DNA of 64,000 nt from Amphiura filiformis. Taxonomy: Eukaryota; Echinodermata; Ophiuroidea; Amphilepidida; Amphiuridae. Location: assembly GCF_039555335.1 (NCBI RefSeq), contig NC_092642.1, forward strand, positions 21,297,812 to 21,361,811, in the 5' to 3' direction. The notes under the pieces were generated by a model that searched no databases, was not told the origin of the DNA, and saw only the letters and a list, made by a program, of their open reading frames with translations. This document shows, in pieces, positions 1 through 64,000 of this stretch (position 1 is the first letter of the stretch; each line of letters begins with the position of its first letter). The translations under genes and the position numbers were made by a program.

Positions 1-574
1 ACTAGGCAATGTACTATTACCTATAACATACACTAAAACACCAAAGTACGCATATTTCCAAACATCTAAATTAGCTAAAAATTTAGGACATGTTACAAAA
101 TTATATTTTCTAGAACTTTAGAAGAGTACTTTTAATATTGGCCGGTTATTTTTCACACAGCGACGTTAAATAGGCATATCCCCATACTTTTAACGTAGGC
201 TATTTGTAGAGGTCACGCGTCAATGGTAAGAGCACTGTGTATTGTGTATAGGAAAACGGACAGTAACTGCAGTATGACCTAAAGTAATATGTCATGCCAC
301 TTTTGTATATTTCATGCATTATCAATTGTTTTCAATAGACATCTTACACTTGGCGTGTGGTACTAATCTTCAAGTTTTGAGTTTCATTTGTCGAGTTTCG
401 AATAGGTACCTGATCATCGCTAGCTAGCTGTCCTGCGCAGCAAAATAGGTACCTAATCGACGCTACGAAGCGAATCCTAAAACACCTATCGATCGCTACG
501 AAACGTGCTAAAGTGTGACAACGAGACACATCGCCTGGTTCTATTTTGGAAAAATCGCGTTCCTACATGTAGCG
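1..574. other. No gene recognised
   Basis: AT-rich DNA with no coding region of convincing length and no recognised domain. Short open frames here have no splice sites or motifs that would make them genes. Confidence 0.5.
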
Positions 575-1070
575 GCAAATTTGCAAATCTAAAATCACGC
601 ATTCCTACACCTGACTAGCAGCCTTTAGTTAGGTAGCCGTCGGCTACAATGCACTCAAAATGTGAAATGATTCGGCCTTGGCGGAAATTTTAAACTGCAT
701 TCCACCACCCGTTTTACACCTTCTGCGAAAATACAGGCAGACAAAAGAATAACACAATACAGTTCCCTTCGACAAAACACACAGCATGGTCTATTCGCTG
801 TTGAAGTGACATAATAATCGGGTTAACTACACGCGGTATCTATGCATTAATGTACTTGCGAACAAAAGGACTATGTGTGAATAGATGCGACGGGATTACC
901 TACAGAATTCTCTCCATGTATATTATTAGCTATTATTCTATTAATCCTCCTCGTCCTTTCATCTTCTCTAGGTGTTAGGCGGCTTTTATTTGCACAATTG
1001 GACGCTCAAAACACCAGTTTGGTGCTAGCGGCTACCCAAAGATGTCCGACCAAATCCTGACCATGACTTG
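575..1070. repeat. Dispersed repeat family D, partial copy
   Basis: The part around 600-760 is the inverted counterpart of 29090-29250, and 879-994 (word AATAGATGCGACGGGATTA, then a stretch ending in GGCGGCTTTTATTTGCAC) matches the right arm of the palindrome at 28831-29062. It is therefore a degraded copy of a dispersed, inverted-repeat element. No coding capacity is seen. Confidence 0.6.
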
Positions 1071-1251
1071 GCTACTTGGATTCGTCTATACATTACACGG
1101 ACCAATCATGCATGCACGATGCAGTCAAAATCGATATTATGTATTGTGTGTAGCACACTACACGTATTGTTGTATTTCTATGCTATACCCGAGAAATGTG
1201 GGAGTTGCCTATAATACCTATGTTTAAAATTCAATCTGGCTACCAACAACT

Positions 1252-1331
1252 CATGTAGTCCAATGGATTAGCGCGCTGGACTTGGAGATTCTGTATGCAA
1301 CTGTGACGTGGGTTCGAGGCCCGCCTCTGCC
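1252..1331 (+). repeat. tRNA-like head of a SINE
   Basis: An A-box-like segment (GGATTAGCGCGCTGGA) and a B box (GGTTCGAGGCC, 1311-1321) are spaced as in a tRNA gene. The acceptor stem does not pair cleanly, so this is read as a tRNA-derived SINE relic and not a working tRNA. Confidence 0.5.
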
Positions 1332-1489
1332 AAACTGAAATTCACTGGTTTTTTTAATTTCATATTTGGGAAATGGGACTGGGCGAATTTATGTATGGCG
1401 AAGAGTGGTGTGAATCTAACAGGTTCGAGTGATCAGCTTGATATGGTTCAATGCAGAGGTACTCAAAAATATTTGTCCATAACTTTGGT

Positions 1490-1677
1490 CAGTGCAGCGA
1501 GTCAGGGAATTTCAAGTGGGTGATTATTGATTGGCAAGTGCCATATTTGGGCATAAGTGCAGTCCACCATTCAATGTGGAGGATAGACTAGACTTTATCG
1601 ATTGATTTTGCTGGAATAGTTTCTTGTTAACCAGGAATAAGTACTGCAAAGGTCGAATCATGTTTGCTGTGCAGTAT
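1490..1677. repeat. 188-bp direct repeat, left copy
   Basis: Identical base for base, by eye, to 2860-3047. The two copies immediately bracket a truncated LINE, as a target-site duplication would, but 188 bp is very long for that. See the finding. Confidence 0.9.
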
Positions 1678-2859
1678 GATGATGGTGTGAGCCGTCGTAT
1701 CCGACAGATCTCCTTTCTCTCAAAGCTGGTTGAGGGTTTGATGTTTTCTGCGGTGGCTGACCAATCCTGCGCGGGAACGGCAGTGTCGTTGACAGTCAGG
1801 GCAGACATAATCAGTATTGCTTGGTGGAATTTGGCTTTGTGTAGCATGGCGGGTTGAGCGGGCTTCCTGGAGCGTCTTGATACGTCGCTGTTCGAATTTG
1901 CTAACACCAGCACGACAAGCGGATCGCCACTCTGGACGGGTGAGAGCCTGACTCTCCCAAGATGCAGTAGGTATGTCACAAGCTTTCAGACTGGATTTAA
2001 GGACATCCTTGAATCTCTTGTGTTGACCTCCTCGTGAACGCTGACCATTGACTAGCTCGCCATAAAACAGGGCCTTTGGTATTCTGCTATCATCCATGCG
2101 AACAAGATGCCCAGCCCACTGGAGTTGACCTTTGATGAGGATTGCCTCGATACCTTCCGATTCACATCGCTCAAGTACTGAGGTGTTTGGTACTTTGTCC
2201 TTCCATGAGATACCACAGATTTTACGAAGGCACCTTAGATGGAATTGGTCAAGTTTTCTCACATGCCGGCGATACCAGGTCCAAGAGACACTTCCATAAA
2301 GGAGGGGGGATAGCACAACTGTTCTATATACACCGAGCTTAGTACTGAGTCGGATGCCATGATCAGACCAGAGTCTGTGCTGCAACCGTCCGAAACTGGC
2401 ACTTGCTTTGCTAATTCGTGAAGTGATCTCGTCATCAATGCAGGCATTCTGTGAGAGGAAGCCACCTAGATAGCAGAACTTCTGCACAACCTTTAGTTGA
2501 TCGTCGCCGATCTTGATGACTGGGTCTATAGGTGGGCTGCCTGGCTTTGGCTGGAACATCACTTCAGTTTTCTTAATGCTTATTGTAAGACCATAGCGTG
2601 TGGCTGCTCCAGCAAAGTCGTTGAGAATGCTCTGTAGATCCTCTTCGGTATAGGCAATCAGGGCGCAATCATCAGCAAATAGTAGCTCACGCAGAAGTGA
2701 TAGAGACACCTTTGTCTTGGCTTTCAGGCGTTGAAGGTTGAAGATTCCACCATCGCTTCTAAACCTGATCATGACTCCTTCGTTACAGTCCTTGAAGGCA
2801 TCTTGAAGCATTGCAGAGAAGATGATGCTAAACAATAAAGGGGCCATAACACATCCCTG
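1678..2859 (-). mobile_element. 5'-truncated LINE, reverse transcriptase part with C2H2 finger
   Basis: The open frame runs leftward from 2859 to a stop at 1720. It begins inside the polymerase domain: the conserved QGCVMAPLLF motif lies right at the 5' edge (the first in-frame ATG, at 2847, is internal to it), followed by the catalytic LLFADDCAL box and the usual thumb-region blocks (CYLGGFLS, AGHLVRMDDSRIPKAL). A C2H2-type finger (CPDC then SHRRKH) ends the protein. The endonuclease and the N-terminal half of the polymerase are absent. The short 3' end after the stop finishes in CACCATCATC on the minus strand. The FADD box is intact, so decay is by truncation rather than by point mutation. 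The clade was not assigned. Confidence 0.9.
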
Positions 2860-3047
2860 CAGTGCAGCGAGTCAGGGAATTTCAAGTGGGTGATTATTGA
2901 TTGGCAAGTGCCATATTTGGGCATAAGTGCAGTCCACCATTCAATGTGGAGGATAGACTAGACTTTATCGATTGATTTTGCTGGAATAGTTTCTTGTTAA
3001 CCAGGAATAAGTACTGCAAAGGTCGAATCATGTTTGCTGTGCAGTAT
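2860..3047. repeat. 188-bp direct repeat, right copy
   Basis: Second copy of 1490-1677. It starts exactly where the truncated reverse transcriptase frame begins. Confidence 0.9.
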
Positions 3048-4904
3048 AACTGCACTATGAATAGCATGAAAGTTCATCTGTGTTGGTAAACTTCATAATT
3101 AATTATTTAAACTCATTATGTCAACACAAAATTAAGACGTACCTAAAATTGTCAAACTTTGACCTTCATATAATAATAAAAATATAAGGACACAGCAGGG
3201 GCCTTTATTATTAACAATTAATGTTACTCAGAACGGGCTTTAGACGCCGTATTTATATATTTAGATAACCAGTCCAAGAGAACGCCAAATATGGATCAGG
3301 AGTATTACATAATAATACCCTGCTATGACAATAGCTGCACTAGCTTAATCGTATAATCTCCTTATGTGGTTAGCATGGCTGGGCCAGGAAATCCACAAGG
3401 TCAGCCAATGTAGGTACATGTATTCGGTACATGTTCCATATCTTTTACAATGGGTGATAAATTTCTGGTTTGTTTTATGTCAAAACGCAACATTCGATAT
3501 TCTAAAGCTTGGTCCAAATCCAAGAGAAGAACCAACTCTAGTAATTTATGTGGTTTCAAATTATATCGGCCGTTGCCTTTTTGATAGAAATGGTGTTTGT
3601 TGATGTGCACAGTTTCCCATTAGATCATAACATGCTGTTGTACATCCAAGGTCAAAGGTCTTTTAATCCATATTTGGCGTTGTTCTGGGACTGATAACCA
3701 AGCTTTAATATAAATTTGAATCCACTTCAATCGGTGAGCTACGAGCGTAAAACAAACGTTATGCTTCATCTAACAAAAAATCATCCTTAGGAGATTTAGC
3801 AAAAAAATCATATTTTGGCCTTATTTGGTCAATAATTAAACAAATAAATATTGCATGTTTATCTCTCCCTCAAGTGCTATGTTAATATAAATGTTAGAAG
3901 CGGAAACAGCCTATATGCAACCAGACATCATATATTTTCGAGGCCGAGAAACAAATAATGTAGATGATATAATATAACAAAGAAAGGTAGGTGAGCGCGA
4001 GTGAACTGGCAGAGGGAATAATTCAGAACCAGCTGAGTTTCGGAACCCACAGTCTCTCAGATTTCCATTCTTTTAGATTTTAATAGCTTTGTTTGATAGC
4101 ATGTAGAACTGTATTCGTTTTTAAGCAAAGTTGAACACTGATGGCGCTATTTATCTTAAATGTTTACATCTTACTAAGCGGTAAAAAATGATTAATACGT
4201 AGAAAGGAAATTTACAAACTACTTTTTTATCATGAAAGGAAAGGAGTAACTCATACTATTGGGCTAAATAAAATATACATAAATAGCGCCCTCAATTTGC
4301 ACACAAATATACAGTTTATAGAATAAAAATTACCATAAAAGGCAGAAAAAGATTAAAAATTTGATAAAGAAAAGAATATCTAAGTTAACAATAGCTAAAA
4401 AATTATAGTAGTATAATTATGTGATATAGCTGTTGGTATTGTAAATGTCCAGAAATGAAAATTATGTAATGTTATTTAGAAACATTAATAAATGATCCCA
4501 TCAAACAACCGTGGATATACCACTTACCATTTCACCACGCCACCTATGCCTAGGAAACAAACCTTTTTTTAGCCTGAGGGGAAATTATCAGTTAGGTGAC
4601 CTTACTATAAATTCCACACATTCAGTATCTATCATTATACTGTGTTTATTTATTGAAAACCTGTTCCTCTTTAATGAAACCCAATGATTCGATATTTTGA
4701 ATAAAACGTACAAAACGTATGGCAGCTATTTGTTAGTTATTCATTGAACTTACCCCGAGACCTGACAATCTGCTGCCATATCCTACGATGAATTAACCAA
4801 ACAAGGGACATACTTTCAGGCCTCTTCTTGGCCTTCTCTGTGATTCCCGCACTCTCATATATAATATATTATTGTTATATGATGAGTGAAAAAAATAAAT
4901 TAAT
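3048..4904. other. No gene recognised
   Basis: AT-rich stretch. One 79-codon frame near 3364-3603 has no recognisable motif and an overlapping frame on the other strand, so it was not called. Confidence 0.5.
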
Positions 4905-5660
4905 GAAATGAATGAATGATGGAAATATTACTCGAACACGTACGTGATGTTCATAATACAGCACGTACACATGTTGTGTGGGACGCATATTTTGTTTCTG
5001 CAACCGTTGGACCGCTGCAGCGCGCTGCAACCATAATGAGCCGCGATACACCTATTCTTGAGGCTTAAGGTTATTACCTATTTTAAACTGTTGTGATTTG
5101 GTAGTTCACAACATCTTACGAATGGTAGTGAGCTTTGGCAAAAACTGCATTGCTCAATTCATAGCGAGCGTGTAGAAGAATTAAAATATCACAGATATAC
5201 TTTTATAGGTGATGCGGTTCTTGAGTTACGTTGTAAAGAGGGCTGAAACAACAACACTTTTGTAAAACTTACATACCTCATTTAACAACAATAAATTAAG
5301 CAAGTTTGCAAAGTATACGATTTGTAGAATGAACTTTTGCAAAACATCAAGGTGTTATTTTTCAATAATGTATTGATCTAGACAACGAAAATCGATTTTT
5401 AGGTTGCTTCGACCAACAATACCTCGTCTACCCTTAAGATTAGCGTATTTCGGCCTATTATGGTTGCAGAAAATAATTACGTCGGGCGGTCGTAACACAT
5501 CAAAACAATCGACTTCAGTCATGTTCGACGGATTCGCTCGCATTGACGACATTGATATGCGCTGGTATTAAATATCGATTTTCTTTGTATTGCATCATCT
5601 AGGCCAAAATAAAAAGAAGACATAGGTGACTGTAAAAACTAACATTTTGTTAAAAACAAA
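4905..5660. repeat. Relic of TTAA element family A with family E inserted
   Basis: 4910-5030 (GGAAATATTACTCGAACACG) and 5440-5660 (GCTGGTATTAAATA, then CTAACATTTT) resemble parts of the long family A element at 19375-21057. The block in between matches family E. The arrangement suggests an insertion of E into an older copy of A. No coding frame survives. Confidence 0.5.
5060..5365. repeat. Dispersed repeat family E
   Basis: Matches 10655-10875 and 51523-51840. Shared words include GATTTGGTAGTTCACA and GAGCGTGTAGAAGAAT. Non-coding. Confidence 0.7.
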
Positions 5661-5852
5661 TACAGTATTCTATTTCTATTTGAATTTGGACTGCTCAGTG
5701 CCAGAAGTAGGTAAGTGCAAATTACATGTTATTCATTTCGGCAACAAATGGACGGTTAATTCTGCCCTCCATAATTGTCAGTCACAAAATTCTCCAAGTC
5801 GATTTCCGGTAACTTTCGTGACCAACTGGTAGTCTTTACAGGTGGAGGTTAT

Positions 5853-6074
5853 TCACAATGCCGTTGTAATAAGATCCAGGATATGACTTGCGCGATGGGT
5901 AGGTTCTTGGACATATTGATGCAGTCCAGCGGTTTCCATGTGATCTAAGAAGAATGTATAGCGTATAGGGGTATCAACATGGAAATTAAAGTCTCCCAGC
6001 TTAAGGGCTGGGGTATGAGCGACCTTGAAGTTCCGGTATCTGGAGAGGGGAAGCAATGAGTTACCCCAAATCAC
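5853..6074 (-). pseudogene. LINE endonuclease fragment
   Basis: A 73-codon frame carries the C-terminal hallmark of the apurinic-type endonuclease of non-LTR retrotransposons: LGDFNFHVD, then a hydrophobic/aromatic block, then PTHRASHILDLI. The catalytic Asp and His positions of GDFN and SHILD are present, but the N-terminal part of the endonuclease and the whole polymerase are missing. It is a dead fragment of a LINE, not a host gene. Confidence 0.75.
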
Positions 6075-7290
6075 AGCGGCAGGTAGTGACTGGGCCGCCG
6101 AGTGCTAATATATATTTATTTTGGAAGGTTCGTGTTTGTTTTAAATTTTGGGGCGTTTTTCCAAAATTTGATATTTTTGGTCATATTTCAAAAAAGCGAC
6201 ATGCCAAAGACAACTCTTTGGGCACATAGTTTGTTATTGTTATTGCAGTTCTTTTCCACATACCTACGTTAACATTCGATTGGGTGATTTACTAATATTA
6301 TATATTTTATGACTGCAATTTGGCGTTTTCAATGCGTTTTACACGTATCATGAAATTAACGCAAATATCTAGTCACGCTGCTTTTAGAAATTTTACCTGA
6401 TCGTCGGCTTTTGCAGGCAACAGAATGCAGATTGGCTCACGATAGATGTCGTATTCCTCTATGTGGTTCACTCATTGATAAAATGAGTTTGCATTCCTTG
6501 TAACAACACACACATTGCCGTCTGGAAACCGGGTCTGGTACTGATTTTGGGACAGCCAATAGACTTCAGCGCCGTATCAAATCTCATAAAAACCACACGA
6601 CTGACGACTATGTGTTTATGTTTCCCGCACGAAAGCTTGTGTCTACATCTATTACTATACTTCTTTGGAAACGTTGACCTTTGACCATTCTTTGTATAAC
6701 GCCACGATATGACCTTGATATGTTCGCTTGATTGGGTACGTTATAGCATCCATTTCATTGAGGTGTTAGGACTTGGTCAGTACTATACTTGTAGGGATAC
6801 AATAGTTTAACATGGTGTGTGAGCATGGTGAAAGACTCATTATTGATTAGGCGCGGACATATTAAAGGCACAGGTCCTTTGCGTGTATAGCAGAAAATTA
6901 TAATAGAATGTGTGAATAGAATGTTTGGAATTTTGCAACTAAAATACTAACTGCATTCTGCATTATGTATTTATTTATTTATTTAGGCCTATGCCTATTT
7001 ATTTATTTACTGACTTAGGCCTATTTATTTATTTTATTTATTTGGTATATCTGATATTAGTTAGTAGGCCTAGTTTAATAGTAATATTCCATGATAGGCC
7101 TACGTCGGTTTATTATTGATTGTTGATAACTTGACATCTTGATTAATTGATCGATTGATAGTCATTTCACATTATATTCCTAGTTTATAGGCCAATTTGA
7201 ATAGCATCGTACATATAAATAGACCTATCAGTATTGATTTATTCTATTCAGCAATATCAAGGATTACTATCAAACTTCTCATAGCTAATT
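6075..7290. other. No gene recognised
   Basis: AT-rich DNA, with a run of TTTATTTATT and TAGGCCTA words at about 6965-7100. No domain or convincing exon seen. Confidence 0.5.
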
Positions 7291-7291
7291 G

Positions 7292-7365
7292 TCAGTTGGC
7301 TCAGTGGCAACGCAGTAGGTTTTACAACACGGAGGTCCCGGGTTCGATTCCCACCTCTGCCTATT
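7292..7365 (+). repeat. tRNA-like SINE head
   Basis: A box GGCTCAGTGGCAACGCAG and B box GGTTCGATTCC are at tRNA spacing (about 7295-7355). The 3' side does not pair with the 5' side as an acceptor stem, so a tRNA-derived SINE is more likely than a working tRNA gene. Confidence 0.5.
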
Positions 7366-7835
7366 TTTTGCAAGGCTGAGAACAAAATGAAATTTCTGGA
7401 CTGCAAACTTATTTGGCGCGCGATTTGAGCTGGTCCTTTTCTGGTGGCTGTGTCTGTTACAGGCACACTCCCTCTGCATCCAAACCAGGTTCACGCTCCT
7501 TAGACCTCCCTTAAGTAGCTGACCAGAGTATATAGCGACTGATTCCAAAACTATGGAAAAGTAAACAAAGAACATTCTAGCTGTGAAAATTGGATGGTAA
7601 ACAGTCTGAAAGAAGATAGTCCACCAGAGAGAGTAGAGTCCATTTACTTAGATGGGGTAAATTATTGCTGAGTCTCAGTCTGTTTCACTTTATAACCTCG
7701 ATGAGCAAGAAGACATATAGGTATACCACCTCTTCTTTTGTGAAGGCGCGAACGCTGGTAGATGTTTTAATGAGGAGGATAATTTAGTTGTCAAAGCAAA
7801 AAGGAAAAAAATCGCCGGCGAATTCCACTGTAAGT

Positions 7836-8093
7836 ATATGTGATGCGATCAAGCAAAATCAGTCGGAACTCGGAAATAATAATTTTCAGTTTCTTAAAGG
7901 ATAGTAAGAAAAAACTACAAAGCTGCATGTTGCAGAAAACTCCATTGAAATTGAACAACTAGTTCCATAGATATGAGCAATTTAACCGTTTCCAAAACAA
8001 AAGGAAACAAAGGGAAATATTACCTTTGTTTGGCTATATCTCAAAATCAATATTTCCGAGTTTCGACTGATTTTGCTTGATCGCATCACATAT
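7836..8093. repeat. Palindromic MITE
   Basis: About 40-bp terminal inverted repeats: ATATGTGATGCGATCAAGCA at the left and its near-perfect complement ending at 8093. There is no coding frame inside. A fragment of the same sequence appears near 38563-38592 (and its duplicate). Confidence 0.75.
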
Positions 8094-8720
8094 TGCTTTT
8101 CAATTTGTAATGCTAATTGTTTATTTTGAACCGGCTATCAACATTGTAGTTTCATCAGCCTCGTACGTTACGTGACGCGTGTCCTATACCGCCTGAGGGG
8201 CAGCAGTATTTTAATACTACTGCCCTCAATTTAAATTGTGTATATGTTACCATGATAACAATAGTTACAGATACAGAGAGACTGGCTTGGTTGTGTTAAA
8301 GGTAGGACTTTTCGAAGGGTTATTATTAAAGGCAAATATCGGACTGTTGTAGTCGGAACATCACCAGTGTAGCTCAAGCCACCAAACTGTTTTTTTGTGG
8401 TACGTAAATTGTTTCGCCTTTATAATTATTGTACGACTGACGCGATTTTTGTGAACTCTCGGGAGTAAGTTGGGAGTTTATGGACACGCGCATTTTGAGC
8501 CGAAATAATGAGGCAAAATGAAAGAAAAACCACATACTATATTGGACGCTTGCATGTGGTGTTATATAGGGGATATAATGTCTTAAATGTATTAAAGGAA
8601 CACTCCGGCAATCACAACAGTATGCCTTATATGTTAGAAAAATAATCATCAAGCACGTATCACGTGGTTTTATTTCAAACAAACTCACATTAACCTTTAA
8701 AACAGCCGTATCTCACCACG
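8094..8720. other. No gene recognised
   Basis: Contains a small hairpin around 8198-8225 (GGCAGCAGTATT and its complement). No coding signal that could be supported. Confidence 0.4.
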
Positions 8721-8860
8721 CGATATTCAAATTTCCCAGGCACTGAAATTGCTTGTGGCAATGACGTCCTATTAACACAGTAAAGGCTGACAACAATTAA
8801 GAACAAATTAACATGACATCATTGCCACAGGCAATTTCAACTCGGGAATTTTGAATATCG
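8721..8860. repeat. Short palindromic MITE
   Basis: Inverted arms CGATATTCAAATTTCC and GGAATTTTGAATATCG, with inner arms TTGCTTGTGGCAATGA and TCATTGCCACAGGCAA. Non-coding. Confidence 0.7.
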
Positions 8861-8899
8861 TTTGATAACAAATATGTAATTTTTATCTCAATATAAAAA

Positions 8900-9215
8900 T
8901 AAATAAATAACTATAGATATTTATATAGCGCTTTATGCCGTAAACACCCTTAAAGCGCTTTACATTTATTCCGCCGTCAGAATATGTCGGAACCACGTTT
9001 GCAGCCTACAAGTGGCGCAGGGTCCATCAGTACAACGACTGTGACTACCCCTAACAGCTTCCCATTGCACCTGGGTGGGTTGAAGCAGGCGAGGCAAAGC
9101 GCCTTGCCCAAGGGCGCAACACGGTGGTGGGACGGGAAATCGAACACACGCACGTCGTGCAAGCTCTCGGATTATGAGTTCAAGGCCGTAACCACTGAGC
9201 CACCGTGCCCTCACA
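8900..9215 (-). repeat. Full-length SINE with tRNA-like head
   Basis: Read on the minus strand from 9215: a tRNA-like head (A box TGGCTCAGTGGTTACGGC, anticodon loop CTCATAA, B box TGTTCGATTTCC), then a central body with CCCTTGGGCAAGGC, and a tail with paired words AAAGCGCTTTAAGGG and AAAGCGCTATATAAAT. The anticodon-loop position would read CAT, as in tRNA-Met. Related bodies occur at 18846-19115 (+) and 57270-57430 (-). Confidence 0.75.
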
Positions 9216-9237
9216 ATATAACCGACCTATATAACCG

Positions 9238-9435
9238 ACCTATGGTTCAGAAGTTATGTGCCGCAACAGGTCAAGAGTCAATTTCCAGTTTGCGTAGGGG
9301 GCAAAAACTAAACTAAAACTAGGTTTCTGAATTCCTTTTGGTAGACAAACAACAATCGGAGCAACTTTAATTTTTGACCCTTCTGTAAACTGGAAATTGA
9401 CCAATGACCTGTTGCGGCATATAACTCTTGAACCA
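9238..9435. repeat. Palindromic MITE
   Basis: Inverted arms: GGTTCAGAAGTTATGTGCCG and its imperfect complement ending at about 9435 (CGGCATATAACTCTTGAACC). No coding content. Confidence 0.65.
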
Positions 9436-9864
9436 AAAGTCGTATTGAGAAAAAAATACATATTTGTGATCCTTGGTTGCAGACGAATAATTTGATATAC
9501 TTTGAAGTGATGTTTGAACACTTTCAATTTTTGACCTCTGTATAGTCCTATGGGGTCATTTTGGGGTCACTTATTTCAAACTGCTCAAGGGTGCCAGAGT
9601 GGCACCCGCCAGATTCTCAATCGGTAGGTCTCAGAGATATAGAAAACACACTCAAACATTGTGCGGACGCTGCTTTCAGGTTTTTTGGCTTAGGCACCAG
9701 ACTACTCTACATTACTACACTGTAATTCTTGTAATGTGGGGAGCATTATGCCATTGTGTGTACCGTTTGTCCAAAACACTAATACAATCGTATAATTTTC
9801 TATTACCATGATTACAGTCGGTATCTCTAAATATTTTAAAGAGCGCAGGATAACGACCGCAACC

Positions 9865-10120
9865 ATGGCAAAGGTGAGTGGCACTTTCGTCTTTCTGACG
9901 TATTTCTAATCTTGAAATTGCATTGTGTATGCCCATATCAAATTTATCTATAGATTTATGGACGAGTAAAAAATACAATTGACCTGAGAGCAAGAATAAG
10001 AAACTTGTAACACTAACTTTGCATGGGGTAAATTTATGCAAGTTGCTCAACAATGCTAATGGCTGAGGTGACCCCTAAACTAGCACACGTGCATGATGGG
10101 AGGTAAAGACCATTGATGTG

Positions 10121-10207
<87 letters not shown>

Positions 10208-13200
10208 GTTATTCGTTAGATAATCATTTACGACAAGAAACGCTTCAGAGGAAATACCCGTGAACTAACTGCGGATGTAGACAATCTGAGCTCTGTTGGA
10301 TTCAATCAAAAGACTTCTTCTATCAAAGTCATCGATAGTGTGTAAGAATTGTTTCTTCGGCTTCGTGTAAATTATATAATTATAGCTGGAGAAACACATG
10401 CCTAAGGAAACACCCCACCGCACCATTCCAGTTCTCAAACACCCACCCCACACATAATACAGACACCCCACAAACAAACCAAGGGAAAACAACCTACACC
10501 ACACACCTACCCCCCCCCCCCCACCCCACCCCAACATTTTAGGGTTGGAAAGAGTGAAATCCAGTTTCCAGTAAAATAATACATCTTAGTAGTTATAAGT
10601 TTCAAGCATCAACAATTCGAGTGTGTACAAATGCGTCTCTCCTCATTTTACCCTTAAAGTGATTCGTATTGTTTAAGATTAGCAACTATTTTAAATTGTT
10701 GCGATTTGGTAGCTCACGGCATCTTGCGAATGGTAGTGCGTTTTGGCAAAATAAATGCATTGCTCAATTCATAGAGAGCGTGTAGAAGAATAAGTCCTGT
10801 GGTTGTTGAGTTATGTTGTAAATGGGGCTGAACAACATCACTTTTGTAAAACGTACAAAACTCTTGACTCACCCTGTAGAGGGAGGGAACGTTGCTCGTG
10901 CCTATGATAACAAATTTTGAATGCGTGTTTCCCCTCAGCTGGGTTGGTTATCAGCATATAGGCTACACAGGAAACCAATATATATTAGAAGAAGGGGAAT
11001 ATCCAAAAGCGGCGAGCTGGAAAGGAGTTGATAAGGAATTGTCTTCATTGAAGAGAGTAAGTGAAGACCTGAGCGCAAAAAGACCGTAAGTCCACTTGGC
11101 CCCTCAACATGTATACACTAAAGTTACGTATAGTTTCTTAGAGTTTTATAATGTTTAATACATGTTCCGGGGTGAAAACATCATGAAAGGTTGTGAAAGA
11201 TTTGTTTTGACCCCTGAACATAAAACATTACCCAAACTATACGACACTATACGCAACTTTAGTGTATATGGTCAATTCCAGCCAAAGCGGGACAAAATTC
11301 TCTCTATGTGAACTTTCCACTTTAAAATACCATTAATAAAGGAAATCACGTTATTGATGGAGAATATCATGTCACGTCCAATGTGCTCTATGGTGTATCT
11401 GTTGAGGGGCCAAGTGGACTTCTTGCGCTCAGGTCTTAGTGTAATAGCCCTCCCTGAATCTAGAGTTATCTAGCTTGTTTGTTGTCTTGGTTGATTTTGT
11501 TCAAGTATTCTCTCGATGCGATTTTGCATTATTCTAGTGAATATTTTTAAGCATCAGTGGGACAGCAACTTTAATCTGTAATTCTTGATATCTGCTTTAT
11601 CATCCTTCTTGTGGAGCAGATTAAACTTTAGACTCTTTCCCGGTTTTAGGTCTTTTTCTCTTGTAGCATGTTGTTATACAGTCTGACAAGTTGCACCTCT
11701 GCACCGCCTATGGTGAAGATGTCACTCGGTAGGTCGTCAGTGCTTGGAACTTTATCATCTTTCATTAATTTCACTGGCAATTTCACTTCTCCTGCTGTTA
11801 TTAAAGTTTGTATACCTTCGTCGAGTCAGTAAATTAGATGTTGTACTGTAGGCCTATGTATAAAAGTATACATTTTAAAAAAGAAAATGATGTTAGGAAT
11901 CCAACTAGCATAACAGATTCCTGCAAAAAATAACAGTTTTTGAGAAAATCAATAAATGTTTGGATATCTTTACATATTATTATCACGCGAAGAAGGAATA
12001 AGTGTTTGACCCCGCACATTCAACTTACTTAAAAGTAGGTTACTTCTATTTGCTTTGTATCACTAATCACTAATAATTTGTATCAATAATGTATGCATGT
12101 TTGTCCCCGCACAGTCAACTGAATTAAAAGTAAGGTTTTTGTTTTTTTTTTTGTTTTTTACTATAATGCCTCTTTATTTTCAGGATCTATGCTCTCATTG
12201 TACACAAATCCATGCATGTAGTCTCCCACGATGTACCTCTGCACGGTTTGGAAAAAACAGTTTACAAAACAGTGGGGATTATAATAAGTAGTATGCCGTT
12301 TCTAAGCAAATCAAGCAGCCTCATGGCACTAATAGCCCTTGGGAATTACACTGACCCAGTGCCCAAAATGTTAAAAGAAATGGTCGACAGTTTCTCATTT
12401 TTGACGGGCCGAGAGGGGGGGGCAAGCGATCTTTAGCAGGCCGAGAGGGGACAAGCGATTTTGGCGGGCCGTTCAGAAATTTTAACACCCCAGGCTCATT
12501 ATTATTGCACAGCCTCTGATGGTTCAAGCACGTATCCGTAACGTAATGACCCTAATTATTTCTGATTATTCCCTTTAAAAGGGCATTTCGTGATCCACAG
12601 CCTCATCCCCCCACTTTTCTCAAAAAAAGTTGAGATTTTATATCACTGGAAACCTCTCGCTACATAATGTTTATGTACAAAATATTTCTTGCAGATTAAT
12701 TCGTTTAGCAAAGATATCGTGAAATTTGAATTTCGTTCTGGTGCACCAGAACGAAATTACAACGTATTGTCTATGGAGCAGTGTAATACACATAATCATG
12801 CATAACTCGCAAACGCAATATCGGAATCAACTGACATTTTGGGAATATGCTTTTTTCGTGGATATGTACTGAAAAATGTCATAAAAAGAGGATGCTAGGA
12901 TCACGAAATACTCCTTTAATTTGTTTCATTATCATTTGTTCTTGTGCAACAATTGGTGAATAAATATGTTTAAATGCATGTTGAACCATATTTTGTACTC
13001 GAAATTACCAAAAAAAATGACGTAGGCAATTATCGTAACAGGCTGACGATTTACGAAACCTAATAATTATGACCCTTATAGCAAAGAAAACATTAGTACA
13101 ATTTATAATTTCCTTTTTTCTTGCACAGATCAAGAGTGGGAATGTTCCTGATGGAAAGCCGGCGGTAGGTAACACAAATGTATATTTTTCATTTATACTA

Positions 13201-13366
13201 TGATGGCTTTATTAAAGCAAAATCAAACATCGACCGGCGGTCAACCGCCAGTTCCGGGTGGTTCCGTCCGGTTTCCATTGTTTAGAACAATAGCAACCGA
13301 AAGGAACCGTCCGGAGTTTTGATATCGTCCCTCTTTCTAATAATAATAATGATAATAGTAACACAT

Positions 13367-13417
<51 letters not shown>

Positions 13418-13466
13418 TAATAATAATAATAATAATAATACATAATAATAATAAGATTAATAATAG

Positions 13467-13503
<37 letters not shown>

Positions 13504-15442
13504 GTAAATGTATTTTTTCTTTTTAATGTCTCTCTCAGGGCAATATATGGGTGTTCGGGTATGGAGGGACAGCCGGTTGGTGTCCTGGGCGCATGTGGAT
13601 CGCTGGACCTTTCTCCTTGGATGGGGTGCTGCTGGGGAACTGTGGCTGGGTGGGGGCTTGGATAGGATCAATTTTTGTTGTTGTCTCCCTGCTCCCTGAC
13701 CAGCCTGGGGCCCTACCAGTGCCCTGGTCGGGGTTGGGGTCCTGCGGCCTGCATGTGGCTGGGGGTCAGCTCCGGGTGTCCCGCCTGACCCTGATCCACT
13801 CTTTCTTGCCGATTACCTTTTTAAATCTGTGTGCTAGTTTTTTACTATGTATATTATTGTTCCATCTGTATTTTTTATATGTTGTATCTTGTGTATTTTA
13901 ATGTTGGCCTTGTGCCACCTGGGCACCTTGGGAGAACAATGCCAGTGCATTGAAAGGTCAACCCAGCTTAAATAAGAATGAAATAAATAAATAAATAAAT
14001 GTGACTTTGATTGGTATTACAACAGCATAAAAATATAATAAACTTTTTGTTTTAATCAGACGGTTGCATCGCTTAAAAAGGGAGCGACATCACTCCTAGA
14101 TATATCGGGGCTGGTGTCTAACGTTGGGGTACTTACTCTCCTGTTTGGACAAGATGTACGTAACAAGTTTTTTGCACCAGTACTAGTCTTCCTCAGCATA
14201 TCAATAATATTACACTGCATTATGGCTGTTCTTCTAATAATTAAGGTAAGTTATTACCCCCCCGCACAACCACACCAACGTCACCCTCACCCCACACCCC
14301 CACACACCCCCCCCACCATTTGCTCAAAACCCTTTACACTCTTGTGGATGGGGCTCTTCGTGTTTGCTCGATAGTTAGACTATGCCATAGTCGAATTTTA
14401 TTAAAAATATGTTATGATGAACCCATTTCGTTGAACTCAAAATTATACTGATGTTTATTAAAATTAAAGTATTCAATAGTAAAATGGTCATAAAGAATTA
14501 AGAATATCAGATGATTAGTGACAATAAAAGTAATTGAATGCAACATTATCTATGGACTTTGAATTTTAAGCAGAACTTTGCCCCGGGACTTTGCTCTCTA
14601 AAAACACACTCTCAAGTATACTTGTTTATCAGTCCATTAACCACAAGTACTAAGCATGGTATAATACAAGACGCGCTAGATGTTTGGTGAGAGATTAACT
14701 TTCGCGTCAACACAAAAGCGCCGCAAATACCACAGATAGTTGTGTACGGTGTAGTTAATAGTAATGGCGCGGGCCCGGAAGATTTAAACCATAGCGAGAT
14801 ATGGGCGACCAATCACAAGGCAGATCCATTTAAAGATGCATTACATCATGGCTAATTTTAGTTAGGCCAGAAATTGGCCTAACTCTCCATAGAGTCCCGT
14901 GTTAAAAATCTTAACCGCAAGGCAAAGTCAGTAGTCCACTTGGGAAGCTAACAAACAGAGGGAGTGCGGTGACTGAAAAGATCAGATACAGATGTAAAAA
15001 TCTATCAGTTGCACACAAATCAATATAAATCAGAGTTTTATGCTTTAAAATGTAATAGCCAGAGTATGCAAAATGGGCAAGTGGACTACGGAGAAGTCTA
15101 CTCAATAGTAAGCACATAATGCTAACTATCGAGTTTTCACGGTATCACGGTATTGCTGTAACTTCCTGCTGTAAATGCGCATTGACTCGCGGAGAAAGCT
15201 ACAAAAATACTGAATTTTATTATCTTGTCTCCCCCATTTCCAGGAATGTTTATTAACTTATTTCTTCTTTATGTTTAAATCATCAGGCATACTGCAAGAA
15301 CCGGGCGGACAACCAAAAGAAACATATCATTGCGGAACTTACACTTACAATGCAAATTCTAGCCATGATTATCGTTCTATCTAATATCTTCATTGTAGCG
15401 TTTGCTGCTGTAGCCAATGAGAAACAGTCTGATGGTTGCTAG
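9865..15442 (+). CDS. Beta/gamma-crystallin-ninjurin fusion protein (six exons)
   Basis: Predicted coding exons are 9865-9873, 10220-10341, 10939-11056, 13129-13164, 14060-14245 and 15287-15442. Every intron is GT...AG and every junction keeps phase (0, 2, 0, 0, 0), giving 208 residues ending at TAG. Residues 1-83 are a full beta/gamma-crystallin domain, 84-95 a linker, 96-208 a ninjurin domain with two membrane segments (about 132-156 and 176-199). There is no signal peptide; known ninjurins also lack one and have both ends outside the cell, so the crystallin part is inferred to face outward. The three-codon first exon (Met-Ala-Lys) is like that of vertebrate gamma-crystallins. The start AACCATGG is a good translation context. 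Known ninjurins oligomerise in the plasma membrane (cell-lysis membrane rupture, adhesion); crystallin domains often bind Ca2+. That the six exons form a single transcript is inference; two adjacent genes is the alternative. Confidence 0.75.
10121..10207. repeat. (TTA)n microsatellite at a splice acceptor
   Basis: About 87 bp of TTA repeats end 12 bp before the AG (10218-10219) of the Greek key 1 exon, so the microsatellite takes the place of most of the acceptor's pyrimidine tract. Confidence 0.95.
10220..11056 (+). CDS. Beta/gamma-crystallin domain exons (two Greek keys)
   Basis: Exon 10220-10341 encodes Greek key 1: IIIYDKKRFRGNTREL, then DNLSSVGFNQKTSSIKV. Exon 10939-11056 encodes Greek key 2: YQHIGYTGNQYILEEGEYP, then the Trp corner SWKGVDKELSSLKR. 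These are the family's Y/F-x5-F/Y-x-G signatures. One Greek key per exon is the classic gene layout. A Val codon is split across the intron (GT|C), which fixes both splice sites. The Ca2+ motif of the family (N/D-N/D-x-x-S/T-S) is only half kept: NQKTSS and DKELSS, with Gln and Lys at the second position, so binding may be weak. Without splicing at 11057 the frame would add ten residues and stop at 11089 inside a MITE, which would give a free single-domain crystallin. Confidence 0.88.
10418..10536. repeat. C-rich low-complexity tract in intron 2
   Basis: CACCCCAC-type sequence ending in a run of Cs (about 10509-10522). A similar tract follows the donor of the ninjurin membrane exon at 14259-14325. 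Confidence 0.8.
10655..10875. repeat. Dispersed repeat family E
   Basis: Copy of the sequence at 5060-5365, shortened in the middle. Lies in intron 2 of the fusion gene. Confidence 0.7.
11065..11437. repeat. MITE family G beside a splice donor
   Basis: Palindromic ends GACCTGAGCGC and GCGCTCAGGTC, with inner arms GTAAGTCCACTTGGCCCCTC and its complement. Copies lie at 35954-36208 and 45760-46013. This copy sits about 8 bp downstream of the GT donor at 11057 of the fusion gene, leaving the donor intact. Confidence 0.8.
11813..11995. repeat. MITE family C relic
   Basis: Words TATACCTTCGTCGAGTCAGTAAA and, inverted, GGAATCCAACTAGCATAAC match the palindrome at 60651-60866. Lies in intron 3 of the fusion gene. 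Confidence 0.6.
12405..12472. repeat. Short tandem repeat
   Basis: Two to three copies of a unit containing GGCCGAGAGGGG and CAAGCGAT, in intron 3 of the fusion gene. Confidence 0.65.
12574..12919. repeat. MITE family F
   Basis: Terminal inverted repeats TTAAAAGGGCATTTCGTGAT and, at the right, ATCACGAAATACTCCTTTAA. Non-coding; intron 3 of the fusion gene. Confidence 0.75.
13129..15442 (+). CDS. Ninjurin domain exons
   Basis: Exon 13129-13164 is a 12-residue linker. Exon 14060-14245 begins with an amphipathic stretch (SLKKGATSLLDISGLVSN), matching the first helices of NINJ1, including the paired lysines and the LDI..L..N pattern. It then gives membrane segment 1 (APVLVFLSISIILHCIMAV). Exon 15287-15442 encodes the polar turn CKNRADNQKKH and membrane segment 2, with MIIVLSNIFIVAFAAVAN matching the family's NIFI.AF ending. 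The domain is complete and close to the usual length (about 110 residues). In known NINJ1 the amphipathic helices drive polymerisation; whether that holds with a crystallin domain fused in front is unknown. No in-frame ATG lies in the linker exon, which argues against a ninjurin-only start there. Confidence 0.87.
13340..13503. repeat. AAT/GATAAT microsatellite
   Basis: Long AAT repeats interrupted by single changes, then ATGATA repeats, in intron 4. Any long Ile/Tyr frame read through here is an artefact of the repeat. Confidence 0.95.
13520..14002 (+). mobile_element. Probable LINE 3' end with (AAAT)n tail
   Basis: A GC-rich block (13540-13800), unlike the surrounding intron, is followed by an AT-rich part and ends in AATAAATAAATAAATAAAT at 13981-14000. 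That is how several LINE clades finish. No motif of the polymerase is left, so the class is inferred from base composition and tail only. Confidence 0.45.
14259..14325. repeat. C-rich low-complexity tract in intron 5
   Basis: CCCCACACACCCC-type sequence starting 14 bp after the splice donor of the first ninjurin membrane exon. Confidence 0.75.
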
Positions 15443-17720
15443 GGCCATTTACTATTGTAAAGGTCTTTTTTATTTTGAAAGGCAAACTCTAAGAACATGA
15501 AGAATGACCGTTACACGAAGTAAACACAATCAAAGTCGTTTTTTTTTTTTGGGGGGCGGATGGTCGTCTCCAGTTTTGTAGATTAGATTTGGTTTGATAT
15601 AGGTGATATATCCTATAAGATATACCTCAAACGGTGGCCGAATTTTAAAGAAAACCAAGAAAATGAAAAATTGACAGGGTAGTTTAGAAACCTGTGTCTC
15701 TCGCTTTCGCAAAAACTCCCGTCACTCAAAACCTGTATACATATTCAAAAGGGTTCAGACCATATTTGGTATGCAGTAAACAAGTGTAACAGTCCCCATG
15801 TTTATCAAGACCCTGAAATAAATATTGGTATTGGTCCTATTTTTCAACTCAAAACCCAGAAAAGATATCTTACCCTTCCCAGAATCCTTTGCAATTATGA
15901 TACATCCCCCATCCCATTACTTTTTACAGGTTTCCTTTGTTTCCAAAGACTGGCTGAGCTAGTCAAGAAATATACATATTTTGCAAGAATCTGAATGTGC
16001 GCTACGTTCACTGAGGTATATTTCGTCACTATCGACCCATGTTGCACTAAGCAAATCAGTAAAGAAAATTGAAATGTACGAAATGCATTATGGGAAGTGT
16101 AAGATATGTTCTCTGCTCCAAGCACCGCTCTTGAGAAACCAACTTATTGAAGTTGTTCATTGTTATGCAAATAAAAAAAGGTTACATCTTAGTGTAGATT
16201 ATTCATCCAGCAGTTCAAAACATTATTTTGTAAATTAAATCTAATCCTGGAACTAAAATTTGCAACTCACTGTACTACGTTGCGCCTGAAAACATCGGAC
16301 TTCATCGGGCATCTAAATTATTTGATAATGTTGTGATGTCAGATGTTTTGACGTCAGACAGCGAGGAATGTCTCACTATACCGGGTCCCATGCGTGTGAT
16401 AACTGGAAACGGAGTCCCCCTTTACTTCCATATGGATTCTCTGACTCATCTTTCTATCTATCAAGGATAACTTCAGGATTGAAGAAGTGTTCAGTGTTCT
16501 TATAACAATGGTTGTACACTGCAGAGTTTTGAGCTTCGTTGGGCGTCTGTGTCTGCGCTCGTAGGGATTGTTTAGTTTTACCTACTACATAGGAGTCACC
16601 ACAGTCTGAGGCTGCTTCTTCAATCATGTTTTTAAAATTCTATTTTTATCTTGCATGTACATTATATGAGTTGCTCCGATAACAACGTTTGCATTGTATT
16701 TATCTGGGACAAGAGAGCACTTTACATCAGACATATCGAATTGCATTCTGAATACAAGGAATGATATCAAATAGCGTTGTTGTTTTTTTAATTCGCGATA
16801 TAATACACATTTGATGGCAAATTATTAAAAATTGATGTTTTTGATATTTAACAGTACCTATGACCTGCTTAGTGACATGCTATTTTGCATTATGATGCAA
16901 AATATTAGTTCTTATATAAAATTACAAAATATTGGTATTATGACACACGGTATAGGTGATATATAAAACGACTAATAAAATCATGTCATCATGGCATCAT
17001 GTCAAAGGTTCATTATATCCCGCATGTTTAAATTAATTAATATTTTGAGAACAATTTCTACACCCATTTAATATGTACTCAGGTGGAACCCGACTTTTTT
17101 AAATTTTCATTTCTTTTTATGTAGCAAATTCAGGTTTTTCCATTGCGCGGGGCCGCAGGGCAATACAAATTTAATGCTAACATTGAATGAACGCGGAATT
17201 TAGAATAGGCGTTTCTATTACAAACAGCGTCTGACTCTGCCTGAGGACCTAGCCTAAGTCCCATGGGCTCCAAGATTAGCTCTCCATACACAAATGAACA
17301 AATACAATGAAGGGTCACCATTGCTCTCCATACACAAATGAACAAATACAACGGAGAGTCCGGCTGCCGTGCAAATGAGCCAAGTGTCCTCTCAAGGTAT
17401 GCTCTGTGACCATACTTTTAAAGATAATTTCTAAAGTACGTGTCACCTTGCTATCAAATACACTTGATGGCTATTCAACACCACGGTGATGAGTCGTACA
17501 GTGTTCCTCTCTTATCGCGAGGCCGGCAAGAGATGACACATATCGTCTTCCCGGGCCAATAAACGTCCAATAATTACAGTAATCCATTGCATCAATATTG
17601 GCCTAATACTAAAATTATATATTGTTAAAACAATGGCAGCCAATGACTACTACAGAATATGGGAGTAGAGTCAAAATGGCCTGCCATCAGGCCAGACCCG
17701 AGGGGCAGACCCCCGGGGCA
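15443..17720. other. 3' flank of the fusion gene; repeats, no gene
   Basis: An AATAAA at 15817-15822 could be the polyadenylation signal of the fusion gene, about 375 bp after its stop, but the surrounding words look repetitive. 16695-16850 is a worn piece of MITE family B (GACATATCGAATTGCATTCT). 17270-17350 contains a short imperfect direct repeat (CTCCATACACAAATGAACAA twice). No other gene was recognised. Confidence 0.5.
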
Positions 17721-18180
17721 GACCTCAACCCGATTGAACACTTGTGGGACCAGCTTGATCGTGCTGTGCGTGCCAGAGAAGCCCATATGCAATCACATTG
17801 AATGACCTGCGACGAATCCTTGTTGAAGAATGGAATTCCATCCCACAGTAACGTGTAACCAGGTCGGTGAGCAGCATGAGGAGAAAGTGCCTGACTATTG
17901 TGGCTGCCTATGGTCTTTCCATCCGCTATTGAGGTTAGTGGCTAGCGTTGTTTGAGCACAAAATAATTGTTAATTTGGCAAATTCTGTTTGAGACCCCAC
18001 TACATTCACTAGACGCGTACTCAGCTGTGAAAAATGTTATTGTTTCAAATGAGGTGTCATTGTAAAGGGAGTATTGTAGCTATCCAGTGATGTGCAACAC
18101 TATATGAATATGTCACAAATAATTGGAGATACAGATTCTTGAAAAAACTTTCCAAACTTTTGTTGAGGAGTTTATATGCG
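17721..18180 (+). pseudogene. Tc1-type transposase C-terminal relic
   Basis: DLNPIEHLWDQLDRAVRAR at 17721 is the third-acid block of the Tc1 DDE transposase. After a one-base shift, LNDLRRILVEEWNSIPQ and then VSSMRRKCLTIVAAYG follow, ending at about 17936. The Gln of IPQ is followed by a stop and the frame changes, so it is dead. CTTTCCAAACTTTTGTTGAG at 18148-18167 recurs near 31806-31825 and probably marks the element's 3' end. The N-terminal DNA-binding part and the first catalytic Asp residues are missing. Confidence 0.85.
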
Positions 18181-18845
18181 AAACAAATTGAGGTCAACCG
18201 AGGTCAAAGGTCATCTAGGGGCTAAATTTAAACTTCGCCCTATTATAGTTGTAAGTAAGTGCCTAAATTTAATAAAACAGCTTATTTTACTAAGAAACCA
18301 GGATTTTTTTTCACCTATTCTGGTTTTTGGCAGAATGTTCCTGTTTTTCTAGTTTTTACAGAACATTTCTGGGGTTTTTTCACAGAGAGTTTCTGCTTTA
18401 AAACGGAAAAGTTTCTTAACCGACGTAAACGGACGTCTGAAAACAATCTGTGTTTTTACCGGGGTTTTTTTACAGAATGTTAATGTTTTTCTATTGTAGT
18501 ATTAGCTTTAAACATGATAGAAATATCAAATTAATGGACATTTTCGATAAATATATACCCATTTTGGAGGCATAATGAAATTGTTTTAAAATACCTGGAA
18601 ATAATTTGTAGTTAAAAAGCGGCAAGTTGGTGTTAAATGAAAAACAACCAAACTCACCTTTTTGACAGTGACACGCAACTGCATTCTTACTCGGCTTACC
18701 AAACCAGCCTTTGAGAGTCCTTATTAATGGCTACACGCCAGTGATTTTACAATTGTGGGAGGACAAAGATATTGATTCAGGCATTCAGCTATCAACTGAA
18801 GCAATTTGACCAAATACCTCATACTTAATTAACTTATAATCGGAA
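18181..18845. other. No gene recognised
   Basis: T-rich sequence with several imperfect repeats of words like GGTTTTTTCACAGA at 18300-18480. No domain found. Confidence 0.45.
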
Positions 18846-19115
18846 GGCTGTGGCTTTGCGGGTTCGAGCCCCGGCGACGTCATCGTGTTGTGCCCTTGAG
18901 TAAGGCCCTTTATCTCGATTACTCCTCTCCACCCAGGTGTATAAATGGGCACCGGCATTCTTAAATGCTGGGAAGGTAACAGACTCGCTGTGCAGGTGTA
19001 GCGATCCCCCTATAGCAACATTATCTGGAGGAGTCTGGCCCAATCACCAATGAAAGAGTGATGGGGACTCCGATTACTGTTTATACAGGATCGTCTCCTT
19101 TACATTTACCTTTAC
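18846..19115 (+). repeat. SINE with half tRNA head
   Basis: Starts at the B box (GGGTTCGAGCCCC), continues with the body word GTGCCCTTGAGTAAGGCC and CACCCAGGTGTATAAATGG, and ends in the tail TTTACATTTACCTTTACCTT. The first half of the tRNA-like head is missing. The body is related to the minus-strand SINEs at 8900-9215 and 57270-57430. Confidence 0.75.
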
Positions 19116-19374
19116 CTTTTAATCTTGTGGCATTTTTCAAATAAGTTAACTTTATTTTGATACACCCTGTATTGGGTGCAATCGTTTGCTAATGTTCTTA
19201 ACGCTGTTACATTATAGTTCTTGTTGGTATGGTACGTTATGCTGGTTAGCTACTATAACAAATCACTTGCGAGATATACGAATTTTATTCAGCAAAACAA
19301 ATAAATAGTTACATCGAGAATTCAAAAAGAAAGTTGGCGCTGTAAAGCAATTTAAAAACTCACAAGGAGCTTAA

Positions 19375-21057
19375 AGCCATATTATAACATTTGCTGAGGA
19401 AGACGCCCTCAATATTTTGTTTTAATTCTGTTTTCTACACGATTGTTATGTACTTTAGTAAACTAACATACCCTACAATAAAAGTTCCTTTAAAAGGAAT
19501 AGGGCGGGCAAATGAAAAATTGTCAAGAGAAATGAAAGAATGAGTAAGTCAAGTTCACAATTAAAAACAGGGAAAATATGACAAAACATCGATTTCCAAT
19601 GGGAGAATAACACAAAACGTATAAACAAAGTTAAAAGAGTTTGTAACTTTATACGTTTATACGTTTGTTATTCCCCCATTGGAGGTTGTGTCATATTTCC
19701 CCTGATTGTAATCTTATCTATTGCTTATCCTCTGTTCTCTGCTGGTCAGTTGGAACAGATTTTCCCTTTTTTATATTAACCCTTCACATCATAACAGAAG
19801 ACGTTTTATGTTAACATTTTATATAAAACATTGTTATAAAACTGTAAAAATTGTAGATAATAGTTATTTAAAACATTTACGTAATCATACCTAGAGGTTT
19901 TTTTTATCATCAGATAGAAAGGCTTCTGCTCATCTTCTCTGGTGAGACAACAGGGCTGGGGTATCTTTCCATATCAAAGTTTAAAAATCTGTCATATCAA
20001 TATCAATATGTTGTTTTGATACAACTTATGAGGGGAAAAGTTTGATTTTACAATATTTCGATATTATTTTTTAACTTTGTAACTTTATTATGATTAACAT
20101 AACTGTATTTCAAAGCGTCAAACTATATCATTATTTTGTCCCAACAAAAATAATCCAGGGAATAAAATATTCATTCATATGTTTATTTATTTTATTCAAC
20201 CTGGGCCATTTCTACTGGTGCACATGCATTCTAATACTTTGTCTATAATACCTTATACAAGCATCAGCAAGCACTATTTGTCACAAGATTTGAAAAGTAA
20301 ATAGCCTATGTACACACTGAACACAATGCACATACAAGCTGTATTTAAGTACATGCCGAAGCTGTCAGTATAAAATGATATATATGACCTTCACGATGCT
20401 ATTAATTTAGCCCAGAGATTAGGAAAACTAGCAAAACTGGTGAACTGGTACTGTTCAAATAAAAACATCTGCAAATCTTGCTGCAATTTCCAAATAGTAT
20501 TTCTATTACTTAAATAATTATTTTTGTTATTTCTTTTAATACAAACACATTACTGCCTATGTCGACTTTATCGTATATCAAAATCAAGTAATAATTACAA
20601 AAATCACCTCTGTGGGTGTTTGGGATATAACCGGCACGAATATTTTCTCAACACTGCGGTATGTGAAAAAGTAGGTCAATAGTCAGAGAATATAGGGCGG
20701 GTGCGGCACGCCGCACCCGCCCAAAAATCAAGACTTGCGGTGCCGAGATTGTGAATAAAACGCAGGAGCCGTCGTTTTATTACTATGATGGAAATGTTAG
20801 TCGAACGCGTACACGATGTTCACAACACAGTACGTACACGGCGTGCGGGCAGTCGTGACATATCAAATGAACCGACACGACTACGTTCGAATGAGTGGCT
20901 CGCATCGGCGACATACGCTGGTATTAAATAGCGATTTCCTTTGTATTCCCTCGTCTGTTTGGGCCAAAATTAAAAGAGGACATATCTGACAGTGAAAACT
21001 AACATTTTATTCCAAAAAATATAATTCTATTTCTTATGGAAATGTTGTAATATGGCT
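19375..21057. mobile_element. Long non-coding TTAA-flanked element, family A
   Basis: Ends AGCCATATTATAACATTT and AAATGTTGTAATATGGCT form inverted repeats, flanked on both sides by TTAA (19371-19374 and 21058-21061). The 1.68-kb interior carries no transposase. TTAA duplications point to a piggyBac-type source by family knowledge. A shorter member with the same ends lies at 52560-53006. Confidence 0.75.
20695..20722. other. GC-rich perfect hairpin
   Basis: Two 13-bp arms (GGGCGGGTGCGGC and its exact complement) with a two-base loop, inside very AT-rich DNA and inside the family A element. Confidence 0.9.
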
Positions 21058-21074
21058 TTAACAAGCTATACGGC

Positions 21075-21182
21075 GTGCCCCCTCGGAGCAACACGGAAAT
21101 AATTATTGTTAACAACAAAAGAAATATGTCCGCAATCGTTGACCTTGAAAGTCACACTAACAGAATGGCCCACAACACTCCG
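21075..21182 (+). pseudogene. Orphan copy of the otopetrin pseudogene's first exon
   Basis: Closely matches the first exon at 24130-24231 (EIIIVNN, RNMSAIVDL, NTP) and its following intron as far as a GT-rich tract. Here the donor is intact (CCG then GTAAGT at 21183), but the ATG is missing: sequence upstream of the eighth codon or so is unrelated. The exon begins just after the family A element, and a LINE lies further down its intron. It is a partial tandem duplicate that has lost its start. Confidence 0.7.
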
Positions 21183-21439
21183 GTAAGTATAAGTATTAAA
21201 GCATCACCAATAAAATTTGGAAAACAATATGGGGGTGCGTTTGGTATGTGTAAGGGTCGTGCCTTTGGGGTGTGTGCGCGGGTGTGTGGTAGGGGTTGAT
21301 GAGGACCGTAGTGAATGTAGGTATAGTGTATTCTCTCTTAGTATTTTGATGGTGTATCACGTATATTTGCCTGATATTGCCTCGTCTGTTTGGGCCCAAA
21401 ATAAAAGAGGACATATCTGACAGTAAAAATACAGGGCAA

Positions 21440-23400
21440 TTATTGAAACAATGGCATTTGCTATTCGCCAGAATGTTAACATTAAGGGTATTCCTATTGA
21501 GGAGAGAGAGTTAAAAATTTCATTGTTAGCAGATAACTCAACTTGTTTTCTGGATGGTTCGCCTGATTCCTTTAACAACCTTTTTGAGACTTTACAAAAA
21601 TTTGCGACTTGTTCTGGCTGTAAAATTAATCTCACCAAATCTGAAGCTATTTGGATTGGCTCGAAGAAAGGTTCTTTAAATCATCCTTTTTCTGGGCATG
21701 GTCTTCTTTGGAGATCTAGTGATTTTAAAACTCTGGGTATTAATTTCTCTCTGAATTTTAAGTCAATGTTTGATCTTAATTATAAGGTTAAACTGAAACA
21801 GATTGAGGGGACCTTAAATTGCTGGCGCGCTAGAAATCTTTCTATGATTGGAAAAATTTGTGTTATTAAAACACTTCTTTTGCCTCAGCTGCTCTACCTT
21901 TTTGCAGTTTTGAGTATCAAAATTCCCAATTCTTTTTTTAAAGAACTTAACAAATTGTTTTTCAAGTTCATTTGGAATGATGGTAATGATAGAGTCAAAA
22001 GAAAATGTGTGTGCAATGATTTTTCTCTGTGTGGCCTTCGTATGATTGATCCTTATCCTTTTGCCTTGGCTCAAAAAATGTATTGGGTTAAATTACTCCT
22101 TGATAATAACTTTAACAGTTTATGGAAAACAATTGAGTTATCTGTATTAAATCGTATGTATGGTGATATTTTATGGAAATCTTATGCTCCTGAAAGTGTT
22201 TTAAATAAGCTTCATTGTACTCAATTGGCCGATTCACTCAGGACGTGGTATGTTTTCCGTGAAAATGCTGTGAACGTCAGTTTTGGCATTCCCTTTTCAG
22301 ATCTTGGGGCTTGCCAATCTTTGTGGTTTAACAGAAATATTCGATCAAAATCTAAACAGTATTTTTACTATGAAGACTGGTGTGATAAAGGTATTGTGTA
22401 TGTTGATGATTTACTTAATCCTCCCCATCCAGGTAGTAAATTGTTTGAAGAATTAATTCTTGATTTTGATATTTCTAATCGTGATAGGAAGAAATTTAAT
22501 TTCTTTATGAAAAATGTTCCCTCTTCTTGGATTGATAATCCAAACTTTGATATTTCTAGTTCTGAGACATTTAATAATCTGGTTGATAACCTTATCCAAC
22601 CTCCAAAAACTCCTCGATATGCTTATTCTATCATGATTGAGAAATGTGTTCCTGAAAAGCGGGTGTGTTTTTGGAATGAGTTTGTTACTGACCCTGTGGA
22701 CTTGGAATGGGAACAAATTCATCTTCGTAATTTTAAATGTTCAATTGATTCTCGATTTCGTTCATTTTATTTTAAAATCTTCCACAAAGCTATTGCTTTC
22801 AATGATTTTTTGTTCAAAATTAAAAGGAGGGATTCTCCGGAATGTACCTTTTGTAATAAGATGCCTGAAACAATAACCCATGTTTTTTGTGATTGTGAGG
22901 TCATCAAACCCCTTTGGGATGATATGGTCAAAACTATTAGAAATAAAGATGATATTGATTTTGATATCTCAACATTTGATAAAATTTTTGGGGTGCCTGA
23001 TGACATGTTTTTGACATATTTGTTCTTGAGTGTGAAATATTATATTTATGTATGTAAATTTCAAGGCAAATCTCCCACCAGTATTGGTCTCAAGGCTTTT
23101 ATTAAAATAAAACAGAGTATTTCATTGCTAAGAAGAAAAACAAACTCTCTTGCCACTTTCGTAAATGGAGATTTGACATCTAATGTTTTAAGTTTCAGTT
23201 TTAGCTTGTATTGTTTAGGAATGTGTAACTGTATTTTATATTTCGGGACTGATATGGTTATTTTATTATGTTACTTAGAAGTGTGACTGCATAACTTTGT
23301 ATTACTATTATGTCTAATTCTTGCTGCTTTTTTGTGATTTGTTGTTGATTTTCTTAATTTGTTTGCTGAAATCAATAAAAATTATAAACATTGAAAAAAA
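21440..23400 (+). mobile_element. 5'-truncated L1/Tx1-like LINE with poly-A tail
   Basis: An open frame from 21451 to 23286 (611 residues) starts inside the reverse transcriptase. The catalytic box reads LLADNSTCFLDG, where the family has A-D-D, so the second Asp is Asn and the enzyme should be dead. Thumb-region blocks (LGINFSLNFKS, KIKRRDSPECTFC) and the C-terminal zinc motif CTFC...THVFCDC follow. The 3' end has AATCAATAAAAATTATAAAC and a run of A. A target-site duplication AATACAGGGCAA flanks it (21428-21439 and 23401-23412), so the insertion boundaries are clear. It lies downstream of the orphan otopetrin exon. Confidence 0.88.
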
Positions 23401-23402
23401 AA

Positions 23403-23630
23403 TACAGGGCAAGGCCGTTCCGACCATTAGACCAGGTAAGGCGGTCGCCTAGGGCAGCACTAAACGCAAAGGGGCGCAAAAAAAGGACACAAAAACAAAT
23501 AGTCAAATCTGATGAGTTTTCAAGGAGGTAACCCCCTCCTTAACACTTTTTTGGTATGCTTTGGTGGCGCGGCAGGGAGAGGTTTTACATAGGGCGGCAA
23601 AATCCCTAGGAACGGCCCTGTACAGGTGTA
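23403..23630. repeat. hAT-like MITE interrupted by the LINE
   Basis: Ends ACAGGGCAAGGCCGTTCC and GGAACGGCCCTGTA form an inverted repeat with a small gap. CAGGGC...GCCCTG termini are typical of hAT elements. The LINE at 21440 inserted within this element's left end, since its target-site duplication contains CAGGGC. Confidence 0.55.
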
Positions 23631-24129
23631 TTCAAAAACCGGTTCGCCATAATTATAATACAGTAAATTTAACAGCGAGATGGAATTGTGAAGAACACAG
23701 CCTAACAAACTTATTGCTTACGTCACTATGATATTAATCAATCTGGGGATGTCCCCAAACGAAAGGAAGATTTTGTTGGTTATGCTCCAAAATAGTGTAA
23801 CTACTGTAAAACGGAGAAGGATTTGGTTGGCCGTAATCCAAACTACATTTCGTGCGGAAGACCCGTTGACAGACAGAAGTCAACAATAGTTCAATTACAT
23901 CTGTTGTTTTAAAGATGCATGCCCAATTGACACCAAAGAATATCACTAGTCTAGCGTTGATACGAAACGAGGAAATAAGATTTATTTATAACAATACACA
24001 CTTCTTTCGGTAGATAATGTCATATATTAAACAATATTTGATACAGCAACTTGTAGGTCCACAATGCTATTCTTCTTTCATAGTAGAGCATCGACAATGG
24101 AATAGTTTATATATACTCAGAGGCATTTT
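23631..24129. other. No gene recognised
   Basis: Upstream flank of the otopetrin pseudogene. No promoter element could be pointed to with confidence. Confidence 0.45.
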
Positions 24130-25515
24130 ATGGAAAGCAACTCGGAAATAATTATTGTTAACAACAATAGAAATATGTCCGCAATCGTAGACCTTAAAAA
24201 TCACACAAACGGAATGGTCCACAACACTCCGATAAGTATTAAAGCATCACCATTAAAATTTGGGAAACAATGGGGGTGAGTGCGTTTTGTATGTGTAAGG
24301 GGGGTGCGTTTGGGATGTGGGGGTGTGTGGGGGTGTGTAGGGGTGGGTGTATGCGGGTGTGTGGTTGACGTGGTGTGTAGGGGGATAAGGACCGTGTGGT
24401 GAATGTGGGTGTAGTGTGTTCTCTTAGTATTTGATAGTTAACATGTTTATATTTTTTAGGTAACCTCTGATTACGAACCTCTACCGTTCCGTGACCAAGG
24501 CAACTACTATTCGGCCTTCATCCTCGCGTTCTTTCTGGGCAGTTGCGGCATTGCTATTGCATTCGCTTTATTCGCATTTCCACCAGAAGAGGAGTTCCAA
24601 GGTTTTAAACCATATCTAATTATTGTCGCTCAATGTTTTGGCAGTCTATATGCGTTATGCCTAATCATTCTTTGTCTTTGGTTTATCTTGAGGTACAAAC
24701 ACCTGATTCATACTGGCTCGATCGCGATACCAGTCCGCCGATGGGAAAATGCGCATGTGCAGTTGGTCTTATATACGGATAAGAATGGCATCCGAAAGCA
24801 CGCACAACATAGTCATTCTTCAACGTTTCAAATCTTAGCTTTTGGCATTGGAAGCATTTTGTATCTTATCAGCGAACTAGTAAAAGTTGCATCTGAAAAC
24901 ACATTGACAAGATCCAAATCTTTAAAAGTACTATCACACTTTTATGCTGTCTATTGTTTATAATTTTCCTTAAAAATTACCATGCAGTTGTGCTGAGAAA
25001 TTGCAAGCTTTTCCATTACTATATCGCAGTAATGCTTGGAGCAGAAGTATGTATATGGGTATCTGTAACGGTGAGTCCATTGTGGAGTCTCTCAGGAGCA
25101 AAAAACACAACACACAGCGGATCAGTTTATCATCATCGTGGACACTTTAACACTTCTGCAAAGCATAACGTTTCTCATCATGATCATATCAATTTTGAAA
25201 TGGGACTCGAAATTGTCCAAAGTTTCTTGCAGCCATTTTTTGTCGAGTTTCTTTCCATATCGGCTGCTTGCTTACTGGGGTTGCGGAAAACAATGCGACA
25301 TGAGTCACATTATCAACTTGAATAATGACCCAAATTGCGACAACAATACGCCTTCTGATCACTTGGAAGACTATGATACCTTACTTGATAGTAACGAGAA
25401 TTTTGCATCTTCTACTAGCTCAAGCGTGCAACAGATATCGAAAACTGACAGAGTTAAAAACATTCAAGCTACTATCATAATTATACTCTCAGGCGTCACC
25501 TAGGTGTCATTATCA

Positions 25516-25862
25516 TTGAGGTATAGGACTTTTTATTTTTTTGGAGGAGAACAGATAGGGCAACTACTTGATTATATTTCTACATGTTTATACTACATAC
25601 TCTGAAAATTTTAGAAAATTCGCACGAGTCCGTTTTTTTTAAATCACATTTTTGTTCCTAAAATGGGGGTTATAGCGCCCTCAACGGGCACTCTCTCCAT
25701 AGGGCTACATGTAAAGACCAGTTATAGACAAATGGCCCTAAAATAAAACGGACTCGTGCGAATTTCCTCAAATTTTGCATATGCTGTAGATTTAACATCT
25801 GGAATGTAATGCAAGTGATGTCGTTGCTGCTCTCCTAAATTCATTTTTAAAATGTCCGCCCC
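25516..25862. repeat. Palindromic MITE inside OTOP-d
   Basis: Inner arms AAAATTCGCACGAGTCCGTT and AACGGACTCGTGCGAATTT; weaker pairing continues outward. It lies where TM7-TM8 of the channel should be. The right boundary is approximate. Confidence 0.65.
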
Positions 25863-26170
25863 AGACCAAGGTGGCGTCCTTACTTTATATTTTGTTACGT
25901 CCTGTGCCATATTGCCACCAGTGCCACTCATCAATATCAAACAAAACACAATCACGAGTTTATTGAAACCGATAATCTTTAGCACTGTTTTTGGACCTTT
26001 GATAATATTGTTTATAACATGCTGAGAATCATTGCTCTGTTTGGTTTCCTTATTATTCACCCGAACCAAGGAACAATAGAAGTGATTTTTCAAATCGCGT
26101 TTTGGGTTGGCAGCACCGTCCACATCTGGGGTCAAACACAATTGATTATGACTACACAGTACATTAATAG

Positions 26171-27355
26171 TAGGGATGCCCACTCTCAATACAGTTTCCA
26201 CTAGAACGATTTTTCATTTACTGTGTGCGTGCACTCACACACGTATTGTCTATGGAGAAACTGATCGATACAAGAAATCCCAGGCATGTTAAATGGCGTA
26301 CATACTTGTTTTGATCCAAATGTAGGCCTATATCAGGGTGTTTCAAGAAATTCCTGATTCCACCAGAAAACATTCACCAAACTTTTTCCTGTTTGGTCAG
26401 TAAATAGAGAGGACCTTCCTGCATGAAGAGATCAACTTTTTTAATGAAAAATTTAATGAGATGAGAACTACAACAGGTTGAAGTGACACCATTCCGTGCA
26501 TCAGGTGTTCAAACGCAATTATCTCCAAATTTGGAGTGAATCAGACAAACAAACTTACATACTCATAAAATTTAACTATTTATGAAGACAAAATGTGTAG
26601 GATGTTAAGAAATTTAAGAACGTTTAAGCCTACCGCGGCCCATCTCAAATCATGCACTTCCCCGTGCACTTCTTACTACCATGTCCATTTCATAGGGAGT
26701 ATAAAACCGGGGACCATCATGGCTTCCATGCACACAGTGTATTGCTCAATGTAGTAAAGATAAACTTTGAGTTGGAGCAAATTTCTCAAAATTGGCAGTG
26801 ATTAATGTTACCAAACTTATGCCATGATGAAATATAATAATTTTTGAAGATAAAATGTGCTGACCGTAAAAGATTGAACAATGTTTAAGACTACCGCCAT
26901 TCATTTGAAATAATGCACTTATTGTTCATCTCCTCTATGGAGATATTTTCCATGGCGGCCATCTATGATCATGCTTGGGGTTTCACCAAACAAACCATGG
27001 GTTTTGAGGTCTTATATTTTTTGTTGTATGTCAACAAAATCGATTAAATTTTCAGGATGATCTTATTTTCATGTTGTTATAAGCAAATATAATGTTCCAG
27101 ATAACGCTAGTTAATAAATACATTAAGAAAAAGTACCTTAAAATTGCACTTTCTGTTAGTAATCCTTTTGGACTTTAACTTTTAAAATGTTCTAGCAGCC
27201 CTATATAAAACCGTAACACTCAAAAGGCCATATCTCTGGAATGAAACGTCCGATTAAGATTATTTAAACGCCAAAATGTTTCTTTCATCAATTCCCAGCC
27301 AATAAGTTAGGTCTGAATCAATTTAAAAGTACTTCAATTTTTAGTGGACATGCCT
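26171..27355. mobile_element. hAT-like insertion (1185 bp) in OTOP-d
   Basis: Flanked by an 8-bp direct repeat ATTAATAG (26163-26170 and 27356-27363). The ends TAGGGATGCCCACT and AGTGGACATGCCT are imperfect inverted repeats (11 of 13). Eight-base duplications and TAGGG-type ends are characteristic of hAT. The channel reading frame is continuous across the two duplicated sites when the insert is ignored, proving it is not an intron. No transposase frame inside. Confidence 0.8.
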
Positions 27356-27637
27356 ATTAATAGATCTGATGCACAGACGATGAAAAAGTTTATTAAATTT
27401 ACATTGATATATCTTGTTGCCATAAATATTGGACTTTGGATGTGCGATTCAATCACTCACAAGTGGACGGAGAATGAAGACGCTGCGTTCCATAGCGATT
27501 GTCCAGAATTGATTTCTATGTTTGGAGAATTGCATGCTAAGATGATTTTGCTAATTTTTCTACCTATTTGGGATATTTACTGCTTCCATTCCGCAATTGT
27601 TGTATACAGCCTGTTACGGAGAAAGAAACATTCTTAA

Positions 27638-28830
27638 ACATTGGACATTTCTGCAGCTTCAGTTTTTCCGTTGAATTTTAAAAATCACTCGTGTGTAATT
27701 TAGACCGCTATTAAAGGGGCAAACAGTGATTTGCTTAATTAAAACACCAAAATCCAGATTTTATCATTTTTGGAACAAGCATAGCAGCTAACGAAGCTAA
27801 AGCAATCTGATAAAAATACAATCTGACACTCTCAAGTATGAAGGTAGAATCGCGCGAGTAGGCTGTCGAATTCAGCAACCATGATAAACATACGTACGCG
27901 AGCAGTTACACCTGAGAAGTCGTAATTTGACGTCATGCCGATCTGCGCCGATGCGCACATAGTTTATTGAACATCGATAATGCGACATCTCAGGTGTACT
28001 CGCTAAGGTTTATGGGATTTACCGAAAAGGTCAATTTACATTCACAGAGCGATCTATATGGAATAGACATGAGAATTTTAGTATGTGACACGCAATTATC
28101 GCAGTCAGACTAATTTTGATTCACTAGATGAACATTTTTACCGCGATAACCAATTTCAATTTATATCTACGAATCAAATCACAAGTACACTGACTAATCA
28201 AGCCCTCAGAGTTAAAGGGCTGTCCCTTTTGGGCGTACGAACTCCAGTGAGTACGCTCTGTTTTAGTATGACTTGACACGTCATGACCTATAATATTAGA
28301 TGAAAAATTTTGTCACGTTTTTGTAGTCTGAAACGACGCAAGTGATATTATACGATGCAGTTGCAATGCAGTTTTGTATACTATTAGTCACTGTTAATGA
28401 CCCGTTACATACAAGCTAGACACGGTAGCTCACGGTGATCTTCTGATAGATGTAATAATATTATTGTAACTACTAGAATCACTTTTGATCATTAGCGGAA
28501 GTTGCAACAAAATATTATTGACAGAAGCTGCTTTAATATTTGCACAGTACCAATTGCCAGATTTTTGTCCACCTCCATCATGGGCACTTTTCTTTGGTAC
28601 GCCCATTTCCTTTTTATTTACCGGATCACTGAAGTGATACGGATTTATTGCCACAGGTCTTGAAAAGTGGAAGAACCATTTCTGCTTGATATATTTTCAA
28701 ATTTGCCTTGATTGATGGTTATCATGGTTATCGCTATATACGAATCCAACGAGCCAAGTCATGGTCAGGATTTGGTCGGCCATCTTTGGTTTCCCGCTAG
28801 CACCAACCTGGGGTTTTGAGCACCCAGAAT
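27638..28830. other. No gene recognised
   Basis: Intergenic DNA after the otopetrin pseudogene. Short frames at 28085-28276 (+) and 28430-28654 (-) have no recognisable motif. Confidence 0.45.
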
Positions 28831-29260
28831 GTGTAAATAAAGCCGCCTAACACCTAGAGAAGATGCAAGACGAGGAGGGTTAATAGAATAATAATATACA
28901 ATAGAGGTAATCCTGTCGCATCTATTCATACATAGTCCTTTTGTTCATCCATTTGTACATCTATGAATAGATGCGACGGGATTATCTGTGGAATCATCTC
29001 TATTGTATTATTCTATTAACCCTCCTCGACCTTCTCTAGGTGTAAGGCGGCTTTTATTTGCACAACTGTTGGAACTGTATTGTGTTGTAAACTTCTTTTG
29101 TCTACCTGTGTTTTCGCGGAAGGTGTAAAACGGGTGATGGAATGCAGTTTAAATTTTCCGCCAAGGCCGAATCATTTCACATTTTGGATGCATTGTAGCC
29201 GACGGGGACCCAACTATTAGCTGCTAGTCAGGTGTTGGAATGCGTGTATATGGATTCCTC
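28831..29260. repeat. Family D palindrome and neighbour block
   Basis: Arms at about 28831-28938 and 28970-29062 are inverted copies (AAGCCGCCTAACACCTAGAG against CTCTAGGTGTAAGGCGGC). 29090-29250 is the inverted counterpart of about 600-760. Non-coding. Confidence 0.75.
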
Positions 29261-29519
29261 TACATCGGTTACCTTATCACTGTCGAAATGAAATGTGCGC
29301 GGGGTGAAATAAACCCAGTAGAGTATCAGGCGAGGGCCATGACCAGCGTAATTTTCGGCTAATTCACTACATTATGAGCGACATAATGTAAACTGATGGA
29401 AAGCACATTTTCTGCCAAACAATTATTTTACACCATCTCCCAACACACCCCAATTAATATTTAGCCCGTGTGGTTTGTGCAGACCCCTTCCAGACAAGTC
29501 TTGGAATTTTGCGAAAAAA

Positions 29520-29770
29520 TATTCCATACTCAATGTCAAGTCTGTATAAAGGTCATGAAAATGTTTTTCAAACGTTTTATACGGAAAAAGCTACATTATA
29601 AAATGTTTTTAAAATGTTATTTTAGAGTATTTTTAGAAAACATTTTTTCAAAATATTTAGTCAACTCTTAAATAACATTTTGTTAATATGATTTGGAGCG
29701 TTATTCAAACGTTTTTATACCCTTTATATAACACGACAATAAACAGTTTTCTGTAAAACGTTTGTGTTTG
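29520..29770. repeat. Family I repeat fragment
   Basis: AACGTTTT- and AACATTTT-rich sequence with TATACCCTTTATATAACACG, matching the inner part of the elements at 36764-38455 and 46577-48268. It ends in AAAACGTTTGTGTTT. Confidence 0.65.
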
Positions 29771-30690
29771 GTGATTTGTAACTTCTTGAATGTCCTCAGA
29801 GGAGATTTTTCCTCACCTTCTTTTCTTTCCCTTTTTTACCCTCTTCTCCATTTCTTATGTTTCGACCTCGTCTCTTTTCCTCCCCTCTCTTGCACTTTCT
29901 ACTCCGCTGCTCTTTCTCTCTTTTCTTTTTTCTATTTTTTTCTTCCACCATCTCTCATTTTCTTGCTCATGGTCCCTGTAATGCCTTGATTACGCTACTG
30001 TCCTATACTAGCCTTGAAACAGAATAGGTAATTGTGTTTTGGGTAAGTGAAAGAAAGCCCTATCTGTAATAACTGCCAGGTATGATTATGCAGACATTGT
30101 CAATTGCCTATAGGACAACTATTCCAGAGATAACCTTCTTGCCCAAACCCAACAATAGCATTGATATCAGCTAATGCGTTTTGGGGGTTTGGTTAAAGCC
30201 TTAATGTACGATCTTTTTTCAGAATTTACCTTTATTTTTTTTTCAAACCCGATTTTTTGGCATATTTGTAATACTTACACATGTTCTAACTTAAATCTAT
30301 GAGCAAACTGTCAAATTCGCCCTATTTGTAGTAAAACGGGACGATTTTCTGTTGGTCCGACATAATATCATAATTTTTTAGATTATGATTTTATGTCGGC
30401 CACGATCACAAACCGTAGTCTCCTACTAAACTAGTTTGGTTACACTCCCTCCACATGTGGAGGAGCGTAACTAAACTGGCCGCGTATTGCTTTGAATTAA
30501 TGAACAAGTGCATGAATAAAAGAATGAATGAAAAGTTGTTTGTAGTACAACATGTTGAATGAAAGATGTTAGGATGCGATCATTAATTCTACATGTCGAT
30601 TCAAATGGATCAACGTTTTTTATGCCAAATCAATCTCTCTTGCTAGTCACTTCTTCATAGTGGTCATTTGCAACAAAAAAAAGTTATAAT
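29771..30690. other. Pyrimidine-rich tract, no gene
   Basis: 29800-29970 is a C/T-rich tract on the plus strand that opens long Ser/Phe/Leu frames by composition alone. The rest shows nothing recognisable. Confidence 0.5.
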
Positions 30691-30695
30691 CAACC

Positions 30696-31835
30696 ATGGT
30701 TCGATTGTCAGATCTGGATAAGGCTCACCTTATTGGTCAGCTTGAGGCTGTCATACCCCAGAATCAAGTTGCGGCAACTTTTGGAGTTTCCCGCAGTATT
30801 ATCTCCAAGCTAAAAGCCAAGTTTCATCAGACCGGAGATGTCAAAGAAAGACCCAAGTGGCCGCCCAAGAAAAATAAAACGGCTGCAGAAGACCGGTACA
30901 CAGTGTCATCGCCCCGATATCTTCATGGCAGAAAATGCCATGGTAGGTTGAATCCACAGCCAAGCATGGCCATTGTGTTCCCACCTGTTCAATAGTTTTT
31001 AAATGGAGGACATCCGACTAAGGCTAATGACATTAGCCTGTGACTGACCTCTGTACGGTCAGCGAGCATACATTCGCCATTGTCATCTGCTTAAAGACTG
31101 CCTCTACGATAGTCTCCTACACAGCCAGTTTGTGTCAGTCGGTCTGACACTCGTCGATCCTGTATGTTCGTGATAGCCACATACAGTCTGGCCCGAGACT
31201 ACCTCCACGAGGGTCTACGCTGCGCTATTTAAAATCTTGAATTTTGGTCACTTTTTCAGCTCAAGACGCAAGCTACTCTCTCAAGACGCAAACTAACGAC
31301 TATCATATCTGTTCAAAATATATATTCAAGTGCAAGGAACCACATCTGGTTTCTTTATACGAAATCATTTACGGGAGCTATTCATCATTTTCCACCCCGG
31401 TATCCAAAGATTTATCGTCTGAATATCAATCGTGCATGGCACATTTACGTGTGTCGATCCCGTGTATTCATTTCAGTGTCTCTGCCTTGTATAATGTAAT
31501 TATTAACCGGGCGATGTCGATGTGCGGTACATCAGGCTGGCAGCACTTTGAAACCGTTTTTAATGACACAGTGTGATATTCCTTATTCATGTTTACTGAT
31601 GCAAAAATGATGGCGCAGACAATGGCAGATTTGGCACATTTTTGTTTGAGACCTCCTTGTCTTTCACAGACAGTTACTCAACCATGGAATAAGTTATGGC
31701 CACAAACTTGGTGTCATTTTTGACAGAAAAGAACGATGTTTGTATTGATATGAAACAATATGAAAATAGATTCAAATATTTCTGATATAAAGCCGTTTTT
31801 GAAAGTTTCCAAACTTTTTTGAAGAGTTTATTTTC
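30696..31835 (+). pseudogene. Tc1-type transposase N-terminal relic, internally deleted
   Basis: The frame from ATG at 30696 reads LSDLDKAHLIGQLEAVIPQN, VAATFGVSRSIISKLKAKF, HQTGDVKERP and AAEDRYTVSSPRYL: the paired-like helix-turn-helix region of Tc1 transposases. The frame then runs into unrelated sequence. The catalytic DDE domain is absent. The probable 3' end of the element (GTTTCCAAACTTTTTTGAAG, about 31805-31824) resembles that at 18148-18167, so this is an internally deleted copy. Confidence 0.8.
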
Positions 31836-32104
31836 TAAACGGTAAATGCAAGTTGCTAAATTTGCATACAGCAGCTTCAGGTGATCTATTCCCCTGAAGT
31901 GTTAACCCTTATCTAACATCTCCTTTATCAGCCCTTATTTCATTTTCGCTTTTGCTCGGGGGCCCTGAACCCTCGGGCCCATGGACTTCGTCGTCCACCC
32001 GCTTACTACGCCTCTGCTCATCTCTTACATCTATGACGTCTTAGTATAGCAATTCAACTAACATCACTTATATCTGACACCTGTATACATTTGAAACAGT
32101 TCAT

Positions 32105-32771
32105 TAAGGGAAGGGGTATGAACGTTTGGACAGTATTTATTGTGGGACATTAGAGCACATCAGACATATCGAGTTGCATTCTGAATACGAAGAATGTCCT
32201 TCTGATATCAAATAATTTTGAATTTTTGAAATTCGCAATGTAATAATACACATTTTATGGCAAATCATTAAAATTGATATTTTGATAATTAATAGTACTC
32301 GAAGTAAACTTTATAAATCTGATAATTTATACTTAAAGTGTATGTAGGTAGAATGAAAAGCCGACGATCAATTGAAAATTTTGACCTTTCGTATTGAAGA
32401 TATGGATTTATTGTCCCAAAACACCACAAAAAATTAGGTCTTTTGGGGGGGAAATCCATATCTTCAATATGAAAGGTTCAAATTTTCAATTGATCGTCGG
32501 CTTTTCCTCCCAGCTACATACACTTTAAGAATATGTCATTAGATTTATAAAATTTACTTCGAGGACTGTTATATATCAAAAATGTGAAAAATATCAAATT
32601 TTAATAATTTGTCATAAATGTGTATTATATCGTGAATTTCAAAAATGAAAATTATTTGATATCATAAAGACATTCTGTGTATTCCGAATACAATTCGATA
32701 TGTCTGATGTGCTCTCATGTCCCACAAAAAATACTATCGAAACGCTTAAAACGCTCATTCCAGATCCCTTA
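32105..32771. repeat. MITE family B
   Basis: Long palindrome with TTAA at both ends. Arms carry GACATATCGAGTTGCATTCT and, inverted, AATTCGATATGTC; inner arms carry CGACGATCAATTGAAAATTT. TTAA flanks suggest a piggyBac-type origin. Downstream flank of OTOP-a. Confidence 0.8.
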
Positions 32772-32953
32772 AGCTTAATCCCAAAATTGCAATATCCTAA
32801 AACATTTACTCAGCGTAAGTAAATCATTGCTCAAAAATAACAGATATTATAAATAATTGTCACTTGACATTAATATCCTCAAAATATCCAAAATAATAAT
32901 GTAAGCTGGTATATTTTATCTGCCCGAAAGGAAGAACATATTACCAAGTTCTA

Positions 32954-35260
32954 TTATATTTCTTTACAAGAACGTAGTGTATTGTAAGCGAGAACTGCCG
33001 AATGAAAAGAGTAAATACTACTTGCTGGCAAGAAAATAAGTAACAATACCTTGGATTGAAAGTACCCAAAGCTTGCCAGGAACTCGGGACATTCAAGTTC
33101 AATATGTGTGTCGTTTTCGAGCCATTTATGAAACGCTGCGACACACAACCAGTTGCCTGTATTAAGTGCGACGAGATAAATTAAAGTTAAGTATGACGTA
33201 GTTGGGATTCTTTGTTTCGACCACTCCCAGCTTTGGATTGTCATGATAAATTGAGTTTGTGCCCATACCCACAGAGAACTACACACCCAGAAGAATAACG
33301 TAAAAGCAAACATCATCGAGTCTTCTTCCTGAATAACAAAGGTCGAAATTAGCGCCACAATTCGTAGCAGATGATACACAAATAAAGCAGCAGACATGAT
33401 GAGTAAAAGAATATCACTGCTAGACAGAGGCTTAGCAGGAATAGTACCCAATCTACTGTCGTGCAATTTGTAAAGCGAAGTAATAAGCAAAATAATCAAA
33501 GGTACAAACACAGCAATTGGTATGATTGTAGCTAATATGATCTGGCTATTTGCTGTTAAAACGTTGTTAGATATTGTTATTATTGATGCTGGAGGCAACA
33601 CGGTCTGTGCAGTAACATAGAGAACCACTAAGACAACCGATAAAGTTACCACCAAGTACTTTTTACATTTATGCGTTCTTATAAATCCGCATGTGCTTCT
33701 TTCGGAAATTGTGCCGCGTTCTGCGTTTCTTAATATGGATCCATAGTCTTGCGTATGATCTTCAATGGTTTCTGTAGGTGTCTCGTTTGTATCAGTGCTA
33801 TATTCGTAGTCAGAACAAGAGAACATATCTTCACTCATTGTATTCCATAATGCTATCACGCAACCTATTGATATGGTCAAGAATTCGATGTAAAATGGTT
33901 GAAGGAAACCTTCACTAATCATGAGAGTCAGCTCTAGGGGATCGTCTTTCGAGGTATTACTTGGAATTTTCCCAACTGTCCAAAATGGACTGATCGTGAC
34001 GAAAACCCACACACATACCTGTGCTCCAATGATACCCGCGATGGTATAGTGAAATAATTTACAGCTCTTCAAAGCCGCTCCGTGGTATATCAGAAGAAAT
34101 ATGATGAAAATAATGTAGAAAACTAGGAGACTGCAACTGTTTAAGATTTGAATTGCGTTTATAAGGTCTGGATATTCTGTAGCAACTTTCACTATTTGAG
34201 TTATCAAATAGCAAATATTCCCGACACCAAAAACGATAATTTGAAAGGGTGATGTGTGACTTTCAGAGACCCTTTTGTTGTGATTAGAATCAAAGCCGAG
34301 AGATTGTCTTCCTGTTATTACCAATCCTTTCAAAATAAGGCCTTGGTAGTTCCAGGACAACCAGAAACAAATACATGCTAGAAAAATAGCGTAAAGACTT
34401 CCCAAACATACAAACACGCCAAAGAAATGGTATCTGAAACGAAAAGTGTTTGATGATGATGAAGTAAATAACAAAATAGCGAAAGAAATGGCGACTCCAA
34501 AGCTTCCAAGATAAAATGTGAGTATCAATGGTGTGTATGACATACCACCGCCTTTTATGTGAATTCCGTTGTAGTAGCGTATTTCTCGCCGTCTGAAATG
34601 ACAATAAAAATAATTATACTCGAATGTAATGTTCAACAAAAGGGCAAGTACATCACAACGTCAAAATTCGATTGACATTATGTGTAAATATTTTCTACGC
34701 TTTTCTCTGATCCAGTTCCTCATAAAAAGTTGGACTTGGATCTTTGTGTCAAAAATACACCATTATATTTTTAGAAATTTTTGATCGATGTAAATAACTA
34801 ATTAACAAAACAATAAGCTTAACTTTATATGTGCTGAGGGTACGTGGTGTCATTTCTGCCAATTATGGCATATTTAACAAATAAAATTAAATTACCATAT
34901 CAGGATTGGTCGTCTGTGCAAATGCAAAATATGTAATTACCAATAAGCTTAAATGGCTTTTAACTCAGTCAAAACGTTTTCTTATTACATGTAATACGTT
35001 TAAACTTTTTAAACTGGTTTGCTTCTGTCGAATTATGTAACTATGTAACACCAATAAGTATTTAACTTTCCAACTTTCCCGTTATTGATGGCTTTTCGTC
35101 TATAAAAAATGTTACATGTACATATTTAACACTACAGGTAAAATTTGACAAATCTAAGCTTACTTATCTCTCACACAGCATATTATTGTATGTGTTTCTA
35201 GTCTCAACTTACCAAAGTATCACTAAGCCTTCTGTTTGAAACTCGAAGCGTCGACGACAT
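32954..35260 (-). CDS. Otopetrin-like proton channel OTOP-a, copy 1
   Basis: Two coding exons: 35213-35260 (MSSTLRVSNRRLSDTL, donor GTAAGT) and 32954-34592 (acceptor CATTTCAG), joined in phase 0 into about 561 residues. Twelve membrane segments: about 37-58, 73-95, 131-152, 169-187, 194-217, 242-265, 326-345, 366-388, 408-435, 441-466, 480-501, 525-549; a 60-residue polar loop separates the two six-TM halves. Family hallmarks: LFHYTIAGIIGAQVCVWV (TM5), LQPFYIEFLTISIG (TM6), VWAQTQFIMT (TM10), and LPASSIYSFHS (TM12), the family's LP..IFYRFHS block. An extra T in the T-run 34553-34556 shifts the frame between the exon start and TM1; the other copy lacks it, so sequencing error is likely. Known otopetrins are proton-selective channels at cell surfaces. 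Family identity is firm, orthology to OTOP1/2/3 is not. Confidence 0.87.
34593..35212 (-). other. OTOP-a intron, copy 1
   Basis: A 620-bp intron with GT at 35211-35212 and AG at 34593-34594 on the minus strand. Plain AT-rich sequence; nothing else recognised. Confidence 0.75.
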
Positions 35261-35953
35261 ACTTTCGTCCGGAGTTTTATGTAGTTCAATTTTAAATTGC
35301 TTTCAAATTTCGAAGGTTTGACGAAGATAAGTGTGAGAATTATGTTTAAATTACTATATTTTGGATTTATATCTAGCGTATTTTTCCAGAGGTTTCAAAG
35401 CGCTGTAACTTCGCCGCCACTGAGAAAAAGTAATCACTAGCAGCGAATTAGAATAAGATCAAAGCCTAATAATAACGCATAACTTGTATTATGTTCCCCT
35501 TTTTATTCTATAGGCTTAAGTCCAAAATTCTCTATTTTAGACCAATCTTTTATACGACGTGGTTGCTATCGCTACGGATCGGATTTCCCCGATAATTAAG
35601 TCTTTTAGTTCCCTGTTCTATGTTTGTTTATTCATATATTGTTCCGCTTTTGTTATTCCCGTAGCACGTGTTGTTGTGCTTTTATTGTAGTCAATATTAC
35701 CTCAGCCAATTATTTAAGTTTCTTCTTCATTGTGTCCTACGACCTCCGAAACTAAATAATGCATATACGAGTTTCTGGTGTTTATGTTTATTATTATTTC
35801 TTTTTATTTCTATTCATATTTGTGATAATTACTCTATACAATATAAAGTATGGATTGAAATACACGTGCAGTGTAAAAGATAATGAACTAAACAAACTAA
35901 TGTTCTTTGAAAACACGCATTAAAGGTGGGTGGTCAGATTTTTTCACATTTGA

Positions 35954-36208
35954 TGACTTGAGCGCAAGTAGACCGTAAGTCCACTTGGCCCCTCAACATG
36001 TATACACTAAAGTTGCGTATAGTTTCGTATATTTTGGTAATTTTTTATACATGTTCAGGGGCCAAAACAAATCTTTCACAACCTTTCATGATGTTTTCAC
36101 CCTAGAACATGTATTAAACATTGTAAAACCCTAAGAAACTATACATAGTTTTAGTGTATACATTTTGAGGGGCTGAGTGGTCTTACGGTCTCCTTGCGCT
36201 CAGGTCTT
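35954..36208. repeat. MITE family G
   Basis: Ends ACTTGAGCGC and GCGCTCAGGTC; internal CGTAAGTCCACTTGGCCCCT. Same family as the element beside the splice donor at 11065. Confidence 0.75.
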
Positions 36209-36523
36209 CATCTATGTTTTCTATATTGCATTATTGAGGCTTCCATTAAAACAATCTGTTTGCAAGTAAATAAACGAATGTTCTTTGAAAACACGCATTA
36301 AAGGTGGGTGGTCAGAGTTTTATCTTGCATAATTGAGGCTTTCATTAAAACCATCTGTTTGCCACTTTTTGATATGAGAATCAAAAACGTGCAAATCAAT
36401 GACCATAGAATAGTATATACTTCTGGTGGCGGTTACCGCTTTTTACCACGTTTTTATTCACGACGTCTAATCGAAATTTATCACAGGGGAAGGATATCGG
36501 AGGCTGTCAATGGGCTATTCCAG

Positions 36524-36753
36524 TAATCCACACTACCCCTGTGGAAGATTTTGGAAATATCTTCCACAGGGTTTTTCAAATGTAACTGGTCATAGTTAAT
36601 CATTACCCCCCTTTTTGTATTGTTTTACCTATTATCTTCCACAACTGGAGTGAGTATTTTAAATGGAAGTTACCCAATTGTCTATTCTATTCAAGATTGA
36701 TACTCCCTCTGTTTCAGACTTTCGCTAAATCTTCCACAGGGGTAGTGTGGATT
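36524..36753. repeat. MITE with CCACACTACCCCTGTGG ends
   Basis: Terminal inverted repeats AATCCACACTACCCCTGTGG and CCACAGGGGTAGTGTGGATT. Duplicate at 46327-46568. Confidence 0.8.
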
Positions 36754-36763
36754 TTAAATGGAA

Positions 36764-38455
36764 TCCCAGCAAACACAAACAGGGATCGATACGAAGGATA
36801 AGCATCCTAGGTTACGTAACCAAACCGGAAGATGTAGCCTAGGTCTAGACAATAGGCGGATTAGCGGTCATTTTGTCTTCTACATGATTTTATTCACGTG
36901 TCCTTATACTTTAGTACACAAATATATAAGTTAACAGGTTTACAATTTTAAAATTATATTTTGTGTATACAATATATTCTATAGTAAATCGATCAAATGA
37001 CGGTGATTGTTCAGGTATTATATGTGACCGTTCACGGCGAATGAGCCGTAAATTCCTCCCCGGTCAATTTTGTTTTATTTCGTGTTTAAAAATAAACATC
37101 ATAACCTTAAAAATGGTATATCATTTGACTTCAAACGATATCCAGAAACGGGGTTATGGTTTGTTAAACTTTGCCTTCAACACAATTATAGCTTTTTACG
37201 TTTTTACATGTGTCTCTTTTTCCACATTGCTGGCAATAAATATCAAACAGTCATAATTGGCGGTCATTTCAAATCATCCCCAAGTCAACGAGGTTTAAGA
37301 AAGTTCTCTCATTGTTAATTGTTGGTTATGCATACCTGTACAAAATACAATGCCTGGTATAACCCACCACTTGAACAGGATTTAGCAAAAGTAAACAAAG
37401 ACCAGAGCTATTAAAAGTTCTATAGCCATTAAAAGGTAGAAGCTTATTATCCACTTCAACAATAGGATTATTGATTAGTTTTTGACTATCAAAATGAGAC
37501 GGATGTCGGGCCAGCTTAAGTTACCGATGAATACGACCTTCGTACACATTTTACACCGTAACTCAGAATACAATTTAGGGAATTTACGGCCTGTTTGTGC
37601 TGCCGGCTCACATATGCTTGTTAGAATTAAATTGTCTGACCAGCTAGTATTCTCCTCCGCCGTCAGTGTGATTCCAGTCACCCACGCATCGTGTTGTGAA
37701 GGTGGAGGAGACTAAAGCTGTATTGACGAACACGCATGCGTTAAAAATGATGTAGCCTTAGTCGAACAATAGCGTGACGTAGTTCCTGCATTGTTCCTAT
37801 GCACTTTCACCTCCTGACACAAAAAACGTTTTCGACATCATTCGTAAAGGTTATAAAAGGTTATCAGAAAACGTTTAAATGTCGGGTTATATAAAGGGTA
37901 TATTAAGGGTATAAAACGTTTTCGTAACATTAAAAATCATTTTTTGATAATCTACTGCTCAGCAAACAAAAAATGTTTTACAGAAAACGTTTAAATGTCG
38001 GGTTATATAAAGGGTATAAAAACGTTTTAATAACATTCCAAAAACATTCTTGAAAACCTGATACGAAACATTCTAAACAGAATGTTATTTTGGGGTTGAA
38101 AAAATATTTTGCGAAAAATGTTTGCCCAAAATATTTTCAATAACGTTTTAAAAAACGTTTTCATGACCTTTATATAACCTGATATTTAAATGTTATTAAA
38201 ACATTTTGAAAGAAACATTTTAAGAACATTTCTGTGTTTGCTGGGTGCAAATATTTTAACATAATGTTATTTAAGTGTTGACAAAATATTTGGTAAAAAA
38301 TGTTTGCAAAAATAATTTACAATAACATTTTTGTTTTTATTCATGACCTTTGTATAACCTGACATTTTAATGTTATTAAAACGCTTTTATGTAAACCAAA
38401 AGCCATAATATAACTTATTAAAAACGTTTTTAAAACGTGTTTGTGTTTGCTGGGA
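36764..38455. repeat. Family I element, CCCAGCAAACACAAA ends
   Basis: Left end TCCCAGCAAACACAAAC and right end GTGTTTGCTGGGA are inverted. The interior from 37840 is a series of AACGTTTT/AACATTTT words and TCGGGTTATATAAAGGGTAT. An internal end-like word (GTGTTTGCTGGGT, about 38232) suggests two merged copies. Confidence 0.65.
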
Positions 38456-38845
38456 TAGCCCAATCTGATCACACACCTTTAATGATGATATCGCTTATAT
38501 CTTTTGGAACTGGTTGTTCAGTTTGAATGGTGTTTTCTGTCTTCCGTTTTCCGACTTCCGACTGATTTTACTTGATCGTATCACATATATAGAACGTTTC
38601 AAGAACTAGCCCGTTCATTTAGTTCATCACGGGTCTTAACTTCTTTGCCTTTATTACACATTTTGCGACTCACCCTAGTAAACAGTGGTAAAGATCACAT
38701 ATATAGAACGTTTCAAGAACTGAACCGTTCATTTAGTTCATCACGGGTCTTAACTTCTTTGCCTTATTGCACATTTTGCGAATCACCCTAGTAAACAGTG
38801 GTAAAGATAGGGTTTGTTCCTAACATCACTTATATCTGACACCTG

Positions 38846-39042
38846 CACTGCAAAAAAATATTTCTCAACATTGAGTGAAAAGGTCACAACTCAACAGTTG
38901 AGTAACAAAATACTCAACATTGAGCTCATATAGGTCACAACTCAACAAATGAGTAAAAAATTACTCAACATTGAACTCATGTTCAGTAATTTTTACTCAA
39001 CTGTTGAGTTGTGACCTTTTTACGCAATATTTTTTTGCAGTG
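38846..39042. repeat. MITE family J (CACTGCAAAA ends)
   Basis: Ends CACTGCAAAAA and TTTTTGCAGTG; inner arms AGGTCACAACTCAACAGTTG and complement. Duplicate at 48657-48850. Confidence 0.8.
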
Positions 39043-39389
39043 TGTATACATTTGAAACAGTTCCTAAAGTTTAAGTTTTATATAATAGGGGTACAAACAT
39101 ACAAAAACTCTTAATACAAAGTGAACGTATTGTCTTTACTCTCAATTTTCACATTATATAATAGGATTCAGATATAACACATATTATGTAGACCTACAGG
39201 TTTAATGCTTAATCCCAAAATTGCAATATACCAAATTATTTGCTCAGCGTAAGTAAGTCATTGCTCAAAGATAACAGATATTATACACAATTGTCACTTG
39301 ACATTAATATCCTCAAAATATCCAAAATAATAATGTAAGCTAGTATATTTTATCTGCCCGAAAGGAAGAACATATTACCAAGTTCTATT

Positions 39390-41040
39390 CTACTTTTCAC
39401 AATAACGTAGTGTATTGTAAGCGAGAACTGCCGAATGAAAAGAGTAAATACTACTTGCTGGCAAGAAAATAAGTAACAATACCTTGGATTGAAAGTACCC
39501 AAAGCTTGCCAGGAACTCGGGACATTCAAGTTCAATATGTGTGTCGTTTTCGAGCCATTTATGAAATGCTGCGACGCATAACCAGTTGCCTGTATTAAGT
39601 GCGACAAGATAAATTAAAGTTAAGTATGACGTAGTTGGGATTCTTTGCTTCGACCACTCCCAGCTTTGCATTGTCATGATAAATTGAGTTTGTGCCCATA
39701 CCCACAGAGAACTAAACACCCAGAAGAATAACGTAAAAGCAAACATCACTGAGTCTTCTTTTTGAATTACAAAGGTCGAAATTAGCGCCACAATTCGTAA
39801 CAGATGATAAACAAATAAAGCAGCAGACATAATGAGTAAAAGAATATCACTGCTAGACAGAGGCTTAGCAGGAATAGTACCCAATCTACTGGCGTGCAAT
39901 TTGTAAAGCGAAGTAATAAGCAAAATAATCAAAGGTACAAACACAGCAACTGGTATAATTGTAGCTAATATGATCTGGCTATTTGCTGTTAAAACGTTGT
40001 TCGATATTGTTATTATTGATGCTGGAGGCAATATGGTCTGTGCAGTAACATAGAGAACCACTACAATAACCGATAAAGTTACCACAAAGTACTTTTTACA
40101 TTTATGCGTTCTTATAAATCCGCATGTGCTTATTTCGGAAATTGTGCCGCGTTCTGCGTTTCTTAATATGGATCCATAGTCTTGTGTATGATCTTCAATG
40201 GTTTCTGTTGGTGTCTCGTTTGTATCGGTGTTATGTTCGTAGTCAGCACAAGAGAACGTATCTTCACTCATTGTATTCCATAATGCTATCACGCAACCTA
40301 TTGATATGGTCAAGAATTCGATATAAAACGGTTGAAGGAACGCTTCAGTTACCATGAGAGTCAGCACTAGTGGATCTTCTTTAGATGTGTTACTTTGAAG
40401 TTTTCCAACTGTCCAAAATGGACTGATCGTGACGAAAACCCACACACATACCTGTAAACCAATGATATGCGCAATAGTATAGTGAAATAATTTACAGCTC
40501 CTCAAATTCGTTCCGTTGTATACCCGAAGAAATATGGTAAAATAACGAAGAAAGCAAGGAAACTGCAACTGTTGAAGATCTGAATTGTGTGTACAGGATC
40601 ATGATATTCTGTACTTACTTTCACTATTTGAGTTATCAGATAACAAATATTACCAACACCGAAAATGGTAATTTGAAAGGGTGATGTATGACTTTGGGGA
40701 CCTGGACCTGAGAGTTAGATTGGCCTCCAGGTAGTATCACCAATCCTTTCAAAATCAGGCTTTTGTAGTTCCAGGATAATCCAAAACAAATACATGCTAG
40801 AGTTAAAGCGTGAAGACTTCCCAAACATTCAAATACGCTAAAGAAATAGTATCTGAAAAGATAAGTGTTTGATGATGACGAAGTAAATAACAAAATAGCG
40901 AAAGAAATTGCAACTCCCCAACTTCCAAGATAAAAAGTGAGTATCAATGGTGTATATGCCATGCCGCCATATTTGGTGCGTGAATTCCGTTGGACATGAT
41001 GAAGTAACGGCTCTGATGCTAGCCGTGTATTTCGTGCCGT
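39390..41040 (-). CDS. Otopetrin-like proton channel OTOP-b, copy 1 (partial, frameshifted)
   Basis: The large exon only, from acceptor CAG at 41041-41043 to TAG at 39390. The first coding exon would lie beyond the gap. Nearly the same as 49192-50850, but with one base missing in an A-run (40539-40542) and one in a G-run (40696-40699), which split the frame in the TM3-TM4 region; its final residues also differ through a further one-base change. All differences are in homopolymers, so they look like consensus errors in an unmerged copy rather than decay. Domain content is as for the intact copy: LFHYTIAHIIGLQVCVWV, LQPFYIEFLTISIG and LPASSIYSFHS are all present. Confidence 0.8.
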
Positions 41041-41112
41041 CTGAAATGACAATAAAACGATATACTTCATGTTGAATGAGGCTGATCAGTATGAATTAAG
41101 GAACTAATTCGA

Positions 41113-41548
41113 TTAAGGAATCGGATAGCAAGTTTTGCACAGTATTTTTAGTGTGGGACCCGAGAGCACATGACAAATATCGAATCGAATTGCATTCTGA
41201 ATACAAAGAATGCCCTTCTGATGTCGAATTATTTTGATTTTTTTTTAAATTCGAGATATAATAAATTTTATGGCATATTATTAAAATTGATATTATGTTT
41301 TTGATATTCTAACAGTCCTCAAAGTAAACTTATAAATCTAATCTTAAAGTGTAGCTGGATGAAAAGCCGACCATTAATTGAAAATTTTGAACTACCTTTT
41401 TTTTGGTGTTTTGAGGAAAAATCTATATCTTCAATACGAAAGGTCATTTTTAGCTACATACACTTTTTAAAGTACATATTATTAGATTTATACAATTTAC
41501 TTGAGGACTGTTAAATTTCAAAAATATCAATTTTAATCAGTTGCCATA
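41113..41548. repeat. MITE family B, cut by the gap
   Basis: Left part of the same element that is complete at 50923-51523. The sequence stops at the Ns in the middle of the right arm. Confidence 0.75.
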
Positions 41549-41748
41549 NNNNNNNNNNNNNNNNNNNNNNNNNNNNNNNNNNNNNNNNNNNNNNNNNNNN
41601 NNNNNNNNNNNNNNNNNNNNNNNNNNNNNNNNNNNNNNNNNNNNNNNNNNNNNNNNNNNNNNNNNNNNNNNNNNNNNNNNNNNNNNNNNNNNNNNNNNNN
41701 NNNNNNNNNNNNNNNNNNNNNNNNNNNNNNNNNNNNNNNNNNNNNNNN
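41549..41748. other. Assembly gap, exactly 200 N
   Basis: A round 200-base run of N, as inserted by default by some scaffolding programs, not a measured distance. Confidence 0.98.
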
Positions 41749-41927
41749 ATTTCATTTTCGCTTTTGCTCGGGGCCCTGAACCCTCGGGCCCATGGACTTA
41801 GTCGTCCACACTGTCCACCCGCTTACTACGCCCTGCTCATCTCTTACATCTATGACGTCTTAGTATAATATAGCAATTCAACTAACATCACTTATATCTG
41901 ACACCTGTATACATTTGAAACAGTTCA

Positions 41928-42588
41928 TTAAGGAAGGGGTATGAACGTTTGGACAGTATTTATTGTGGGACATTAGAGCACATCAGACATATCGAGTTGC
42001 ATTCGAATACGTAGAATGTCATTCTGATATCAATAATTTTGATTTTTGAAATTGCATAATAATAATACATTTTATGGCAAATCATTAAAATTGATATTTT
42101 TGATAATTAATAGTACTCGAAGTAAACTTTATAAATCTGATAATTTATACTTAAAGTGTATGTAGGTAGAATGAAAGTTGACGATCAATTGAAAATTTTG
42201 ACCTTTCGTATTGAAGATATGGATTTATTGTCCCAAAACACCACAAAAAATTAGGTCTTTTGGGGGAAATCCATATCTTCAATATGAAAGGTTCAAATTT
42301 TCAATTGATCGTCGGCTTTTCCTCCCAGCTACATACACTTTAAGAATATATCATTAGATTTATAAAATTTACTTCGAGGACTGTTATATATCAAAATGTG
42401 AAAAATATCAAATTTTAATAATTTGTCATAAAATGTGTATTATATCGTGAATTTCAAAAAATGAAAATTATTTGATATCATAAAGACATTCTGTGTATTC
42501 CGAATACAATTCGATATGTCTGATGTGCTCTCCTGTCCCACAAAAAATACTATCGAAACGCTTAAAACGCTCATTCCAGATCCCTTAA
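41928..42588. repeat. MITE family B
   Basis: Counterpart of 32105-32771, with small deletions, TTAA at both ends. Confidence 0.8.
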
Positions 42589-42770
42589 GCTTAATCCCAA
42601 AATTGCAATATCCTAAAACATTTACTCAGCGTAAGTAAATCATTGCTCAAAAAATAACAGATATTATAAATAATTGTCACTTGACATTAATATCCTCAAA
42701 ATATCCAAAATAATAATGTAAGCTGGTATATTTTATCTGCCCGAAAGGAAGAACATATTACCAAGTTCTA

Positions 42771-45064
42771 TTATATTTCTTTACAAGAACGTAGTGTATT
42801 GTAAGCGAGAACTGCCGAATGAAAAGAGTAAATACTACTTGCTGGCAAGAAAATAAGTAACAATACCTTGGATTGAAAGTACCCAAAGCTTGCCAGGAAC
42901 TCGGGACATTCAAGTTCAATATGTGTGTCGTTTTCGAGCCATTTATGAAACGCTGCGACACACAACCAGTTGCCTGTATTAAGTGCGACGAGATAAATTA
43001 AAGTTAAGTATGACGTAGTTGGGATTCTTTGTTTCGACCACTCCCAGCTTTGGATTGTCATGATAAATTGAGTTTGTGCCCATACCCACAGAGAACTACA
43101 CACCCAGAAGAATAACGTAAAAGCAAACATCATCGAGTCTTCTTCCTGAATAACAAAGGTCGAAATTAGCGCCACAATTCGTAGCAGATGATACACAAAT
43201 AAAGCAGCAGACATGATGAGTAAAAGAATATCACTGCTAGACAGAGGCTTAGCAGGAATAGTACCCAATCTACTGTCATGCAATTTGTAAAGCGAAGTAA
43301 TAAGCAAAATAATCAAAGGTACAAACACAGAAATTGGTATGATTGTAGCTAATATGATCTGGCTATTTGCTGTTAAAACGTTGTTAGATATTGTTACTAT
43401 TGATGCTGGAGGCAACACGGTCTGTGCAGTAACATAGAGAACCACTAAGACAACCGATAAAGTTACCACCAAGTACTTTTTACATTTATGCGTTCTTATA
43501 AATCCGCATGTGCTTCTTTCGGAAATCGTGCCGCGTTCTGCGTTTCTTAATATGGATCCATAGTCTTGCGTATGATCTTCAATGGTTTCTGTAGGTGTCT
43601 CGTTTGTATCAGTGCTATATTCGTAGTCAGCACAAGAGAACATATCTTCACTCATTGTATTCCATAATGCTATCACGCAACCTATTGATATGGTCAAGAA
43701 TTCGATGTAAAATGGTTGAAGGAAACCTTCACTGATCATGAGAGTCAGCTCTAGGGGATCTTCTTTCGAGGTATTACTTGGAAGTTTCCCGACTGTCCAA
43801 AATGGACTGATCGTGACGAAAACCCACACACATACCTGTGCTCCAATGATACCCGCGATGGTATAGTGAAATAATTTACAGCTCTTCAAAGCCGCTCCGT
43901 GGTATATCAGAAGAAATATGATGAAAATAATGTAGAAAACTAGGAGACTGCAACTGTTTAAGATTTGAATTGCGTTTATAAGGTCTGGATATTCTGTAGC
44001 AACTTTCACTATTTGAGTTATCAAATAGCAAATATTCCCGACACCAAAAACGATAATTTGAAAGGGTGATGTGTGACTTTCAGAGACCCTTTTGTTGTGA
44101 TTAGAATCAAAGCCGAGAGATTGTCTTCCTGTTATTACCAATCCTTTCAAAATAAGGCCTTGTAGTTCCAGGACAACCAGAAACAAATACATGCTAGAAA
44201 AATAGCGTAAAGACTTCCCAAACATACAAACACGCCAAAGAAATGGTATCTGAAACGAAAAGTGTTTGATGATGATGAAGTAAATAACAAAATAGCGAAA
44301 GAAATGGCGACTCCAAAGCTTCCAAGATAAAATGTGAGTATCAATGGTGTGTATGACATACCACCGCCTTTATGTGAATTCCGTTGTAGTAGCGTATTTC
44401 TCGCCGTCTGAAATGACAATAAAAATAATTATACTCGAATGTAATGTTCAACAAAAGGGCAAGTACATCACAACGTCAAAATTCGATTGACATTATGTGT
44501 AAATATTTTCTACGCTTTTCTCTGATCCAGTTCCTCATAAAAAGTTGGACTTGGATCTTTGTGTCAAAAATACACCATTATATTTTTGATCGATGTAAAT
44601 AACTAATTAACAAAACAATAAGCTTAACTTTATATGTGCTGAGGGTACGTGGTGTCATTTCTGCCAATTATGGCATATTTAACAAATAAAATTAAATTAC
44701 CATATCAGGATTGGTCGTCTGTGCAAATGCAAAATATGTAATTACCAATAAGCTTAAATGGCTTTAACTCAGTCAAAACGTTTTCTTATTACATGTAATA
44801 CGTTTAAACTTTTTAAACTGGTTTGCTTCTGTCGAATTATGTAACTATGTAACACCAATAAGTATTTAACTTTCCAACTTTCCCGTTATTGATGGCTTTT
44901 CGTCTATAAAAAATGTTACATGTACATATTTAACACTACAGGTAAAATTTGACAAATCTAAGCTTACTTATCTCTCACACAGCATATTATTGTATGTGTT
45001 TCTAGTCTCAACTTACCAAAGTATCACTAAGCCTTCTGTTTGAAACTCGAAGCGTCGACGACAT
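42771..45064 (-). CDS. Otopetrin-like proton channel OTOP-a, copy 2
   Basis: Exons 45017-45064 and 42771-44407 mirror copy 1. Here the start of the large exon is in frame with TM1 (NSHKGGGMSYTPLILTF), but one G is missing near 44160-44163, after WLSWNY at the end of TM2, which breaks the frame there. Copy 1 has the G. Each copy is thus whole where the other is shifted, and both give the same 1638-nt large exon once their single lesion is discounted. A few substitutions distinguish them (for example GKLPSNTSKED against GKIPSNTSKDD). Probably the second allele of OTOP-a, not a second gene. Confidence 0.85.
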
Positions 45065-45759
45065 ACTTTCGTCCGGAGTTTTATGTAGTTCAATTTTAAA
45101 TTGCTTTCAAATTTCGAAGGTTTGACGAAGATAAGTGTGAGAATTATGTTTAAATTACTATATTTTGGATTTATATCTAGCGTATTTTTCCAGAGGTTTC
45201 AAAGCGCTGTAACTTCGCCGCCACTGAGAAAAAGTAATCACTAGCAGCGAATTAGAATAAGATCAAAGCCTAATAATAACGCATAACTTGTATTATGTTC
45301 CCCTTTTTTTTTTATAGGCTTAAGTCCAAAATTCTCTATTTTAGACCAATCTTTTATACGACGTGGCTGCTATCGCTACGGATCGGATTTCCCCCCGATA
45401 ATTAAGTCTTTTAGTTCCCTGTTCTATGTTTGTTTATTCCTATATTGTTCCGCTTTTGTTATTCCTGTAGCACGTGTTGTTGTGCTTTTATTGTAGTCAA
45501 TATTACCTCAGCCAATTATTTAAGTTTCCTTCTTCATTGTGTCCTACGACCTCCGAAACTAAATAATGCATATACGAGTTTCTGGTGTTTATGTTTATTA
45601 TTATTTTTTTATTTCTATTCATATTTGTGATAATTACTCTATACAATATAAAGTATGGATTGAAATACACGTGCAGTGTAAAAGATAATGAACTAAACAA
45701 ACTAATGTTCTTTGAAAACACGCATTAAAGGTGGGTGGTCAGATTTTTTTTTTTTTTTT

Positions 45760-46013
45760 GACTTGAGCGCAAGTAGACCGTAAGTCCACTTGGCCCCTCA
45801 ACATGTATACACTAAAGTTGCGTATAGTTTCGTATATTTTGGTAATTTTTTATACATGTTCAGGGGCCAAAACAAATCTTTCACAACCTTTCATGATGTT
45901 TTCACCCTAGAACATGTATTAAACATTGTAAAACCCTAAGAAACTATACATAGTTTTAGTGTATACATTTTGAGGGGCTGAGTGGTCTTACGGTCTCCTT
46001 GCGCTCAGGTCTT
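45760..46013. repeat. MITE family G
   Basis: Counterpart of 35954-36208. Confidence 0.75.
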
Positions 46014-46326
46014 CATCTATGTTTTCTATATTGCATTATTGAGGCTTCCATTAAAACAATCTGTTTGCAAGTAAATAAACGAATGTTCTTTGAAAACACG
46101 CATTAAAGGTGGGTGGTCAGAGTTTTATCTTGCATAATTGAGGCTTTCATTAAAACCATCTGTTTGCCACTTTTGATATGAGAATCAAAAACGTGCAAAT
46201 CAATGACCATAGAATAGTATATACTTCTGGTGGCGGTTACCGCTTTTTACCACGTTTTTATTCACGACGTCTAATCGAAATTTATCACAGGGAAGGATAT
46301 CGGAGGCTGTCAATGGGCTATTCCAG

Positions 46327-46568
46327 TAATCCACACTACACCCCTGTGGAAGATTTTGGAAATATCTTCCACAGGGTTTTTCAAATGTAACTGGTCATAG
46401 TTAATCATTTCCCCCCCCCCCCCTTTTTTTGTATTGTTTTACCTATTATCTTCCACAACTGGAGTGAGTATTTTAAATGGAAGTTACCCAATTGTCTATT
46501 CTATTCAAGATTGATACTCCCTCTGTTTCAGACTTTCGCTAAATCTTCCACAGGGGTAGTGTGGATTT
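46327..46568. repeat. MITE with CCACACTACCCCTGTGG ends
   Basis: Counterpart of 36524-36753, with a longer C-run in the middle (about 46411-46423). Confidence 0.75.
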
Positions 46569-46576
46569 TAAATGGA

Positions 46577-48268
46577 ATCCCAGCAAACACAAACAGGGAT
46601 CGATACGAAGGGATAAGCATCCTAGGTTACGTAACCAAACCGGAAGATGTAGCCTAGGTCTAGACAATAGGCGGATTAGCGGTCATTTTGTCTTCTACAT
46701 GATTTTATTCACGTGTCCTTATACTTTAGTACACAAATATATAAGTTAACAGGTTTACAATTTTAAAATTATATTTTGTGTATACAATATATTCTATAGT
46801 AAATCGATCAAATGACGGTGATTGTTCAGGTATTATATGTGACCGTTCACGGCGAATGAGCCGTAAATTCCTCCCCGGTCAATTTTGTTTTATTTCGTGT
46901 TTAAAAATAAACATCATAACCTTAAAAATGGTATATCATTTGACTTCAAACGATATCCAGAAACGGGGTTATGGTTTGTTAAACTTTGCCTTCAACACAA
47001 TTATAGCTTTTTACGTTTTTACATGTGTCTTTTTCCACATTGCTGGCAATAAATATCAAACAGTCATAATTGGCGGTCATTTCAAATCATCCCCAAGTCA
47101 ACGAGGTTTAAGAAAGTTCTCTCATTGTTAATTGTTGGTTATGCATACCTGTACAAAATACAATGCCTGGTATAACCCACCACTTGAACAGGATTTAGCA
47201 AAAGTAAACAAAGACCAGAGCTATTAAAAGTTCTATAGCCATTAAAAGGTAGAAGCTTATTATCCACTTCAACAATAGGATTATTGATTAGTTTTTGACT
47301 ATCAAAATGAGACGGATGTCGGGCCAGCTTAAGTTACCGATGAATACGACCTTCGTACACATTTTACACCGTAACTCAGAATACAATTTAGGGAATTTAC
47401 GGCTCGTTTGTGCTGCCGGCTCACATATGCTTGTTAGAATTAAATTGTCTGACCAGCTAGTATTCTCCTCCGCCGTCAGTGTGATTCCAGTCACTCCACG
47501 CATCGTGTTGTGAAGGTGGAGGAGACTAAAGCTGTATTGACGAACACGCATGCGTTAAAAATGATGTAGCCTTAGTCGAACAATAGCGTGACGTAGTTCC
47601 CGGCATTGTTCCTATGCACTTTCACCCTCCTGACACAAAACGTTTTCGACATCATTCGTAAAAGGTTATAAAAGGTTATCAGAAAACGTTTAAATGTCGG
47701 GTTATATAAAGGGTATATTAAGGGTATAAAACGTTTTCGTAACATTAAAAATAATTTTTTGATAATCTACTGCTCAGCAAACAAAAAATGTTTTACAGAA
47801 AACGTTTAAATGTCGGGTTATATAAAGGGTATAAAAACGTTTTAATAACATTCCAAAAACATTTGTGAAAACTTGATACGAAACATTCTAAACAGAATGT
47901 TATTTTGGGGTTGAAAAAATATTTTGCGAAAAATGTTTGCCCAAATATTTGCAATAACGTTTTAAAAACGTTTTCATGACCTTTATATAACCCGATATTT
48001 AAATGTTATTAAAACATTTTGAAAGAAACATTTTAAGAACATTTCTGTGTTTGCTGGGTGCAAATATTTTAACATAATGTTATTTAAGTGTTGACAAAAT
48101 ATTTGGTAAAAAATGTTTGCAAAAATAATTTACAATAACATTTTTGAAAACATTCATGACCTTTGTATAACCCGACATTTTAATGTTATTAAAACGCTTT
48201 TATGTAAACCAAAAGCCATAATATAACTTATTAAAAACGTTTTTAAAACGTGTTTGTGTTTGCTGGGA
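46577..48268. repeat. Family I element
   Basis: Counterpart of 36764-38455. Confidence 0.65.
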
Positions 48269-48656
48269 TAGCCCAATCTGATCACACACCTTTAATGATG
48301 ATATCGCTTATATCTTTGGAACTGGTTGTTCAGTTTGAATGGTGTTTTCTGTCTTCCGTTTTCCGACTTCCGACTGATTTTACTTGATCGTATCACATAT
48401 ATAGAACGTTTCAAGAACTAGCCCGTTCATTTAGTTCATCACGGGTCTTAACTTCTTTGCCTTATTACACATTTTGCGACTCACCCTAGTAAACAGTGGT
48501 AAAGATCACATATATAGAACGTTTCAAGAACTGAACCGTTCATTTAGTTCATCACGGGTCTTAACTTCTTTGCCTTATTGCACATTTTGCGAATCACCCT
48601 AGTAAACAGTGGTAAAGATAGGGTTTGTTCCTAACATCACTTATATCTGACACCTG

Positions 48657-48850
48657 CACTGCAAAAAATATTTCTCAACATTGAGTGAAAAGGTCACAAC
48701 TCAACAGTTGAGTAACAAAATACTCAACATTGAGCTCATATAGGTCACAACTCAACAAATGAGTAAAAAATTACTCAACATTGAACTCATGTTCAGTAAT
48801 TTTACTCAACTGTTGAGTTGTGACCTTTTTACGCAATATTTTTTGCAGTG
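48657..48850. repeat. MITE family J
   Basis: Counterpart of 38846-39042. Confidence 0.8.
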
Positions 48851-49191
48851 TGTATACATTTGAAACAGTTCCTAAAGTTTAAGTTTTATATAATAGGGTA
48901 CAAACATACAAAAACTCTTAATACAAAGTGAACGTATTGTCTTTACTCTCAATTTTCACATTATATAATAGGATTCAGATATAACACATATTATGTAGAC
49001 CTACAGGTTTAATGCTTAATCCCAAAATTGCAATATACCAAATTATTTGCTCAGCGTAAGTAAGTCATTGCTCAAAGATAACAGATATTATACACAATTG
49101 TCACTTGACATTAATATCCTCAAAATATCCAAAATAATAATGTAAGCTAGTATATTTTATCTGCCCGAAAGGAAGAACATATTACCAAGTT

Positions 49192-52100
49192 CTATTCTAC
49201 TTCTTCACAATAACGTAGTGTATTGTAAGCGAGAACTGCCGAATGAAAAGAGTAAATACTACTTGCTGGCAAGAAAATAAGTAACAATACCTTGGATTGA
49301 AAGTACCCAAAGCTTGCCAGGAACTCGGGACATTCAAGTTCAATATGTGTGTCGTTTTCGAGCCATTTATGAAATGCTGCGACGCATAACCAGTTGCCTG
49401 TATTAAGTGCGACAAGATAAATTAAAGTTAAGTATGACGTAGTTGGGATTCTTTGCTTCGACCACTCCCAGCTTTGCATTGTCATGATAAATTGAGTTTG
49501 TGCCCATACCCACAGAGAACTAAACACCCAGAAGAATAACGTAAAAGCAAACATCACTGAGTCTTCTTTTTGAATTACAAAGGTCGAAATTAGCGCCACA
49601 ATTCGTAACAGATGATAAACAAATAAAGCAGCAGACATAATGAGTAAAAGAGTATCACTGCTAGACAGAGGCTTAGCAGGAATAGTACCCAATCTACTGG
49701 CGTGCAATTTGTAAAGCGAAGTAATAAGCAAAATAATCAAAGGTACAAACACAGCAACTGGTATAATTGTAGCTAATATGATCTGGCTATTTGCTGTTAA
49801 AACGTTGTTCGATATTGTTATTATTGATGCTGGAGGCAATATGGTCTGTGCAGTAACATAGAGAACCACTACAATAACCGATAAAGTTACCACAAAGTAT
49901 TTTTTACATTTATGCGTTCTTATAAATCCGCATGTGCTTATTTCGGAAATTGTGCCGCGTTCTGCGTTTCTTAATATGGATCCATAGTCTTGTGTATGAT
50001 CTTCAATGGTTTCTGTTGGTGTCTCGTTTGTATCGGTGTTATGTTCGTAGTCAGCACAAGAGAACGTATCTTCACTCATTGTATTCCATAATGCTATCAC
50101 GCAACCTATTGATATGGTCAAGAATTCGATATAAAACGGTTGAAGGAACGCTTCAGTTACCATGAGAGTCAGCACTAGTGGATCTTCTTTAGATGTGTTA
50201 CTTTGAAGTTTTCCAACTGTCCAAAATGGACTGATCGTGACGAAAACCCACACACATACCTGTAAACCAATGATATGCGCAATAGTATAGTGAAATAATT
50301 TACAGCTCCTCAAATTCGTTCCGTTGTATACCCGAAGAAATATGGTAAAAATAACGAAGAAAGCAAGGAAACTGCAACTGTTGAAGATCTGAATTGTGTG
50401 TACAGGATCATGATATTCTGTACTTACTTTCACTATTTGAGTTATCAGATAACAAATATTACCAACACCGAAAATGGTAATTTGAAAGGGTGATGTATGA
50501 CTTTGGGGGACCTGGACCTGAGAGTTAGATTGGCCTCCAGGTAGTATCACCAATCCTTTCAAAATCAGGCTTTTGTAGTTCCAGGATAATCCAAAACAAA
50601 TACATGCTAGAGTTAAAGCGTGAAGACTTCCCAAACATTCAAATACGCTAAAGAAATAGTATCTGAAAAGATAAGTGTTTGATGATGACGAAGTAAATAA
50701 CAAAATAGCGAAAGAAATTGCAACTCCCCAACTTCCAAGATAAAAAGTGAGTATCAATGGTGTATATGCCATGCCGCCATATTTGGTGCGTGAATTCCGT
50801 TGGACATGATGAAGTAACGGCTCTGATGCTAGCCGTGTATTTCGTGCCGTCTGAAATGACAATAAAACGATATACTTCATGTTGAATGAGGCTGATCAGT
50901 ATGAATTAAGGAACTAATTCGATTAAGGAATCGGATAGCAAGTTTTGCACAGTATTTTTAGTGTGGGACCCGAGAGCACATGACAAATATCGAATCGAAT
51001 TGCATTCTGAATACAAAGAATGCCCTTCTGATGTCGAATTATTTTGATTTTTTTTTAAATTCGAGATATAATACAAATTTTATGGCATATTATTAAAATT
51101 GGATATTATGTTTTTGATATCTAACAGTCCTCAAAGTAAACTTATAAATCTAATCTTAAAGTGTAGCTGGATGAAAAGCCGACCATTAATTGAAAATTTT
51201 GAACTACCTTTTTTTTTGGTGTTTTGAGGAAAAATCTATATCTTCAATACGAAAGGTCAAATTTTTTATATGATGGACGGCTTTTCATCTCAGCTACATA
51301 CACTACATATTATTAGATTTATACAATTTACTTCGAGGACTGTTAAATTTCAAAAATATCAATTTTTAATCAGTTGCCATAAAATGTGTATTATATCGCG
51401 ATTTTAAAAAATCAAAATTATTTGAAGGACATTCCTCGTATTCAACATGCAATTCGGTATGGCTGATATGCTCCCAGAAGTCCCACAAAAAATACATGAA
51501 AACGTCGCTATCCGAGCCCTTAAGGTTAGCAACTATTTTAAACTGTTGCAATTTGGTAGTTCACAGCATCTTGCGAATGGTAGTGAGCTTTGGCAAAAAT
51601 TGCATTGATCATTTCATAGCGAGTGTGTAGAAGAATGCAAATATCACAGATATACTTTTGTAGGTCCTGTGGTGCTTGAGTTATATTGTTGTAAAGAGGG
51701 CTGAAACAACAACACTATTGTAAAATGTACATAACTCATTAACAACAATAAATCAAGCAAGTTTTCAAAGTATATGATGTCTAGAATGAACTTTTGCAAG
51801 ACATCAAAGTGTTATATATTGATTTAGATAATGAAAATCGTCGGGTTATATAAAGATCGTGAAAACGTTTTAAACGTTTTGTATGAAAACACACTACAAA
51901 AATATTTTTTAAATGTTTTCAAAATGTTATTATAAATATTTTTGGGAAACATTTGTTTTTAAATATCTTGACCGATGTAAAGAACTAATCAACAAAAAAT
52001 AGTTCAGCTTAACTTTTTTTATGTGCCTGGATTAATGTCATGTCTGCCAAAATATGACATATTTAAATTTACATTTCAGCGTTGGTCCTCTTTATAAGAA

Positions 52101-53285
52101 AAAAACTTACTTTTTTCCAATCAACTTAACATTCAATGTGTTATTGGCTTAAGCTCTCTCTTACATTGTCCGTGTTAGTATTTTTAAAATGTGAGATGTG
52201 TCGAATTAAGAAACTTTGTAACACAAATAAGTATATAACTCTCCAGTTGTTAGTGGTTTTTCGCCTATCAAAAGACAAAATGTTACACCAGTACATAGTG
52301 TTACATATCTTACACTACTGGTAAAATTTGACAAATTTAAACTCACTTATCTCTGTTTAAGGGCTCTGTTATGAACGTTTGGACAGTACTTTTTGTGGGA
52401 CATGAGAGCACATCAGATATATCGAATTGCATTCTGAATACGAAGAATGTCCTTCTGATATCATTTTGTTTTTAATTTGTGATATAATACACATTTTATG
52501 GCAAATGATTAAAAATTGATATTTTTGATATTTATACAGTTTACTTCGAGAACTGTTAAAGCCATATTATAACATTTCTTTAAAAATAGATTAGTATTTA
52601 TTTTCCATAAAATGTTAGCTTTTACTGTCAGATATGTCCCCTTTGAATTTTGAGCCGAACAAGTGAGGTAAAGCAAAGAAAATTGGAATTTACTACTAGC
52701 GCCAATGCATGTTACTCCTGCGGTTGTAATACAGTACGATCGTCTGGCGTGTGTGTGTCCCGCACGCCGTGTACGTAGGGGTGTGTTATGAACAACACAT
52801 ACGCGTTCGACTAATATTTCTATCGTAATAATAAAACGACGGTTCCGGCGGTTTATTCAAAATCACGGATTTTGACAAAACTATAGCACCTAAAGTCTTG
52901 ATTTTTGCAGAGAATCTTTGTTTACTAAAGTACATTATAATCGTGTAAAAACCTGAATTTAAAATTTTTTGAGGGCGTTCTTCTCAGCAAATGTTATAAT
53001 ATGGCTTTAAATATCAAACAATTCTAAAATATCAAATTTTAATAATCTGTCATAAAATTAGCATTATATCACGAATTTAAAAAATAATCAAAATTATTTG
53101 ATATCAGAAGGACATTCAAAGTATTCAGAATGCAATTCGATATGTCTGATATGCTTTCATGTCCCCAAAAAATACTGTCCAAAGGTTCATACCAGAGCCC
53201 TCAACACAGCACATTGTTATTACTGGTCTCAACTTACCAAAATATCACTGAGCCTTCTGTTTGAAACTCGAAGCGTCGACGACAT
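49192..53285 (-). CDS. Otopetrin-like proton channel OTOP-b (intact)
   Basis: Exon 1 is 53238-53285 (MSSTLRVSNRRLSDIL, one residue different from OTOP-a; donor GTAAGT). Exon 2 is 49192-50850 (acceptor CATTTCAG), phase 0, giving about 568 residues with no break. Twelve membrane segments in two halves, as in OTOP-a, with the blocks SFGVAIS-like SWGVAISFAILLF (TM1), FHYTIAHIIGLQVCVWV (TM5), QPFYIEF (TM6), GNWLCVA (TM11) and LPASSIYSFHS (TM12). The N-terminus has an insert (SEPLLHHVQRNSRTKYGG) and the TM2-TM3 loop differs from OTOP-a, while TM5-TM12 are almost identical, so the pair arose by recent duplication or is being homogenised. The 2.4-kb intron is packed with nested MITEs. Role by family: proton conduction; tissue unknown. 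Confidence 0.9.
50923..51523. repeat. MITE family B in the OTOP-b intron
   Basis: TTAA at both ends; ends GGATAGCAAG and CGCTATCC are inverted. Partly deleted in the right arm compared with 32105-32771. Confidence 0.75.
51523..51840. repeat. Family E, then a family I scrap
   Basis: AACTGTTGCAATTTGGTAGT and GAGTGTGTAGAAGAAT match family E at 5060. 51841-51960 continues with TCGGGTTATATAAAGATCGT, a worn piece of family I. Confidence 0.65.
52357..53204. repeat. MITE family B carrying a nested family A element
   Basis: Left arm from TTAAGGGCTCTG, right arm ending AGAGCCCTCAA. Split by the family A element at 52560-53006. Confidence 0.8.
52560..53006. mobile_element. Family A element nested in family B
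   Basis: Ends AGCCATATTATAACATTT and AAATGTTATAATATGGCT, flanked by TTAA (52556-52559 and 53007-53010). Same ends as the 1.68-kb element at 19375-21057, but only 447 bp, with shared interior words around the CGTCGTTTTATT-like segment. Confidence 0.85.
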
Positions 53286-54005
53286 AACGGTCCGGAGTCT
53301 TTATCTAGTGCAAGTTTAAATTGCCTTTAGTCTAAGATTTTTAGTCTGATCAACATTGAAGTGTGTTTAGAGATGGGAAAGTGTAATCACTTGCAGCCAA
53401 TTAAGAATCGGATCCAAATGTAATATTATATAAATTATAATACTGAGTAATGAATAACCGCATATGTCCTATTTTAAACCTTTCTTTATATGACGTGGCT
53501 GTTATCGCTACGGAATTCCCCAGATATTAAACCATTCACTTCCCTGTCCTTTGCTTAATTATTCTGTGGTTTATTCCTATATTGTTCCGCTTTTGTTATT
53601 CCTGTAGTTGTATTATTGTAGTTAGTATTACCTCCATCAAATTTAAGTTTCCTAATACATTGTGTCCTGCGACCAGCGAAACTATTAAAATAATGCATAT
53701 ACGAGATTCTGGCGTTTATGTTTTTCATTATACATGTATCTTTTTATTTCTATTCATATTTGTGATAATTACTATACATAAAGTTTGGATTGAAATACAA
53801 TGTACATGTGCAGTGTAGAAAAAATAATTAACTAAACAAACGAATATTCTTTGAAAACTCGCATTATAGGTGGGTGGTCAGATTTTTTCATGTTATGTTT
53901 TTTTCATAATCTGTTTCCAAATGTGACCGTACTCCACGAAATAGCCGTAAAGTCGGCCCGGTCAATTTTGTTTTATTTTGTGTTTAGAAAATATGTATAT
54001 ATTAT

Positions 54006-54471
54006 ATCTACCAAAAAAACGTTGACAACGTAAAGAAATCAGCAAGTTAAAAAAAACCCACCTCGGCTCACTTTTTGAAACTTGGTCCCATTTGTAAAAG
54101 GTACTGATTTAAACTTTATCATATTTATATAAATTTAAAACATTTCCAGAAGTGTTATGTTTCTTTAATGTGCAAATGCGATATTAATTTGTAAGCTTTC
54201 TGAAACGACCTGAAAGGTTATTATCTTGTTCTTGCATGGTAAACCAATATCCTATTGTGTTTTGTTTTATAATAATCATGATTAATGATTGAATTAAACG
54301 AATAACAAGTAGGCTTGTAATCTTATTGGAAACGATGTATTCTGTTGAAATAAAATAAAAACACTGATTTGCTGTCAGTGGGCAAAATGGGACCAAGTTT
54401 CAAAAAGTGAGCCGAGGTGGGTTTTTTAAACTTGCTGATTTCTTTACGTTGTCAACGTTTTTTTGGTAGAT
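54006..54471. repeat. MITE with 88-bp inverted arms
   Basis: Left arm 54006-54094 and right arm 54383-54471 are nearly perfect complements (ATCTACCAAAAAAACGTTGA and AACGTTTTTTTGGTAGAT at the tips). The high identity suggests recent activity. Confidence 0.85.
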
Positions 54472-54845
54472 TTCTTTTCTTTTTATGAATGTAGCCAATC
54501 AGGTCTAAGCTTGGAAAGATTTTTGAGATTGCTATTCTTGATTCATGACAATAAAAAATAAATTAAACAAAACTTTATCAGTCGTTTATTTTTAAAACTT
54601 GCTCGTCACGCGTGACTGTAATGTTAATATACATTTTAATACACTTTAATTATTCAAGGCAACGTAAATATGTAAAGAAAATGTAAATATGAATAACACA
54701 CACCCAATGTTGACAATGCTAGAGAGACACAGAGAGTAAGTCCGATTTAGGCCTACTTCAAGTCGGAACTGGTTAATGCGCATATATTTAAGCCTATACG
54801 GAAGCATCTAAATGCCCCGACTAGGCAAGATAATCGTGTTTTAAT

Positions 54846-55985
54846 GTTTGTGCTTCTTTGTAGCCCTGCGGGGCAATATAATTGGCTATCCGAATTTCAC
54901 GGTTTGTGGTTCTTTGTATAGTTCTTCGGGGCAACCTAGTTGGATAATTATGCGGCGGTTGTCGGCGATCTTTCGTGGTTTGTTGTTTTCACCAAGCCCT
55001 GCCCTCTATCGGGAGCTAATTTATAGTTTAAGCTTGTTGGATATCCATATTTCGTGGTTTGTGGTTCTTTGTAGCCCTGTGGGGCAATCTAGTCGCATAT
55101 CCAAATTTCGCTGTTTGTGGTTCTTTATAGCCCTGCGGGCAATCTAGTTGCATATCAATATTGAGCGGCAGTTGTTGTTGATCGTTCGCGGTTTGTGGTC
55201 TTAATTTGTTGGATATCCATATTTCACGGCTTGTGGTTCTTTATAATCGATAGGCCTGCGGGCAATCTAGTTTGATATCCAAATGTCGCGGTTTGTGGTT
55301 CTTTGATTTTGCGGGCAATCTAGTTGGATATCCCTATTAAGCGGCGGTTATCGGCGATCTTTTGTGGTTTGTGGTTTTAATTTACCTCATCAAGCCCTGC
55401 CCTCTATCGGGAGCTAATTTATAGTTTAAGCTTGTTGGATATCCATATTTCGTGGTTTGTGGTTCTTTGAAGCCCTGTGGGGCAATAGTTGCATATCCAA
55501 ATTTCGCGGTTTGTGGTTCTTTAGTTGGATATCAATATTGAGCAGCAGTTGTTGGCGATCTTTCGCGGTTTGTGGTCTTAATTTGTTGGATATCCATATT
55601 TCGCGGTTTGTGGTTCTTTATAATCGATAGGCCTACGGGCAATCTGGTTGGATATCCAAATTTCGCGGTTTTTGGTTCTTTGTAGCCCTGCGGGGCAATC
55701 TAGTTGGATATCCCTATTAAAAGGCGGTTGTCGGCGATCTTTCGCGGTTTGTGATTTGAATTTCCCTTATCAAGCCCTGTCCTCTATCGGGAGCTAATTT
55801 ATAATTTAAGCTTGTTGGATATCCATATTTCGTGGTGTGTGATTCTTTGTAGCCCTGCGGGGCAATCTAGTTGGATATCCAAATTTCGCGATTTGTGGTT
55901 CTTTATAGCCCTGTGGGGAAATCTAGTTGGATATCAATATTTATCTGCAGTTGTTGGCGATCTTTAGCGGTTTGTGATTTTAATT
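54846..55985. repeat. Minisatellite array with higher-order structure
   Basis: Built of about 55-60 bp units with TTGTGGTTCTTTGTAGCCCT, GCGGGGCAATCTAG and TTGGATATCC. A longer super-unit recurs: the anchor CTCTATCGGGAGCTAATTTA occurs at 55004, 55402 and 55782, i.e. every 380-400 bp. Confidence 0.9.
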
Positions 55986-56162
55986 TGTAACAATTTATAA
56001 TATGTATTCCAAATATAATTTCAGTCTGAGCTGTGAACAGAGCCACTGATAAATTCTTTGTTTGATGAAAAAAAATAATATCACCATAGCAATGGGTGTT
56101 CAAAATGGTGTTATTCTTGATTTATGACAATAAATTGGTTAATAAAACATTGAAAAAAAAGT
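55986..56162. other. No gene recognised
   Basis: AT-rich sequence between the minisatellite and the tRNA-like relic. Confidence 0.4.
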
Positions 56163-56245
56163 GGTGGGAAGTTTCGAACTTGAGCAAATACTCATAAATG
56201 GATTAGAAGTCCATGGCCTTAACCGCTTCGCCACGGGGACGTCTC
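56163..56245 (-). repeat. tRNA-like relic, class II shape
   Basis: On the minus strand: A box TGGCGAAGCGGTTAAGGC, anticodon arm ATGGA-CTTCTAA-TCCAT (a perfect stem), long variable region, B box AGTTCGAAACT, then a run of T like a polymerase III stop. The acceptor and T stems do not pair, so a working tRNA is unlikely. Confidence 0.5.
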
Positions 56246-57269
56246 GATATAACGACGTGTAAAAGTGGAGTATTTATTAATATGAATGTATGCTGTGGTC
56301 CGGAAAGAATAAAAGAATTGTGAAAAACTTGATTTTTTGGCGAATGGGATCTAGAATTTGTATGGAGGGTATCCAGGAAAATGCTAGGGTATATTTGGAA
56401 GTGAATCTCAAAAAGTAGTGTGACAGTGACAGCCATGTATGGCTGTAGCAGTGACGAAAGATTGTGGATATCAGTATGATTAGCTATGATTTTCCACTAA
56501 TTTTGGCTATGAAATACCGCGTGAAATAAAGCAAGAATGTTTGTTTATTATCAAACAATGGGATTGACTGTAAGATTGGTGTAACTTTTTGAAATAATGA
56601 ATTATTAAAATATGACACTTTGGACAGTAAATAAGATTGAGCATGGTTTTAGATATATTTTGTACCCAGCGAAAAATATCATAGAACAATAGCGTTTTGT
56701 TCCGTGTAAATATAGTCTGGCGGCGCATCTGTTTATTCTTCTTTATCAGTCGTTTTTTTTAAAAACTTGCTGGTCAAGCTACCGCGTGACTCTAATATCA
56801 TAAGCTTTGAAATGGTATATCACTTGACTTCAAACGATATCCATAAGTGGGTTATGGTTTGTTGAACTTTGCTCCTTCAATAAAATGGTACCTTTTTCGG
56901 TTCTATGTGCCTCTTTTCCCACATTGCTGGTAATAAATATCAAACAGTCATAATTGGCGGTCATTTCAAATAATCCCCAAGTCAACGAGGTTCAGGAATG
57001 TCCTCTCAGTGTTAATTGTTGGTACATACCTAAAAAACACCACCGCTTGAACGGGATTTAGCCAAAGCAAACCAAGACTAGAGCCATTTAAGAATTCTAT
57101 AGATATAGAATTTTGATGATTAAGTAAGGTTTGTTTCAAATTATCTCTAATGGTGACCCGCAGGTCAAATTGCTAGAAGTTACATTAAACACACATAAAC
57201 AGACACAATGCAATTTGAAGGCAGCAGCTTAATCAGCGCCAATATTGCAACATCAAAACAAGCAACTAT
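56246..57269. other. No gene recognised
   Basis: 56800-57000 contains a diverged copy of sequence also seen at 37100-37280 (ATATCACTTGACTTCAAACG; TCATAATTGGCGGTCATTTC). Nothing coding. Confidence 0.5.
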
Positions 57270-57430
57270 ACAAATATCCAACTCACCCCACCCCACCCCT
57301 ATAGGCAAGGAGGATAATGTACCTTGCCCAAGGACAGGGCACGACACGTTGACACAAGTGGGGTTCGAATTCACAACCTATGGATTATGGATTATGAGTC
57401 GAGTGCCTTATCCATTCGGCCACACGTGCT
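57270..57430 (-). repeat. SINE with tRNA-like head
   Basis: Minus strand: A box GTGTGGCCGAATGGATAAGG, anticodon loop CTCATAA, B box TTCGAACCCC, then the body word CCTTGGGCAAGG. Same type as 8900-9215, shorter, without the AAAGCGCT tail. Confidence 0.65.
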
Positions 57431-57586
57431 CCATGATTTTACATGTTGACGCTAAAAAATGTCATTGAAGCCAATTCTTTCTGTCAACAAAAACCATATC
57501 CTTTATCGAAGAAAACATAATAAAATTTTACAGTTTTCTGTTTTTGTTAGTTTGTCTGTCTGTTTGTTTGTCTACATTAGAGTTCC

Positions 57587-59683
57587 TTATGTATTATCTC
57601 CTTGACATGCGAGTAAAATGTTGAATGAGACAACTGCAGAATGAAAATGGTAGATACCGCATGTTGGCAAGAAAATAAGTAGCAATATATTGGCTTGAAA
57701 GCATCCAAAGCTTGTCACGAACTCAGGAGTTCAAATTCAATATTAGTGTCATGGTCGATCCATTTGTGTTCAACTGCGTCATATAACCAGTTACCTATGT
57801 TGATGGAAACAAGATAAAGCAAAGTCAACTTCGATAAACGGGTAATTCTTTGGTTTGACCATACCAAACTCTGTGCTGTCATTATAAATTGGGTCTGAGC
57901 CCATACCCAGACGTTGCCCAAATTCAAAAATATTAACATAAAAACAAATGTGATTGGTTCTTGATAACCGCGAACAACAAAACCCCCAATTATTGCGATA
58001 ATTCTTAACAGATTGTGCACAAAAACGACGCCAGATGTAGCCAACAAAAGGTAATCACTACTTGATAGTGTTTTTGCTGGCATAGTGCCGTATGTACAGT
58101 TCTGTAGCTTGTACAAAGATGCAAGAAGCAACAGAAACAGAGGAAGATAAAAAACAACTGGCATAATTATCATAAATACATTTTGGAAGATATTTGTTGA
58201 AACTATCTGTACTGTGGGGAACACAGTGCCCCAGGCAATATACGTAACGGCTATAACAACGGAAAGAACAACCACAAAATATGTTATACATTTATGTGTT
58301 CTTATAAATTGCAAGCATGAGATGTTTCCAGTCATTTTTGTATCGTGCTCCGTGTTAATCAGTAAAGAACCATAGTCTTCAGTATGGTCATCGTTGTATT
58401 CTGCAAGGTTTTCCTCTATATCGATATCAAGTTCATAACCATCCGCATCTTCACTCATTGTATCCCATAATGCTATCACGCAACCTATTGATATCGTCAA
58501 GAATTCGGTGTAAAATGGATGAAGGAAACCTTCACTGATCATGAGAGACAGATCTAGTGGATTGATGTCGTGAGAAACATTGACGGCTGAAGAGTTACTA
58601 TTACAAGGAATTTCCCCAACTGTCGAAAATGGACTGATTGTAAAGTAAACCCACTCGCCTACCTGCAATCCAATGATGAGTGCTATAGTATAGTGAAATA
58701 ATTTGCAACTCTTCAAAGCCGCTCCATGGAATATTCGAAGAAATAGGATGAAAATAATGTAGAACGTTACAAGACAACCGCCATTGATGAGTTGAATCGT
58801 GTGTGTAGGATCTGGATGTTGTGTTGCTCTCACTACTTGTGTTATTAGAAAGCCAATGTTCCCAATACCGAACACGGTCACTTGGAAGGGTGATGTGTGA
58901 CTTTTAGAAGCCCTTTCATTCTGGTCATAAACAGATCTGAGATGGACCTGAGAATTTGACTGGCTTCTTGGTAATCTTACCGATCCTTTCAAAACTAGAG
59001 CTTTGAAGTTACATAACAGCCATAAACAAAGAAGTGTTAGAGCTATCGCGTAAAGGCTGCGCACAGTTTCAAATACCTTAATGATATTATATTTGAACCG
59101 CGTAAATTCGTCCATGGGAGAAAATAGCAAAATAGCGAAAGGGATGGCAACACCAACGCTGCCAATATAAAATGTGAGTATCAATGGAGTGAATGACATG
59201 CTGTCAGCTTTGAATAGTTCCAATGCGGGTAACGTGTTGCTTGACGTCTGCAATGACAAATATAAACGCTAATCAGTTGAAACTTCTTTTTTTTAAATTA
59301 AAGTATTATATAAAACAGGAAATTTCAGATTAAATATGACATGATTTATTACAAATGTCTTGACAGGAAACAAGAAAACAAAACGACGGTTTTTCACCAA
59401 CTAAATTTCAGACAAAGTGCGCAATGAGGCGGAATTTAAGAAGCCTAGGCCTAGTCAAACTTATTATAGCATGATATACATGTAGCTATACAATGTATAC
59501 TATTACATACTGATACCACCAAAACGAACATTGTATTTAGTTTTAAAATTCAGAAGGTTCGCGTTTGCACCCCATCTAGTCTTTAGTAGCCTATAAAGTG
59601 TTACAAAAAGAAAGCAAATAAATGATTAATAACTTACCATAATGATCATCATACCTTCTGTATAAAACTTGCTGCGTCGTCAT
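57587..59683 (-). CDS. Otopetrin-like proton channel OTOP-c, with C-terminal frameshift
   Basis: The large exon runs from 59247 (acceptor CATTGCAG). In frame with TM1 (SFTPLILTFYIGSVGVAIPF) it continues through IALIIGLQVGEWVYF (TM5), LHPFYTEFLTISIG (TM6), VWAQTQFIMT (TM10) and INIGNWLYDA (TM11), and stops at 57715. The expected TM12 is present in the next frame (ILLLIFLPTCGIYHFHSAVV), ending at TAA 57587-57589, so one base is missing near 57728, where the paralogues read GAATGTCC. The probable first exon at 59638-59683 aligns with the others but is 2 bp shorter; in the right phase it would start at an internal ATG (MMIIM). Either the gene is newly broken or the assembly has errors. It is more diverged than OTOP-a/b, with several extra residues in the TM5-TM6 loop. 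Confidence 0.82.
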
Positions 59684-60650
59684 TAATGTTAATAGTCGAT
59701 ATTTTAATGAATATTGTGCAAATTATTTCCAGGTTTACAGATCATATCATAGCCGATGATTGAAATTCAAACTTTCTAAGTATACTGGGCCTACCGTAGG
59801 TATTAAAAATGTCAGAGATACATATGAACTGAAATGAACTATACTAATGCTGGTTTGTCACGCAAGACAAGATAATATAAGCTGATATAAAGATACTCAT
59901 AATACACGAGTAAATCACTGTCATGACTGTGGCTTTTATACTTATTTATCAAAATGCTAACTATAGAATACTGGATAGTCCCGTCACGGGATTGAATACT
60001 GAAACACTAAGTTTCCGTTTCGGACCAAATCGCTTATAAAGTGAAGCAATCATAGACAATTTCAAGGTCTTTAAGCCTTTATTTCACAAAGTTCTTTGTT
60101 TCAAACTGAAAACTTTCTATGGGGTTCAGGGGTATACCGGGACGACTGGGCCAACGGGAGCAAAATGTTTAAATCGTCACGCTGACAATAATGTGGCTTA
60201 AAACCAGGCCAAAGAAAGATGTACATTATAAAAAATTTATAATTTTAATTGTCCCGGTATTTCGAGCTAGGGAGGGGGACTTCCTCCCCTGTCCCCGGAC
60301 GGTATGCCGTTTTTGAGTTACGCAATTTTTTATCATAGCCATTTTGCAAAATCCATTGACATTGACTAATGCGAAATATTGTCATTACTCACACGAATCG
60401 CGTCGCGTGACGCGACACAAACTTGAGCGTATGCCCAATGCAGTCAATGGCAGCAAACGTGTGTAAACAAAACAAAGATTTGGAGTCAAAATGCTACTCA
60501 GATTTTTAAATTATTTTGAATTTATAGGCACTAAAAGCAGAAATTTTGCAAAATCCCACTGACTTTGTACAGGAAATGAAACGGGCATGTTGCAAGTTCC
60601 ACGATCGTTTCAAGCGGATTTTAGATTTTGTGATTTTCATGCATTAGGTA
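59684..60650. other. Upstream flank of OTOP-c, no gene
   Basis: No coding frame or clear promoter element seen. Confidence 0.45.
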
Positions 60651-60866
60651 TAGTCCGTATACCTTCTTCGAGTCAGTAAAGTAAAACCAAATTTTAAGAT
60701 TTTCTCAAAAACTGTTAATTTTTGCAGGAATTTGTTATGCTAGTTGGATTCCTTGGATCATTTCCTTTCTGAAAATGTATACTTTTATATACTTCTTATT
60801 CTTACATTTATAGATACATTAAAAACAAATATCTAAATTACTGACTCGAGGAAGGTATACAGACTA
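60651..60866. repeat. MITE family C
   Basis: Ends TAGTCCGTATACCTTCTTCG and CGAGGAAGGTATACAGACTA are inverted repeats. A relic lies in intron 3 of the fusion gene (11813-11995). Confidence 0.8.
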
Positions 60867-61707
60867 TAGTTTGCAAAAGACTGTAAAATGTTTACTTCAT
60901 TAATATATATCCTCCATTTTGGTCCAAATATATGAGCGTTCAACAAAGTTAAACCTATCAGCTCTCTAAGCACTACATCCACATAGCATACATGAGCCCA
61001 GTGGCGTAGATTTCTCTTTGACATTGGGGGGATGGGGTAGTATAGTGAATTCAGCCCCTTTTGGCAACATAATAAGCGTGTGGTACAAATGCGCGTAAAG
61101 CGCGCGTAAATATTTGGTATTTTGAAGCTAAACTGTTAAAATATGGTGCAAAATGGAATAAATTCGCGCGAAGCCCGATAAAATTGCACTTTTGGGGCTA
61201 AAATGGCCAAATATGAGGTTAATTTGGTCAGAAACCCACATACAGGCGTCAACATGGGGGGGGGGGATGATTGTATGGACCACCCCCTGACAAAATATTG
61301 GGGATAAATCCCCCCGGATCTACGCCTATGCATGAGCCAAAACATTTGTTCCAAATCAGCTCGTTCCACAAGATTACGGTTCCTTCTGAATCAGTTATTT
61401 GACTTTAAGACCCCAGCCTCATGTTTATAGGTCCCCCAGACCGTCATTCAAGTAAAAAAGGACCGAAAGAAGAACCACACGAAGCGAAATAAAACAAACA
61501 AACAAACAAACAAACACATAACCCCCGGAACCCTAACCAAAATACATTTAATGCATTGCTTTGCATTGTTTTACTCTATCAGCAAAGAATGGGATTCCCC
61601 AATGTGGATTTCCCCATTATAAACCTTTCATTGTCATGATTGCACCAAGCACTTCCTTGTCCTATTTGTATTTTCTCACAAAATAATCACATGATTATAT
61701 TGAAACA
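60867..61707. other. No gene recognised
   Basis: 61020-61330 contains a degenerate repeat with a G-run (about 61255-61266) and its ends GCGTAGATTTCTC and GATCTACGCC partly inverted. Nothing coding. Confidence 0.4.
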
Positions 61708-62065
61708 TACATGTGAAACATAAACATCTCTAAAAAAAGTAACTAACCCCCCTGAAATAATGACCATTATTCAAAAAGATATACAATATTGTATTAGAAA
61801 TCTGTAAAATGCACATTTTGACGCCTCATTTGATACGATAGCCCAGAAAACAATAAAACACCGGTCAATTTAATGTATTGAGGTCCAGATTTGAAAGTTG
61901 CACTTACATACAATACAAAAACACACAGATTTCCTTCCATTATCTGAAATAAATTCCGCTTCCAACGCATTTTACAGATTTGTAATGCAATCGCCCGTTT
62001 TTGAATAATGGTCATTATTTTAGGGGTTAGTTACTCTTTGTGAGATGTTTACATAAACACATGTG
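61708..62065. repeat. MITE with about 75-bp inverted arms
   Basis: Arms AAATAATGACCATTATTCAA and TTGAATAATGGTCATTATTT; pairing extends outward to ACATGTG and CACATGT. Non-coding. Confidence 0.75.
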
Positions 62066-62463
62066 ACTTTAAAAGACCCCAATCAACTTGTCCATGAAAT
62101 TATGCACAAATTCATTTACGTAACTTTATGTTCTATTGATTCTTGCCACAGCTCATTTTATTTCAAGATATATCAAAAAGCAATTGCTTTCAGTGAGGAG
62201 GCAGTGACAAAATTGTACTTTCTGTTAAGAGGTTGCTAAATCAATAACTCGTGTGTTTTGTAATTTTGAAATGGTGAAACTTAATTGGGAGGATAATGGT
62301 TAACATTATTAGATTATAAACACGATATTAAATGTTCTATTTATTTTAGCATTCGATAAAATATTCTGTTTAAGATGATAAATTCCTTACATAATGATAT
62401 GGCAAGGTGTGCATGTGGTAGGATCACATTGTTTTCCCTAAAATGAACGCAAAGGATAGTCGG

Positions 62464-63060
62464 ACAATTCATGGAGCCGTATGGCGGTTTGTTTGAGAGT
62501 TTTAAGCTGAATTTATACTCGATCGCTTCTCACGCATGCTCAGTGTTTACTTATATTTACAGAGCGTCGAGCCGATCAATCGATTCAAAACGCTAAACGA
62601 CGTCGCTTTTGCAAGGTGAAAAAATCTCAACTTCCCAGCGATATCGCTTGACACGTGAATGCGTCAACCAACTGGATCTATTATTTTGCTAATTAATTTA
62701 CCTTTCTCTATTATTAACTTTTGGTGATGAATTAATTTAAAACAATAATTATTGACAGCAACTGATGTTTAAAAAAATGTATTTTGTGGTATTTAGAATA
62801 TTCTAATAGACATCTGCAATCATGCGCTATCGCCGTGATAAGTATAAATGCAAAAGCAACGAGCGATGCACCGCAAAATTCGGCGATTGTCCACTGCTTT
62901 CAAAAAGCATTTTTCATCGAAATTGCTCGGAGATCGAGTATAAATTCAGCTTTACGTCTATAGAAAAATATTCCGGAGGGGGTTTGCATATCCCCCTTCC
63001 TCACTTGATAAGGGTTAACACTTCAGGAAAATAAATCACTATAGAAAGCTATTGTATGCA
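62464..63060. repeat. Repeat copy with an insertion (filled site)
   Basis: GGAGCCGTATGGCGGTTTGT ... ATATTCCGGAGGGGGTTTGC, matching 63112-63260 except for the MITE inserted at 62505-62951. Confidence 0.75.
62505..62951. mobile_element. MITE with TTA target-site duplication
   Basis: Ends AGCTGAATTTATACTCGATC and GATCGAGTATAAATTCAGCT are exact inverted repeats. TTA flanks both ends (62502-62504 and 62952-62954), and the empty site GCGTTTTACGG is visible in the neighbouring repeat copy at about 63140. A three-base TTA duplication is typical of PIF/Harbinger elements. Confidence 0.82.
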
Positions 63061-63111
63061 AATTTAGCGTTCAACAAACTAAGACCAGGAAGCGAAATTA
63101 AACAATTATAT

Positions 63112-63260
63112 GGAGCCGTTTGGCTGTTTGTTTAAGCGTTTTACGGCTACAGGAAATATTCCGGAGGGGGTTTGCATATTCCCCCCCCCCCCGTCCTTTC
63201 TCGCTTGATTAGGGTATTCAGGAGAATAAATCACCTATAGCTGTTGTATGCAAATTTAGC
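63112..63260. repeat. Repeat copy without insertion (empty site)
   Basis: GGAGCCGTTTGGCTGTTTGT, then ATATTCCGGAGGGGGTTTGC and a C-run, aligned to 62464-63060. Confidence 0.7.
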
Positions 63261-64000
63261 AACTTGAATTTACCGATAAGAAAATATCATAATGAAGTAA
63301 TCGACAAAGATAGATAGCAAGAACTTATGCTTTGACGTTGTTTTGAATAAAATATTACAATAATCTGTGATTAATTCTATATATGAATGCTACATGTGCA
63401 TGCATTAGTAATATTGTGAGATCCATTCTATTTTTGTGCGCGTCATTTCACCATGATACCCCATTTCCATTCCTGTCCACGCCGAATCTTTAATATGAAA
63501 AGTACACCAATATGACTGAAGACAATACAGATCTTATAAGTTTGAAACTGGCTTTAACTCAACGTATAGGGAAACATTTCCACATGGGTATAAATTACAA
63601 GTTGTCCCGACGACCAGCTCCCAGAATGACTTTACTGGGACAAATGCGTGCAAAGCGTGCTAAAATTTGCAATTGTTTTACGAAAATTGGTCAAAATGTT
63701 GTTACATGACCAATACGATATTACATTTTGATGCGCTGAGATGTAAGTATTTTTTTTAAATATTTTTACGGCAAGTCCAGTGACCCTTTTGGAAGACGCC
63801 CCCCACCAAAAAAAAGGGTCGTGACTCACAGTTTGGGAACCGCTACCGGGTTCAAGCTTTCATGTATATTTACTTTAAAATCCGAAACACTTCTCATGAA
63901 CTTGAAAATGGACAGTGATCTGTGTATTCAAGAAACTCTATTGTTTGATGATAAAAGCACTATGCTTGATATTTAGAATAAAACCGTGGAATTGAGCTGT
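63261..64000. other. No gene; possible hAT end
   Basis: AGTTTGGGAACCGCT at 63829-63843, preceded by GGGTCGTGACTCAC, resembles the end of hAT (Charlie-type) elements. The rest shows nothing recognisable. Confidence 0.4.

Follow-up and report, generated by a model that had tools for sequence, protein, structure and literature searches.

The locus examined here raises the question of whether neighboring beta-gamma-crystallin and ninjurin coding sequences of Amphiura filiformis form a single gene and, if so, what the crystallin part of such a protein would do. Within the window, i.e. the whole 64,000-nucleotide stretch that was analyzed, six exons lie on the + strand at 9865-15442, and all five introns are bounded by GT and AG. 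Splicing yields a coding sequence of 627 nt including the stop codon, which translates into 208 residues with no internal stops, and the intron phases after exons 1-5 are 0, 2, 0, 0 and 0. A sequence-only reading of this DNA had proposed six same-strand GT-AG exons in unbroken phase from ATG to stop, and splicing and translation bore this out. The exons and a candidate poly(A) signal are as follows:

Exon 1, 9865..9873, + strand: start codon plus two codons (MAK).
Exon 2, 10220..10341, + strand: first Greek key of the beta-gamma-crystallin domain.
Exon 3, 10939..11056, + strand: second Greek key, up to SSLKR.
Exon 4, 13129..13164, + strand: 36-nt linker exon of phase 0-0, encoding 12 residues (84-95), IKSGNVPDGKPA.
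Exon 5, 14060..14245, + strand: ninjurin alpha1, alpha2 and predicted first transmembrane helix.
Exon 6, 15287..15442, + strand: ninjurin loop, predicted second transmembrane helix and stop codon.
Candidate poly(A) signal AATAAA, 15817..15822, + strand: first after the stop codon, the next AATAAA being at 16170.

The AATAAA hexamer by itself is common in the AT-rich DNA of the window.

Splice sites were scored with weights based on textbook human frequencies and were ranked against the + strand AGs or GTs of the window. The donors of exon 1 (AAG/GTGAGT) and exon 5 fall in the top 0.05% and 0.08% of GT sites, respectively. Exon 3 has an acceptor in the top 0.87% of AGs and a donor (AGA/GTAAGT) in the top 2.75% of GTs, and the exon 5 acceptor lies in the top 6.7% of AGs. 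Three of the ten sites are weak, namely the exon 2 acceptor (top 20% of AGs), the exon 2 donor (top 13% of GTs) and the exon 6 acceptor (top 24% of AGs); the weak joins were placed by homology and not on the basis of signal strength.

Both halves of the protein are recognized by Pfam profiles. The crystallin family (PF00030) matches residues 3-84 over profile positions 1-82 of 82 with 90.1 bits (cut-off 25) and an E-value of 1e-25. The ninjurin family (PF04923), whose members rupture cell membranes or hold cells to one another, matches residues 99-196 over positions 6-102 of 102 with 43 bits (cut-off 26) and an E-value of 4.6e-11. With both cut-offs passed, the proposed composition of two Greek keys, a 12-residue linker and a ninjurin domain in 208 residues holds. 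When the whole protein is used, its closest solved relative is beta-B2 crystallin (E 2.1e-28), with which it shares both Greek keys, the identity being 37% to one beta-B2 domain and 40% to the other. As in beta-crystallin genes, each Greek-key motif occupies its own exon, here exons 2 and 3 (PMC3554465). Unlike beta-B2 and other beta-gamma-crystallins, the protein has one crystallin domain rather than two, attached to a membrane protein. AIM1/CRYBG1 resembles it in carrying crystallin motifs within a larger protein, one motif per exon and with short linker exons, and differs in having six domains and a trefoil domain, the available text describing no ninjurin part (PMC3554465). No second copy of either domain was found within the window by tblastn. 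Additional crystallin exons upstream were considered and rejected, as none occurs in the window.

For exons 4-6, the closest solved relatives are NINJ1 (E 1.1e-8) and NINJ2 (E 3.2e-7), the solved structures being PDB 8uip, 8cqr, 8sza, 8szb and 9bia; identities amount to 35 of 99 aligned residues with NINJ1 and 29 of 100 with NINJ2. In common with both, two hydrophobic helices follow two helix-forming segments. Hydropathy peaks at residues 138-156 (2.88) and 181-199 (2.79), and the alpha1/alpha2 segment contributes a weaker peak of 1.69 (106-125); together with the alignment, the two strong peaks predict two transmembrane helices behind alpha1/alpha2. The alpha1 and alpha2 equivalents have moments of 0.50 and 0.28, versus 0.30 and 0.20 in NINJ1. 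The polymerization pair K45-D53, which links the subunits of NINJ1 filaments, is retained in the alignment as K101 and D109.

In order to find relatives with the same architecture, a protein database was searched. No homologue of the fusion was found at E<=10 among 393 candidates with the whole protein as query, nor among 105 candidates with the ninjurin region as query. A query alignment that included beta-B2 and NINJ1/2 fragments gave 1820 matches among 7990 candidates scored; among the 120 matches listed of these 1820, nearly all named vertebrate beta-crystallins, PF00030 was always present and was never accompanied by PF04923. The database thus does include animal proteins, but its word filter reaches only relatives sharing several 5-residue words, so that the missing fusion homologues are weak evidence. 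Among the open-licence papers listed, judged by titles and the starts of abstracts, no description of a joint crystallin-ninjurin protein was found; a placozoan paper names ninjurin once, for comparison, and crystallin nowhere.

The most serious alternative to a single gene is that two same-strand neighbors have been merged, namely a single-domain crystallin gene whose end lies after 11056 and a ninjurin gene that begins within 11057-13128, most specifically with a first exon at 13069-13164. Merging of neighboring genes is a documented artefact of gene prediction (PMC3927609). Three features bear on this alternative:

Inverted-repeat, mobile-element-like sequence, 11062..11437, no strand assigned: begins about 6 nt inside intron 3 and contains the stop codon reached by reading through exon 3.
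Best spliced candidate first exon of a separate ninjurin gene, 12097..12129, + strand: MFVPAQSTELK, at chance level.
Unspliced in-frame extension 5' of exon 4, 13069..13128, + strand: opened by an ATG at 13069, MTLIAKKTLVQFIISFFLAQ.

Two genes would be in keeping with the in-frame ATG at 13069, with AATAAA hexamers in the gap and with exon 3 being readable through 10 codons to an in-frame stop at 11087-11089. That stop, however, sits within the repeated element, whose arms (11064-11109 and 11400-11437) are 80% alike and which has one other element at 35951-36210 (pieces 87-90% identical) plus the counterpart of the latter at 45760-46015. The hydrophobic end of the extension is merely the T-rich polypyrimidine tract of the exon 4 acceptor, and if 13069-13164 formed a single exon, the AG before 13129, which ranks in the top 0.58% of + strand AGs in the window, would have to be there by coincidence. 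Spliced first exons for ninjurin are no more frequent than chance allows: there is one candidate with a donor score >=6.5 against a shuffle mean of 0.83 (at least one in 100 of 200 shuffles), and there are five at >=3 against a mean of 4.49. A separate ninjurin start in 11057-13128, which the sequence-only reading had set against its own model, thus finds nothing beyond chance in spliced form, whereas its unspliced form has an ATG at hand.

The coding sequence around the linker argues for continuity. Exons 4 and 5 contain no Met ahead of the ninjurin core, the first being residue 150, so that exons 4-6 as spliced require upstream coding sequence. Exons 3, 4 and 5 are concordant in phase, which speaks against two genes, and skipping of exon 4 (exon 3 to exon 5) also preserves the frame. 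Exon 4 is the highest-scoring open 0-0 cassette of 24-250 nt within 11057-14059. Among 300 dinucleotide shuffles, 2 contain a cassette that scores as well, and the 38 other 3-kb tiles compared within the window contain none. Frame, Pfam matches and linker-exon score support, at the level of sequence, one gene in the order crystallin-linker-ninjurin. The two-gene alternative is weakened, and we regard it as unlikely.

We hold with moderate confidence that this is a single gene for a 208-residue membrane protein, whose surface crystallin module would serve in adhesion and would also restrain ninjurin polymerization. The gene would be transcribed and spliced as one unit, in which the exon for the 12-residue linker connects the beta-gamma-crystallin domain (3-84) with a complete two-pass ninjurin (99-196). 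With the N and C termini outside, the crystallin module would be exposed at the cell surface, some 15 residues ahead of alpha1, the helix linking NINJ1 subunits into filaments. Unlike in NINJ1 and NINJ2, where the N-terminal ectodomain is disordered, a folded module would stand in its place, where it could act as a surface contact or adhesion unit, restrain polymerization by crowding and be shed by proteolysis, like fly NijA. Both in flies and in mammals, MMPs cleave ninjurin ectodomains, which are variable (PMC11664169). Drosophila NijA is comparable in that half of the protein is a large extracellular part at the N terminus, which Mmp1 can cleave; it differs in that the available text mentions no crystallin domain for NijA, and the comparison is one of descriptions only (PMC11664169).

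An 84-residue globule has a calculated diameter of ~28 Å, versus a filament repeat of 20.95 Å (PMC10307626), although on a short linker such a globule could stagger and block nothing. The first 38 residues of NINJ1 are dispensable for filament formation (PMC10307626), so an N-terminal domain need not affect polymerization; the N-terminal region does determine NINJ1 versus NINJ2 activity (PMC12547243). A stronger version of the restraint, which we offer tentatively and consider doubtful, is a built-in folded gate, in which the crystallin domain beside the polymerization helix would block filaments, the block being lifted by binding, unfolding or shedding of the domain. The trigger for rupture would then lie in the protein itself and act from outside, instead of being the ionic imbalance that follows gasdermin pores.

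The sequence-only reading had taken the crystallin domain for a trigger of membrane rupture that is gated by Ca2+ or a ligand. The presence of both domains and the conserved K45-D53 pair agree with this, as does the toad protein BmALP1, which combines a crystallin domain with a pore former (PMC6370762). The canonical crystallin Ca2+ motif is N/D-N/D-X-X-S/T-S (PMC3551895, PMC8639718). It has no match in either Greek key, where the cognate sites read NQKTSS (32) and DKELSS (75), both having lost motif position 2. The aligned beta-B2 stretches do not show the motif either. Judging from these residues, the domain is probably no canonical Ca2+ sensor, and the claim of a Ca2+-responsive outer domain is left without support.

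The ninjurin half may also weigh against a rupture trigger. Eight sites are critical for lysis by NINJ1, in that their mutation lowered lysis and filaments: K45, D53, I84, Q91, G95, T123, I134 and A138. Four of the eight are identical here (K45, D53, I134 and A138). NINJ2, which is reported to be non-lytic (PMC12547243), matches seven, so these sites fail to separate NINJ1 from NINJ2; it also keeps the K45-D53 pair, the conservation of which is therefore no proof of rupture activity. Differences from NINJ1 include K44L, A47G, I84L, Q91H, G95A and T123Q, as well as L56G at the kink and F117E. The A47 position, occupied by Gly here and by Val in NINJ2, is one at which a NINJ1 mutant was non-functional in cells yet formed filaments. 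At the position of NINJ1 F117, the significance of which, together with that of NINJ2 Gln103, has been described (PMC12547243), the residue is not hydrophobic but is Glu174, polar like Gln103 of the non-lytic NINJ2, with the register uncertain owing to a one-residue alignment gap ~12 columns away.

The comparison with frogs made in the sequence-only reading was right in kind, since a beta-gamma-crystallin and an aerolysin-type pore former are indeed combined there (PMC10206775, PMC6370762). BmALP1 of beta-gamma-CAT from Bombina maxima likewise places an N-terminal beta-gamma-crystallin module before a membrane-permeabilizing module (PMC6370762). Its pore part, in contrast, is a secreted aerolysin-type domain and not a ninjurin, its partner is a trefoil factor, and it carries two crystallin domains (PMC10206775). 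Its crystallin domain is described as showing no ganglioside binding (PMC6370762), which counts against the trigger reading, and we judge a gated trigger of rupture to be quite improbable. The possibility that the protein is itself a frog-type aerolysin relative was rejected, as aerolysin is absent from the nine Pfam families at E up to 1.

Crystallins are mostly cytosolic, and this favors a fused gene of reversed topology, with the crystallin domain in the cytosol and the ninjurin half serving as a membrane anchor. Residues 1-95 point the same way, as they lack a strongly hydrophobic, signal peptide-like stretch (best 19-residue mean 0.29); an outward topology requires the folded domain to traverse the membrane without a signal peptide, which counts against the surface module that we prefer. 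Under the positive-inside rule, basic loops face the cytosol. In the sequence, no other segment of the protein is as basic as KAYCKNRADNQKKHIIAE, which connects the two hydrophobic peaks, so that this loop would be cytosolic and both ends outside. The same arrangement of the termini is predicted for NINJ1 (PMC10307626), and we consider the reversed topology very unlikely.

An assembly or scaffolding artefact uniting two loci at a microsatellite is extremely improbable: introns 1 and 4 do hold simple repeats, e.g. (AAT)n at ~13338-13510 in intron 4, and a 9.6-kb block, to which the counterpart element at 45760-46015 belongs, flanks a 200-N gap on either side, so that the assembly may be imperfect, but the only N run of the window (41549-41748) lies outside the gene, none occurs between 9865 and 15442, and agreement of phase across a repeat would be a one-in-three coincidence.

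A single gene with a surface crystallin module would bear on how the N terminus of ninjurins sets their activity. NINJ2 that is given the N-terminal region of NINJ1 gains rupture activity, by a mechanism described as unclear (PMC12547243). If our reading is true, the A. filiformis protein would be a natural ninjurin with a folded N terminus of known fold, and thus a ready-made test of the N-terminal role. It would also represent a further joining of a crystallin domain to a membrane-active module, beside the aerolysin-type one of the toad.

The six exons listed below, all separated by GT-AG introns, splice into one open frame of 208 codons plus a stop, in agreement with the sequence-only reading, which had claimed six GT-AG exons in a single frame encoding a crystallin and a ninjurin domain.

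Exons of the GT-AG joined model (window positions)
9865-9873, + strand, exon 1
10220-10341, + strand, exon 2
10939-11056, + strand, exon 3
13129-13164, + strand, exon 4 (36 nt)
14060-14245, + strand, exon 5
15287-15442, + strand, exon 6

hmmscan against Pfam placed Crystall (PF00030) at residues 3-84 (1e-25) and Ninjurin (PF04923) at residues 99-196 (4.6e-11), both above the curated cut-offs. The closest solved structure to the first half of the candidate protein is beta-B2 crystallin, and those closest to the second half are NINJ1, then NINJ2. No second copy of either domain was found by tblastn within the 64-kb window, and protein database searches of limited sensitivity found no relatives of the fusion. 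The start codon context is favourable (CAACCATGG), although an in-frame Met is present farther upstream.

Scored with splice-site weights from textbook human frequencies, the acceptor of exon 4 ranks within the top 0.58% of + strand AGs in the window and its donor within the top 0.75% of + strand GTs. Among the open cassettes (phase 0-0, 24-250 nt) within 11057-14059 this exon ranks first; a cassette equalling its score turned up in 2 of 300 dinucleotide shuffles and in none of 38 other 3-kb tiles. The reading frame is kept with exon 4 included or skipped. We consider the crystallin-ninjurin fusion itself quite likely to be real; the odds of the explanations overlap, the fused gene being common to the best explanation and two rivals.

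Two adjacent genes, the ninjurin having its own first exon possibly opened by an ATG at 13069, are rated lower. Gene models fusing neighbours are a known artefact (PMC3927609), and 3 of the 10 splice sites in the candidate gene are weak by score. Because exons 4 and 5 lack a Met before the ninjurin core, an independent ninjurin gene would have to begin at a start of its own farther upstream. Read without splicing, the sequence 5' of exon 4 stays open in its frame, where the ATG at 13069 would set MTLIAKKTLVQFIISFFLAQ ahead of the linker and could open a first exon; this reading is rated lower, however, because the hydrophobic end of the extension coincides with the T-rich tract of the strong exon 4 acceptor. 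Spliced starts are at chance level, with one candidate having a donor as strong as that of exon 3 (shuffle mean 0.83; 100 of 200 shuffles equal) and five at a loose threshold (mean 4.49; 86 of 200 equal). Read-through of the exon 3 donor adds 10 residues before a stop at 11087-11089. This stop sits within a repeated inverted-repeat element (11062-11437), which makes it improbable that the gene has long ended there.

That short, MITE-like element begins ~6 nt beyond the exon 3 donor. One more such element is found at 35951-36210 (pieces 87-90% identical), inside a 9.6-kb block (31937-41548) that recurs with 98.3% identity at 41749-51381, on the other side of a 200-N gap (41549-41748); the second copy of the block holds the counterpart element at 45760-46015. 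The repeat stops precisely where the gap lies, so a second haplotype kept where scaffolds were joined may explain it instead of a genuine tandem duplication. A long (ATT)n array in intron 1 (~10122-10207) and an (AAT)n array in intron 4 (~13338-13510) are mutually complementary and might base-pair with each other on either side of exons 2-4 in the pre-mRNA. Intron stretches 10673-10863 (diverged copies at 5065-5279 and 51520-51737) and 11802-11973 (copy at 60676-60868), each about 75% identical to their copies, are further repeats.

Elsewhere in the window, long related ORFs on the - strand (32954-34660, 39390-41085, 42771-44369 and 49192-50895) are linked by 90-98% DNA identity, and further related ones were seen by eye at 57715-59268 (-) and 24460-25503 (+). 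They reach 568 aa with apparently many membrane helices; a Pfam scan of three matched no family at E 5 or better and a PDB search with one gave no match up to E 10, and they possibly form a membrane protein family outside Pfam coverage. A U3 snoRNA match (RF00012; 17406-17505; 41 bits, gathering 34) covers 100 bases against a 219-position model and is probably a shortened copy. LINE-type retrotransposon remains with RVT_1 and zf-RVT matches lie at 1723-2871 (-) and 21427-23283 (+); such reverse transcriptase matches, like the spliced genes, are consistent with animal DNA. A 101-aa ORF at 30690-30992 (+), with an HTH_23 helix-turn-helix match below the curated cut-off (E 8e-4), is perhaps a transposase remnant.

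The crystallin half of the candidate gene carries one Greek-key motif per exon, a layout shared with beta-crystallin genes, and its short linker exon 4 has a likeness in the short linker exons of AIM1 (PMC3554465). Microbial crystallins are described as binding Ca2+ via N/D-N/D-X-X-S/T-S (PMC3551895, PMC8639718). The cognate sites here are NQKTSS and DKELSS, and position 2 is lost in both, so the Ca2+-responsive domain proposed earlier is unsupported as a canonical sensor; weak non-canonical binding may occur. In the toad pore former BmALP1, the crystallin domain is reported to lack ganglioside binding, and its authors suggest a stabilising or regulatory role (PMC6370762).

In the ninjurin half, K45 and D53, whose salt bridge joins NINJ1 subunits (PMC10307626), are conserved as K101 and D109. 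Four of eight lysis-reducing mutation sites of NINJ1 are identical (K45, D53, I134, A138) and four are changed (I84L, Q91H, G95A, T123Q), whereas NINJ2, reported as non-lytic, is identical at seven, so this comparison does not decide lysis. The position of A47, required in cells and not for filaments (PMC10307626), is Gly, and the kink residue L56 is Gly112. The F117 position, where the Gln of NINJ2 is blamed for distorted filaments (PMC12547243), is Glu174, with an alignment gap nearby.

Residues 1-95 of the candidate protein contain no strongly hydrophobic stretch. Its two main hydrophobic peaks cover residues 138-156 and 181-199, and a weaker peak (106-125) falls within the alpha1/alpha2 segment. 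Basic residues are most concentrated in the loop that separates the two main peaks, which fits both ends lying outside, as predicted for NINJ1 (PMC10307626). Such a topology would place the crystallin module on the cell surface, about 15 residues ahead of alpha1. With a NINJ1 filament repeat of 20.95 A (PMC10307626) and a calculated diameter of about 28 A for an 84-residue globule, adjacent modules would crowd unless staggered. NINJ1 filaments form without the first 38 residues (PMC10307626), which argues against a role for the module in polymerisation. Ninjurin ectodomains are described as adhesive, as widely varying in length and as targets of metalloprotease cleavage in both flies and mammals (PMC11664169), and the N-terminal region is reported to govern NINJ1 versus NINJ2 activity (PMC12547243). 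From these features we infer that the crystallin domain may serve in adhesion or regulation at the cell surface, as a module that would restrain polymerisation and could be shed.
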